Assembly (NCBI GenBank): GCA_016800925.1
Contig: JABCPU010000226.1
Coordinates: 46,665 to 110,664 of the forward strand
Direction of reading: 5' to 3'
Length of the DNA stretch: 64,000 bases
Source of the DNA: Suillus spraguei
Lineage: Eukaryota; Basidiomycota; Agaricomycetes; Boletales; Suillaceae
The translations under genes and the position numbers were made by a program. Below, in pieces: positions 1 through 64,000 of this stretch (positions are counted from its first letter, which is position 1; each line of letters opens with the position of its first letter). The notes beneath the pieces were generated by a model that saw nothing but the letters and a program-made list of their open reading frames with translations, was not told the DNA's origin and ran no database searches.

Positions 1-190
1 TGACGGAGGCGCAATAACGATCTCTGCAACCGATCTCTGTGAGCTGAAGATCTCGTAAATACAAGAAAAAATACGCGCCAGTTGTGCTGTCCAGATCAGC
101 GGAGTTGAGGACACTGATGATAGATTCCTTTTGACCCCGGGAGATGGGGTTCATCTTGAAATTTCCACCGACAAAGAATTGACGAGGCAT
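1..190 (-). CDS. TPI1: Triosephosphate isomerase, N-terminal exons (cut by window edge)
   Basis: Glycolytic enzyme interconverting dihydroxyacetone phosphate and glyceraldehyde 3-phosphate in the cytosol. The minus strand reads MPRQFFVGGNFKMN from the ATG at 190, the universal TPI start with the substrate-binding Asn and catalytic Lys of the N-F-K motif. Exon 1 runs to the codons for LDSTT. The next exon gives EIVIAPPS, the expected continuation, and then leaves the window. The join needs a 55-nt intron ending TTGCAG whose donor is GC (CTG|GCGCGT) rather than GT; a donor four bases further in is GT but breaks the frame. Only about 45 residues are visible, so the state of the rest is unknown. 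Recognition of the family is firm; the splice site is inferred. Confidence 0.88.
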   Translation of the reverse strand, partial: MPRQFFVGGNFKMNPISRGQKESIISVLNSADLDSTTGAYFFLYLRDLQLTEIGCRDRYCASV

Positions 191-503
191 ATCGAATAAA
201 AGTCAAGGTATACGGTAGAAGACGGTATCAAGCAGAGGCGCTGGTAGCAGGTGTTGGCCTTAGCTACAGTAAGGATCTAATCTTTATCTAAATCCGATCA
301 TACGACGATATCATACGAGGATATTCAATAAAATTCTGCAAACGTGGGTCGCAAATATTGGGTACACAACTCGTACGACTCAGAGCACATGTTATATAGA
401 ATCTAGATAGTAATTCGGTTTGTCTTCAAATCTACGCCTGATTAATAGTTCCAACCAAACCAACCAACCAATGAAAGATATTTTTAATCACGCTAGTTGC
501 AGC
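191..503. other. Intergenic, TPI promoter side
   Basis: Lies between the start of TPI and the 3' end of the first SDR gene, both on the minus strand, so it should hold the TPI promoter. No clear TATA box, RNA gene or repeat was seen apart from a short CCAACCAAACC run near 450-470. Confidence 0.5.
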
Positions 504-1743
504 CTAAGTAAAGAAGAGTCCTCCGTCTGCAGAAACCTATATCGAGATACATAACTAGATCCCAATTCAGTGCTGGTGCACTCACGCTCTGTCCTATATT
601 ATGTATCCAATAAGCCCTGATTTTCCACATGGCTAGAACTCGAAACTCACCAGTTATAAAGTGCGCCTCCTTTGACACGAGGTAGGAGACGATGCTTGCG
701 ATATCGCCTGGAGTACCTTCGTACCCAACCGCTGTCTGCACCTGATGCAAAACATTACAGGAGTGTATTGAATCCGAACAGTCAATTCGCGTCTTACCCT
801 TTGAATCGAACCAGGATCATGTCCCTGTTCAGCTGTCCATCGTTCCCTTAGTTCTCTCATGGTCCGTACTGAATGAAGGTGAGTTCGGACATTGTTGGAA
901 CTAAAAAACACTCTAATGCGCACGCATTTCTGTCTGGATGGGTCCTGGAGCATAGCAGTTCACGGTGATACCGTGATGACCAAGCTCCATAGCTGCAGAA
1001 GATTAAGGACATTGGTCAAGTATCGGTTATCCATCACTTGATCTATGCCCACCACCATCTCACCTGCAGCTTGAGTCAGCCCTCTCACAGCAAATTTACT
1101 GCTGCTATACACAATATAATCCTTGCTGCCTTCGCGAATCGTATCACAGGTAAGTCAGAATACAATTTGAACGACCAATTCAACCACTGTACCTTTCTTC
1201 CCAAGCACCGACGACGCACCTATAATCCTTCCGCCCCGTCTTTGCTCGATCATCTGTCGGGCAGCATACTTATAACAGAGGAACGTCCCTCGGACATTCA
1301 CAGAGAAAGTGACGTCGAAACTTTCTACGTCGGCTGGGCACATGTATAACTGCGGTGAACATCAGTGTCACATGAAGGTCACTTACCGTCCAAGACATTG
1401 CCAAATGTGAGTATCCCGGCGTTAGCGATCATCTGCTCGATATCAGCTAAATGCTATTAGAAGTGTATCAAGCAAGACTTACTACATCAACACCCCCCAG
1501 AACACGAACAGCGGTTGCGATCATCCCTCTGACTTCATCCTCTACCGATACATCTGCCGGAACCACGATAGTTTGTCGTCCCTTACCGTTAATCTCACTG
1601 GCCACAGCATCCAATTCCATGCTTTTGGTTGCAATGTCATTCAGAGCAATATCAAAACCATCATCAGCAAGGCGAAGTGCAATGGCACGGCCAATTCCCT
1701 GGCTAGCTCCTGTGACAATAGCAGTGCCCTTAGATTGCGACAT
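504..1743 (-). CDS. Classical short-chain dehydrogenase/reductase, copy 1
   Basis: NAD(P)-dependent oxidoreductase of the classical SDR family, nearest in feel to acetoin/diacetyl reductases and FabG-like enzymes; the substrate cannot be read from sequence. Start at 1743 gives MSQSKGTAIVTGASQGIGRA, with the TGxxxGIG cofactor loop. Further exons supply IANAG, the strand RIIGASS with the catalytic Ser, and YSSSKFAVRGLTQAA with the YxxxK pair (near 1085-1105). Next come a GITVN-YAPGPI-type segment, then GTPGDIASIVSYLVSKEAHFITG and a last exon ending VSADGGLFFT-stop (504-506). About six short GT-AG introns interrupt it, and joined exons stay open, so it looks functional at about 260 residues. First of a same-strand family; see 26590, 29115 and 34855. 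Confidence 0.85.
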
Positions 1744-1800
1744 GGAAGAAGGACAAATTTCAATGTTAGTGAGAGCGTGGGCAGGTCACTGAGCGGCAGA

Positions 1801-1810
1801 CTCTATATAT
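1801..1810 (-). promoter_or_regulatory. Likely TATA box of SDR copy 1
   Basis: The minus strand reads ATATATAGAG about 58-67 nt upstream of the ATG at 1743, a usual distance for a fungal TATA element. Similar AT boxes precede other copies: TATATAATCC near 30384 and CTTATAATAGG near 36132. Position-based inference only. Confidence 0.4.
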
Positions 1811-1930
1811 CCCAAACCTCCGACTTAAATGCCTGTCAGTCCTGCCAAGTCCGGAAAAAGGTTCTTGCGCCCCAAGTTTATGTAACAATGGTATCTGCGA
1901 GTAAGAATACAAGGACCCATTTTCATGTCG

Positions 1931-2340
1931 TGCTGATTCCCCATCAACAGAGATCTGGGAGTAAGAACGGACTAGCTATGTGCAGCGAACCAACTTGTTG
2001 GCTCGGAGACATTACATGCCACGTAAGCAAAAGATAGGCTCAATGAAGCTATGAACTTACTGGTAATGAAATGCACCTCCTTCGATCGGAGATAGCTTAG
2101 TGTATTAGCTGCATATTCAGACTGTCCAGTACTGAAGCAACCTCAGGTTGTTGAGCTTCTGAAGAAAGAAAATGAGTATTTAGCATCCGGATTCCGGACA
2201 AGGTTTGAAAACGCGCCACACTCACCGACATCATTCACTTCCTCGAGACGGGTTTGTCAACAATTGTTGACATACAGGTCTGGGGCTTCCTGAAGTTCCA
2301 CGAATAACTCCAGAACAGCCGGAATCCCAACAATACTCAA
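1931..2340 (-). pseudogene. 3' fragment of an SDR gene (copy 2)
   Basis: Lines up on the minus strand with the last exons of the SDR copy at 34855-36086: the same order of a terminal exon (ISVDGGIS-like, here around 1931-1950), an intron with matching blocks, and an exon resembling SLSYLRSKEVHFIT near 2064-2110. The upstream coding part (TGxxxGIG loop, YxxxK) is absent and the remaining frame has substitutions and no start. A dead 3' remnant left by duplication or deletion. Limits are approximate because similarity fades after about 2300. Confidence 0.65.
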
Positions 2341-2684
2341 GCAAGCAAGGGCAGATATATTATTTCACTACAGAAGTGCAATAGTAATTAGAAGGCGCTA
2401 ATCTAATACAATTCTTACCAAAGAAAAAAATCTAGGAGTTCGAACAGAACCCTTATGTATCTGGAGCCCCAATAGGATGTAGTTAACATCCCATTGAATA
2501 CTCGAAACATGTTGGTTATTTGGCTATACTAGTGGGCATTGAAATGCTGTTGATGCCTGGACTGGAGCTGGGTTCAGTAAGGATTTAGGTGGAGGACCGA
2601 CATACACAGTGCACGGTGCACACACACCTCCCATATGTTTTAACCATCTAGGCTCAATTTTATCCAGACACGCACCCTGTTCTA
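2341..2684. other. Left flank of the Helitron array
   Basis: AT-rich sequence with no convincing gene. It ends CCTGTTCTA immediately before the first Helitron TC, so the host base on the left is A. Joined to the right flank at 20416 (TAGGGATTATCG) it gives the inferred empty site CTGTTCTA|TAGGGATT. Confidence 0.55.
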
Positions 2685-2894
2685 TCTAAGAAGAAAGGGA
2701 GAACGGGTGGGAAAGTTCTCGCTAGCTCGCGTGGCTTTCGCGTACGTCGCGTAGGGCCATGTGGTTTTCGCTAAAGGCCACGTTTTTTCGGTTAGCTCGC
2801 TTAATTTCTCGCGTGGTTTTTTCGAGTGCCGACTGTTGTCCCATTGTGTGATTGCGTGATTGCGTGATTTGGTCACGTGACTGCGTAGCTGCCA
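2685..2894 (+). repeat. Solo 210-bp Helitron 5' end
   Basis: Starts TCTAAGAAGAAAGGGAG after host A and ends GTAGCTGCCA directly before the next TC. The same 210-bp segment recurs twice at 4551-4970. It is a truncated copy of the unit's 5' end, matching the later blocks through the CACGTG site and then stopping. Confidence 0.75.
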
Positions 2895-3540
2895 TCTATA
2901 AAGTAAGGGGGGAAAGGTGGGAAAGTGCTCGCTAGCTCACATGGCTTTCGCTTGCATCGCTTAAGAACGCTTAGCTCGGAATGGAAATTTCTCGCGTGGT
3001 TTTTTCGAGTGCCGCTCACTGTTGTCCCATTGTATGATTGCGTGACGTGATGCGTGATTGCGTGATTTGGTCACGTGACTGCGCAGCTGGTGGAATTTGC
3101 CATGGGTTGTCTGAAGCTGGGGTAAAACCAAATTATTAGGATGGAGCTGAGGCCAGGGAGCCAAAGGGAGTGTGAAGCCAAAAGTGAAGCCAAAAAGGAG
3201 TGCAAAGGAGTGGAAAGTGAAAAAGGAGGGCAAGCAAAAAATGAGTGCAATTGCAGAAGATGGCTGATAGGTAAAAACAGAAGGAACTCACCAGGGGCTG
3301 GAAGGAGTGGTCAAGTTGTCAGGAACAGGTTCATACCTATGACAAGCTACTCCATCAGGCACCAATACCAGCTTGGAAGTTGCCAGCAGGCTGGAAGTGT
3401 CCTCCCCTACCCTCAGGAAACATCTTCTGATAGATTTCTCTTAAATTGATTAAAATTTTGGCTATCAAAGAATCTAAACTTTGTCATTTGAAAAATCATT
3501 TTATTTGTTTCAAAAGCTGCTATGATCATTAGGATGGAGA

Positions 3541-4131
3541 GATGAGACACAAGATGGGAGATGGGAGGTGGGAGGTGGGAGGTGGGAGACAGGAGATGGG
3601 AGACGGGAGATGGGAGACGGGAGATGGGAGACACAAGACAGGAGATGGGAGACGGGAGATGGGAGACACAAGACAGGGGACGGGAGACGAGAGACGGGAG
3701 ACACAAGATGGGAGACGGGAGACGGGAGACACAAGACAGGAGATGGGAGATGGGAGATGGGAGACACAAGACAGGGGACGGGAGACGAGAGACGGGAGAC
3801 ACAAGATGGGAGATGGGAGATGGGAGATGGGAGATGGGAGATGGGGAGATGGGAGATGGGAGATGGGGAGATGGGAGATGGGGAGATGGGAGATGGGGAG
3901 ATGGGAGATGGGAGATGGGAGATGGGAGATGGGAGATGGGAGATGGGAGATGGGAGATGGGAGATGGGAGATGGGAGATGGGAGATGGGAGATGGGAGAT
4001 GGGAGATGGGAGATGGGAGATCGGGAGACAGGAGATGGGAGACACAAGATGGGAGACAGCAGACTGGTAAGAGGAAATGAGAGACAGGAGACCAGTAACA
4101 GGAGATGGGAGATGGGAGACGGGAGATGGGA
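3541..4131. repeat. GGGAGAT minisatellite, unit 1
   Basis: Seven-base repeats GGGAGAT/GGGAGAC with GACACAA and GGGGAGAT variants. The plus strand has GGG every seven bases. Because 7 is not a multiple of 3, every frame on both strands stays open and reads a seven-residue repeat, so the long frames here are not genes. Confidence 0.9.
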
Positions 4132-4393
4132 CACTTGCATGAATTTTGTTGTGCGACAACTTAATACTGTTGCCCCCTATTAAAACTTGACACAAAAGAT
4201 TTATTCAAGTTAATAGTTTGCAGTAAATAATTTTAAAAAATCAAAATCAAATGCAATGACATGAGGATGAGATGGGCAATAAACTCACAAAGATGGTGAT
4301 GTGGTACTTTTACTTCTCTCAAAATATTGGTTAAAGTTATAATTTATTTCAAGACCAATTATCATTATTAAAGATAATTATTAGGATGAAGCC

Positions 4394-4533
4394 AAGGCCA
4401 GGAAGGCAAAAAGAGTGCGAAGCACTCTTTTTGCCTTCCTGTGCCTTGGGCAAACAGAATTATTAGGATGAAGCCTTGGCCAGGGAGCAAAAGGAGTGCG
4501 AAGCACTCCTTTTGCTTCCTGTGCCGAAGGCAC
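4394..4533. repeat. 3' hairpin pair, Helitron unit 1
   Basis: Two consecutive hairpins. 4394-4447 has about 25-bp arms around GAGTGC-GAA-GCACTC; 4474-4530 has arms ending GGAGTGC-GAA-GCACTCC. A short terminal stem GTGCC-GAA-GGCAC (4521-4533) stands 17 nt from the CTCG end, where a Helitron 3' hairpin is expected. Confidence 0.8.
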
Positions 4534-4550
4534 AACGGGTGGTGGACTCG

Positions 4551-4970
4551 TCTAAGAAGAAAGGGAGAACGGGTGGGAAAGTTCTCGCTAGCTCGCGTGG
4601 CTTTCGCGTACGTCGCGTAGGGCCATGTGGTTTTCGCTAAAGGCCACGTTTTTTCGGTTAGCTCGCTTAATTTCTCGCGTGGTTTTTTCGAGTGCCGACT
4701 GTTGTCCCATTGTGTGATTGCGTGATTGCGTGATTTGGTCACGTGACTGCGTAGCTGCCATCTAAGAAGAAAGGGAGAACGGGTGGGAAAGTTCTCGCTA
4801 GCTCGCGTGGCTTTCGCGTACGTCGCGTAGGGCCATGTGGTTTTCGCTAAAGGCCACGTTTTTTCGGTTAGCTCGCTTAATTTCTCGCGTGGTTTTTTCG
4901 AGTGCCGACTGTTGTCCCATTGTGTGATTGCGTGATTGCGTGATTTGGTCACGTGACTGCGTAGCTGCCA
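4551..4970 (+). repeat. Two tandem solo 210-bp Helitron 5' ends
   Basis: Segments 4551-4760 and 4761-4970 read the same by eye and repeat the 2685-2894 segment. Each begins TCTAAGAAG and ends GCTGCCA. The internal joints have the form A|TC, the same context as a Helitron 5' insertion. Confidence 0.8.
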
Positions 4971-5648
4971 TCTATAAAGTAAGGGGGGAAAGGTGGGAGA
5001 GTGCTCGCTAGCTCGCGTGGCTTTCGCTAAACGCCACGTTTTTTCGCTTAGCTCGGTTTGGAAATTTCTCGCGTGGTTTTTTTTCAAGTGCCGACACAGT
5101 TGTCCCATTGTATGATTGTGTGATTGCGTGATGCGTGATTTGGTCACGTGTCATGTGACTGCGCAGCTGGTGGAATTTGCCATGGGTTGTCTGAAGCTGG
5201 GGTAAAACCAAATTATTAGGATGGAGCCAAAGGGAGTGTGAAGCCAAAAGTGAAGCTAAAAAGGAGTGCAAAGGAGTGCAAAGCAAAAAAGGAGGGCAAG
5301 CAAAAAATGAGTGCAATTGCAGAAGATGGCTAAACTCATCAGAGGCTGGAAGGAGTGGTGGCACCATCAAAAGGCATGGTCAAGTTGTCAGGAACAGGTT
5401 GATACCTATGACAAGCTACTCCATCAGGCACCAATACCAGGTTGGAAGTTGCCAGCAGGCTGGAAGTGTCCTCTCCTACCCTCAGGAATTGATAGATTTC
5501 TCTTAGATTGATTATAATTTTGGCTATCAAGGAATCTAAACTTTGTCATTTGAAAAATCATTTTATTTGTTTCAAAAGCTGCTATGATCATTAGGATGCA
5601 GAGATGGGGGGACAGAAGAGCATGGGGAGGAGAGAATGAAGGCATGAG

Positions 5649-6391
5649 AGATGGGAGATGGGAGATGGGGGATATGCAGGAGACAGGAGACAGGAGATGA
5701 GGGAGATGGGGGAGATGGGGAGATGGGAGATGGGGGACAGGAGATGGGAGATGGGAGATGGGAGATGGGAGACGGGAGACGGGAGACGGGAGATGAGAGA
5801 TGGGAGATGGGAGATGGGAGATGGGAGATGGGAGATGGGAGATGGGAGATGGGAGATGGGAGACGGGAGACGGGAGACGGGAGATGAGAGATGGGAGATG
5901 GGAGATGGGAGATGGGAGATGGGAGATGGGAGATGGGAGATGGGAGATGGGAGATGGGAGATGGGAGATGGGAGATGGGAGATGGGAGATGGGAGATGGG
6001 AGATGGGAGATGGGAGATGGGAGATGGGAGATGGGAGATGGGAGATGGGAGATGGGAGATGGGAGATGGGAAGATGGGAGATGGGAGATGGGAGATGGGA
6101 GATGGGAGATGGGAGATGGGAGATGGGAGATGGGAGATGGAGATGGGAGATGGGAGATGGGAGATGGGAGATGGGAGATGGGAGATGGGAGACACAAGAT
6201 GGGGGACACAAGATGGGAGACACAAGATAGGAGATGGGAGACAGGAGATCGGGAGACAGGAGATCGGGAGACAGGAGATCGGGAGACAGGAGATCGGGAG
6301 ACAGGAGATGGTAGACACAAGATGGGAGACAGCAGACTGGTAAGAGGAAATGAGAGACAGGAGACCAGTAACAGGAGATGGGAGATGGGAC
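5649..6391. repeat. GGGAGAT minisatellite, unit 2
   Basis: Longest array. About 5890-6068 is an uninterrupted run of roughly 25 copies of GGGAGAT, followed by ATCGGGAGACAGG variants near 6240-6310. The uniformity suggests recent expansion compared with the more mixed arrays of units 3 and 4. Confidence 0.9.
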
Positions 6392-6652
6392 ACTTGCATG
6401 ATTTTGTCATGTGACAACTTAATACTGTTGCCCCCTATTAAAACTTGACACAAAAGATTTATTCAAGTTAATAGTTTGCAGTAAATAATAATAAAAAAAT
6501 CAAAATCAAATGCAATGACATGAGGATGAGATGGGCAATAAACTCACAAAGATGGTGATGTGGTACTTTTACTTCTCTCAAAATATTGGTTAAAGTTATA
6601 ATTTATTTCAAGACCAATTATCATTATTAAAGATAATTATTAGGATGAAGCC

Positions 6653-6792
6653 AAGGCCAGGAAGGCAAAAAGAGTGCGAAGCACTCTTTTTGCCTTCCTG
6701 TGCCTTGGGCAAACAGAATTATTAGGATGAAGCCTTGGCCAGGGAGCAAAAGGAGTGCGAAGCACTCCTTTTGCTTCCTGTGCCGAAGGCAC
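6653..6792. repeat. 3' hairpin pair, Helitron unit 2
   Basis: Same two hairpins as in unit 1, with loops GAA, ending in the short stem GTGCCGAAGGCAC 17 nt before CTCG. Confidence 0.78.
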
Positions 6793-7544
6793 AACGGGTG
6801 GTGGACTCGTCTATAAAGTATGGGAGAAAGGTGGGAAAGTCCTCGCTAGCTCACATGGCTTTCGCTTAGGAGCGCTTGCTACGCTTAGCTCGGTTATTTC
6901 GCTTAACACCTTTTTGGAAATTTCTCGCGTGGTTTTTTTCAAGTGCCGACACAGTTGTCCCATTGTGTGATTGCGTGGATTTGTCACGTGCAGCGCCACA
7001 TGGGTTGAAATTTGCCACAGGTTGTCTGAAGCTGGGGTAAACACAAATTATGGGTTGTCATTTGCCACAGGTTGTCTGAAGCTGGGGGAAAATGAAATTA
7101 TTAGGATGGAGCCGAGGCCAGGGAGCCAAAAGGGAGAGTGAAGGCAAAAGTGAAGGCAAAAAGGAGTGCAAAGGAGTGGAAAGCAAAAAAGGAGGGCAAG
7201 CCAAAAATGAGTGCAATTGCAGAAGATGGCTGATAGGTAAAAACAGAAGGAACTCATCAGGGGCTGGAAGGAGTGGTGGTGCCATCAAAAGGCATGGTCA
7301 AGTTGTCAATACCTATGACAAGCTACTCCATCAGGCACCAATATCAGGTTGGAAGTTGCCAGCAGGCTGGAAGTGTCCTCCCCCACCCTCAGGAAAAATC
7401 TTCTGATAAATTGCTGTTAGATATTGGCTATCAAAGAATCTGAACTTTGTCATTTGAAAAATCATGTGATTTGTTTAAAAAGCTGCTATGGTCATTAGGA
7501 TGCAGAGATGGGGGGACAGGAGAGCATGGGGAGGAGAGAATGAA

Positions 7545-7867
7545 GGCATGGGAGATGGGAGACAGGAGACAGGAGATGGGAGATGGGAGACAGGAGACAG
7601 GAGATGGGAGATGGGAGACGGGAGACAGGAGATGGGAGATGGGAGACAGGAGATGGGAGATGGGAGATGGGAGATGGGAGATGGGAGATGGGAGATGGGA
7701 GATGGGAGATGGGAGATGGGAGATGGAAGATGGGAGATGGGAGATGGGAGATGGGAGATGGGAGACGGGAGATGGGAGACAGGAGATGGGAGACACAAGA
7801 CAGGAGACAGGAGACAGGAGACACAAGACGAGGGACACAAGATGGGAGACAGGAGATGGGAGACACA

Positions 7868-7898
<31 letters not shown>

Positions 7899-8090
7899 CG
7901 GGAGACACAAGACGGGGGACACAAGATGGAAGACAGGAGATGGGAGACACAAGACAGGAGACAGGAGACGGGAGACACAAGACGGGGGACACAAGATGGG
8001 AGACAGGAGATGGGAGACACAAGATGGGAGACAGCAGACTGGTAAGAGGAAATGAGAGACAGGAGACCAGTAACAGGAGATGGGACACTT
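7545..8090. repeat. GGGAGAT minisatellite, unit 3
   Basis: Mixed GGGAGAT, GGAGACA and GACACAAGAC variants. The first half is mostly GGGAGAT; the second half has higher-order repeats of about 60-80 bp containing ACACAAGACGGGGG. Confidence 0.88.
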
Positions 8091-8346
8091 GCATGATTTT
8101 GTGGTGTGACAACTTAATACTGTTGCCCCCTATTAAAACTTGACACAAAAGATTTATTCAAGTTAATAGTTTGCATTAAATAATTAAAAAAAATCAAAAT
8201 CAAATGCAATGACATGAGGATGAGATGGGCAATAAACTCACAAAGATGGTGATGTGGTACTTTTACTTCTCTCAAAATATTAGTTAAAGTTATAATTGAT
8301 TTCAAGACCTATTATCATTATTAAAGATAATGATTAGGATGAAGCC

Positions 8347-8540
8347 AAGGCCAGAAAGCCAAAAAGAGTGTGGGCAAAAGAGAATTATTGGGATGAAGCC
8401 AAGGCCAGGAAGGCAAAAAGAGTGCGAAGCACTCTTTTTGCCTTCCTGTGCCTTGGGCAAACAGAATTATTAGGATGAAGCCTTGGCCAGGGAGCAAAAG
8501 GAGTGCGAAGCACTCCTTTTGCTTCCTGTGCCGAAGGCAC
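8347..8540. repeat. Three 3' hairpins, Helitron unit 3
   Basis: A decayed hairpin (8347-8385, right arm mostly lost) followed by the two standard ones and the terminal stem GTGCCGAAGGCAC. Hairpin number varies between units: two, three, or four in unit 7. Confidence 0.72.
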
Positions 8541-8701
8541 AACGGGTGGTGGACTCGTCTATAAAGTATGGGAGAAAGGTGGGAATCTGCCTCGCTAGCT
8601 CACATGGCTTTCGCTTAGGAACGCTTAGCTCGGCTATTTCTTTTTGGAAATTTCTCGCGTGGTTTTTTTGAGTGCCGACTCACTGTTGTCCCATTGTATG
8701 A

Positions 8702-8801
8702 TTGCGTGACGTGATGCGTGAGTGCGTGACGTGATGCGTGAGTGCGTGACGTGATGCGTGAGTGCGTGACGTGATGCGTGAGTGCGTGACATGATGCGTG
8801 A
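8702..8801. repeat. 20-bp tandem repeat with TGACGTGA
   Basis: About five copies of GTGCGTGACGTGATGCGTGA, found only in unit 4; the other units have one or two copies of the same motif at this spot. TGACGTGA resembles an ATF/CREB-type bZIP site; any regulatory role is inference. Confidence 0.75.
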
Positions 8802-9319
8802 TTGCGTGATTTGGTCACGTGACTGCGCAGCTGGTGGAATTTGCCATGGGTTGTCTGAAGCTGGGGTAAAACCAAATCATTAGGATGGAGCCAAAGGGAG
8901 TGTGAAGCCAAAAGTGAAGCTAAAAAGGAGTGCAAAGGAGTGCAAAGCAAAAAAGGAGGGCAAGCAAAAATGAGTGCAATTGCAGAAGATGACTGATAGG
9001 TAAAAACAGAAGGAACTCATCAGGGGCTGGAAGGAGTGGTGGCACCATGGTCAAGTTGTCAGGAACAGGTTGATACCTATGACAAGCTACTCCATCAGGC
9101 ACCAATACCAGGTTGGAAGCTGCCAGCAGGCTGGAAGTGTCCTCCCTCACCCTCAGGAAAAACTTCTGATAAATTTTTGTTAGATTGATTATATTTTGGC
9201 TATCAAAGAATCTGAACTTTGTCATTTGAATAATCATGTTATTTGTTTCAAAAGCTGCTATGATCATTAGGATGCAGAGATGGGGGGACAGAAGAGCATG
9301 GGGAGGAGAGAATGAAGGC

Positions 9320-9550
9320 ATGGGAGATGGGAGGCAGGAGATGGGAGATCTGGGAGGCGCAGGAGACAGGAGACAGGAGATATGGGTGACGCAGGAGACA
9401 GGAGACAGGAGATATGGGTGGCGCAGGAGACAGGAGACAGGAGATATGGGTGATGCAGGAGACAGGAGATGGGAGAGATGGGAGATGGGAGATGGGAGAT
9501 GGGAGACGGGAGACGGGAGATGGGAGACAGGAGACGGGAGACGGGAGACT

Positions 9551-9583
<33 letters not shown>

Positions 9584-9711
9584 GATGAGAGACAGGGGAG
9601 ATGGGGGAGATGGGGAGATGGGGAGATGGGAGATGGGGGAGATGGGGAGACAGGAGAGATGAGAGATGGGAGATGGGGAGATGGGAGATGGGAGATGGGA
9701 GACAGGAGACG

Positions 9712-9765
<54 letters not shown>

Positions 9766-9940
9766 TGGGAGATGGGAGACAGGAGACAGGAGATGGGAGA
9801 TGGGAGATGGGAGACAGGCGACAGGAGACGGGAGACGGGAGACAGGAGATGGGAGACACAAGACGGGAGATGGGAGATGGAAGACACAAGACAGGAGATG
9901 GGAGACACAAGATGGGAGATGGGAGACACAAGACGGGAGA

Positions 9941-9983
<43 letters not shown>

Positions 9984-10091
9984 GGAAGACAGGAGACAGG
10001 AGACACAAGATGGGAGATAGGAGACAGCAGACTGGTAAGAGGAAATGAGAGACAGGAGACCAGTAACAGGAGATAGGAGATGGGAGATGGG
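9320..10091. repeat. GGGAGAT minisatellite, unit 4
   Basis: Begins with four higher-order repeats of about 40 bp (GCAGGAGACAGGAGACAGG plus GATATGGGTG, 9350-9460), then mixed GGGAGAT, GGAGACA and GGGGAGAT. The most diverged of the six arrays. Confidence 0.88.
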
Positions 10092-10353
10092 ACACTTGCA
10101 TGATTTTGTTGTGTGACAACTTAATACTGTTGCCTCCTATTAAAACTTGACACAAAAGATTGATTCAAGTTAATAGTTTGCAGTAAATAATTTACAAAAA
10201 TCAAAATCAAATGCAATGACATGAGGATGAGATGGGCAATAAACTCACAAAGATAGTGATGTGGTACTTTTACTTCTCTCAAAATATTGGTCAAAGTTAT
10301 AATTTATTTCAAGACCTCTTATCATTATTAAAGATAATTATTAGGATGAAGCC

Positions 10354-10493
10354 AAGGCCAGGAAGGCAAAAAGAGTGCGAAGCACTCTTTTTGCCTTCCT
10401 GTGCCTTGGGCAAACAGAATTATTAGGATGAAGCCTTGGCCAGGGAGCAAAAGGAGTGCGAAGCACTCCTTTTGCTTCCTGTGCCGAAGGCAC
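10354..10493. repeat. 3' hairpin pair, Helitron unit 4
   Basis: Both standard hairpins and the terminal stem GTGCCGAAGGCAC are present and well matched. Confidence 0.78.
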
Positions 10494-10892
10494 AACGGGT
10501 GGTGGACTCGTCTATAAAGTATGGGAGAAAGGTGGGAATCTGCCTCGCTAGCTCACATGGCTTTCGCTTAGGAACGCTTAGCTCGGCTAAACCTTTATTT
10601 GGAAATATCGCGTGGTTTTTTCGAGTGCCGATTCAATACACTGTTGTCCCATTGTATGATTGCGTGGTTTTGTCACGTGCAGCGCCACACGGGTTAAAAA
10701 TTTGCCACGGGTTGTCTGAAGCTGGGGTAAAACCAAATGATGGGTTGTCATCTGCCACAGGTTGTCTGAACCTGGGGGAAAATGAAATTATTAGGATGAA
10801 GCTGAGGCCAGGGAGCCCAAAGGGAGTGTTCAGCCAAAAGTGAAGCCAAAAAGGAGTGCAAAGGAGTGCAAAGCCAAAAAGAAGTGCGAAGG

Positions 10893-11456
10893 AGACGGGA
10901 GATGGGAGATGGGAGATGGGAGATGGGAGATGGGAGATGGGAGATGGGAGATGGGAGACAGGGGAGATGGGGGAGATGGGGAGACGGGGAGACGGGGGAG
11001 ATGGGGAGATGGGGAGACGGGGAGACGGGGGAGATGGGAGAGATGGGAGACAGGGGAGATGGGAGACAGGGGAGATGGGGGAGATGGGGGAGATGGGGAG
11101 ATGGGAGAGATGGGGAGATGGTAGATGGTAGATGGGGAGATGGGGAAGATGGGAGATGGGAGAGATGGGGAAGATGGGAGAAGGGAGATGGGAGATGGGA
11201 GATGGGAGAAGGGAGACGGCAGACGGCAGACAGCAGACAGCAGACGGGAGATGGCAGATGGCAGATGGCAGACAGGAGACAGGAGATGGGAGATGGGAGA
11301 TGGCAGACAGGAGACGGGAGTCAGGAGACAGGAGACAGGAGATGGGAGATGTGAGACACAAGACGGGAGACGGGAGACACAAGACAGGAGACGGGAGATG
11401 GGAGATACAGAAGATGCAGGAGATGGGAGACACAAGATGGGAGACAGGAGATGGGA
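10893..11456. repeat. GGGAGAT minisatellite, unit 5
   Basis: GGGAGAT copies, then GGGGAGAC/GGGGGAGAT variants and a patch of GGCAGACGGCAGACAGCAGA (11216-11240). It differs from the other arrays in its run of four- and five-G tracts. Confidence 0.88.
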
Positions 11457-11701
11457 CATGTGACAACTAAATACTGTTGCCCCCTATTGAAACTTGACAC
11501 AAAAGATTTAGTCAAGTTAACAGTTTCCAGTAAATAATTTAAAAAAAATCAAAATCAAATGCAATGACATGAGGATGAGATGGGCAATAAACTCACAAAG
11601 ATGGTGATGTGGTACTTTTACTTCTCTCAAAATATTGGTTAAAGTTATAATTTATTTCAAGACCTATTATCATTATTAAAGATAATTATTAGGATGAAGC
11701 C

Positions 11702-11841
11702 AAGGCCAGGAAGGCAAAAAGAGTGCGCAGCACTCTTTTTGCCTTCCTGTGCCTTGGGCAAACAGAATTATTAGGATGAAGCCTTGGCCAGGGAGCAAAA
11801 GGAGTGCGAAGCACTCCTTTTGCTTCCTGTGCCGAAGGCAC
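11702..11841. repeat. 3' hairpin pair, Helitron unit 5
   Basis: Standard pair. The first loop reads GAGTGCGCAGCACTC, so its loop is GCA-like instead of GAA. Confidence 0.76.
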
Positions 11842-12447
11842 AACGGGTGGTGGACTCGTCTATAAAGTATGGGAGAAAGGTGGGAATCTGGCTCGCTAGC
11901 TCACATGGCTTTCGCTTAGGAACGCTTAGCTCGGCTAAACCTTTATTTGGAAATATCGCGTGGTTTTTTCGAGTGCCGATTCAATACACTGTTCTCCCAT
12001 TGTATGATTGCGTGGTTTTGTCACGTGCAGTGCCACACGGGTTAAAAATTTGCCACGGGTTGTCTGAAGCTGGGGTAAAACCAAATCATGGGTTGTCATC
12101 TGCCACAGGTTGTCTGAACCTGGGGGAAAATGAAATTATTAGGATGGAGCTGAGGCCAGGGAGCCAAAAGGGAGAGTGAAGGCAAAAGTGAAGGCAAAAA
12201 GGAGTGCAAAGGAGTGCAAAGCAAAAAAGGAGGGCAAGCCAAAAATGAGTGCAATTGCAGAAGATGGCTAATAGGTAAAAACAGAAGGAACTCATCAGGA
12301 TGCTAAAACCCCAGAACAGCATGATGAATATTCAAGGAAACTCAAGGATGGCCCACCACCTGGGTGGAAACCCTGAGTCTATATTCCATTTAGAGTGTTA
12401 AATACTACATTTTAATAGATTATGTTTGGCAACAACTTGAGGAGAAA

Positions 12448-12781
12448 TGGGAGATGGGAGACGGGAGATGGGAGACAGGAGATGGGAGATGGGAGATGGG
12501 AGACGGGAGATGGGAGATGGGAGACGGGAGACGGGAGATGGGAGATGGGAGATGGGAGATGGGAGATGGGAGATGGGAGATGGGAGATGGGAGATGGGAG
12601 ATGGGAGATGGGAGATGGGAGATGGGAGATGGGAGATGGGAGATGGGAGATGGGAGATGGGAGATGGGAGACGGGAGACGGGAGACGGGAGACGGGAGAC
12701 GGGAGACGGGAGACGGGAGACGGGAGACGGGAGACGGGAGACGGGAGACGGGAGACGGGAGACAGGAGACAGGAGATGGGA
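12448..12781. repeat. GGGAGAT minisatellite, unit 6
   Basis: Shortest and cleanest array: a block of GGGAGAT (about 12530-12665) followed by a pure block of GGGAGAC (about 12666-12760), so one base change has spread in a sharply bounded segment. Confidence 0.9.
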
Positions 12782-13018
12782 CACTTGCATGATTTTGTGG
12801 TGTGACAACTTAATACTGTTGCCCCCTATTAAAACTTGACACAAAGATTTATTCAAGTTAATGGTTTGCAGTAAATAATTTAAAAAAATCAAAATCAAAT
12901 GCAATGACATGAGGATGAGATGGGCAATAAACTCACAAAGATGGTGATGTGGTACTTTTACTTCTCTAACAGAAAGCCAAAAACAGTGTGGGCAAAAGAG
13001 AATTATTGGGATGAAGCC

Positions 13019-13158
13019 AAGGCCAGGAAGGCAAAAAGAGTGCGAAGCACTCTTTTTGCCTTCCTGTGCCTTGGGCAAACAGAATTATTAGGATGAAGCC
13101 TTGGCCAGGGAGCAAAAGGAGTGCGAAGCACTCCTTTTGCTTCCTGTGCCGAAGGCAC
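13019..13158. repeat. 3' hairpin pair, Helitron unit 6
   Basis: Standard pair, preceded at about 12968 by a decayed partial hairpin (AGAAAGCCAAAAACAGTGTG) like the one in unit 3. Confidence 0.76.
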
Positions 13159-13378
13159 AACGGGTGGTGGACTCGTCTATAAAGTAAGGGGGGAAAGGTG
13201 GGAATGTCCTCGCTAGCTCACATGGCTTTCGCTTGCGTCGCTAAAGGCCACATGGGAACGCTTAGCTCGGCTAAACCTTTATTTGGAAATATCGCGTGGT
13301 TTTTTCGAGTGCCGATTCAATACACTGTTCTCCCATTGTGTGATTGCGTGATTTGGTCACGTGACTGCGCAGCTGGTG

Positions 13379-14245
13379 CGTTGTAGTTCCCTAGATATAC
13401 CCTCGAGCTCCAATCTTCGTTTCCTCTTTTCCCCACCACTGCTCCCCCTGCCACATCTTGAGAAAGTAATACTTTTTCAACATATTCAACCTCTGTTTGT
13501 TTTTCTCCTTTATTTTGGTAGATATCTTTCACTGTTCTTGATTCCTGTAAGCCTATATAGTGTACATATTGAAACTATGATAAAAATTAATGATTATGTA
13601 ATCAGATATCAGGCATTTTCGCTTTTTGACGTGTTTTTGGACCCTTTGGACCCCTGGACCTGGACCTGGACCCTGGACTGGCCGTATCTTGGAGTTTGAA
13701 GCATAGTGAGTGTGATTGTTGTTTGTTACTGGCCCTGTATTCCATCTGGACTCGCGAACTCCTGTTGATTCAAGACGAACGTGTAACCAAGTCCTACTTC
13801 CCTGGCCATCTGTTCTTGCAGGTGTTCGCTGGTTGTTTCTGGACCTCTGGGTATACTACAGTGTAGAGATTTTGGATTGGCGGGGCACTTTTCTGTGCTA
13901 AGTTGGTCTGCTTGCAGCCTTCTTACAGTTGCCATCCTATCCTTCGGGATAATTTCTCGGACAGCTTTCAGCTGTTCTTAGCACTGTCATACGTCGAACT
14001 TCCAGGGTATTAGCTCATCCTGGAAACTGCTGGTACTTCTTCAGTCACTCTCGGCAATATTTGTTTGGACCTTTGGTATGTGATATTTTGCTGTATATAT
14101 ATATAATAGGATGGCTTATCTTTGACACAGTGGAACTACGACTGTTGGATATTTGGTTCTTCTCTCTCTTTGTTTCATATATCTTCTCCAATGTATGTGG
14201 TTATTGACATATTTATTTATTTTGACTGATATTTATTCTTGATAG
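13379..14245. other. 5' non-coding part of the autonomous Helitron
   Basis: No long coding frame. Pyrimidine-rich tracts (CCTCTTTTCCCC near 13422), a GGACCTGGACCTGGACCCTGG run near 13655 and a TATATATATA stretch near 14095. A splice acceptor at 14245 (TTGATAG) shows that at least one upstream exon or a 5' UTR intron lies here, but its start codon was not found. Confidence 0.5.
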
Positions 14246-14846
14246 GAATCCCTCCACTCCTCCTACCTCTCCTCAGCGGGCACAGGCTGCTGCACGTCAG
14301 GCTGAGAGGAATCAACGAAATATTGGCTCCCCTCCTGCACGTCGCCATCCTGCTCCTATAGCTCAACCATTAGAAAATGCTCCTCAAATGGTAAGAATCA
14401 ATTTTCTGAGTTTCATGAGACATGTTCTGATATGTTCATAGAATATTCCTCAGATCTTGGGAAATTTGAACCATGGTCCAATTCCCATGCAAAGGTTTCC
14501 TAATATGCCACGTCATGTTATCGAGCATCATGAGGCTCAACGTATGTGGCGTCTACACCACCAACCACCACTACCTGGGCCACCTGTTCCTGCTCCAGCC
14601 TTAGGGCCACCCTTTGGTTATATTCCTCCACCAGCTGCACTTCAGAATGAGTATGAACGTCGTATGGCAAATGTTGCTGCAGCCACAATAAATAGTCATG
14701 AAGCACGGCGTGCTGCAAGGAGAAGGCGTAACAATCCTCAACAACAGCCAGCACCAGCACCTCCTGCTCCTGTCCCTGCTCCTGTCCCTGCCCCTGCCCC
14801 TGCCCCTGCTCCTGCTCCTGCTCCTGCCCCTGCCCCTGCCCCTGCC

Positions 14847-14888
<42 letters not shown>

Positions 14889-17800
14889 GCTCAGAATAAT
14901 AACTTAGCAGCCTTTCATTTGCTACAGCAGCAAGCTGCACAGGGACATAACATTCAGCAGCAGCTAGCTGAAATGGTTGCTAGACATGCTGAGGATTATC
15001 GCCGTGAACGGCAGCAGGAACAGGCAGCTGAACAGATGAATAGACAGAACTATGACCATTACATGCATGGTCCTATTCATTATGAGGGTGCAGTTGGTCC
15101 TCACAATTTCAACAATCCCCATCAATACTTTGCACATCATCCTGCACCACCTTTACATGCACTACCTCAACCTGATTATCAACAATTCAATGTTCAGTTT
15201 CAGCATGATTTACAGCAGGAACAGATTAGGGATGACTTGCTTAATAGACAAGCACAGGAGGCATTGCACCAGCAACAGATCCAGCAGCAACTCCAGCAGC
15301 AGGAAGCTGAGCAAATGCATAGACAAGCCCAGGAGGAGCAAGATGTCATTCACTTGCAGGAGCAGCAAAATAGACAAGCTCAGGATATTCTACGAGCAGG
15401 TCAACAGGAAGAGGAGCATTTCAATAGTCAAACTCAGGATCGTCAGTGAGCAGGTCAACAGGAGGAGGCCCGCCACAACCGTGAGCAGCAGAGAGTTCAT
15501 GAGGAGTGGGAGCGTCTTGAGGAGGCACTACATGAATATAATGACCCACTATCTCAAGAGCAACATGCAGATGATGAAGAGAGAAGGAGAATCCAGCAGC
15601 AGGAACAACACCAGGAGCATGAAGAGGAGGACAACCAGCATATTAATCAGGTCATTCCTATTCCTGATGGAGCCCAACCATATACAGAACCAGCCAACCG
15701 TCATACTCTTGGTCCCCTTAATGTGGAGTGTCCCAAATGTCATGCACTTCACTTTGCATGTGAAAGACTCTCCAACTCCTCTTTGCAAAACCCTCGCTTT
15801 GGTATGTGCTGCTTGCAGGGCCAAGTCAGCCTTCCCCCATTTCCAGCATGGCCACCTGAGCTGGAGCAGGCATATAGAGACAGAACATTTGTGTCAAAAA
15901 TTCGCCAATACAACAGTGCTCTTGCATTTACCTCTGTTGGTGTCAACATTGAGGATCGTGCTATTCAAAGATCTGGCCCAAATGCTTTTCGTATCCATGG
16001 CTCTCTCCATCACCTCATGGGCAGTCTTCTACCTCCAGAGGGTGTCCAGCCTTCATATGCACAACTTTATATATATGACTCTGAAGAAGCCACCAACATC
16101 CGCACCACCCGTCCTGGAAATGAAGGTCTTGATCGTCAGATTCTCAGAGATCTGCATGACATGTTGCATCGAAAACACCCCTATGCTGCTGTCTACAAGC
16201 AAGCCTATCAAGTCATGCAAGAGAAGCCTCCAGAGGAGCAGACAGATGTTTCTGTGCATATTCACTTCCTGCCAGGCACAGATGGTCGAAGATACAACCT
16301 TCCCACTGCCAATGAAATTGCTGCAGCTCTTCCTGGAGATGGATCTGAGGAGGTGTCTCATGAACGCGACATCATTTTATATTATCAAAATGGTCGACTT
16401 AGACGCATCAGTCAACTCAACCATGCATATGCCTGTCTTCATTATGTCCTTCTCTTTCCTAATGGAGAGGATGGCTGGGACCTCTACATTGATATGATCA
16501 TTCCTCAGGGTGGACGTGCACGTGCCAAAAAAGTGACTCAGCTGCTGTATTATGCCTTTCGGCTTCATCCCCGTCCAGCTTGCATTGACCACAACAACAT
16601 CTTTCGTGGTGGAAGGCTGTTCCAGCAGTATGTTGTTGATGCTTGGGCATCCATTGAGCAGAGCAGACTCAACTGGATAAGAAACAACCAGAAGAAGATC
16701 AGGGCTGACTGCTACCAAGGCCTCACAGACAATATTCTCAATGATGGAGTAGGCAATTTGGCTGAGACAGGTCGTGCTATAATCCTTCCCTCCTCTCATT
16801 CTGGAAGCCCTCGCTATATGCAGCAGCTACTGCAGGACTCCTTGGCCATCTGCCGTGCCTGCAAGAAACCTGATCTCTTCCTGACAATGACTGCCAATGG
16901 GAACTGGCCTGAGATTACTGAGAATCTCCTTCCAGGTAAAGTGACATACTGATGCATTATTATGACTTGATTCTGACAAGTTTTCTAATGTAGGTCAAAC
17001 TGCTGTGGACCGTCCAGACTTGGTGGCTCGCGTATTCTATCAAAAGCAGCAGGCTCTGCTGAAGAAAGTTCGCAATGGCTACTATGGCAAGGTTGCAGGA
17101 TTGGTGTACACCATTGAATATCAGAAGCGTGGTCTGCCTCACATGCACCTTCTCATCTTCCTGGATCCAGACCACAAGATTCGCACTGTGGAACAAATAG
17201 ACTCCTTCATCTCTGCCCAGATACCTGACAGAAATGTCCATCCCCAACTCTATGAGGCTGTGGAGAAATACATGCTTCATGGCCCCTGCTCTCCAGAACG
17301 TTGCTTGGAGAATGGACGTTGCAAAAAGCACTTTCCAAAGTCTTTCTGTGCCCAGACATTGATGAAGGAGGATGGCTATCCAGAGTATGCAAGACCTGAC
17401 AATGGTCGCACTGTCCAGAAGAATAACACTGTCTTCACCAACAAAGATGTTGTTCCTCACCCTCCACAACTCCTGGTGGAATTCAACTGCCACATCAATC
17501 TTGAAGTCTGTGCTTCCATCAAGTCTGTGAAATACATCCACAAGTACATCTACAAGGGAAATGACCGTGCCACTTTGGAGATGCCAGGACCAGTGGATGA
17601 GGTCAAAACCTACCTTGACTCCAGATACATCAGCTCCACTGAGGCTGCATGGCACATCTTTGAGTTTGGAATGCACCTTGAATGGCCCTCTGTCTACCGT
17701 CTGCCAGTCCACCTTCCAAATGAACACATGGTGTTTTATGATCCTGAGGATGATGCCCAGGATGTTCTTGAGCGTGCAGCAACCAAGGAGACTTGCCTTA

Positions 17801-19970
17801 CTGGATGGTTCAAAGCCAATGCCAACAATATCTTGGTGGCAGCTGGAGCCCATGACCACCTCTACCAGGACTTCCCCTCAAAATTCGTATGGAACAAGAC
17901 CGCATGGAAGGTGCGACAACGTGGAATGGCCATTGGAAGGATGTACTCTGCTGCACCTGGATCTGGAGAGCGCTTCTACCTGAGATTGCTTCTGACTGTA
18001 GTAAAAGGTATGATGCTCATGTCAATTTTTATCAATCAAACTCACCATGTATTCAAGGGGCCACCTCCTATGAGAACCTTCGAACAGTTGATGGTGTTTT
18101 ATATGACACTTTCAAGGAGGCATGTCGACGTAGAGGTCTGCTTGAGGATGACAATGAATGGATCCAATGCTTGCAGGATGCCTCTCACATGAGCACTGGA
18201 CATGGCATGCGCAATCTCTTTGCCATCATCCTCATCCACTGCAACCCTACAGACCCCAGTGATCTTTGGAACCAATTCAAGGACAATCTCTGCGATGATC
18301 TGCGTCACCACCTGTCTCATGCCCCATTCAACATTCCTAACCCTACAAATGAAGAGGTCTATGACTATGGTCTCTATCTTATTGATGGAAAGCTTCGCAA
18401 AAATGGAAAGTCTTTGCAAGTGATTCCTCAGATGCCTACACCTCAAATGGCAGCAAGATGGGGGGTCATGCAGGGAAATCAGCTCATTGCTGAGCAGCTC
18501 CAGTATAACCAGGAGGAGCTCCAGCAGATGGTGGATCCAGGAGTGCTTTCTCTCAATCAGGAGCAGAGGACAGTCTTTGATGCAGTGGTCAATGATGCCA
18601 TGCAAAGAAATGAGCAGACACCTGGACATGCATTCTTTGTCCACAGTGCAGGTGGATGTGGCAAGACATATCTCTGCAAGCTCATTGCCTCAAAACTCCG
18701 TGCTGAAGGCAAGATTGTCCTGTGTGTGGCTTCCTCTGGAATTGCTTCTCTCCTCCTGCCAGGTGGACGTACAGCTCATTCGCGATTCAAGATTCCAATC
18801 CCCATCAATGAGGACAGCTCCTGCAACATCAAGAAAGGAGATGTTGTGCATGAGCTTCTGAAGGCCACCTCCCTCATCATCTGCGATGAAATTCCAATGC
18901 TACACCGTCACAATCTGGAATGCCTTGACCGCTCATTGCGCGACCTTCTCAATGTTGATGCTGATTTTGGAGGATTATCCATACTCTTTGGAGGAGACTT
19001 CAGACAGACTCTACCAGTGGTGGCTCATGGATCCAGGGAGCAGATAGTGGGTGCTACCTTCTGCAGATCTCGCATCTGGCCAAGGCTTCAGATCTTCCAT
19101 CTCAAGACAAACATGCGCCTTGGTCAAGACCCTGCCTCTGATGAATTTGCCAAGTGGCTTCTGGAGATTGGAGCTGGAAAGAACACACATGCTGATGGAA
19201 CAGTGGTCCTTCCAATTCATATGCGCTGTGCCAACAATAGTGTCCAGTCTCTCATCAATGCCCTCTACTCTCCTATCCTGCTTCCTGACCATCCTCCTGT
19301 AAATGATTCCTTCTTCCTGGAACGTACCATCCTCTCTGCAAAAAACACTGATGTGGATGAAATCAATGCCAACATTCTTGAATTATTCTCTGGAGAAAAA
19401 GCAGTGTTCACCAGTGCAGACTCAGTTGCTGAGAGGGACTATGACTATATCCCTCATGAGTTCCTTCACACTCTGACACCATCAGGGTTCCCTTTGCACA
19501 AATTGGAACTCAAAGTGGGTGTTCCTCTGATGCTGTTGCGCAACTTGGATCCCACCAATGGCCTCTACAATGGAACCAGGATGATCCTCCTGTCTTGGAC
19601 CACACATGTGCTCAAATGTCGGATTCTCAAGGATGGAGTTGATGAAGCCCAGCAAGACAATCAGGACACAGTGCTGATTCCCAGGATGACTCTGGATGCC
19701 ACTGCTGAAGACAACCCAATCCCTCTAAAGCGTCGACAATTTCCTGTCCGTCTTGCATTTGCTATGACAATCAACAAGGCTCAAGGTCAAAGTGTGAAGT
19801 GGGTTGGACTGGATTTGAAAACTCCTGTGTTCAGTCATGGACAGTTGTATGTGGCATTGTCCAGGTGCACTCACCCAGAGAGAGTGTGTGCTATCTTTCC
19901 AGAGCATGAAGAAGGGTCAAAGACGACCAATGTGGTATATACAGAAGTGCTGAGAGGACTTGGAGATTAG
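14246..19970 (+). CDS. Helitron Rep/helicase protein, one in-frame TGA
   Basis: Rolling-circle replication initiator fused to a Pif1-type helicase. Visible exons: 14246-14390, 14442-16935, 16994-18007 and 18058-19970, with clean GT-AG introns. The N-terminal part has an Ala-Pro repeat (about 14740-14890) and a Gln-rich segment. The Rep domain has the HUH-type motif GLPHMHLLIFL (about 17131-17163) and a two-tyrosine motif YIHKYIYKG (17531-17560). The helicase has Walker A GGCGKT (18651-18668), Walker B ICDEIPM (about 18880-18900) and ends with the motif ALSRCTHPERV. Everything is open except TGA at 15447-15449, where the parallel segment upstream has CGA (RAGQQEE), so a single C-to-T change interrupts it. 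The true start is unresolved. No endonuclease or OTU domain seen, so canonical Helitron rather than Helentron type. Confidence 0.85.
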
Positions 19971-20082
19971 ATTGAGAATTGACTGATGTAGTTTTATGTA
20001 AAGTGATGTATAGTGTACTTTTAGTCTTGCTGAAATGGTGGTGAAATGTACATGTTTGTTTGAAGATTTACTATGATTATCA

Positions 20083-20415
20083 GGATGAAGCCAAGGCCAG
20101 AAAGTCAAAAAGAGTGCGAAGCACTCTTTTTGGCTTTCTGTGCCTTGGGCAAAAGAAAATTATTAGGATGAAGCCAAGGCCAGAAAGTCAAAAAGAGTGC
20201 GAAGCACTCTTTTTGGCTTTCTGTGCCTTGGGCAAAAGAAAATTATTGGGATGAAGCCAAGGCCAGGAAGGCAAAAAGAGTGCGAAGCACTCTTTTTGCC
20301 TTCCTGTGCCTTGGGCAAAGTGAATTATTAGGATGAAGCCTTGGACAGGAAGCAAAAGGAGTGCGAAGCACTCCTTTTGCTTCCTGTGCCGAAGGCACAA
20401 CGGGTGGTGGACTCG
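20083..20415. repeat. Four tandem 3' hairpins of the autonomous Helitron
   Basis: Three hairpins with GAGTGCGAAGCACTC cores (about 20094-20150, 20172-20228, 20255-20310) and a fourth with GGAGTGCGAAGCACTCC, then the terminal stem GTGCCGAAGGCAC and CTCG (20412-20415). Each hairpin is introduced by TTATTAGGATGAAGCC or a close variant. The host T follows at 20416. Confidence 0.8.
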
Positions 20416-21001
20416 TAGGGATTATCGCAGTAAAAATGTGCCGTTGTTCGGGAATACATATTGCCATGTTCAATAACGCAATGACTCCTTCGGTTGATAA
20501 CTTGATCCTGAAGTTTGAACCTAACTCCTCATCTCAACCTATAACTGAAGCGTCACCATCAGAAGAAATGGTCAACGAATGAATGTAGGGAATGGGATCA
20601 ACGCAAACTCGACCGATCCGGTCTCCTTTAATCGAGTTCTAGAACTTGAAAGTTGTGTCAAATAGATCTGGTGCAACTCAGAGAGACAAGCCGGTGGTCA
20701 CCGAAAGTTCGGCTTTAAGTGTGGTAAAAAATTGTAGTCCCGTGATCCCTGGGACTAATTTTAGCTATCTGTGCTGATCTAACATCATGCATCTAGTGCG
20801 GGTCAAGCAGTGATGCATTGATATGATCGATGAGCGCTTGAGCGGCTATAACAGCGTCTCATCTGTCTGTTGTAATTATCAGTACATCATGGTACATTGA
20901 TACAAAGGTCGGTTTGGGGTACTGTTCTGTGAAAGTACAGTCAATTTAAAAATATGAATGAAGACGTATCATTTTATGTTCTTAAAAAAAAATGCATACA
21001 G
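20416..21001. other. Intergenic, right flank of the array
   Basis: Begins TAGGGATTATCG, the presumed host side of the insertion. A frame read across the inferred empty site would end MVNE-stop at about 20582, so the array may have landed in a gene, but no family was recognised. The rest up to the HET gene stop shows no feature. Confidence 0.4.
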
Positions 21002-24000
21002 CTATAATATCTCTACCGTTTTGACGTTCAACATGTCGCGAACAGCAGTCACGTCCTTGACGCGTGCGATGATGTCATGATCCGATGCGATCCTTTTGTA
21101 CTCCCCACCGCGCTGCTGTGCTAATAACAGTGCACCAAAAGGCTGTCCAAGGCGAACTATCAGCCTCAACGCTCGCGACTGAGACTCTACATCAACTAGG
21201 CCAAGTTCTTTAGGGTAGCCCAAAGATAAATCTTCTTGTGGAGACACAGGCACGGTCTCTGAGAAATCAGACAGCCCAAGGTCATGACGATTCCAGGGAT
21301 GGATGAGCAAGAACCTCTGCCGAAAAGGTCTTGCCTGCGAGAACTGAGTCAGCTTGTTTTCGGTGGTGATTAATAAGTCTTGAAGTCCGTCTGCTTTGAC
21401 GTCATATGTGAAACATGTCTCCCGGTGTAGACCGTGTCTCCTTGTGACTGATGTGACAAGAAAGGTGATGCAAGGAAGGAGGAGTCTGCGGTTCGCGAAA
21501 CGAGGAGCGCGTAGGTTGTCAAGCTGGGTATACAATACCATTGCCAACTCTACATCCGCGACATTTCGGAGGTTGGAGACCGATGCTTGCATCTCGTCTT
21601 CAAATAGGGATGGTGGTATGCATGGCGGCGCTTCGTATGAAGCAATATCGGCTGGCAAGCAGCTGTTGAACTCCGACGATTTTCCGACCCAGTCCAGGGC
21701 AGTGACATCACCCGACTGAGCCACAATCGCCTGTAACAGTCGCCCAAGAGCGTGATGCTTCTTCTCGCCATAGATTACAGGTAGATGAACACCAAAGATG
21801 CCAAACAACGAGTACGCGATATCTTCCTGTAATGTCGTGACACGTGTCGACGCCCAACGAAGTTTCTCACGTGCACCTCTCATCCCTGGACGGAAGTCCA
21901 CAAGGGCCTGGGCATTTATGCCTGTTGAATCCTCCAATTCATGCATGATAGCGACAGATTCCTTGTGATTGGGAGAGCGGTCATTGAGATATAGGGTCCA
22001 ATCTGCTTGGTAGAAGAGAACGACTCTGGGAGCCAGGAACTCTTGGACAGTCCATCCTCGCGTAATCCAAGCACTTTTTGCCAGTGCGCCAGACTTCGAC
22101 GATGGGGCAACGTCGGATAGGTAGACAATCGTAAGAGATGAATATCGATACCAGACAAACATGGAGTTGACCGATCGCTGCAGCTCAGCATTGTTATTTT
22201 GATCGATGCAACATGTATCGCTCCATGCCCAGCGATACCCTGCATCACGGGAAGTTTTGCAGAACGTCTGCAGCTTCACTACAGTTCCGACAGGATCCAA
22301 ATCGTATACGACCTTGTTCTGTATGTCGAGTAGCAGTGGCTCCTTCGCTTCCCACCTGTGCGATAACATCACCCAACGGAAGTACATCACCACCACCTCT
22401 TTGATGTACTCCATTTGAAGGTGCCCATGTGTCATCAACGAAGACATAAGCTTCTCGCACTCTGTGCTCTCCATGAAGGCTGTTGTCTGTGCCTGTTGAT
22501 CGCACAAACGCCCAGTGGAGGTATTGAGTAAACGAAGTGGGGCGGTGTCTAGGTGAGAATGAATCGCTTCTCGAATAGCACGTTCCGCTTCAGAAAGAGT
22601 AATATAATGGTATTGCCGACGTAGTTCTGAAGAAAAATGTGAGTATGCTCACATATTCATGAAAGATTCAGGACTTACGTCGTATCTGCGCATCGGGAAC
22701 ATCTTCCAACTTGGAGAGCATGATATTGAAGATCACGACTGCTTCATCATAGCGACGTACCCCGTAAAGCGCTTCATGCTTTAGTTCGTACCCGGTATAA
22801 GACGATGGATTGAGTTCGATCACCTATGCATTGACAGTGTCAACACGATGCTAAAATTATACATATCATCCGTACCTGTTCTGCGTCCGAGAGGGCTTCC
22901 TCATATAGGTTCCGTCTCAAATTCTGCTTACTGCGATGTATAAAAAGGGGGCTGTATGAAGGATCTAGCCCGATCCCTGCCGAATAAAGCTTGATAGCTC
23001 TTGCTTGTTCGTTTGCAACAACAGCTTCTTCTCCCTTGCTTACACAGCGTGCAATGCAGTCTTGCTTGAAGGCTAATCGACCTCGGGATCAATGGCGGTG
23101 CTCAAGTTGTCCAAGATACTCACTGATAGACCATCCGAGACAATTGGTCTTCTCAGCCTCATCAATCATGCGCATCATGTACTCATACGCTTCAACCGCT
23201 TCGATCACTTTATCCGCGCGGAGGAACGCATCGCACCGTCGTTGGTGGACGGTTTGCCATAACGAATCCAAGTCCCAACCGAAGAGCTGCAAAGCACATG
23301 TTATCAATTATTAAAAGTGTTGTGACGTTGTAGTGACCTACCACGGTGAATATCTTTAATCTGGGTTCGCAGAGTGCCACGCGCAAGGACAATCCAGTCA
23401 TAGTCGTAATGAGGACCTCGGTGAATTGTTCAGCAGCTTCGAGGTACCGCCCATTCTCAAAAGCAATGGTTGCAAGCTCTACATGCAAATATGACTGACG
23501 AGTGCATTTCAGGAAGACGGACGACACTCTGTGAGCCATGACATGAGACTCACGTTTACGACACTGCCCGGAAGTGTATCTAAGTGCTGACAAGTGGTGG
23601 CTAGGTCTTGAACTCGCCGGATTGCCTCGTCGCGATGACCTGCATTGAAAAGCGCAATAGCCTGAAAAGTTTCAGACTGAGACTGACTCAAATAGTACAA
23701 AGATTACCTTGATCAACAGTAAAAGATTAATGGTCATCGCATCATGAGTGGCAAATGTGAAAGCGAGATCAAAAGCTTCCAAGGCATTCCAAAGTTGCCC
23801 ATTGCCGCAAAGGGCAATGCCCTTAGAGATGCAGCCCATTAATGAGGGTTGGATAGCAACCGACTAGATCACCAAAGGAGTCAAGCCAACGGTCATGATA
23901 AACAGAGTGTCTTACGTTAATTGCATCTCGAAGTGCTTGGTCCCAATCTGAATTTCGCGCCATTACGACTGAGCGACTAGCATGAGAATCGCAGTTGTCG

Positions 24001-25515
24001 CCATCGGTGTTGATATCCTGAGTCAGAATCTCTTCAGCAGTACGCAAGTCTCCAGCGATGCACGCATTGCGAACTGTCGTGTTCATAGGGACGTTCTGGA
24101 TAATAAAATATGCTCACATTCCGTGATAAGCAAATGCACGGAAGGAAATTAACTTACATCGAATGTTGAAGGAAACGAGTGAGTGCTAGAGGCTGCATGA
24201 GTTTCCCAAGAATGATGGCTTGTAATGTCGCAGTTATCAGAGGACTCATTACGTTGCTGTGCCATGGTCCAGAAGAATGAATGAGTGAGAAAGGAACAGA
24301 ATGGAAAATCATGGGTAAGAATGTACCTGGATGTCACTTCGAGCAATGTCCTTCATTCATTGTGATTAGTAGTATATGATGCAGTGACGAGAGACTTACC
24401 GGTATAAAAGGTGTCAGTAGAGCATTCTGGTTCGAAAGGTCAGGACTTCAAATAGGTATACATAATAGGACGAAATAGAGGCTTACGGCAGCATCGGCGA
24501 TGGGGAGTCGCTGTTGCTCTGTCTCTAGCTCTTCCTTCAACCTATCCTCAGCATTATATTCTTCGAGCATGTTCTTGATGGACCAGAGCCGAACTTTCCC
24601 ATCTCCATCTCCACTCACGAGCAGTTCTCCGTTGGGAGAAATTACAACACAGCCAATCCAGGTGGTATGTTGAAGTGCCTGTCCTATCTGTTGGTGTGTT
24701 TTTGTGCTCCACAGCCGAACAGTATCGTCACAAGATGCAGTGGCAACAAAGGAGTCGTCAAGAGAGATAGCGAGTGAGTAGATCCAGGCAGTGTGGCCGG
24801 CACAAGGTTGACCAATCTGGTCTGCGTTTGATGAGTTCCAGAACTTGACTGTCTGGTCGTATGATGAGGAGACAAGTTGCTGGCCGTCATGTGACCACAC
24901 AATGTTTCGAACCCGATCCTTGTGAGCGCTGAACTCGAGAAGAACCTCGGCATCATTGGTGCGCCAAACGTGAATGGTATTGTCTTTTGATCCCGAGGCT
25001 AATTTCAGCCCATCGGGGCTGAATACCACAGCCAACACCAAACTGTCATGGTGAAGTGTTGTGAGGACAGTGCCAGTCTCTACATCCCATACAACAACCG
25101 TACAATCGGATGATCCGCTTGCCAGTCTTTTACCATCGGGGGAGAAGCACAACGAGTTCACATCGCGCGAATGCTTCACCAGCGGATCCAAAATCATCTG
25201 CTGGTTCTCCACGTTCCAGAATATGATGGTTTTGTCCTCTCCACCGCTCGCAATTCTCCTATCGTCTGGGGATATAGCGATTGATCGCACCCAGCCCTTG
25301 TGTCTTTTGAATGGCGTTCCTACCAATACTCCTGTTTGCACATCCCAAATTCGCAAGGTTTTATCCGATGAGCTAGTGACGACCCTTCGACCGTCTTTGA
25401 AGAACGCGGCTGCCAACACTGACGATGCGTGTCCTAGCATTATGAGCGGCTGCGTCGAGCGCTCTTTCACAATGGGATCTGCATTTCTTGCCACATCCGA
25501 AAGCTCCGCTGACAT
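21002..25515 (-). CDS. WD40-TPR-HET protein (NLR-like incompatibility type)
   Basis: Large multi-exon gene. Start chosen at 25515 (MSAELSDVARN), where the WD40 exon opens. Exon 1 holds seven WD40 repeats, each ending in a W-D/W-S type dipeptide (DKTLRIWDV, DKTIIFWNV, DCTVVVWDV and so on), enough for a full propeller. Short exons (24486-23000) follow with TPR-like helices such as RTAEEILTQDIN and RNLYEEALSDAEQVIELNPS. The last exon (22507-21002) is a HET domain: VMLSHRWE, WAWSDTCCIDQ and RGWTVQEFLAPR are its conserved blocks. HET domains trigger cell death in fungal self/non-self recognition; WD40 and TPR repeats usually sense a partner. The order is reversed relative to HET-E (HET-NACHT-WD40) and no NTPase is visible. 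Frames between introns look open; the exact splice sites were only partly checked, so one or two genes is a residual doubt. Confidence 0.75.
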
Positions 25516-26589
25516 GTTGTGCTGGTCTAGTGAAAGAAACAGACAGTCAATGGCAACAAATGACGGGTGCGTTTTGTGGACTCGGACATGACGGTTTATA
25601 TCATAAATCTGATGTAGGGTGAGAAGCATTGATTTTGTGCCCACAACCCACCTCATGCAGGCGTTTTTCGAGTGTTCCTAGAGGCTCCCCACCGCGCTGT
25701 TGCAACGTGGATCTCATTTCATTTCATCATCATCCACTGCCACTTGTGCACAGCTAAATGTTGGTGTACAGTGAAACGATTCGAAAGAACTTGCGTCTCG
25801 CACCCCATTTCTGCAATCTTTTCCAACTCAAGTCATCTTTCATTATCAGTTACCACGTCTCGCCACGAGATCAAGGAGCGATTGCTGGGCTCTAATGCCT
25901 TGACCCTTACGGAAGTCCCAAAATCGAGGTGATATCGTATTCTGAGGCTTCGTGATGATTTTAATAGCGTCATTATGCCCATAGGTTCATGACTACAATT
26001 AATAAGGATGCGAGAAGGAGATATTTTTGAGTGGTGGGACTATGAATGTTCATAGTACCTTTATCTAGAAATATCATCTTGCCTATGGTCCATGAAAACT
26101 CATCGATATTAGCCCAATATTCCCATGACGTCATGGGAACAGTGATGATACCAAAAACGTGCCGAAAAGCTAATTCTCGCAATTGAGACTTGTATCAACC
26201 GGTCCATCCTCTCAGGTATACCTGCCGAAATGATACTACTATTCCAACGGGGACTCAGGCTCGGCGGACCAATCGTCCACATTCCATGTATGTATCATCC
26301 GCTGAATTCAATGAACGTGGTGATCAGCAGATCGTCAAGCCATTGTCTTGTGCATGACTCGCACGTCGTCAAATTCCATCAATACCATTGGACTTTGTTC
26401 TTGTAGATTGAGTGTAAAAAAAACCAAGAAAATGTTGCATATTCAATAAACGACGACGACGACGACATTTCACGGAGCTTCTCCTGAACCACATTTTCAA
26501 AGTGACTGAAATTTCGTGTAATCATAATTCCTTCGATCAGCTTGTGGGTTCCCGCTAAGATTCGATTGTTCAATATTGATGGATTCACG
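25516..26589. other. Intergenic between HET gene and SDR copy 3
   Basis: Should contain the promoter of the WD40-TPR-HET gene. Pyrimidine-rich TTTCATTTCATCATCATCC near 25717 and a short (ACG)n microsatellite at 26450-26466. No gene recognised. Confidence 0.5.
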
Positions 26590-27838
26590 TCAAGACAGCA
26601 TCAAACCACCGTCGACGGAAACCTGCGTGAATGGGTCCTCGTCTCAGTTGCTCAACATAACAGTGGCTCAAATGAACTTACGCATTGTCCTAACGCATAA
26701 AACTATACGTTAGTTCACATATAGCCCTTCTAGGACGGGAAACTTACCTGTGATGAAATGGGCCTCCTTGGAAGCGAGATATGCAACAGCGCTGGCGACA
26801 TCTTCCGGTTGTCCAACATATCCGACTGCAGAAGCGTCAATTGTCTGTGCTGCAGTTTAGCCAAAACGTGTTATATAGACACGAATCTCGTCCGAGTCAC
26901 ACCTTTTGGAAGTAGTCGGCCTTGTCGCCTCGATTTGCAACTTGAGCCTTTGATGCAACAACTGTCCACGATTCTACAGGGACAGAACGCAAACAAAATG
27001 CTTGTAGCACTTACCCATGGGTGTCGCTATGATGCCCGGAGCATAGGAGTTGACCGTGATTCCATATTGTCCGAGTTGTAGTGCTCAATGCAGTCGTCAG
27101 TACTGACGTATATACACAAGGTATGTAATAGCCTTACCAGCCGCTTGCGTTATGCCTCTAACAGCAAATTTACTTGCACTGTACGACATCAAAGGGGACG
27201 TGGCTTCACAGTAGAGGTAGTGTTTTCAGGTGCTACACTCGAATCAACGAAAAGCTCTTACCCTGTATTCCTACCATGGAACTGGCACCGATGATGCGGC
27301 CGCCACGTCCCTGTTTCACCATCTGGATTGCGGCGTATTTATAGCAGAGGAATGCAGAGGTGGCATTGATTCTCATCATACGTTCCCAGCCTTCTAGAGT
27401 TTCTGTATGAAAAAGTGAGTACGCCAGATCTGGTTCATGATCGATCCACGTACCACTCAAGAGATCTACCATGGCACTAATTCCAGCATTCGCGACCATC
27501 TGTATACGTCGGTATACGATGAGTCCAATGATTATGCATTCCGCGTTGCTACTCACGACGTCCAAACTCCCTAGAGCGTCGATTGCAGTATTGATCATGT
27601 TCTTTACCTCGTCTTCTTTACTGATGTCGCAGGTCACAATGCATGTTCTAGGATGGCAGGAACCATTTGATTCTCCACTTTGCCGAAGTTCAGCTGCGAA
27701 GTCTTCCAGTACCTCCTTCTTTCCGGGTAGATCATTGAGCGCTAAATCGAAGCCGTCCTGAGCTAATCTGACCGCTATCGCACGGCCGATTCCTTGTGCT
27801 GAGCCTGTTATGAGGGCCACACCTTTGGATTGAGACAT
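26590..27838 (-). CDS. Classical short-chain dehydrogenase/reductase, copy 3
   Basis: Same family and exon order as 504-1743. ATG at 27838 gives MSQSKGVALITGSAQGIGRA with the TGxxxGIG loop; FDLALNDLPGKK follows. Later exons give MVANAGIS, RIIGASSMVG, and YSASKFAVRGITQAA with the YxxxK pair (about 27142-27190), then a GYVGQPEDVASAVAYLASKEAHFIT exon. The terminal exon ends VSVDGGLMLS-stop (26590-26592). It has one feature the others lack: a longer linker before DVV with extra residues (RQSGESNGSCHPRT) in the first exon. No break was seen. Substrate unknown. Confidence 0.83.
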
Positions 27839-29114
27839 CACGAAAACTGATTGAGCACTTCCAAGATGACCTATGGATATTAAATACCTTTTGGAATGCA
27901 CATGCACTTATCATTGTCCAGAAACAGCCACCCAAGATAAAGGTACAAAGGGGATAGAGCGTGCGTGCAGGGGTTCAACGTCACCTTGCTTGACAGAATA
28001 TTTGATGCACCGACTCGATAGCCGTTATCTTCTACGTGAGTATAATGACGCGCCGGAATTGACGGTGGTGCATTAAGTCAAGCCTATTGAGGCGAGGCCT
28101 CTGAGTCAAAGGTTTTGCCCTGGCGGCCCATAATACTGGCTCGCCCAATCGCTGAGGACGCGAGGCCTCCAGTCAAGGAACGGCTGCTGTGACTATGCCC
28201 GCTGAGCAGGAGATCCCAAAGCTTCTAAGCCTGAAGCCATGCCGTAGCAGTACAGTCTTCTCGGTTGAACGTCCTACTAAGCAAGACTAACAGCCTGCAG
28301 GGTTGCAGATCACAAGAGAGCTCTCCTGAAGTTCCAAAGAGAGAAGACAGACAGACAGACAGTTTACATAATCCAACTCAGAGTCGCGACAGCCTTTCAG
28401 GGAAAATGTTGACGGGAAGACACCGTTGGCGTACGCCGCCCATCTAAGAGGTTTGCTATATTTAGTAATTTTCAACATCTTTCGCTTCCCAAAATGTTCA
28501 ACGTTAAGTAGCGTTCAGTACTCAATACTGAGTATACTCAGTGTCCACATTTATCTTGGTTCGACTAGACTATTTTCGTGCAGCTCTGCCCGACAGCCCA
28601 TGGACAGGACATTCCCTGGAAAGAGCATCCCTGAATTTGTTATCAATTGATGGTCTACTAGTACATTTCCCTTGATTTACTACTAGTATAAAGTTCTCGA
28701 TTAGTGTCAAATCATTGTATGTACTAATGTGTGGAACAGAAACTATACCTCATGATCGAGTTTCGATTACCTATGTTGATTACTAACTGATTTTCTGAGT
28801 TCACAGCACTTAAAATCCTTGAAAACCGGGTGCCGAAGGAAGGGCCTCCGGCCTACTTTCTAGATATCACTCTAGCGACACTCAGTGGCTCCTGAGTCTT
28901 TAATGTGCAGACTTGCAAAATACTAACATAACTGCGGTACATCAGCAGAACTTTAGAAAAATATTGTATGATATCGGTATGACATACTCAGACTTGTATT
29001 TGAACCAAACAGGAGTCATTCTAACCCATTGGTAAGTTCGGCATTTCTCAAGCGGTCTTGAAGAGACTTTTGTCTCTTCTTTTAGTACACTGTGTTCGCA
29101 GGACATCGGACTTG
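27839..29114. other. Intergenic between SDR copies 3 and 4
   Basis: Contains a GACA microsatellite (about 28345-28363), a short palindromic stretch CAGTACTCAATACTGAGTATACTCAG near 28520 and a GAGGCGAGGCCTC palindrome near 28091. No coding frame resembling a known family. Confidence 0.5.
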
Positions 29115-30342
29115 CTAAGATAAAACGACGCCTCCGTCGACAGAAATCTGCAATGTCACAGTAATGAATACCTTGAAAGTTAGGTTGCCAGCACTGTACT
29201 CACACATTGCCCTGTTGCGGTGTCAAATAAACTGCAGGGAATAAACGGTAACATAAGAGCTCACCTGTAATAAAATGCGCCTCTTTTGATGACAAATAAC
29301 TGACAATGCTTGCAATATCCTCTGGTTGGCCATTATGTTTGATCGGCCGGTTCCCAATTAGCTGCGCAGCGTGAGTCGACGGTACAGAGACATGTGAGCA
29401 TGAAGGGAACAACAGACCTGAATAAGGTAATTCGTCGAATCTTCATCTGTCAGGCTGACATTTCCTGATTGATCAGAAATGCTATCCACTGAATTCACCA
29501 ACAAAGTGATTAGCTTTCGAACTATATACTATACTCACATGGAACGTACGCATCTGGGTTTGTATGACACCTGGCGCATAGGCGTTGACTGTAATATTGT
29601 ATTTCCCAAGCTCGAGCGCTTGGCCCGAATTCAGTTATCATTCGCAGTCAAAGATGTTTCTGCTCACCAGCCGTTTGCGTCAATCCGCGAACAGCGAACT
29701 TGCTAGCGCAGTACGCAGCAGCTGAGGGAAATCCTACAGACAGCGCTCATATCAGCCCTTTGAGCTCAACTTAGCAGAATATCAGTCACCGATCTTTCCG
29801 GCTACAGAACTTGCGCCGATGATCCTGCCACCGCGGCCCTGAGATATCATCTGTACTGCAGCATGTTTATAACACAGGAAAACCCCGCGGGCGTTAACGG
29901 AGAATGTGCGCTCCCAGTCTTCAACAGTGGCTATACCATGTCATGAGATTACGACGCATACTCAAACACAAAATCTGAGCTTACTTGCCAAGACAGTGTT
30001 GGCTCCTGGAATACCAGCGTTGGCGACTATCTGTGGAAGTATCATAAGCAAGCTTCCAGGAATGAAAATTCTGGATCCTACCACATCCAATCCACTCAGC
30101 TCTTTTACGGTGTCACTGATCATGTTCTTGACTTCCTCTTCGATTGTCACATCCGCGGTCACGATACACGCTTTGCGTCCCAATGCCTCGACTTCACTAG
30201 CAACAGCAGCCAGCTGTTCACTCTTCGTAGGGAGATCGTTCAAGGCAATATCAAAACCATCTGTTGCAAGCCGCAGAGCGATACAGCGACCGATGCCCTG
30301 AGCAGATCCTGTGATAAGTGCGATCCCTTTTTGAGGCAACAT
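29115..30342 (-). CDS. Classical short-chain dehydrogenase/reductase, copy 4
   Basis: Start taken at 30342 (MLPQKGIALITGSAQGIGRC), the position equivalent to the starts of the other copies; an in-frame upstream start at 30399 would add 19 residues with no counterpart. TGxxxGIG loop, DVTIEEEVKNMI, ANAGIPG, RIIGASSVAG, and YCASKFAVRGLTQTA with the YxxxK pair (about 29672-29715) are all visible. Then come NGQPEDIASIVSYLSSKEAHFITG and a final exon ending ISVDGGVVLS-stop (29115-29117). Introns fall at the same places as in copies 1, 3 and 6. A TATATAATCC box lies about 40-50 nt upstream of the start. Confidence 0.83.
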
Positions 30343-31289
30343 GATTATGATGGGCTTGCTGGACCTATGAAAGTGGTGCCATCGGATTATATATGCCACA
30401 GAAATCTTAGCCCCGTATCGCTTGGAGGTGGAAGATACTAACTACTCTTGGAATATCAATGTCCCTCGCCGCATAAGCTACTCGCAACAACGATAACAAT
30501 GATTACGACGTCAGTTCGTGTGGACTATATCATGATAGTCCAGAAAAATTTTGTGCTCGATCGGTGCCATTAAGTGTGCTTCGCAGTGGCAACTTGTATG
30601 CTACCGGCGATTTCAAGCTGTTCCGGGTGTAAGTCATAACCGAAAGGTTGGTCGGAGACTCCAACAGTGATGGTCTGAAAGAGGTTTTTGGCCATGTAAT
30701 GCCATATGGCGTAAGATATCGCCTTTGCCATTACGACCAGTTACCAAACCCTGCAGCGGAATCGAGTCTTTGTTATTTCTACTTCGAAAATAGGCTAGCT
30801 GATGTTGTGTACCCACAACCAATGTTCGCCTCCTCTCTCTTATCTCACCCCACCCATTCGCCTACACGGAATCGCGCCATCGCCACTGGATTTAGTCAAT
30901 GGATAACCTCCGGACCTTCCCTTCCCTATATTTATTGCATTCAGATTGATTCCTGCGCCAAGTACGCGTTTAGATGTTCCAAAATAGTAGTCACACCAGT
31001 CATCTCACCTTCGACAAATCCGCGTCTAAACGGCCGACGGGAACGGCAGACTGACGTCCTAGTTCAGGGGATTCGCGGATTTGAAATGCATCCAGGGCAC
31101 TGAGGGCCCTTAAACTAGATCGTACTGTCCTCCACGGAGGACTCTCTCAATAGGACATTAATTTGAGTTTAAAAAAACGTCTGGCACTGTAGCAGGCCTC
31201 TGTACACGAGCTTCCACACCTTCAGGAATTAAAGACTTTCAGCCAAGTGACTATTCAAACACGTACCAAGGGGATTTATCATAGGGTCA
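30343..31289. other. Intergenic with a possible short gene remnant
   Basis: On the minus strand 30738-30570 reads a 40-plus-residue segment (contains HYMAKNLFQTITVGVSDQP and ends ATAKHT-stop) whose composition looks protein-like but matches no family known to me; a stop lies just upstream. Otherwise nothing is seen. Confidence 0.3.
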
Positions 31290-31713
31290 TCCAATGACAC
31301 GGGAAATCACGACATGAACGACACCTCCCTTCATTGAAACCTGAAGGTTCAATCAGCATCTAGTTTTGTCGATACGGATCGTTCCTCGCGTTGTCCCGTG
31401 GACTCGGACCGGATCATAGCCCTATTTACTGCAACAAAGGACTCACCAGTGAGGAAGTGTGCTTCTTCCCATGCAAGGTAGCTTACGGCAGACCACCGTG
31501 CTTTCGGTTTCCAATTATCCGTAAGTATTACGTCGAATGAGCGTCCATCCGCGATGCAAATATTGGTGTCAACGGCGGCACGCTCGTCTCGGATCATGCA
31601 ACAGCGCTGACGCACGCATCGGACCTGGTGCATACAAATTTAACAATAATGCCGCATTTACTGATTCCGAGAGCTGAAAACTTCTTGGTCGACCCTATCG
31701 GGAGCATTAAAAA

Positions 31714-31748
31714 GCATCTCGGATACATCCGAAGTAGGACCCCGTAAG
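31714..31748 (+). repeat. Left terminal inverted repeat of the mariner element
   Basis: Reads GCATCTCGGATACATCCGAA and continues through GTAGGACCCCGTAAG. Pairs with 32942-32976. Confidence 0.85.
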
Positions 31749-32070
31749 CACCATTGCGCAGTGCAGTAGACTTGCTTTCAGTGATGACTTCACCTTCCAT
31801 ATCCCCTGAGCCAGAAATACCTCAGTTTGAGACAGTCTTTGTGATACATATACAAAAACCTCGACAGAAAACAATGGCAAAACCAAAGTCAAGGAGGTGA
31901 AGTCTATGAAGGTCAAAGAAGTCGTCTTTCACGTCTCTGCACCTCTGAACTCGATTATGATCTATATCACTTTTGCAGACAAGACTGGGTTCCTTTTCCA
32001 CCAGGGTATACATTTGATGCAGAGGGTAGCCGCGAAGACGAAGACCCTTTTAGGTAGAAGTATGTTGAAA

Positions 32071-32864
32071 CTATCTAGGCAATGTAACCAGAAGCACGGA
32101 AATACCCCTCCGCAGTGTGATGTTTTGGCATGCTCGTACGATAGCTGTTAAGGATGTATCAAGATAATGACGGCGCAAGTAAGATTTGATAGAAGAAAAT
32201 GTCTGCTCAATAGGGTTGCAGTCGGGTGAGTACGGAGGTAGAAACACGAGTTTACACATAGCCTCATCCTCTACAACACGTCGGATCTCTTCACTGTGGT
32301 GGATACGACAATTGTCCAACACAAGAACACTACGAGGGCCGGGGTAGGGGTTAGTCAAGGGCAGCTATTCAGCAAACAATCGGCAAGATCCACAATGTTA
32401 TTATTGACACATACCACGTGTTCTTGTAAGAATTGCACAAATCTCTCGCTCGTCACAGACCCTTCAATGGTATCATAGGCGATGATGCCATCGAGTGTGA
32501 GGATGGGCAAGATTGAGTACCGTTTGTCTCGTACAAAACACTTTTTCTGAACACACCTGGTATGAATTAACCAAGACTCACTGCGACGTGCTTGTAGTTC
32601 GTGCTGTAGCTCATCAAGATACATGGTGGGATTTCGATGAATGATTGTAGTGAGAAACGCAATATCGTTTATACTGAGGTTGCGACGGCGGCCATGAGGT
32701 CCATTGTTTGCGTGCCGATATGAGGTGGCAGTTAGCCTGATAGTTTTGTATACCAGTGTCTTCTTGATACCAAGTAAGTGACAAATACTTGTGACAGAAT
32801 GTCCACATCGGTACACAACAGGTATGCGAGCTTTCAGATCTAGTGAGACAGCGCGTGGTGGCAT
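32071..32864 (-). CDS. Mariner-like DDE transposase with one intron
   Basis: Cut-and-paste transposase. ATG at 32864 (MPPRAVSLDLKARIPVVYR) opens a helix-turn-helix region (HSVTSICHLLGIKKTLVYK). The catalytic part follows: LTLDGIIAYD with the first Asp, an intron of 50 nt (32414-32365, GTATGT to AATAG), then VLVLDNCRIHH with the second Asp and PPYSPDCNPIEQ with the third acidic residue. Splicing joins QEHV to LPLTNPYPGPRS exactly as in related fungal proteins. The last 13 codons are out of frame: the +1 frame reads TAEGYFRASGYIA-stop, the family ending, so one base has probably been lost near 32110. Otherwise intact. Confidence 0.82.
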
Positions 32865-32941
32865 GGTCACCATATCACCACGCACTGTCTCACAGCAGCT
32901 GGAGTGTTTCATTGAATGAGCGCACGACTGTGAGCCAAACA

Positions 32942-32976
32942 CTTTCGGGGTCCTACTTCGGATGTGTCCGAGATGC
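32942..32976 (-). repeat. Right terminal inverted repeat of the mariner element
   Basis: Reverse complement reads GCATCTCGGACACATCCGAA followed by GTAGGACCCCGAAAG. Two mismatches to the left repeat over 35 bp. Confidence 0.85.
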
Positions 32977-33446
32977 GAATTCAACTTCATATAATTATGG
33001 AAACGGCTGTAAAACAGGTCAAACCGCAAACGGCTAATTTGCTAGTGCAATGCGCGGCGGCGGCAACCCATGGGCCATGATAATAGGTGGTGAGGGCAGT
33101 AGAAAACACACTGGAGGGACAATGGATTGATGAATAACAGTCAGCACACAATCAATCCAGTTGTACTCATGCAGCATGTGGACGTACATCATACAACCTC
33201 CCAAGGGTGTTCTACATCAGAAGCGACCATTTTCTTGATTTTGGCTCCCTCAGAGACGATAAAGGTCTTTCTCCCAAGGATTTCAATTCCTATTGCAATA
33301 TTTAGTGACAACATCATTAAGAGCGACATTAAAACCACTTCTGGCCAGATGAAGCACAGTTCCCCAACCAATGCCTTCGGCAAAATCAGTGATAAAAGCA
33401 ACGCCCTTTCGGATGGATGTAGCTCAAGTTGTCGCAGACATACCAC

Positions 33447-33876
33447 ATGATAATTGCATAGTCAACAGATAAACTTGACCAGACGAACCCGCAGACTCGG
33501 ATTACTTGTGCAGTGGTAATTCAATCCAGCCATAAAATCTGCAAGAAGGTTTGGTCATCCAGCGTTGTGGCAAGGAGCAGTGACTTACAGGGCAAGGTAT
33601 TTTATTTTATTTTTTCTTGGAATAAGCACTGAAGCGCGGTTGAAATCAAGGCAAAGAAAATTTAAGTACCTGATGTTCAGCAGAGTCTGATCAACCTGAT
33701 CCAGCTTCAACTTCGTTCTGTAAGGTAAGAATTTGTCCGAATACTCGAAGATTCATGCAAAATACTGGTGAACCAGGTCTGCGGGAAGGTAATTTGAATG
33801 TATGATCAATGCCAACAGGCGCACTACTTTTTTCGTTGTACTGTTTCCCACGCTATATTTCTTTCACAATCCTTCC
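33447..33876. other. Intergenic, promoter side of the SNARE gene
   Basis: T-rich tract TTTTATTTTATTTTTTC at 33600-33616 and a CACGCTATATTTC segment about 25 nt before the ATG. No gene seen. Confidence 0.45.
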
Positions 33877-34315
33877 ATGTCTTCGTCACGAACCACAGAA
33901 GACACCTATGAAGCACAGAATGACCAACGACTAGATGAATTACATTCCAAGATACGCACACTTCGCGGAGTATGATTCATATTGCCTCATTTTTACAAAC
34001 CTCTAAACGGTCTTCCAGGTTACCACAGACATTTACGACGATGCCGAAAGACAACATCTGACTCTAGATGATACAGTACCTTAGTGATTCTCCTCTTCGC
34101 TTTGAAATATTAATATTCGCACGTAGGGAAATGCTTTCTCTAGCCTTTCAACGTCCTTATCTCAGTCCTCTCGACGAGCTGCGCAAGCATTCGGCCTCTC
34201 TGGCGCAGGCGGCGTTAGACAGATGCGGATAATCATGTATATCGTTGGTTCTTTTCTGGTACTCTGGCTAGTTTGGAAAATGAAAGGTATCTGGTGGCCC
34301 AGCGAAGGCCCATGA
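33877..34315 (+). CDS. Bet1/Sft1-like Qc-SNARE
   Basis: Tail-anchored SNARE of the ER-Golgi/intra-Golgi route, of the Bet1/Sft1 type. Exons 33877-33969, 34019-34075 and 34127-34315, with introns of 49 and 51 nt, give 112 residues in one open frame. The SNARE helix runs from about residue 16 (NDQRLDELHSKIRTLRGVTT) through DIYDDAERQHLTLDDT; the Gln of ERQH sits where the zero-layer glutamine is expected. A basic segment precedes one C-terminal membrane helix (IIMYIVGSFLVLWLVWK) and a short lumenal tail ending SEGP. Every exon is too short to stand out alone, which makes the gene easy to miss. It is a conserved single gene standing between SDR copies and probably older than they are here. Bet1 or Sft1 cannot be decided by eye. 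Confidence 0.85.
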
Positions 34316-34854
34316 GCCGCTGTAGTTACTCGTGAGTACTTATCTGCAGTCTACACTATTCCCGGCACTAAGTCAAACAAGGATTGGGACGAGTGACACT
34401 CGTATATATACAGGATAATTTGTGTAATATCTATACCCTCGCATAAGATGTATTTATGAGGACAGCCAGAGTTCACTAATAATGTTATAAGGATGAATGA
34501 AATACTCTACTCTCTGGCTGACAGGTGATCGAGTCAGCAGTAACCTCCTGCCGTCACCTTGCATTTAGCAAACAACCACCCTTCCCAGTTAAACGTCCTG
34601 TTTCAGTCAGAGGTTTTCATGGACGACGGTGGACACTAACTAGAAATCCGTTTATGCGAAGTCTCACTTGAGAAGGTTTCTTCCAGTTGGCTAGTAGCAG
34701 CAAAGGCATGGGTCTACATGGACAAACAACGCCACTACTTACAGATACTCGAAACGTTCCAACCTTAAGGTCTCAATGGCACCACCAGTGACCAGTCCAG
34801 GGAATAAATCATACATCTGCGAGGAGTAAGAACATGACTGTTTACAAGGCTTCC
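34316..34854. other. Convergent 3' region
   Basis: Lies between the 3' ends of the SNARE gene (plus) and SDR copy 6 (minus). Probably holds both terminators; TATATATACAGG near 34406 is the only notable AT run. No gene seen. Confidence 0.45.
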
Positions 34855-36086
34855 TCAGCGCGTACTGATTCCCCCATCAACAGAAATCTGGAAGCAAAAT
34901 CAGACCTACCGTACGCGGCAAACTAATTAACCTACACATTGACCTGGAGGCATCACATGTCACGTGAGTAAGACAGGCACAATGAAGGCATAAACTAACC
35001 GGTGATGAAGTGCGCTTCCTTTGATGCGAGATAGCTTACAATGCTAGCTATATCTTCAGGCTGTCCGATGTGCTTGATAGGAACATGATCAAGTACCTTA
35101 CCGAGATTGGGAAGGAAGCAGGTATTCAGTATTTGGGTAAGGTTTATAATCGCGTTCAGCTCACCGAATTTATCCAGTTCCTCGAGCAGGGATCGTCGAC
35201 GAGTGATGAATAATCTACCTTACCAGAGTCATCCATCATGGACTTGCCTAACTAGGAGTTAGCTGGGAAATTAGAAATTGGTTTAAACTTACTCATAGGC
35301 GTCTGTATTACGCCCGGAGCATATGCATTTACAGTAATACCATATTGACCGAGCTCGATAGCTGTCAAGCGGTCTTTATCAAAGGATGTTGTGAGTATCT
35401 GGGCAATTACCTGCAGCTAGAGTTAGCCCTCGAACCGCAAACTTGCTTGCTGTATAGGAGGAGTGGTAGGGAAAGCCTGTCCAATCATTTGGATAGAAAT
35501 ACTCAAGCAATTTCATATTTTATGACGCACCCATTTTGCCTAGGATCGAGCTCGCACCAATGATTCGACCACCGCGCCCCTGTTCAATCATCTGCATGGC
35601 AGCATACTTATAGCATAGATAAGGATCACGGGCGTTTACTGATAAGGTATGGTCCCATGAATCTACAGTTGCTAGCGGAGGACATGAGAAAGCGTCGATC
35701 GTAGACTTTGACCGAGATCATACATGATACAAGCGAGGCGAATGTCGCTACTCCAGCATTAGCAACCATCTGTACACGATCAATATTCAGGGAACGCATC
35801 CAGTGAGATCAGAAGAGCGACTAACAACATCCAGTCCACCGAGTTTTATAACAGCATCACCGACCATCTCCTTGACTTGTTTGTCGACGGTCACGTCGGC
35901 AGGAACGACGCAGACCTGTCTCCCGAGGCCTTCGATCTCAGTTGCTACAAGCTCCAGCTTGGGATTCTTGGTGGGTAAATCATTGAGAGCAACGTCAAAG
36001 CCATCCCGGGCAAGACGAAGAGCGATACTGCGACCGATTCCCTGAGCAGACCCAGTTATCAATGCGATGCCCTTTGAAATAGACAT
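34855..36086 (-). CDS. Classical short-chain dehydrogenase/reductase, copy 6
   Basis: ATG at 36086 gives MSISKGIALITGSAQGIGRS; FDVALNDLPTKNPKLE follows. VANAG, RIIGASSILG, and YTASKFAVRGLTLA with the YxxxK pair (about 35415-35455) are present. A further exon contains SLLEELDKFG and, after an intron of about 63 nt, VLDHVPIKHIGQPEDIASI and VSYLASKEAHFIT. The terminal exon ends ISVDGGISTR-stop (34855-34857). It appears intact. The fragment at 1931-2340 resembles this copy more than any other, including intron sequence, so those two are probably the closest relatives. Substrate unknown. Confidence 0.82.
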
Positions 36087-37020
36087 TGTTGGGATTCAGC
36101 GTAACCTGGTGCAACGCAGCTCTCGTGCGCCTATTATAAGGCTTCTATCACATCCTTGATGGGGACTGGACGGGCCATATTCAGAAGAAGATGCTGAACC
36201 ATATACGAGTGGGGGGTCATGTGTTGTTGGATATATGTATACATGCAGCTTGATATTGTCATAGTTCATTCTTGCCGCTCCGACTTCCGCTATACAGGGA
36301 TTTAAAATTGCTGGAATACTTTAAGTAGATGAGGAGAATCTGGGACACTTTAGAAAGAATTTTGACGTGGTCGCGCCCGTAATCCAGGATGGAATGGAAT
36401 GGATTGTGCATGTCATTGAGTTACTAAATCTACCCGATACACTGCTGACTAAGCTAGCTATGTAGCCCTGAATTGAACCTGGATTTTCAATATCGACGAG
36501 GTATGTCAATTCTGTCAGCTCTCACAATTTTTCACAGCAAACGTTCAGTCTCACCCCTAACGCCCAAATCTGGCCTCGTTCTCTCAACACTAAGATTGGC
36601 GGTAAGTAGGGTTCCATATATCTCATCGGTTGCGATATTGACTCGCCCTGACTTTATCAATGGCTACTTCAGTTATTCATGCAGCGCTTCTACACTGTAT
36701 TCGATACCACCAACTCCTGCGTCGGTTTTTCCAGAACCTCGTTCACTAATGTCACCGACAACTAATGTGGAATTGCCGAAGTATAATATACAAAGGATCG
36801 TTTTGCAGGCGCAAAGCAGCATACGGATTTACTACACTAACCTTAGCACTGACGCGAACGTTCTGCTGCTTGGAGGTGTATTGATAATTGGTCAGCATCT
36901 CTGTAGACATGAAGGTTCATGTCTACAGAGATGCTGACCAATTATCAATCCAAAATCCTCTGTGAGTTTATCTCATTTCGTCAATGACGCTGCTGATGGT
37001 ACACTGATCTAATCAATATA
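36087..37020. other. Intergenic with palindrome; upstream part of an unresolved gene
   Basis: Contains the SDR copy 6 promoter (TATAAT-like box near 36133), coding-looking segments at 36540-36620 (TPKSGLVLSTLRLA) that could be upstream exons of the gene at 37021, and the perfect palindrome 36880-36949. No firm exon model could be built. Confidence 0.35.
36880..36949. repeat. Perfect 34-bp palindrome with 2-nt loop
   Basis: Left arm 36880-36913, loop GG, right arm 36916-36949, all 34 pairs matching. The arm begins ATTGATAATTGGTCAGCATC. It would form a very stable cruciform or RNA hairpin. Confidence 0.95.
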
Positions 37021-37662
37021 GTTCTATTCTTGCCTTCAAGCCTCGGCCCAGACCAATTCCATCGAAGATTCCTCCGACTTCCACTTCGACCTCGACTTCC
37101 ACTTTGACTTCTCAAGTTAATCTTACCCCAATCCCACCCACCAATGACATCACACTACTCTCCATGCCGGTTCCGTCAACAGCCGACTCGACCTCACTTG
37201 CCACGAAAGTGGAACTCGTAGCCGCAACCCCGATCACGATCGATTCGAAGCACGATATCATCAAGAAGCGTCAGCCGAGTACGAAGCCAATGCGTGTGAG
37301 TGCAAAGATCACTGCACGGTAAGTAATTCTATCATTATCCAACCAATCATAGCTAATTCTACGGTTCATATGATGTAGGAACTTGTGTGCTTTTGATTGG
37401 CAATCAAACGGCCATCAAAAGGAACCCGCATCTGCCTTCGCGTCTTACTGGAACGGGTTATCTAAAGCCGACAAAGAGGTGCGTCCATTTTGTTATATTA
37501 ATGATATCTATCTAATACTGTCTACCAGGTGTACAAGTGCAAAGCAACAGCTCAGGTGAGTGCGCCCCACCATCCTCTATCATCTACTACACTAACAATC
37601 TCATTTTATAGCTCAAATTATGTGGGCGCACTGGAACTGTGCACGATTTGGACGAGGAGTAG
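37021..37662 (+). CDS. HMG-box-like protein, C-terminal exons
   Basis: Exons from 37021 (SILAFKPRPRPIPSKIPP) run through a Ser/Thr-rich linker, then ARNLCAFDWQSNGHQKEPAS, FASYWNGLSKADKEVYKCKA and a last exon ending TGTVHDLDEE-stop (37660-37662). The spacing of W, L, DKE and Y recalls helices 2 and 3 of an HMG box, so a DNA-binding role is possible. Introns at about 37320-37378, 37480-37530 and 37556-37612 have GT-AG ends. The 5' end is not found; the palindrome just upstream may have disrupted it. Function otherwise unknown. Confidence 0.5.
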
Positions 37663-38286
37663 TGTGACGCGGGATGGCGGGAAGGCGGGAAAGCGGGAAA
37701 GCGGCGCAGTGGGTACCCCAGTGATAGCGATACCTAGCGATATCCTCCAACTAATAGCGATACCCGTCAATATTCTCAATTGTTTGCATTAGATGTGTAC
37801 CGATAACTTTTTTGATTCAAATCGAGCGAGATTCCGTATGTAAACGCCTATCTAAACACCTAAAGGCATCGAGAATGCTATCTAAGCATCAAATTTTCAT
37901 CTTGATCTCTATCTTTTTTGGTATCGAAAAGTCACATTTTGTCTAGAGACATCGAAACGTGTCGAAAAGAATCATCAATTCAATTTTTATCGATCTCTAT
38001 AGCTACCTATCTACCTAAATAATATTGTCTTTTCTCACTGGGCATGAACGTGAGGCCACGTGGGAAAACAGACCAATTGTACATCCCTGACACCTGGTAT
38101 CAAAAGCAAACCGTCTCTTGCCACATTTTATCGAATCCTCCTTGATGACGCGGATCGCAACCATCTCATTACTTTTTCCAGTCGACTCGTGGCTAGTAAG
38201 GTGCCCAATATTGCCCATGATCGCATCTACTAGTAAATATATAACGATAATGGACCACTGAGTATGATATTACTTTCCTGTAAACC
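37663..38286. other. Intergenic
   Basis: TATC/GATA-rich sequence (GATAGCGATACC repeated near 37720-37765, and TATCTA repeats to 38020). No gene recognised. Confidence 0.4.
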
Positions 38287-38804
38287 ATGTTATCCGCTGC
38301 ATCCTTGTTAACCCTTCTCCTAATCACAGGATTGTCTGTCAAAGCTGGCAAATTCCCCGTTACTCTCCCCTTAGCCAGGAGGCTGAAGTTCTCCGATGGT
38401 GCTACTACTAATAACATCTTGGCGCGCGATAAAGCTCGTGTGAAGGCCCTTAGGAATCCCAGCATGTGCGGACAACGTTTTTCTAACGTTCCTTTGGCGA
38501 ACGATTATGTGTACTACACCATACCAGTTGCCATTGGCAACCCCCCGTTGACTACTGTAAGTTCAATATATGCGACTGTTGATTTATTATTGAAGACGAC
38601 TTGATTGACAATGATATCATAAGTTGAAAATACCTACGATTATCTATAGGATCCGAGTACCTCGACTACCTCACTCTTGGTCCTGGGCTCACCATCATCC
38701 CGCAGTCGTTCGGTGTTGCTTCTGAATCAAGCGGTTTTGATGGTGTTAACGGTATCCTTGGCATTGGGCCTGTAGACTTGACACTCGGCGCTCGGACTTC
38801 ATGA
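38287..38804 (+). pseudogene. A1 aspartic protease pseudogene without its active site
   Basis: Starts with a good signal peptide (MLSAASLLTLLLITGLSVKA) and a propeptide-like segment, then DYVYYTIPVAIGNPP, the usual entry to the N-terminal lobe of polyporopepsin-like secreted proteases. The following DTGS catalytic block is missing. After a gap the frame resumes with LDYLTLGPGLTIIPQSFGVA and DGVNGILGIGPVDLTLG, then stops at 38802-38804. The rest of lobe 1, the flap and all of lobe 2 are gone. An internally deleted, truncated relic. Confidence 0.75.
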
Positions 38805-39771
38805 GTGCCGGGTTTGGAGAAACTCGAAAGAACCGAGTACGCCTGCCAATCATCACCTCGAGATACGAGCAAATTAATCGCCATTCGGAATGACATGTAC
38901 TACGACCAAATAGCAAATTAATATTTTGCTGAGATACAAGACATACCATAAGATCCTTCAAACTTCTTGCTCGTAATTCACAGTACAAAATACTTTTAAT
39001 CCGCATATCTATCTCAAGATCAACTGAGCGATTCTAGTACTAATCTATGTTTGGACTCGTCTTGGGAGACACTTCAGAGCGATGCTTTTGGGATAGTCCA
39101 GGGACACTCTCGTACACCATACACACCATACTATTTCTGGTATTTATGACTCTCGGAGAGATACAATCACAGCTAGGCATCAATGCATTGCGCTCACACT
39201 TGCATTTTTTGTTTCGTTACGGCTCAACTGCACCATGTCGTCTGTATTATTTTAGAGATCAAATCAAGCCCATGTTATCTTCAGAGTACGCTACCAGTGA
39301 AGTCGTAAGCGTTCGTAAGTGTCCGTAACGCGCGTAAGTTCAGCGTTCATTTCAGTGGTTTTGCAAATTAGTGGAGTAGTGGGTCACGCTAGCGGGGCAA
39401 TTTTCATTAACAAACGTGAAGATTACATGCTGATACAAATCGATGGTCCTTCATAGGCGCGGGCGTCGAAGCGTTTGCATGGTTGATATTGAACTGGCGA
39501 ATGAGTCGATGCCAGAGCGTGGTACAGCGACAGGCCGATTCAGGGCGTAGTGGGCGCTTGGATATGTTAGTATTTGGACTACACAAAGGAAAATGAGTTT
39601 TGTCAGACGAATGCAACGTTGAATTGGCTTGGAACGTACGTGCCAGATATTCACAGGAGTGAGGTGCGATAATTGGGAGGCAAGGTGATGGGGAACAAGT
39701 TTCAAGTTGTTCTGCCACTCTAACCCAATTGTTTGAAATGGGGCTTGCGGGGGTTAAGAAGTGTGTAATAT
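38805..39771. other. Intergenic
   Basis: No known gene. CGTAAGCGTTCGTAAGTGTCCGTAACGCGCGTAAG near 39300-39338 is a small imperfect CGTAAG repeat. A minus-strand frame extends from 39955 to 39407 but resembles nothing known and overlaps the inverted repeat. Confidence 0.4.
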
Positions 39772-41050
39772 TCAAGGCGTGCTCAATTCTTATGATGTCA
39801 AGTTCAAGCCGCCAGTGTGTCAAGTGCCACCGTGCCTTAAGGCAAACAACATAGCCGACCGGTGAGACTCCATTTGGACTGCCGAAGTCACTAAAGCGAA
39901 CACACCGAGACGAACAATTGACTTCAAAGTTTAAGTTCGAACATAGAAACTTCACTGTGGTCTGCTGACCGGCGAAGAGCTATCCACAAGACTCACTTCT
40001 ATAGCTTGTGTACCAAGAGACTCAGGCCACCACCGGCAGTCTCAACAGCCAGTCCAGGCCCAGCAACAGTATCAGAATATGCAAACTCCAGTAAGAGCTT
40101 ATCAAATGTCTTCTTACCGAGGTCCTAACAAGGTGAAGATCTCTCGTAATCCAATAGGTGTTGCTTGACCTCATCAGCAAAACGCCCATAATTTTCGCTT
40201 GTTTGATGCTTACGGTGAGCTTACGACGCTGCTAATGGAGCAACGCGATCGGTGGAACAAGCAGTATATATGGATTACGAACGTATGCCTTGAGCTATAC
40301 CCAATGCAATTTGTTCAGAACAACTTTGGAACTCGCTTCGAACAGGTTGGCTCTTTCAGATGCTGCCATAGTAGTCCAAAACTGGACATTACCGCACCCA
40401 GACGTCATCAGCGAGTAAAAGAAGCGCAGCTGTGACAGCACTGAGGACATGCCATCCAGGGAAGCCCAGAATGCTGAGAAGAAGCATCGGATGATGAACA
40501 ACACTACTGACGGCGCTGAAGACATGCCGTCGGTGCCTCAGAGCACTAAGGACATGATCACGCTAATGATTAAATAGAAAACATACCTGGATTCATATCA
40601 AAAATCTCGGTCTGGCCAGCTCAGAGAAATCTGGAAGAATTCAAAACACTTTCTCCATTGATTATATGGGCTACGCGAGACACCAGACAGCATACTTGCA
40701 AGTAACTGAAGCGCCGTGCTTGTTCTTGTGAGAGATGCGGCAGTATGGTGAATGTGGTCATCATTGTCGCTGTCAGGAAAAATGAAGTGCTCGAGTTCGA
40801 GGCGCGTGCGTTTTGAGATGCCCAACATAGACGATGAGGCAGAAAGGACAGTTAAGGGCTCACAGAACTCTTGTTTTCGCTGCATAACGAGGACAGCGTG
40901 TTGTGCGATGGTGGGGTGATAAGACGGAGTAAGCTAAGCTTGACTTCGGCAGTCCAAATGGAGTCTCACCGGTCGGCTATGTTGTTTGGCTTAAGGCACG
41001 GTGGGACTTGACACATGAACTTGACATCGTAAGAATTGAGCACGCCTTGA
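39772..41050. repeat. Diverged inverted repeat, arms of about 110-119 bp
   Basis: Left arm 39772-39890 and right arm 40941-41050 are reverse complements apart from scattered mismatches and one 12-nt gap near 39810. A shared core is GCCGACCGGTGAGACTCCAT. The 1,050 bp between holds no recognised gene. Could be a non-autonomous inverted-repeat element or a duplicated-inverted segment. The Plavaka element begins three bases beyond the right arm. Confidence 0.7.
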
Positions 41051-41053
41051 TTA

Positions 41054-41076
41054 CACTGCCAAAAATGTTACCGTAT
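41054..41076 (+). repeat. Plavaka left terminal inverted repeat
   Basis: Starts CACTGCCAAAAATGTTACCG after host TA (41052-41053). A second internal inverted pair, ACCGTATGCAAACTACGGT, lies directly inside. Confidence 0.85.
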
Positions 41077-41279
41077 GCAAACTACGGTCTGGGTCTACCG
41101 TAAGTTCTTCACGGCCCGAACCCAAAAATATCCTATAGTTTACCGATAGTCTACCTGTAAAAGGGAAACGGCCGACTAGCTATGCACTGGCCCACGATTT
41201 GGCCATGTTTATTATCTTTTGCGCATCCCATAGTCTCACACTACCAACTACCCACGCACACAATCTTGATAAGTCATCA

Positions 41280-44200
41280 ATGGCGTCTTTAGCCTATCCA
41301 GAACGTATGTTTCTCATTGTCGACATATGCACGTCGTTCTCATCATGCTGGATGCAGACTTCTTGAGGCAAGGGAATCTCTGGACGTGTTTACGCTGTCC
41401 AACTGGCTGTTTCGAGCAAGACATCCACCACGCTATACGCCATGAGAATACTCAAAAGCACAGGACAGAAATGACTCACTACACTGATGAACTCTGTGCT
41501 GCTCAAACTGCTGCTCTCAACGAACCTCACCTTCAGACAAATCCACTTCTCGATGCTATTTTTATTGCTTCTGGGCTACCGCTGAATGTGCCTCATCCTG
41601 CTCCTCTACCTCGCCACCAACAGCCTCTAGGCCAAGATCCCCGGCAGCAGTCACCTCCTGGGTCATTCAATGATGAACTGGATGGTGGTATAGATATGGA
41701 GGTGGATTTTGGGGAACTTAATCCTCCACCTCCTTCCATGGAAGACATGCATGCGCGCGTTGTTTCCAGTGTGAGCGTATCGCTCCGTCATATGGTCGAC
41801 CATGGTTTCAACCCATCAGCGGTGGACTCGGATAATGGAGAGGGAGATGTTCCAGAAGATGAGGATGAGTTCATTGTGAATGTGAATGCAGAGGGTATGT
41901 GTTGCCATTTTATAACAACTTTCTCTCACTATCATGTAGTCTCTCGTTGTGGGCATAATCAGACCCAGGATGCGCATGAGAATGCATGGTATCCATGGAA
42001 AAATCGCCTAGTTCGCATTTCCTTTAGTCTTGTATTTCCTCTCTAATGTTAGATCAGTCATGTACACTCGATATCATATCAAATTTGCCTCGAGGTGTCT
42101 TCTCCCAAGACGAACTCGAGGTGATATTATGGCAATTAAAACAACATGGTGTTCACGCAGTACCATCTATTCATCAGATAAAGAGTGTTGGGCGTGCCAT
42201 AGATGGTCTATGTGGAGTCGAGATCAATCGCTACATTGGCTGTCTGGGTCACACATACTATATGATTTCACTAGAGTTCATCGTGAAGATGGTGGTCATT
42301 TCTCTGTCCTTGAATGTGCTAGTAACTAATGACATATGTAGGCCTTTGCGAACCCCCTTGTACGGTCAGTCCTCGAGGTTTACCCTGAAGATAGCGGCCC
42401 AAAACTTGAGGAAATTCGTCAAGCACGCTGCTGGTTAGAGGAGCATGACGCCCGACTACTCACACCAATGTACCGTGTTGAGGGCCATATAGCACGAGAT
42501 TTCTACACAGATGAACCGACACTCCTTAAGAATGGCATGCTATGCATGCCGTTCAGGTTTTTCAAAAATAATGGTCAAGTTTGGTTTCGTGCATGGCCAC
42601 TCATTCCATGGCATTCTCCCAGTGAGGGACTTAGCTGACTCATTGACCAACGTGACGAACTATCTCTCTCAACCGATGACTTATCAATGACATTTCCGGA
42701 GCTTGAGTATGTACCTCTTGGACATGGTCGACCAACACTTCAGTCAACGTTTTGTAAGTATGGTTCATGTTTTTGTAATTACACTACTTAACAAAGGTCA
42801 GATTGTTGCGATCCTACTGGCTGTATTAAGCTATGGGTAGAACCAATGACGAACCCATGGCGACTGAAGGCCAATGGCCATCGTGTTGTTGCATATCCTG
42901 TACTACTCTACTGCGACGACACTTCAGGTAACCGATCCAAAAAATGGAATGAACACAACACATTCCTTATGAATGCTGCTGGACTTCCACGAGAACACAT
43001 GCAGCGGGAGTACAATCTTAGTTTTATATGTACATCAAATATAGCACCTCCGCTAGAAATGCTCGAAGGAATTGTTGAGCAACTCGAGTGAGCGGAGCCT
43101 GCTCCCATGACAAAAATCAAAACTGACATAACTGTGATAGATCGTGTCAAGAAACAGGTATTTGGGCCTATGACTGCAGCTACCACGACATCATACTTGT
43201 AATCATCTCAGTCCTTGCATTGCTTGGTGACAATCCGATGCAAAGTGAATTTGCTTGCCATGCAGGTCTAATGTCGAAGTTTTTTTGCCGTTGTTGCTGG
43301 GTAAAAGGGAAAGATATTGCCGACATGCTCGAGGTTGGTGGTGTTAAGAAGGAGACTGTTCAGGGAATGGTCAGTCGTATTACAAGATTCATGAAGGTTG
43401 GTACTTGAGATATTGTAGCTTCGTGGCATGGTCTCAAATGTTGTAGGTTGGTGCCGCACGAACCACAGCAGAAACTCAGAGCATCTCACGTCAGATGCTT
43501 GAAAATGCATCAACTCTTGCACGCCAAAAGGAAAATGTAGATCTTCAGACATCTACTGGTGTCAAGGACACAATACTCCGCTTTTTCCTTGACAAATTAG
43601 AGAAGGCAAGGAAATCACTCAGTGGGCATGCAGCACGACAGGCAACTCGAGAGGCTTATTCAAGGTTACCAGCAAATACCTTTAGCCCAGTGTGGCGAAT
43701 TAGAGGTATATCATTGATCATATGTTCACGATATTGGACTTGCACTCACTTTGTTCTTGAAAGGTCTGAATCCGCATTCTGATACGCCAATTGAAATTTT
43801 ACATGTGGTTCTCCTGGGTTTCCTCAAATACTTCTGGCGAGATGCAGTTGAACGCCTCTCTGCTGTCAACAAAGCTATTGTTGAAGCTCGTTTGTCAAGT
43901 CTTGATGTTTCTGGCCTTGGGCCCAATGTAGCAAAACCCCGTGGTCATACACTTGTTCATTATGCTGGGTCGCTTGTTGGTCGTGATTTTCGTTTGATAA
44001 GTCAAGTTGCTGTATTTGTACTGTATGATATGCTTGAAACCAAGATCCTCGATGCATGGGCTGCGCTATGTGTTCTTGTCCCACTTCTTTGGATGCCAAC
44101 AATTGATAATCTCGATAATTATATGGTGCGCCAAGTACTCAATCTCATGACGCTGGTTTCAACATGATTTCAGGTTGAACTCGATGTGGCAATCAAAAGA

Positions 44201-45315
44201 TTCATGGACTGTACTGCTCGCTGGACACCACGATGGTTCAACAAGCCAAAATTTCACCTCATCTTGCATGTTGTTGACCACATACGGAGATTTGGCCCTG
44301 CAATCACATTTGCCACGGAAGTCCATGAGTCATACAACAGTATCATTCGTGGCTGGTCCATCAATTCAAATCGGATGGCACCTTCACGTGATATTGCACG
44401 ACGTGCTGCTGGCTTACTCCGCTTGCGGCACCTACTCAGTGGTGGATACTTCGAGGTTGAGACAGACAAATCAGATGGCACAACACAAACAGAATTGATT
44501 CAAGCAGGAGTGAATCCTCGAATCTATGGTGAACAGCCATCAATCATCACTCGTAAACTTGGTTTTCCTCTTTCTGAGTCATTTTCTCATCTAGGTATGT
44601 AAGTAGGATTATTCGAGACCGTTTGCCTTATCCTTTCTACAGGATTTGCCAAAAGGGCAAAAATGCGCCCTCTCATTTGGAACCAGACTTTGTCATCGAC
44701 ATACTGTGTTTCCCCAGGTATCGCAGATCACACGATATTAATACAGTGTCGGGAAGTCATTGTTTCCAACGGTGATCCTGTTGCACTTGATTCGTTCACG
44801 GTATTCCATGTTCAAGACCACTTTTTAATTGGGAGGGTGGCTGAAATTTTGACGAGGGAACAGGATTTCGAGGGGAAAGCAGACTGGGTTTTACTTCAAT
44901 GCTATAATACTGGTCCCCTCATCCAGCCATACTTGATGCCTTCACTCTTGAAAACCGAGAGGTATCACTTGGTCACTCCTGAGGTAAATGATGTTCTACT
45001 TTCATATACAGTCTATTGAACTTCACCACGGCAACTTAGCAAATTGACTGTAGTGTCAATGTACAACACAACTGCGCAGCCAATCATTGCGACCTCTCTT
45101 CAACACAACCAGTGTTTCTCGAAAGGGAGCGTCAAGTGGAGGACACGCAGGCAGTGAGACATCGTGATGTTCACACAGAGGATCTGATTCTGAATGTGGC
45201 GAAGATGCGAGATGCGAAATTCATTTTGAAATTTAGAGAAGCTGCCCCCCTACTTGATACTGATTCACTTGTCAACATTGTTTGCGAATCTGAACTAGCA
45301 GCAGGCATACATTAG
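41280..45315 (+). CDS. Plavaka transposase, many exons, one in-frame TGA
   Basis: Start ATG at 41280 (MASLAYPE, then HFLRQGNLWTC after the first intron). A CLRCPTGCF zinc-finger-like segment opens the protein. Further exons give NLPRGVFSQDELEVILW, LKANGHRVVAYPVLLYCDDT, TSNIAPPLEMLEGIVEQLE, then GIWAYDCSYHD and LGDNPMQSEFACHAGL, and CRCCWVKGKD. Later blocks include PIEILHVVLLGFLKYFWRD and RFGPAITFATEVHESYN, with a C-terminal part ending CESELAAGIH-stop (45313-45315). These are hallmarks of the Plavaka family in Agaricomycetes. About a dozen GT-AG introns join in frame. One defect is seen: TGA at 42636-42638 after PSEGLS, where CGA would keep the frame. Probably inactive by that single change, or nearly so. 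Confidence 0.8.
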
Positions 45316-45483
45316 GGACATTTTTCATTTACCAGTAGGATTTTTGTTTTGTTGATATAGTACTGCGGTCCAATTTTTTGATTTTGAGCGTGTGCCACTG
45401 CCATAGTTTGAACTTAGCGAAATAATCACTGTGACTTGTCATCTGCAACCACACTCCCAACACTTCCACACTCCTTCCATCCA

Positions 45484-47331
45484 ATGAACATCAGCAGACT
45501 TATGACACCTGCAGGCACTCACTCTGAACCAACTTCACAAGTTCCAAGTCGCAGTCCATGCCCAGCACAACAATATTTCCCCAACGATGACAGGCGGCGC
45601 TCAAACAGTGATCATTACTATGTACCTTCAAGTGATACGTCCAATTCTGCACATACTAGTGCCTTTCAGCAGACCAGTAGGAATTTTAATGGGGCTTCTA
45701 TCCATTCAGGTCCTACCATTGCCAGAAATCGTGGCAATATCAACATTAATTTCAATGCCAATCATCAATTGACCACAGTGTCCGACTCTCGATCTCAGGC
45801 TCCATACCACAATCACAGTGGCTATAATTCCCCTCATTCAGCTGCACCAGTTCCATTCTCTGCAGGGCAGAAGCGCACACGTTCATCATACAACGACGAA
45901 TACAGTGACGATGAATTGGATAAATCTTTGACCTCCCAACTACCTCAGTCAGGTGCAACTCCAAGTCGGCGGTTTCCTGCCACTGCAGTGCCACCAGCTG
46001 GATCTATTCAAGTCGGTCCAGAAGTTATTGCTGCCATCACACAGATGTATAGCCTCAATAGTGAGAGGTCACGCAGTTTGCAGTCTTATGCTTTAGTGAG
46101 TAACCTTATGCAATTGAATGCATGCATACTGACAGTGTACACGATGTCAGGCTGCTGGAGATATGCCGCTGCCTGCAAAGATGACATCCCTTATGTCCTT
46201 TGCCGCCCTGAACATGTGCTTACAACTTGTAGAAGAAACGGCTACAAAAGTGTCTACATTCTCTTCCGAGTTGGCAGTTCTCCGGGGTCTTGTCAAAACT
46301 TCGTGGGTGGTTGATGATACCTTGAAGGTCAGTTTGCTATGATGTTCTGAACTGATACTTAATGTCTTTCCAAAGGCCCAATTTGCAGATATGGCAAAGC
46401 GGGCACTCATCAAGGAAGACCGAACAAACTTCGTCAACATGTACCAAGAAATTCTGGTACAAATTTTATCAAGTTTGCTATCACTTGTATTGACATCGTT
46501 GTACACCGTCAGCAGGATGTTGAGCGACGTTCAGATGAGCTGAAGATTACCGAACAAATCAAAGCCAAGGCCCATAAAGCAGCTATTCTTCGTGCGATTC
46601 GCAACGCATGCAACAATGTCCGTAACAATGCAAGGAAATTCGTAAGATTATTTCTGCCATATTTATTTGCTATCTAGTTATGCGTGACTTGCCAGATTCT
46701 CGTATCAGTGCAGGATGGTCCCTTGTGCCTGACTCTTGAGGATTTCGCAGTCTCATGGCTCACTCGCTTCAACCCTGCCGCTGTCACAATACCACTGTCA
46801 GTTACACTGCTGGCACAAGTGGTACAAATTGTAAGTTTTGCAGTGTCTCAGTTTTCGAGTGTGGTACAATTTTCTCCATTTACAGCGCGACTTTGCCATG
46901 CACAATCTCGAGCTGCTTGACTTGGATGGAAATGACGATGATGAGAATGACGAAGGCATGACACCAGCTCCTACAACACGCCGTGGTGGAAAGAAGGCCA
47001 AGGTTGACATGCCAGAACCCAAGTTTTGGAAGCGGTTCGAAACCCACCTTCGTTCTCAGAGAGATTCTTTTGCGCAGGACAAGGATGGCTATCAGTGGTG
47101 AGCTTTATTCATAGTTGATGAGTTGATTGTCTCACTGGCGCCTTTCTTAGTTATATTGGAGGATTAATCACCAAGGATCACGCACGATTTGGCAAGCCTA
47201 AAACCACTGCCCTGCAAGGTGACAACATCCCAGGATCTTCGACAAACCCCCGTGCACCCGGGCTAATGACTGCCGACCACGACCTTAACAATATGCTGGT
47301 AACAATGTTTGATCATTCAGTGCGCCGCTAG
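45484..47331 (+). CDS. Accessory gene of the Plavaka element, unknown function
   Basis: Second gene in the transposon, 170 bp after the transposase stop and on the same strand. ATG at 45484 (MNISRLMTPAGTHSEP). The first exon is Ser/Pro/Asn-rich and probably disordered, with QKRTRSSYNDEYSDDELDKS as a likely basic-acidic nuclear segment. Six further exons with clean GT-AG introns add a helical middle (DVERRSDELKITEQIKAKAH) and RAIRNACNNVRNNARKF, then LLDLDGNDDDENDEGM, RRGGKKAKVDMPEPKFWKRF and a C-terminus ending MFDHSVRR-stop (47329-47331). No stop or frameshift seen after splicing. No known domain recognised. Its position inside the terminal repeats suggests a transposition accessory or a captured host gene; the text alone cannot decide. 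Confidence 0.7.
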
Positions 47332-47757
47332 TATTTCCCTCTCTTTCTCATCCACAAGCACCATTTTACATACAATCATTGGACACTCACTCGCATTATC
47401 GTTGGACTCCCCTCATTTCGCAATGCATTGGACTTATCACCATCATTCTCACTCGTCATTCTCACTTGACTACTCCTTTTATTTAATGGTCTTCTGTCTC
47501 TATATTTCCCTAGTAGCTCGTATCTTACCGGAGAATGACAGCTAATGTTTGTTTCGTGAAATCTGTTGCCTGTCGTCAGAATGCCATTGCAAAGCTTTGT
47601 ACTCGCCCATGAAAAGTCTATTGCATCCCTTCTTGGTTTTCCATGCTCGACGCTAACGGTCCATCATGGATTCCTTTTTGCAGTCCACCAATAGGCTCAC
47701 CGTAGGATTTCCATGCGTCGACTCATATGTCACCCAACGTCATCACCATTAGTCAGA

Positions 47758-47780
47758 CCACGGTAACATTTTCTGCAGTG
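47758..47780 (-). repeat. Plavaka right terminal inverted repeat
   Basis: Ends ATTTTCTGCAGTG followed by host TA (47781-47782). Two mismatches to the left repeat. Confidence 0.85.
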
Positions 47781-47992
47781 TAATGAACAGGAAGCGAGAA
47801 GAAGTGTATAACATGTTAATAACAGGAAGCGAGCCGAGGAATGATGTATGTACGTCAGTGACACATGCAGCGGTCTTACAGCGATTCGGCTCACCCCCTA
47901 AGTCATAATCCCAATCCCATCTCAAGACTCAGACAGAGCGCAATGATACGAATTTGACCTATCTGAAATTACTAATGGAGCTTCCAGCAGTG

Positions 47993-47998
47993 TATAAA
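47993..47998 (+). promoter_or_regulatory. TATA box of the beta-trefoil-like gene
   Basis: TATAAA in the context CAGTGTATAAAGGTC, 81-86 nt before the ATG at 48079, followed by a CT/CA-rich leader typical of well-expressed fungal genes. Confidence 0.6.
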
Positions 47999-48078
47999 GG
48001 TCGCAGCATATCCTCTGGCTGCAGTCAGTTTCTTTCAACCCTTTCTCAATCAGTACTCCATACAATCTTAAATCAACG

Positions 48079-48710
48079 ATGATCAACCCAATCGAAACCG
48101 GATTTTACTTCATTCGCAATGCCCAGTATACAACTCGCTTTATCACCATGGAAAGAAACTTTCAGTTCGTTGGTAGCGACAAACCTCAGAAAGTACGCGT
48201 GCATCGTTACGGTGATGTTCTTCACCTGTTTATCAACGTCCGTAGTTCTTCGTCGAGATCAAGGACCCAGTTGCCCGTATTGCGACTCTCAAAGTCGCTA
48301 TAGACGGTCCAGAAACATACCTTACGCTGGACATGGAGGTTGGTCTGCCTGATATTAACAGACGAAAGATTACTCACAGTGAAATTGTAGACTCACAGAG
48401 TCGTGGGCAGGCCGACGCCCCAGGTCCTCCAGTTGTCCAGTGAGGAGAATGTGAAATATACGTGAGTGTGGTCTTCGGTCCCAATCGCATCGAGAATTCA
48501 CTTGTCACCTTGATCTGCAGGATCCATCCAAAGGACGTGAACGAGGTGGCCTTTCTCCCAAACAGCGATCCCTGGTCCCCGGTTTGTTTTCATCGCTGAC
48601 TTTTTTTTGGGTTTACTTATGACCGGGTCACCGTCTAGATCTTGGTTGGGCCAGCTCCCGAATATGGTGATGCGCAGAACTGGATATTCGAAAGGTTGGA
48701 TCGTGACTAG
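48079..48710 (+). CDS. Small beta-trefoil-like protein (possible protease-inhibitor or lectin type)
   Basis: Five exons (48079-48192, 48246-48338, 48391-48461, 48521-48581, 48639-48710) with GT-AG introns of 52-59 nt give 136 residues with no stop: MINPIETGFYFIRNAQYTTR at the start and DAQNWIFERLDRD at the end. The G-x-Y-x-I-R-N opening, a repeating pattern of short beta strands and the final NWIF-E motif resemble mushroom beta-trefoil proteins such as the cospin-type (I66) serine-protease inhibitors. Cysteines and a signal peptide are absent, as in those cytosolic defence proteins. The assignment rests on general pattern only. A clear TATA box lies upstream and no neighbour shares its function. 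Confidence 0.6.
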
Positions 48711-49984
48711 GAATAAGTGTTTCGAAAGGCATGGAGACTTAGGTAGCAGCAGCTGCTGCTGCTGCTGCAACCCGTCCGTTGGAGAATGTTTGTATGATTA
48801 GCTTGCAGTTACATATAATGTGTGCAAGAGATGTTTGTGGCTTTCCGTGGCTCGACAGTGGGATGTTCGAGTGTTCGCCTGAATCAGAGATGTACCACCC
48901 CACCTCCACTAACTCTATTATTATCTGCTCTCCGCGTCCGTCGTCACCCGCATCAAGAAATTGACTGATATCATCAGCGAGTCGCAAAGATTCACAAAGA
49001 CGCACCAGATTTGTAGACTCTTTATACTGGTCTACAGTGAGTCATAAGGTGAGGGATCGCGAGGCCTTGGACCTGAAAGTTATTGTATGGTGAAAGGTTG
49101 CGATATTCGATTGTCGGACTGATGGCAAACGAGAAAACCGAAGCCATATAGGCTGTGAGTCAGTTGAGAAACAAGAGAAAATCCTACATTAGAAGCGGAA
49201 TTTTGATTCTGTTGTGGTAACCACACCGGCCAGGTTAAAGTCTTTAACTCTTCCACTTGGCGACTCACGAGACTTCCCAAGTTGAAAAATTATAGGAACC
49301 TTGATTGACACGGCCCGAAAAAGATGACATGGTCAATAAAATTTGAGTCTGAACGTCTACGAGACAATACAATTGCCCCGACGAGGGACGAAGACTGAGA
49401 TAATTCTAATTCACTATCATTAGCAGCAGGTTCAATATGATTGACATTACCAATAAGTATACACGGAGTCTCTAGAAACACAGAAGGCAATCAGCAGATA
49501 CTGAAAAACGAGGACAACGAGACACTGTCACCACCTTGAAGGCCAGACATAGAGGATTGGAGACGGGAGTCTCATCTTCCCACAAAACGGTGGCCATGCA
49601 GCAATCAAGTTCATCCCAAACATAACATCACGACCTCGAACTCGACACCGACGGTGAGAGTACGGCAATGGACTGAGGCCATGGGGATTTCAGCGAAACG
49701 CGAACTTGGCCGAGCGAACGAGCAATCGAAGAAGACGAGGGAAGAATACGATTCAAGGTTAAAAGCAACACATGCAGGAAGACGACCGATCTGAATGAGG
49801 TTCCAGTGGTAAAACACGATATAACCCACTCCCTTATGGTAGTGGGAATAAATCTATGCTATGACACATTAGAATGGTCGCACAGGGTGTTCGGAGGCCA
49901 ATGGAAACACTTAACTTACTAGGAAGGTTCTGAGAAGTGGAAGCCTTGGAAGTAGAGCACGGTGGTCTGGCTTTACATAGAAGG
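48711..49984. other. Intergenic
   Basis: A short (GCT)n microsatellite at about 48751-48771, then sequence with no recognisable gene or repeat up to the pogo-like element. Several short open frames lack any family pattern. Confidence 0.4.
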
Positions 49985-50036
49985 GCACTAAGTACTATTA
50001 GTTACCACTAGATCGTGCACTCCCTACATCTCGTGC
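49985..50036 (+). repeat. Left terminal inverted repeat of the pogo-like element
   Basis: Contains GTACTATTAGTTACCACTAG and GCACTCCCTACATCTCGTGC. Pairs with 53775-53823 with small indels. Confidence 0.7.
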
Positions 50037-50149
50037 CACCAGTCACGAAAGTCACGGTATCGTCACACTCGCCGGTTTCAAAGGCCGTTCGGCACTAGAC
50101 ATTAACGAAGGTATACTATATATACAAATCACTGGCTATATAACAATCT

Positions 50150-51092
50150 AAAATATATATTGTGAGCTGCCAGAGTAATATAAACCAAATATTATCATTA
50201 TTAAGATGCTCGGATGGCAATGGCTGTGATGATGTTTCTCGAACCAGGCTGCAAACAGTTCTGAATCTACCCAGTCGGAGAGGTTGCAATGCTATCATAT
50301 ATTTACTCGAATCAGTAGCGTTCACAACTGGAATTTAGTTCAGAACTGACCCTCCGATGTCTTTAACATTTTGGTATTTAGTCTCAATGGGGCCATCAGC
50401 CAAAATAAATGACGGAGGAATGGAATCACCAGCTGCCGAAACACATTCAATTATTGTGACCAGCTCTAAATTATCACTGTGAATACGATAGCGTTCTCGA
50501 TTGCTTTTCGAGAAGATAAATTTTGAAGACTACCTCCCATTTGATGACACCCTTTCTCATCAACATTTCAGTTGTGTTCCGGTGGAATTCCTTCGTGCTT
50601 GTCATCCAAAGCCTTGCGCATATCAAAATACTCGGTGATCGCTGACTCGTTGAAATTTTGTGCGCGCTTTGGATCCAGACCTCGTGATTTCGCAACAGTG
50701 ATATCTGCATGACGAGAAATGAAGCGGCGGACCCAATTTTTGCCAGGGTAAACATTCACCATCTCGAATATTTGAGCACGGAGTTCTCGGTGATGGAGAG
50801 GAGTTGCAGAATCCGAGTTGTGATGGCACCAGTCTACCAAAACCCTTTCTTGGGATTCACTGAGTAATGATCTCCGAGTGCCACGATTTTCTGAAGCGCA
50901 ATCTCGCACAGTCTGCGGGGGTACCTGGAGGAAAACTGAGTTACATCCAAGTCAAAATAACTAAGGGAGTGCTCACCTTGTGAGCTATAGCAGCACTCTG
51001 AAAACTGGGATAAACACCATTCAAGGCATCATGGACAACAGCTTGAATGCGAGCCTCTTTATCGGAATCTCTGGGACGTTCCTGCGTCCCAG
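50150..51092 (-). pseudogene. Pogo/Tc5-like transposase remnant (CENP-B type)
   Basis: Minus-strand segments in order: KEARIQAVVHDALNGVYPSF (psq-like helix-turn-helix) and, after an intron with GTGAGC donor, VPPQTVRDCASENRG. Then SESQERVLVDWC and PGKNWVRRFISRHADITVAK, the CENP-B/Tc5-type DNA-binding domain. NVDEKG, the first catalytic Asp, comes next but lies after a stop. RERYRIHSDNLELVTIIECV and SFILADGP continue in another frame, and AAWFEKH in a third. The expected D-G-x-x-S-H block near 50170 is ruined. No start codon precedes the first helix before a stop. Dead by several stops and frameshifts. Confidence 0.75.
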
Positions 51093-51350
51093 CAACTCGA
51101 GTGTGTGCCTACTCGCCCATATGCACGTTCAGATGCGTTACTGATAGCGTGTTCGAATTTGAAACTCCGGCAGGTGACAGCGAGAGTGACACCAGCGGTG
51201 TCACCACCAAAAAAATATCTATTTTGTCAGGCTATACTGTTAAAATTAAGCATAATACTCACTGATTAGAAATGGTATGGTTTTGTAAGTTTGTTTGTAA
51301 ACCATCAATCCCTTACAATTAAGCTTAACGGCTTCTGACTCCTTTGGTGA

Positions 51351-52205
51351 TTCTCAGGCTTCCAATAATAGCACTACCACCGGGAAAAATCACCAAATTG
51401 GGATATTCCAATAATCTCACTATTCCCACATACCTCCCTAGCTCTACTGCTGCACCAGAGCTTTCCCCTTGCTCACTCATGTATATAAGTAGTAGAATGG
51501 CATGTACATACATAAAATGATACAATAGACCGCTTTTTTCATTGTCTGAGAGCTTGTACAGCAGTCTACAGTATCGACTACAATATGTGCATCCCAGGAC
51601 CAAAACATATTCGATATTTTGCCCCTTCAGCAGGGAAGCAATTCTGACTGTATATATCATATATTAGAGTGTTAATGGATATATTACACCGCTTGTTTGA
51701 GCCTCTGGAGTGTCCTACATCAGTAGATATGTTAAATTCATGAATACCTCTCAAAAAACATAAACCAGTTCGCATTTTTTGGTGTTTAGGTATATAAACT
51801 GGTAAACATTATTTCTAACATCTTTTTACTAGTATATACAATATATCAAGAGTATAGGTCAGCAGGATCAGTCCCTGGGGTCATATGTATTGTCATCTTC
51901 CTGGTGGTTCACCCTCTGAGAAACATTTTCCTGCAGCTCGGCCCTCTAGGATGGTAGGTATTTTGTTAATATGAACATATGGAATATATTTATTATATAG
52001 GTATACCAGAACAATACCAGGATCCTTGTCTACAATCCAAAGTCACTTCCTGCCTACATTGTACCATCTTTTCGCATTTTTGCGGTTTTTCACTACATTC
52101 TCACTACATAGACTACACCAGCTGTTCATATATCCCTTATGGTACATATATGAAGCCCTCCAAAGGCCATGATCAGGCAGAAATATGTCAGAGTAATGAT
52201 ATCAA
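51351..52205 (+). repeat. Left 855-bp arm of a foldback inverted repeat
   Basis: Begins TTCTCAGGCTTCCAATAATA and ends ATGATATCAA. Reverse complement of 52629-53483 with the same length, and no mismatch found in the stretches compared. No gene of known type inside. Confidence 0.9.
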
Positions 52206-52628
52206 TGATATAGGGGCAAACCCCACAATCATGCAAATGTTATATTTCAACCCTGTCTAGGGCGAAGATTTCATTGAAAATATATAGAATACATTGTAAA
52301 CTACTTAAATATGCTATACTAATATATGTTGTGAAGGTAAAGGTGATGTGGATGTGTTGTGGTCTCAATTTGTTGCATTATTATGGTCAGACCACTGATG
52401 GCATAGACTGTTGGTGCATAGTACTTTTTCGATGTTTGGACTTTTTGACTTTCCCACGACCTTTTTCTTATCTATTAGATTCCCCTGCTATCAATTATTC
52501 ATAGATCCTTCTGGTAGTCGAGGACTGTATTACTTGGTATATATAGTGTGCTCCATGATAGTCTGATTATAATAGTTTACTATATTTATGTCTGGGAATT
52601 CTTATCAGTGAGAATAGGAGATATGTGC
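52206..52628. other. 423-bp spacer of the foldback
   Basis: AT-rich unique sequence between the two arms. No coding frame or structure recognised. It starts TGATATAGGGGC and ends GAATAGGAGATATGTGC. Confidence 0.6.
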
Positions 52629-53483
52629 TTGATATCATTACTCTGACATATTTCTGCCTGATCATGGCCTTTGGAGGGCTTCATATATGTACCATAAGGG
52701 ATATATGAACAGCTGGTGTAGTCTATGTAGTGAGAATGTAGTGAAAAACCGCAAAAATGCGAAAAGATGGTACAATGTAGGCAGGAAGTGACTTTGGATT
52801 GTAGACAAGGATCCTGGTATTGTTCTGGTATACCTATATAATAAATATATTCCATATGTTCATATTAACAAAATACCTACCATCCTAGAGGGCCGAGCTG
52901 CAGGAAAATGTTTCTCAGAGGGTGAACCACCAGGAAGATGACAATACATATGACCCCAGGGACTGATCCTGCTGACCTATACTCTTGATATATTGTATAT
53001 ACTAGTAAAAAGATGTTAGAAATAATGTTTACCAGTTTATATACCTAAACACCAAAAAATGCGAACTGGTTTATGTTTTTTGAGAGGTATTCATGAATTT
53101 AACATATCTACTGATGTAGGACACTCCAGAGGCTCAAACAAGCGGTGTAATATATCCATTAACACTCTAATATATGATATATACAGTCAGAATTGCTTCC
53201 CTGCTGAAGGGGCAAAATATCGAATATGTTTTGGTCCTGGGATGCACATATTGTAGTCGATACTGTAGACTGCTGTACAAGCTCTCAGACAATGAAAAAA
53301 GCGGTCTATTGTATCATTTTATGTATGTACATGCCATTCTACTACTTATATACATGAGTGAGCAAGGGGAAAGCTCTGGTGCAGCAGTAGAGCTAGGGAG
53401 GTATGTGGGAATAGTGAGATTATTGGAATATCCCAATTTGGTGATTTTTCCCGGTGGTAGTGCTATTATTGGAAGCCTGAGAA
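52629..53483 (-). repeat. Right 855-bp arm of a foldback inverted repeat
   Basis: Mirror of 51351-52205. The matching translations on opposite strands are the same residue for residue within the arms and diverge at the arm ends. Confidence 0.9.
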
Positions 53484-53774
53484 AAACATTTCCAGTAGCA
53501 TCGAGATCACAAGAGAGATCCCGATCTTTAGAACCAGAGAGGCATTGTGCCTGTTAAGCTTCGTGAAGCTTCATGTTGGTGGCTCCGAGACAAACTTACA
53601 AAATGTACTGTGTATAGTTAGACATGGTTAAGTATCACCCTGCCATGAACAGGTGCATTTTGTTTCTTATTAGATTGGGTCCATCCGAATTCGTAGGGTG
53701 TACTTATGATTTATTGATTCATATGCATGGATTAGTTTGAAGATTAATAGTAGAAAAGTGTTGTTTTGAGCAGT

Positions 53775-53823
53775 GCACGAGATGTAGGGAGTGCATTAAC
53801 TAGTGGTAACTAATAGTATGTGC
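53775..53823 (-). repeat. Right terminal inverted repeat of the pogo-like element
   Basis: Reads GCACGAGATGTAGGGAGTGC then CTAGTGGTAACTAATAG, the inverse of the left repeat with ATC replaced by TTAA in the middle. Confidence 0.7.
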
Positions 53824-55186
53824 TACTGGAACAGCATGAGGAAGGAAGGTGACATTTTCACAGAACAGGAAGATAATTGCATGTGGGAGGTAGAACGGAA
53901 CTGAAGAAGTACACATGTAGCTATACTCAAACAAACAAATCTAAGTACATGTCCCATATGATGGGTATGTATGGCTGTAAACTTACGGTGTTATATGGTA
54001 CTCAAATGACCGTACACTGTAACCATCAATGAGAGCACTGAGGCTCCGATGATATGGGTATGGCTCACATTGTAATGAACATATTGGCACTGGCCTTGAA
54101 GCTTTATCTTTTAGCGCACGTCTCACGTCTATAGGAAACTCCACTCGTCCAAAGGCCGTTGTAACAAACATATTGGTGCTGGCCTTAAAACCCTACCTTT
54201 TGACACTCGTCTCACATCTATAGGAGTTACCACTTGTCCATGGCCATCTTATCCCTTTAGCACTTCTGGCGGCATCCCACACTTACCACACACCGTACTG
54301 ATTGCTGCACCACATTCCACATACCAATGTCCTCCCATGTCCTTGCCGTGTCCGCATAGCTCCATTTGGTGTGTTGTTTGTTTTATGTTCATTATCACTG
54401 ATTCCACGGCAAGTCTTATTACATATTGCCTCGTGCCGCAGCACCTCGCACTGTGTTTACATACGGCAGTTACTACACTCGAGCGCTACTGATCTCGCCT
54501 AGAGTATTCTGAATACACACAATTGAGGATATAAGCACTGCATACCCAGCATGATACAGTACCTGATTTTACCCCTTTGCACGTACTATAGGTCAGGATT
54601 ATTGTCTAGCTCTGGATCTACCCAGTAGTAGACTTAGTCTTTAAAGTTCCTTATTGCTCGTTAATTGATTATGCTCGTTCTCCATTACCGCTGGCATACT
54701 GCTGGACTTTTGATTGCTATTTTGACTGAACTTCTCGTGCACCGCTACTTTACCACTGAAAGTACCGTGGCCTTCTTTACTGTTTCTTTGCACTGCTCAC
54801 AACCTTACCGCTACCGCTGACATTGTTGCTCGCCACCGCTCGCTCAATGTTACTGATACTGACTCTATTTCAACGATGCTAGTACTGCTACATACAACAC
54901 TAGTTCCGGCAGCATCATCGCTGACCGCGGCAACTTACTGCTGACTACAACGCTACATTCGCACATTGGTTTGACTTGAACTTGACCATACTAACAGGCA
55001 TCCCCCTTTAGGGTCGAACACTCTTGTTTCACAAGTGAAGCAGACTAGATGGAGCGCAAGACCACACATACTAACTTAGGAGGTAGTTTATCTACAGCCC
55101 AGGTTAGATTGTATCTTTACAACGAGCCCCTTCAGTGACAAACTCCGTACTATATGGGTCACCCGACCAACATAATATCCCGTCAA
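53824..55186. other. Intergenic with a 90-bp duplication
   Basis: Two diverged copies of a segment of about 90 bp (about 54075-54160 and 54161-54245), each with CATATTGG-GCTGGCCTT and CGTCTCAC-TCTATAGGA. Further on, loosely repeated ACCGCT motifs (54680-54840). No gene recognised. Confidence 0.45.
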
Positions 55187-55716
55187 AGACGGGCCAGCGG
55201 ACCATGGGCCGAGGTTATGTATATCCTCGATGTTGACGGATGGGCCGGGGGGAAAATTATTTCCGACGGAGACGGGTGGGCCGGGAGACTTGTATTTGTG
55301 GGAGAGACGGGTGGGCCGAGGGAAACATGATTTCTGATGTTGACGGATGGGCCAGGGGGATATCATCCCCGACAGAGATGGGTGGGCCCATCTGGGTAGT
55401 ATGTAGAGTAGGATATTATAGACAGCTGGGCTGAAGAGAGATGCAAGGCAAATATTATTGCATAGACGGGTGGGCCGAGGTAAGAGAATATTACATATAC
55501 GGGTGGGCCGAGGTGAGAGAATATTACATATACGGGTGGGCCGAGGGGAGAGAATATTACATATATGGGTAGGCTGACGTGGGGTGTATTACATAGATGG
55601 GTGGGCCGAGGGTGCAGTAAAATATTTATTGCATAGACGGGTGGGCCGACGTGGGGGAATTTTACATAGATGGGTGGGCCGAGGTAAAATATATTACATA
55701 TACGGGTGGGCCTAGA
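55187..55716. repeat. GGGTGGGCCGAGG tandem array
   Basis: About fifteen copies of ACGGGTGGGCCGAGG separated by 18-40 bp of AT-rich linker. The last part has regular units of about 33 bp (GAGAATATTACATATACGGG). The first units use GACGGATGGGCC, so the array is graded. Confidence 0.8.
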
Positions 55717-55864
55717 TATGTATCATAAAGACGTACAGCTGATGTAGCCACCAGAGAATCAAACACATAGGATACATGCACCCTATGAGTGCATATACCT
55801 ACCATCGACCACCAAAATCTAAACCCTGAAGCACGAAAACCTGAATTCATCATGTCTGACATTC

Positions 55865-58800
55865 ATCGATAATTGAGGTGCCGGGTGCCGGGTGCCAAGT
55901 CCCGAATCCAGGAACTCGAAACTGGAGATTCAAACTAGAGATTTCCTGAATTCCGGATACCTGGACACCTGAAACACAACACACAAGGTGAAAGATTTAA
56001 AGTCCATGTGTGGAGTCATCTAGTGCCGAGTGCCGGGTGCGGGTGCAGAGTACCGAAACTAGAAACTAGAAACTCGAGATTCGAGACAAAACAGACATCT
56101 ACCAAAAATGTGTGGATCAAAGTTTTGTTGTTGCCTGACATGTGTCTGAGTCCCGAGGACCGGACCCCGAAATTGTAGACTACCAGATTTCGGGATTCGG
56201 GGCTCGGCACTCGAGATTCAAGATTTGAGATGAAAAAGATATCTACCAAAAATGTGTGGATCAAAGTCATTTTATTGCCTAACATTGTTTTTGGTCTCAA
56301 GTGCAAAAGCCCGAGTACCGAACTGCGAACCCCTAAATAGTAGACTACCAGATTTCGGAGTTCGGAGTTCGGCACTTAGAATGTGTGGATCAATAGGTGT
56401 CTATTGCCTCACATTGTTCTGAGTCCCGAGTCCCGAGTCCCGAGTGCTGGGTGCCGGGGTTCAGGGTTCAGCACTGACAATATGTTGATCAAGATCTTTC
56501 ACATTATGAGTACCAAGTCCCAAGTCCCGAGTGCCGGGTGCTGGAGTTCGAGGTTTGGCACATAAAATATGTGGATTGAGGTCTTTCACATTGTTTTGAC
56601 TGCCGAACCCCGAGCTCCGGCACTCGGGGTTCGGCACTCAACATGTGTAAATCAATATCATGGTATTGCCTCACATTGTGCTAACTCCCAGGTGCCGGAG
56701 CTCGGGGTTCGGCACTCAACATGTGTAAATCAATATCTTTGTATTGCCTCACATAGTTGTAACTCGCAGGTGGCGGGGTTTGGGGTTCGGTGTTAAAATA
56801 TGTGGATCGATATCATTCACATTGTTATGAGTACCAAGTCCCGAGTCCCGATTGCCGGGTGCCGGAGTTTGGGGTTCGGCACATAAAATATGTGGATTGA
56901 GGTCTTTCACATTGTTTTGAGTGCCGAACCCCGAGCTCCGGCACCCGGGAGTTAGCACAATGTGAGGCAATACCATGATATTGATTTACACATGTTGAGT
57001 GCCGAACCCCGAGCTCCGGCACCCGGGAATTAGCACAATGTGAGGCAATACCATGATATTGATTTACACATGTTGAGTGCCGAACCCCGAGTGCCAGAGC
57101 TCAGGGTTCGGCAGTCAAAACAATGTGAAAGACCTCAATCCACATATTTTATGTGCTGAACCCCGAACTCCGGCACTCAGGACTTGGGACTTCCAAGCTC
57201 CGGCACCCGGGAGTTAGCACAATGTGAGGCAATACCATGATATTGATTTACACAAGTTGAGTGCCGATCCCCGAGTGCCGGGTGCCGGAGCTTGGGGTTT
57301 GGCACTCAACATGTGTAAATCAATATTATGGTATTGCCTCACATTGTGCTAACTCCTGGGTGCCGGAGCTCGGAAGTCCTGAGTCCCGAGTGCCGGAGTT
57401 CGGGGTTCGGCACATAAAATATGTGGATCGAGGTCTTTCACATTGTTTTGACTGCCGAACCCCGAGCGCCGGCACTCGGGACTCGGGACTTCCGAGCTCC
57501 GGCACCTGGGAGTTAGCACAATGTGAGGCAATACCATAATATTGATTTACACATGTTGAGTGCCGAACCCCGAGTGCCAGAGCTCGGGGTTCGGCAGTCA
57601 AAACAATGTGAAAGACCTCGATCCACATATTTTATGTGCCGAACCCCGAACTCCGGCACTCAGGACTCAGCACTCGGGGATCGGCACTCAACTTGTGTAA
57701 ATCAATATCATGGTATTGCCTCACATTGTGCTAACTCCCGGGTGCTGGAGCTTGGAAGTCCCGAGTGCCGGAGTTCGGGGTTCGGCACATAAAATATGTG
57801 GATCGAGGTCTTTCACATTGTTTTGACTGCCAAACCCTGAGCTCCGGCACTCGGGGTTCGGCACTCAACATGTGTAAATCAATATTATGGTATTGCCTCA
57901 CATTGTTTTGACTGCCAAACCCCGAGCTCCGGCACTTGGGGTTCGGCACTCAACATGTGTAAATCAATATCATGGTATTGCCTCACATTGTGCTAACTCC
58001 CAGGTGCCGGAGTGCGGGGTTCAGCACTCAACATGTGTAAATCAATATCTTTGTATTGCCTCACATGGTAACCCGGCACTCAGTGATCGTAATTTGGGAC
58101 TCAACTTTGTATTGCCTCACATGGTTCTAACTCACGGGTGGCGGTGTTCGGGGTTCGGTGTTAAAATATGTGGATTGATATCTGTCTCATTGTTATGAGT
58201 ATCAAGTCCCGAGTCCCGAGTGTCGGGTGCCGGAGTTCGGGGTTCGGCATTCAACATGTGTACATCAATATCTTTGTATTGACTCACATTGTTCTCACTC
58301 CCGGGTGCTGGGGTTCGGGGTTGGGTGGTTAAATATGTGGATCAATATCTTTCACATGGTTATGAGTCCCGAGTCCAGATTCCCAACTGCCAGGTGCCGA
58401 AGTTCAGGGTTCAGCACTCCACATGTGTAAATCAATATCTTTGTATTGCCTCACATATTTCTAACTCCCGGGTGCCGGGGTTTGGGGTTCGGTGATAGAA
58501 TATGTGCATCGACATCTTTCACATTGTTATAAGTTCCAAGGCCTGAGTCCCGAGTGCCGGGTGCTGGAGTTCAGGGTTTGGCACTCAACATGTGTAAATC
58601 AACATCTGTGTTTTGCCTCACATTGTTCTAACTCCCGGGTGCTGGAGTTCAGGGTTCAGCACATAAAATATGTGGATCGATATCTTTCACATTGTTATGA
58701 GTCCCGAATCCTGATCCCCGAGTGCCGGGTGCCGGAGTTTGGGGTTCGGCACTCAACATGTGTAAATCAATATCTTTGGATTGCCTCACATTGTTCTAAC

Positions 58801-59480
58801 TCCCAGGTGCTGGGGTTCGGGGTTCGGTGTTAAAATATGTGGATCAATATCTCTCACATTGTTATGAGGGCTGAGTCCCGATTCCCGACTGCCGGGTGCC
58901 GGAGTTCAGGGTTTGGTGTCTAAATATGTGCATTGATATCTTTCACATTGTTATGAGTCCCAAGGCCCGAGTCCTGAGTGCCGGGTGCCAGAGTTCGGGG
59001 TTCGGCACTCAATATGTGTGAATCAATATCTCTGTATTGCCTCACATTGTTCTAAGTCCCGGGTGCCAGGGGTTGGGGTTCAGCACTTAAAATATGTAGA
59101 TCAATATTTTTCACATGGTGATGAGTCCCGAGTCCCGGGTGCCGGGGTTGGGGTTTGGCACTTAAGATGTATGGATTGATATGTTTCACATTGTTACCCG
59201 GCACCCGGCACAAGGTGACTCAACAGATAGGTTTTAAATTCTTTACATTTTGTGTCGAGTCCTGAGTGCCAGGTGCGGGGTTCAGGGTTTGGCACTCAAA
59301 ATGTGTGAATCAATGTGAGGCAATAAAAAGACTTTGACCCACACATTTTTAGTGCTGAACCCCGAACTCTGACATCTGGTAGTCCACAATTTCGAGGTTT
59401 GGCACTCGTGATTCTGCACTCGGGACTCAGAAAAATGTGAGACAATAAAAGGAATTTGATCCACACATTTAAAACTTGAA
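55865..59480. repeat. CGGCACTC-rich satellite with mixed orientation
   Basis: Units of about 75-100 bp built from GGTGCCGGAGTTCGGGGTTC, CACTCAACATGTGTAAATCA and TATTGCCTCACATTGTTCTA, alternating with a second unit type containing CACATAAAATATGTGGATCG and TCTTTCACATTGTT. Plus-oriented units dominate, but minus-oriented units occur at about 56940-57260 and 57440-57650. All short open frames here are repeat translations. Confidence 0.85.
57193..57373. repeat. Large palindrome inside the satellite
   Basis: A head-to-head pair of satellite units: CCAAGCTCCGGCACCCGGGA ... CCATGATATTGATTTACACA on the left mirrors TGTGTAAATCAATATTATGG ... CCTGGGTGCCGGAGCTCGG on the right, with about 10 nt at the centre. 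A second, similar head-to-head arrangement lies at about 57490-57740. Confidence 0.8.
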
Positions 59481-59486
59481 ACTCAC

Positions 59487-59745
59487 AAAATGTATATCAT
59501 GTAAATTTTCTATTTCCTTACACAGTTCACCAATTGTCAAGTAACAAGACCTGAGACCCAAATCCTGAATTCCTGGCAATGTATGAAGTGCTGAGTGCTG
59601 AGTGCTGAGTGCCGAAGCCCGAGACCCAAAACTTGAAATTTCAAAACTCGCAAACATCTGTATCATGTACAATTTCTATTTCCTTACACAGTTCACCGAG
59701 TGTTGAGTACCAAGACCTGAGACCCAAATCCCAAATTTAGGGTTG
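59487..59745 (-). repeat. Two inverted, diverged copies of the 172-bp satellite
   Basis: TGTATATCATGTAAATTTTC, TATTTCCTTACACAGTTCACC, then AAGACCTGAGACCCAAATCC and CTGGCAATGTATGAAGTGC are the reverse complement, in order, of landmarks in the 61.9-64 kb array. So the satellite lies in opposite orientation on the two sides of the 60.6-61.8 kb element. Confidence 0.7.
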
Positions 59746-60617
59746 GCAGGCTAGCTGTGGAGGTCCAGAGGTCCAGAAATATGGAGATCAGGGCCAGAGA
59801 TCATAGTGGAGATGGGGTGTGAAATATGGTATGTGACAGAAACTCGCAAAATGTATATCATGTAAATTAGTATTCCCTAGGCCAGACCTTTGACCCTTTG
59901 TTATATTATACTTTCCAAACTTTGTCCGAACTCCAGTCTTTATCTCTGTTCACCTCCAGCTCTACCTTTGGTAGTCTTCCTCTGTTTGTTTCTACTCCGG
60001 ACTTCATCCGTAGTAGCCTGTACCTTCCTTACATAATCTCCGGACCTACTCCTCCATAGTAGGGCAATACTTCCCCCCAAATCCACACAGCTCCGCTCCT
60101 CTGTTTCTCCGCTCCTCCACTCCTCCATTTCTGTGTTCCTCCACTCCTCATCCTCCGGACCTCCTATCTCCGGACCTCTTGTCCTGTCCTATCCTATCCT
60201 TGACCTCCTGTGGATCATATTTCCCCTGGAGCCTTGCTCCAATCCTGCCCTAGACTTCATCCAGTGGTCTTCCCTTCACCCATTCTACTTGGGACTTGTC
60301 CCAGTAGTCTTACCTCTATCTCCGCCTACCTGCGGCATAGTTTTCTACACTTCTCCAGAAGTTTATTGGCGCTCTATGGAGCAATCCAGCCCAAGAGTTC
60401 CTCCAAGGTTCTCCCTCAGACTTCACAAGAACTCCTCTTTGGACTTCATATGAAATTAGGGGCATGTACTCAGGCAAGGGGCACAGCCCACAAGCTGAGG
60501 CCAAGCCCCCATGAATTAGTATGACCCTCCAGTACGACCCCATGCAAAGCTGGAACTTCTGAATTGCCTCTGGTTTTGCATGGCCATAACAGTTTTGAGT
60601 TTCGGCACTCAGCACTC
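59746..60617. other. Pyrimidine-rich unclassified segment
   Basis: CT-rich DNA with repeated CTCCGGACCTCC and GGACTTCATCC motifs. A plus-strand frame from 60133 to 60453 is open but low-complexity. No family recognised; could be a captured transposon piece. Confidence 0.35.
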
Positions 60618-61783
60618 AGTGATTCAATAATTTGCTTCTGGCAGAGGTAACATTCATTGAAAAAAATTGTATATACATCAATTACTATGAAATTATGCCA
60701 ACCTCCTCACAAGACCCTTTAACCTTCACCTCAACATCCAAGAACAAAAACATAGAAAGTCGCATTTCTCACACTTTTGATGTTTTCAGTATCTTACTCT
60801 TGCATAAATAATACAGCCTCTTCATATATCATTATAATACCATATATACTTGCTTTGTATGACAAGGATCAGCTTAAAATAGGCCGGAGTTTTGAACTAG
60901 TGTGAATGCTTACTATTTCTACTGATAAGGAGCCCATACTTTCAAAACATCAAAGTTTATTAATCAGACACCTGGAGTAGATTTAAAATACATTCACTAT
61001 GATATATCTAAATTTATAAAACCATCCAACAAGAATTGAGTGCTGATGGAGTGAAATAGATAAGAAATTGACTGTGGGAAAGTTCAAAGTCCCAAAATAT
61101 CGAAAATGGTCAGTTGGGCAGTTGTAGGACTTTGACGCTGGGTCAACTGAGATATACACCACATCCCTTCCACCACCCTCCAACCTCAGGGCAATATGCA
61201 GTATAGGTTCCTTTAGTAGTCTAACATGTATCTTACATATTTTGAATGAAATATTTAAACTGTACCATATATAAATGTGACTTTGTGTAAAAAGATGTCA
61301 ATTGTCACTTTTCACACATATGTCATTTTACTTATCATTCAGTCAGTCCTTCATGGATCTTTCTAAAACTTCAAATACATCATTAGGGACATATATGAGA
61401 GGTAAATCACGCATCAGATCACTTATCACAAGCTTGATTATTATGTAGGCTTCTTATCAGTAGAAATATCCCCTGTACATGACATATCAGATTTGTGGCC
61501 TATATACAACTGATCCTTTGCATATGACACATGTGGGAGTGTACTACTGTTGATGTCTGAGCAGGACTGGCCATTTATGCAATGATAAGACATTGAAAAA
61601 CTTTAAAAATGATTGAGGAGCAACAGGAGGGCATCCATGATAAGATGGTCGAGATTGAACTGGATGTTGAGGTGAAGGTTAAAGGGTCTTGTGAGGAGGT
61701 GGACATAATTGCATAGTGATAGATGTATATACAATTTTTTTCAATGAATGTTACCTCTGCCAGAAGCAAATTATTGAATCACT
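60618..61783. mobile_element. 1,166-bp element with 123-bp inverted repeats
   Basis: Left arm 60618-60740 (AGTGATTCAATAATTTGCTT ... CTTCACCTCAACATCCA) and right arm 61661-61783 mirror each other with a few mismatches. The 920-bp interior is AT-rich with no gene, so it is non-autonomous or a solo foldback. The flanking CGGCACTCAGCACTC satellite is also inverted about it. Confidence 0.75.
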
Positions 61784-64000
61784 GAGTACCGAGTCCTGAG
61801 TGCTGAGTGCCAAAACTAGAAACCCAAAACTCGAAACTCACAAAGTGTGAACTACCGAGACCCGGGACCCAAAACCCTGGCATACAGTTTCAAGTTTCAA
61901 GTTTCAAGTTTCAAATTTTGGGGTTCAGGGTTTAGGGTTCGGGTTCCGGCATGAGGCACTTGTTACATTGCCAGGAATTCAGGATTTTGGTGAACTGTGC
62001 AAGGAAATAGAAAATTTACATGATACAGATTTTTGCAAGTTTCAATTTTGAAGTTTGAAGTTTCGGAGTTTGGGGTTGTGTTCCGGCACTCGGCACTTGT
62101 TACACTGCCAGGAATTTGGGATTCGTGTCCTGGGTTTAGTACTTGACACTTGGGTGAACTGTGCAAGGAAATAGAAAATTTGAATGATACAGATTTTTGC
62201 AAGTTTCAATTTTGAAGTTTGAAGTTTGAAGTTTCGGGGTTCGGGGTTTGGCTACCGGCACTCGGCACTTGTTACATTGCCAGGAATATGCAATTCAGGT
62301 TCCGGTCTTGTTACTTGACACTCAGTGAACTGTGTAAGGAAATAGAAAATTTACATGATACAGATTTTTGCAAGTTTCAATTTTGAAGTGTGAAGTTTGA
62401 AGTTTCGGGGTTCGGGGGTCGGGGTTCTGGCACTCGGCACTTGTTACATTGCCAGGATTCGGATTCGGGTCCCGGGTCTTGGTACTTGACACTCAGTGAA
62501 CTGTGCAAGGAAATAGAAAATTTAAAATGATACAGATTTTTGCAAGTTTCAATTTTGAAGTTTGAAGTGTGAAGTTTCGGGGTTCGGGGGTCAGGTTCCG
62601 GCACTCGGCACTTGTTACATGCCAGGAATTCGGGATTCGGGTCCCGGGTCTTGGTACTTGACACTCAGTGAACTGTGCAAGGAAATAGAAAATTTAAATG
62701 ATACAGATTTTTGCAAGTTTCAATTTTGATTTTGAAGTTTGAAGTGTGAGGTTTCGGGGTTCGGGGGTCAGGTTCCGCACTCGGCACTTGTTACACTGCC
62801 AGGAATTTGGTATTCATGTCCCGGGTCTTGGTACTTGACACTCGGTGAACTGTGCAAGGAAATAGAAAATTTGAATGATACAGATTTTTGCAAGTTTCAA
62901 TTTTGAAGTTTGAAGTGTGAAGTTTCGGGGTTCGGGGGTCAGGTTCCGGCACTTGGCACTTGTTACACTGCCAGGAATTCGGGATTCGGGTCCCGGGTCT
63001 TGGTACTTGACACTTGGTGAACTGTGCAAGGAAATAGAAAAATTTAAATGATACAGATTTTTGCAAGTTTCAATTTGATTTGAAGTTTGAAGTGTGAGGT
63101 TTCGGGGTTCGGGGGTCAGGTTCCGGCACTCGGCACTTGTGACACTGCCAGGAATTCGGGATTCGGGTCCCGGGTCTTGGTACTTGACACTCGTGAACTG
63201 TGTAAGGAAATAGAAAATTTAATGATACAGATTTTTGCAAGTTTCAATTTTGAAGTTTGAAGTGTGAAGTTTCGGGGTTCGGGGGTCAGGTTCCGGCACT
63301 GGGCACTTGTTACACTGCCAGGAATTCGGATTCGGGTCCCGGGTCTTGGTACTTGACACTCGGTGAACTGTGTAAGGAAATAGAAAATTTAAATGATACA
63401 GATTTTTGCAAGTTTCAATTTTGAAGTTTGAAGTGTGAAGTTTCGGGGTTCGGGGGTCAGGTTCCGGCACTCGGCACTTGTTACACTGCCAGGAATTCGG
63501 GATTCGGGTCCCGGGTCTTGGTACTTGACACTCGGTGAACTGTGTAAGGAAATAGAAATTTACATGATACAGATTTTTGCAAGTTTCAATTTTGAAGTTT
63601 GAAGTGTGAAGTTTCGGGGTTCGGGGTCGGTTCCGGCACTCGGCACTTGTTACACTGCCAGGAATTGGTATTCTGGTCCCGGGTCTTGGTACTTGACACT
63701 TGGTGAACTGTGAAGGAAATAGACAATTTACATGATACAGATTTTGCAAGTTTCAATTTTGAAGTTTGAAGTGTCAAGTTTCGGGGTTCGGGGGTCAGGT
63801 TCCGGCACTCGGCACTTGTTACACTGCCAGGAATTCGGGATTCGGGTCCCGGGTCTTGGTACTTGACACTCGGTGAACTGTGGAAGGAAATAGAAAATTT
63901 ACATGATACAGATTTTTGCAAGTTTCAATTTTGAAGTTTGAAGTTTGAAGTTTCGGAGTTCGGGGTTCGGTTCCGCACTCGCACTTGTTAACTGCAGAAT
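61784..64000 (+). repeat. Satellite of about 172 bp, twelve or more copies, runs off the window
   Basis: The landmark GATACAGATTTTTGCAAGTT or a close variant recurs near 62022, 62187, 62358, 62531, 62701, 62879, 63051, 63226, 63398, 63566, 63737 and 63906, a spacing of 164-178. Each monomer holds CGGCACTCGGCACTTGTTAC, CCAGGAATTCGGGATTCGGG and GGAAATAGAAAATTTACATG. The first copies near 61784-61960 are irregular. The array continues past the window end. Confidence 0.88.

Follow-up and report, generated by a model that had tools for sequence, protein, structure and literature searches.

Positions 2685-20415 of the 64-kb window (the whole stretch of DNA analysed) consist of seven Helitron units arranged head-to-tail with six exact CTCG|TC joints. 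As the probable origin of this array, we propose that a Helitron family with a Y2 Rep-HUH/PIF1 protein, an A^T target and a CTCG end repeatedly inserted at the exact terminus of resident copies. Here, the joints are seamless, the outer flanks are A and T, neighbouring units are mostly unlike one another, and in five pairs of units homology ends at the right border. In the proposed mechanism, the 5' edge of a resident copy, A^TC, would be both an AT dinucleotide and the donor-cleavage site of the transposase; insertion at A^TC would generate A[TC...CTCG]TC, i.e. a seamless head-to-tail joint, and repeats of this event by different donor units would give rise to heterogeneous arrays like the present one. 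We infer that the resident end is chosen due to Rep cleavage at this site and that growth occurs at the 5' edge; the sequence would be no different if new copies entered at CTCG^T, the 3' cleavage site of the resident copy. The Rep protein of Helraiser is described as cleaving a single strand exactly between the flank and the 5'-TC, and Helraiser as inserting mainly into AT (PMC4778049).

Units, joints and flanks

The first-pass annotation described seven units in head-to-tail register with six gapless joints, and this is confirmed to the base: in 6/6 cases, the joint reads GGTGGTGGACTCG|TCTA with zero intervening bases. All seven units start with TCTA, are identical in their last 40 bases and end in CTCG, a terminus correctly noted before as departing from the CTRR consensus. 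The flanks reported earlier are likewise present, with a host A at 2684 on the left (...CTGTTCTA|TC) and a host T at 20416 on the right (CTCG|TAGGGATT), all features being on the + strand. By contrast, the simple empty site deduced from these flanks was not found in this genome when searched with both 500-bp flanks; the left flank matched only itself and the right flank itself plus one weak 105-bp match.

The seven units are unlike in length, 5' type and interior. Unit 1 (2685-4550, 1866 bp, without Rep/helicase) has a composite 5' end in which a 210-bp A-type 5' fragment (2685-2894) precedes a second 5' end at 2895, and unit 2 (4551-6809, 2259 bp, with a twin at C289:105008) carries two such fragments (4551-4760 and 4761-4970) in front of a third 5' end at 4971. 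These stacked 210-bp 5' ends are explained by nested insertion. Over their last 260 bp, units 1 and 2 do not differ. Units 3 (6810-8557, 1748 bp) and 4 (8558-10510, 1953 bp) are of the TCTATAAAGTATGGG type. Unit 5 (10511-11858, 1348 bp) has a twin at C315:127282, where the right neighbour differs, and the 5' end of unit 6 (11859-13175, 1317 bp) is 0.986 identical to that of unit 5. Unit 7 (13176-20415, 7240 bp) is the coding unit.

The array is no exception in this genome, and such joints are common: 108 of 241 exact 3' ends directly abut the 5' end of another unit. Under random insertion, ~0.01 head-to-tail joints would be expected, given 241 insertions, ~6.6 million AT sites (a number scaled up from the window) and ~250 resident edges (an assumed figure). 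The 25-base 3' end was found with ≤3 mismatches at 207 and 171 places in 86 Mb, while a reversed control pattern had 0 matches in the same 86 Mb; thus, the 3'-end matches are not due to chance. Eight loci (L001-L008) from a first, too short genome pattern were excluded from the end counts. The 5'-end patterns miss the TCTATAAAGTATGGG type, and the 5'-end finds are no census. It is very improbable that the arrays are an assembly artefact, a reading in line with the near-identical 3' ends and the 7-bp minisatellites common to the units as well as with two contigs that look like duplicates (C554 and C375), and at odds with 108 joints, which in the sampled cases vary in their units, flanks and lengths.

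The AT that lies four bases further in (TCTA^TAAAG at the 5' end) had received 0 insertions; exact head-to-head joints were absent at 46 A-flanked 5' ends, and tail-to-tail joints were absent within 20 bp of 59 3' ends. Stacked 5' fragments of 6-13 nt, some of them doubled and each ending in A, were present in five sampled copies outside this array, out of 34 A-flanked left edges lacking CTCG, CTCA and GCTGCCA upstream. We entertain, with slightly less than even confidence, the more specific idea that the resident left terminus is the preferred acceptor. The transposase would then cut old copies at A^TC and join new 5' ends to them such that the family homes to itself, with short stacked 5' fragments (TCTATAAAGTAA|TCTATAAAGTAA...) as the remains of abortive rounds and complete units as the outcome of successful ones.

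The coding unit and class assignment

Rep-HUH/PIF1 is encoded by unit 7, the last of the seven, alone, and the earlier identification of the array as Helitron with a single coding unit in register was correct. In this unit, a P/Q-rich frame without a Pfam match at E 0.01 (14442-15449) closes in an in-frame TGA (15447-15449) and lies upstream of the Rep frame. It is followed by a presumed exon with the first part of Helitron_like_N (PF14214, E 1e-36; 15450-16937), a presumed exon with the rest of this domain (E 9.7e-18; 16993-18008), with HMH at ~17140 and YIHKY at ~17533, and a presumed PIF1 helicase exon (PF05970, E 7.5e-72, and PF21530; 18057-19970) with GGCGKT at ~18651, the exon joins being predicted from reading frames. 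Because the TGA lies upstream of the Rep domain, the label "autonomous" previously given to unit 7 is unproven. At the 3' end, a long subterminal hairpin with an 18-bp stem and a GAA loop (20347-20385) is followed by the terminal hairpin GTGCC-GAA-GGCAC (20386-20398).

Several features are those of canonical Helitron1 elements, namely a two-tyrosine Rep HUH nuclease, a PIF1-type helicase in the same gene (presumed next exon), a 5' TC end and insertion between A and T. The base following the exact 3' ends is T in 241/241 cases; the base preceding the sampled 5' ends (n=86, 30 loci of which were chosen for having A) is A in 46 and the G of a CTCG in 40. The terminal hairpin ends 13 nt before CTCG, within the 10-15 described in PMC13286980. 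The 3' end itself is CTCG instead of CTRR, and we file it as a variant of Helitron by analogy with HELPO2, which ends in CTTG and is still called a Helitron by its authors (PMC4289320). In Helitron2/Helentron elements, the target is other than A^T, while the flanks here are A (left) and T (right). Helentrons target T-T. For FoHeli1 and 2, the target is given as T/A (PMC5148889). The gene content (HET, WD40) reads as basidiomycete.

The "autonomous" unit had been said to share its first 200 bp and its terminal hairpins with the six short units; here, "first 200 bp" is loose in that the first 230 bp of unit 7 and of units 1-6 agree at 67-81% identity. With blastn (E 1e-5), units 1-6 gave zero matches inside unit 7, and the reading that they arose from it by simple internal deletion was rejected on this ground. 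The claim that the array documents the descent of the short units from a parent is mostly unsupported. The last 181 bp of unit 7 match the 3' end of a related C289 unit at 96.7% identity.

Relatedness of neighbours and the origin of the joints

The first-pass annotation pointed to rolling-circle read-through as the source of the array, i.e. a donor or circle would be replicated repeatedly without a stop and the resulting concatemer inserted once. The exactness of the CTCG|TC joints and the A and T outside the array agree with this reading, and tandem Helitron arrays of plants and bats have been cited as support for rolling-circle replication (PMC5876387). However, the 5' ends of neighbouring units are <0.97 identical at 21 of 24 checked joints, and the array is heterogeneous in unit length, 5' type and interior. 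Over these 24 joints, the 5' ends of neighbours had a mean identity of 0.811, and 3103 pairs drawn at random had 0.786 (permutation p 0.145, or 0.118 once C375, a likely duplicate contig, is left out); each joint was verified for CTCG or CTCA and outer 5' ends were used, the joint sample not being random. In an earlier version of this test, with 25 pairs taken by spacing alone and the inner 5' ends of units 1 and 2, the values were 0.798 vs 0.788 (p 0.60), and the 3' ends of neighbours paired by spacing (n=19) gave 0.934 vs 0.919 (p 0.78). Only 1 of 41 members was closer to its joint neighbour than to any sampled unit elsewhere. Identity to the best match elsewhere gave no clear left-to-right age order.

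The remaining three of the 24 checked joints (units 1/2, units 5/6 and one on C3, all 0.986) are at ≥0.97, compared with 2.7% of random pairs, and two of them lie in the window. Given these joints and the identical 3' portions of units 1 and 2, some joints are probably the product of duplication or read-through. In other words, read-through can account for a minority of joints or for the transposition of ready-made arrays; as a single event generating this array, it is largely refuted, a single-donor concatemer for the whole array being rejected on neighbour similarity. Overall, we regard read-through as an unlikely source, and the earlier claim is mostly unsupported by the checked joints and by five unit pairs with other right neighbours. 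Since insertion at a resident A^TC edge would equally produce gapless joints, CTCG|TC joints alone are no proof of circles or concatemers.

These pairs come from 25 loosely alike unit pairs, six of which keep ≥0.97 identity at both ends under strict alignment; cheap gaps inflate identity in the loose alignments, and the other 19, <0.97 at one or other end, were dropped. Five of the six strict pairs, each on different contigs, diverge at the right border (0.44-0.83). Less in favour of serial insertion, the right neighbours of C158:160380 and C554:23015 are alike at 0.83, near the random 90th percentile (0.86). The sixth is C554/C375, with 2.9 kb in common, 1 mismatch and homology continuing past both borders; C375 ends there, and this apparent transposition of a multi-unit block was rejected as a likely duplicate contig. 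In C554/C151, a whole unit and the start of the next are alike at 96% before the sequences diverge. Left-border comparisons of internal units are uninformative, since 3' ends resemble one another in any case (median of random pairs 0.97).

These borders also bear on the recombination of an extrachromosomal circle, in which a circle with a CTCG|TC joint would recombine homologously into a resident copy and form a tandem by single crossover. Target choice is not needed here, and Helitron circles with exact end joints exist (PMC4778049, PMC5876387); this scenario predicts internally chimeric units, whereas the five pairs agree at either end and lose their similarity past the right border, and we hold it to be doubtful. 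A comparison of 5' body with 3' body covering 10/38 units gave a Mantel r of 0.14 (p 0.23). Unequal crossing-over, ectopic exchange or gene conversion between arrays, reshuffling units after an initial insertion, is quite improbable as the main explanation. C158 and C224 have a right flank in common (0 mismatches in 1500 bp) with unrelated left flanks and unlike first units, as such exchange would produce, but C158 ends 4.4 kb past the array, making an assembly join possible, and exchange is unable to make the first exact joint.

Related systems and significance

Serial insertion at a resident terminus has a precedent in a maize pair reported in 2008 (PMC2267711), in which a 3' CTAG is joined straight to a 5' TC, the units are unlike and consecutive insertion was invoked, with AT (5' edge) and GT (3' edge) both proposed as targets. 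That report concerns one pair with a line polymorphism, while here 108 joints in one genome are combined with a test of neighbour relatedness; both explanations are thus already in print for one maize pair, and the scale and the test are new. The fungal FoHeli elements of Fusarium oxysporum and relatives (Chellapan et al. 2016, PMC5148889) are similar in having three tandem copies in Metarhizium acridum and several 5' termini with one 3' terminus, ascribed to self-insertion with initiation at the outermost 5' terminus. However, they belong to the Helitron2 type, have asymmetric terminal inverted repeats and end differently, in contrast to the A/T target, TC start and CTCG end described here. 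HELPO1 and HELPO2 of Pleurotus ostreatus (Castanera et al. 2014, PMC4289320) are also basidiomycete Helitrons with an AT target, and the CTTG end of HELPO2, different from CTCG, is also outside CTRR; the word "tandem" is absent from the main text of that report. Helraiser/Helibat1 (PMC4778049, PMC5876387) resembles the present family in its Y2 HUH Rep and helicase, insertion mainly between A and T and exact end-to-end joints, which were seen in circles there and in chromosomal arrays here.

Helitrons arrayed head-to-tail have been taken to indicate rolling-circle replication, and this genome makes the argument testable on >100 joints. The inference fails for most of the 24 checkable ones, and unlike units stacked at one terminus yield the same seamless joint. 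The genome offers a natural setting in which to ask if a transposase goes back to its own ends as targets. Chromosomal CTCG|TC joints are abundant in it and would give false positives in PCR searches for circles.

Array structure and the abundance of joints

The array of seven head-to-tail Helitron units spans positions 2685-20415 exactly as the first-pass annotation had claimed, and the six joints that it had reported, in which the CTCG 3' end of one unit abuts the TC 5' end of the next with zero intervening bases, were all recovered. From unit 1 to unit 7, the units are 1866, 2259, 1748, 1953, 1348, 1317 and 7240 bp long, and the terminal 40 bases at their 3' ends are identical. Each of units 1-6 contains a purine minisatellite of the 7-bp repeat GGGAGAT/C (~0.3-0.75 kb each; 3552-12781). 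In the coding unit 7 (13176-20415), a PF14214 Helitron Rep domain is split over two presumed exons (E 1e-36 and 9.7e-18), a presumed PIF1 helicase exon matches PF05970 (E 7.5e-72), and the HUH motif (HMH), the two tyrosines (YIHKY) and the Walker A motif (GGCGKT) can be identified. An in-frame TGA (15447-15449) closes a P/Q-rich frame upstream of the Rep frame and, judged from the sequence, would either interrupt the coding gene or sit outside it. Relatives of the helicase exon are numerous: of 7985 candidates scored, 3816 reach E <= 0.001. Unit 7 and the short units have common termini, and blastn found no match between their interiors. A HET-domain (heterokaryon incompatibility) protein is encoded ~0.6 kb from the array on the minus strand (21002-22645; PF06985, E 1e-12), and several longer-period tandem repeat families (33-335 bp), the last being a 171-bp satellite, occupy 54070-63995, reaching the contig end.

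The window corresponds to C399:46665-110664 in a genome of 86.2 Mb and 1256 contigs, where its array is one among many. The 25-base 3' end is present at 378 places with at most three mismatches, and the exact 17-base 3' end is followed by T in 241 occurrences and by A, C or G in none genome-wide; ten of these exact ends followed by T lie inside ~27 kb of contig C392. The 5' end TCTANNAAGNA directly follows 108 of the 241, a count that leaves out joints starting with TCTCTAAG, e.g. on C315. A pattern for 5' ends that misses the TCTATAAAGTATGGG type placed 76 after A and 88 after another base (72 G, 15 C and 1 T by hand count of the listing). A fetched sample, made up of the window and 90 overlapping loci (L009-L098), contains 86 distinct 5' ends. 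The base before them is A in 46 cases and G in 40, each such G belonging to a CTCG, and T follows 59 of 59 3' ends, 37 of them in joints. Among the 46 A-preceded ends, six follow GCTGCCA, six follow CTCA, i.e. are joints where CTCG reads CTCA, and the remaining 34 were labelled host-type, at least three of which lie by eye in or beside another copy. These are C346:61067, a joint that lacks CTCG and reads GGTGGTGGA directly followed by TCTAAGAAG, with TC again preceded by A; C225:92240 (minus strand), which looks like a unit inserted at A^T in the inverted 5' region of another copy; and C324:32887, which looks like a unit inserted at A^T within the interior of another.

Relatedness of neighbours and units as modules

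The first-pass annotation had attributed the array to rolling-circle read-through. If one donor were copied repeatedly, neighbouring units should be near-identical. Our sample is non-random, having been drawn by similarity to the unit 7 5' end, by a 3'-end search in contig order and by A-flanked ends; within it, the first 220 bp of 24 neighbouring pairs, each joint verified as CTCG or CTCA, have a mean identity of 0.811 versus 0.786 for 3103 pairs with members on different contigs (p 0.145 by permutation, or 0.118 when C375 is left out). Identity of at least 0.97 is reached at 3 of the 24 joints (units 1/2, units 5/6 and C3); for random pairs the share is 2.7%. Of 41 array members, one resembles a joint neighbour in its 5' end more closely than it resembles any unit sampled at another place. 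Over the last 260 bp of 19 pairs chosen by spacing, neighbours average 0.934 versus 0.919 for random pairs (p 0.78); without C375, 6 of 18 neighbour pairs reach 0.97 versus 27% of random pairs, and none of 29 members is closer to its neighbour than to some unit elsewhere. Thus, neighbours are mostly unlike. In the spacing-based set, 28 of 42 array members have a match of at least 0.97 elsewhere for the 5' 220 bp. The small excess of similar neighbour pairs could have arisen by duplication or read-through. A limited literature search found no genome-wide neighbour-relatedness test for Helitron arrays.

Insertion of whole units predicts that homology stops at the joint between CTCG and TC. Among 38 complete units in the sample, 25 pairs on different contigs are alike by loose alignment and six stay at or above 0.97 at both ends (150 bp each) by strict alignment; five of the six diverge at the right border, as predicted. 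Unit 5 and C315:127282 are 1.00 and 0.99 alike inside and 0.51 on the right (unit 6 versus an A-type unit, a class defined by its 5' end), while unit 2 and C289:105008 are 1.00 and 1.00 alike inside and 0.42-0.44 on the right (unit 3 versus host DNA). The same unit occurs at C151:5368, C158:160380 and C554:23015 (0.99 and 1.00 alike), with two different flanks and another unit on the left (0.15-0.42 alike) and right neighbours 0.60-0.83 alike, where random 5' pairs average 0.71 with a 90th percentile of 0.86. In the sixth pair, C554/C375, both flanking sides match as well; this pair probably represents a single locus assembled twice. The arrays C158:160380-171808 and C224:230202-248938 have a common right flank (0 mismatches/1500 bp), but their left flanks are unrelated and their first units differ; thus, either arrays also exchange segments or a join was made in assembly.

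Proposed insertion at resident edges

We suggest that arrays grow by serial insertion at resident termini. Canonical insertion into A^T at a resident left edge, with A from the host and TC from the element, would give A[TC...CTCG]TC and, therefore, no A is expected between copies. Pritham and Feschotte, whose argument is relayed by Du et al. 2008 (PMC2267711), held the contrary. For one maize pair, Du et al. had already put forward A^T insertion at the left edge, alongside a non-canonical insertion into GT at the right edge, and both routes yield identical sequence. An AT four bases inside the 5' end is used as an insertion site at no place found in the genome, so the edge preference does not reflect attraction to this stretch in general, and ~0.01 edge hits are expected by chance (241 insertions, ~6.6 million AT sites, 250 resident edges assumed). 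According to PMC4778049, Helraiser transposase cuts single-stranded left ends exactly between flank and 5'-TC, and a resident end may be chosen as target because it is a cleavage site. Searches of the genome found no empty site for the window array; no array was caught before and after insertion, and no order of insertion emerged.

Stacked and composite 5' ends

At seven of the 34 host-type left edges, a piece of the element's own 5' prefix, at least 4 nt long, sits flush or nearly flush with the edge. At five edges, pieces of ~6-13 nt, sometimes two stacked, look well beyond chance: C278:8755 (12 nt), C455:44056 (4 + 12 nt), C455:10529 (6 nt), C539:9145 (two pieces, TA after each) and C696:16278 (8 + 11 nt). 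Chance may account for the pieces at C912 (4 nt + 1) and at the left edge of the window array (4 nt). The A that ends the last piece is an artefact of choosing A-flanked ends; earlier pieces within stacks likewise terminate in A. Nested insertion at A^T fails to account for the 12-nt pieces because in the element the base after TCTATAAAGTAA is G, not T; for the 11-nt piece, the TCTATAAAGTATGGG type at an A^T is a possible source. All the short pieces would be accounted for if cuts at A^TC recurred, with a short stretch resynthesised and the ends then rejoined. Very short stacked 5' fragments were not found described in a limited literature search; 5' duplications <200 bp are described in PMC5148889.

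Approximately 210 bp into A-type elements elsewhere (e.g. on C69, C151 and C411), the sequence reads GCTGCCATGGG, and at the same position units 1 and 2, C289 and C225 read GCTGCCA directly followed by TCTATAAAG or TCTAAGAAG. An exact pattern finds seven such composite places in the genome, three of them inside the window. On sequence grounds, these ends fit a second Helitron inserted at A^T in an A-type element, and the nested pair would then have been mobilised from the outer 5' end through the inner 3' end. Fusarium Helitrons similarly have several 5' termini, for which Chellapan et al. 2016 (PMC5148889) propose the same nested route.
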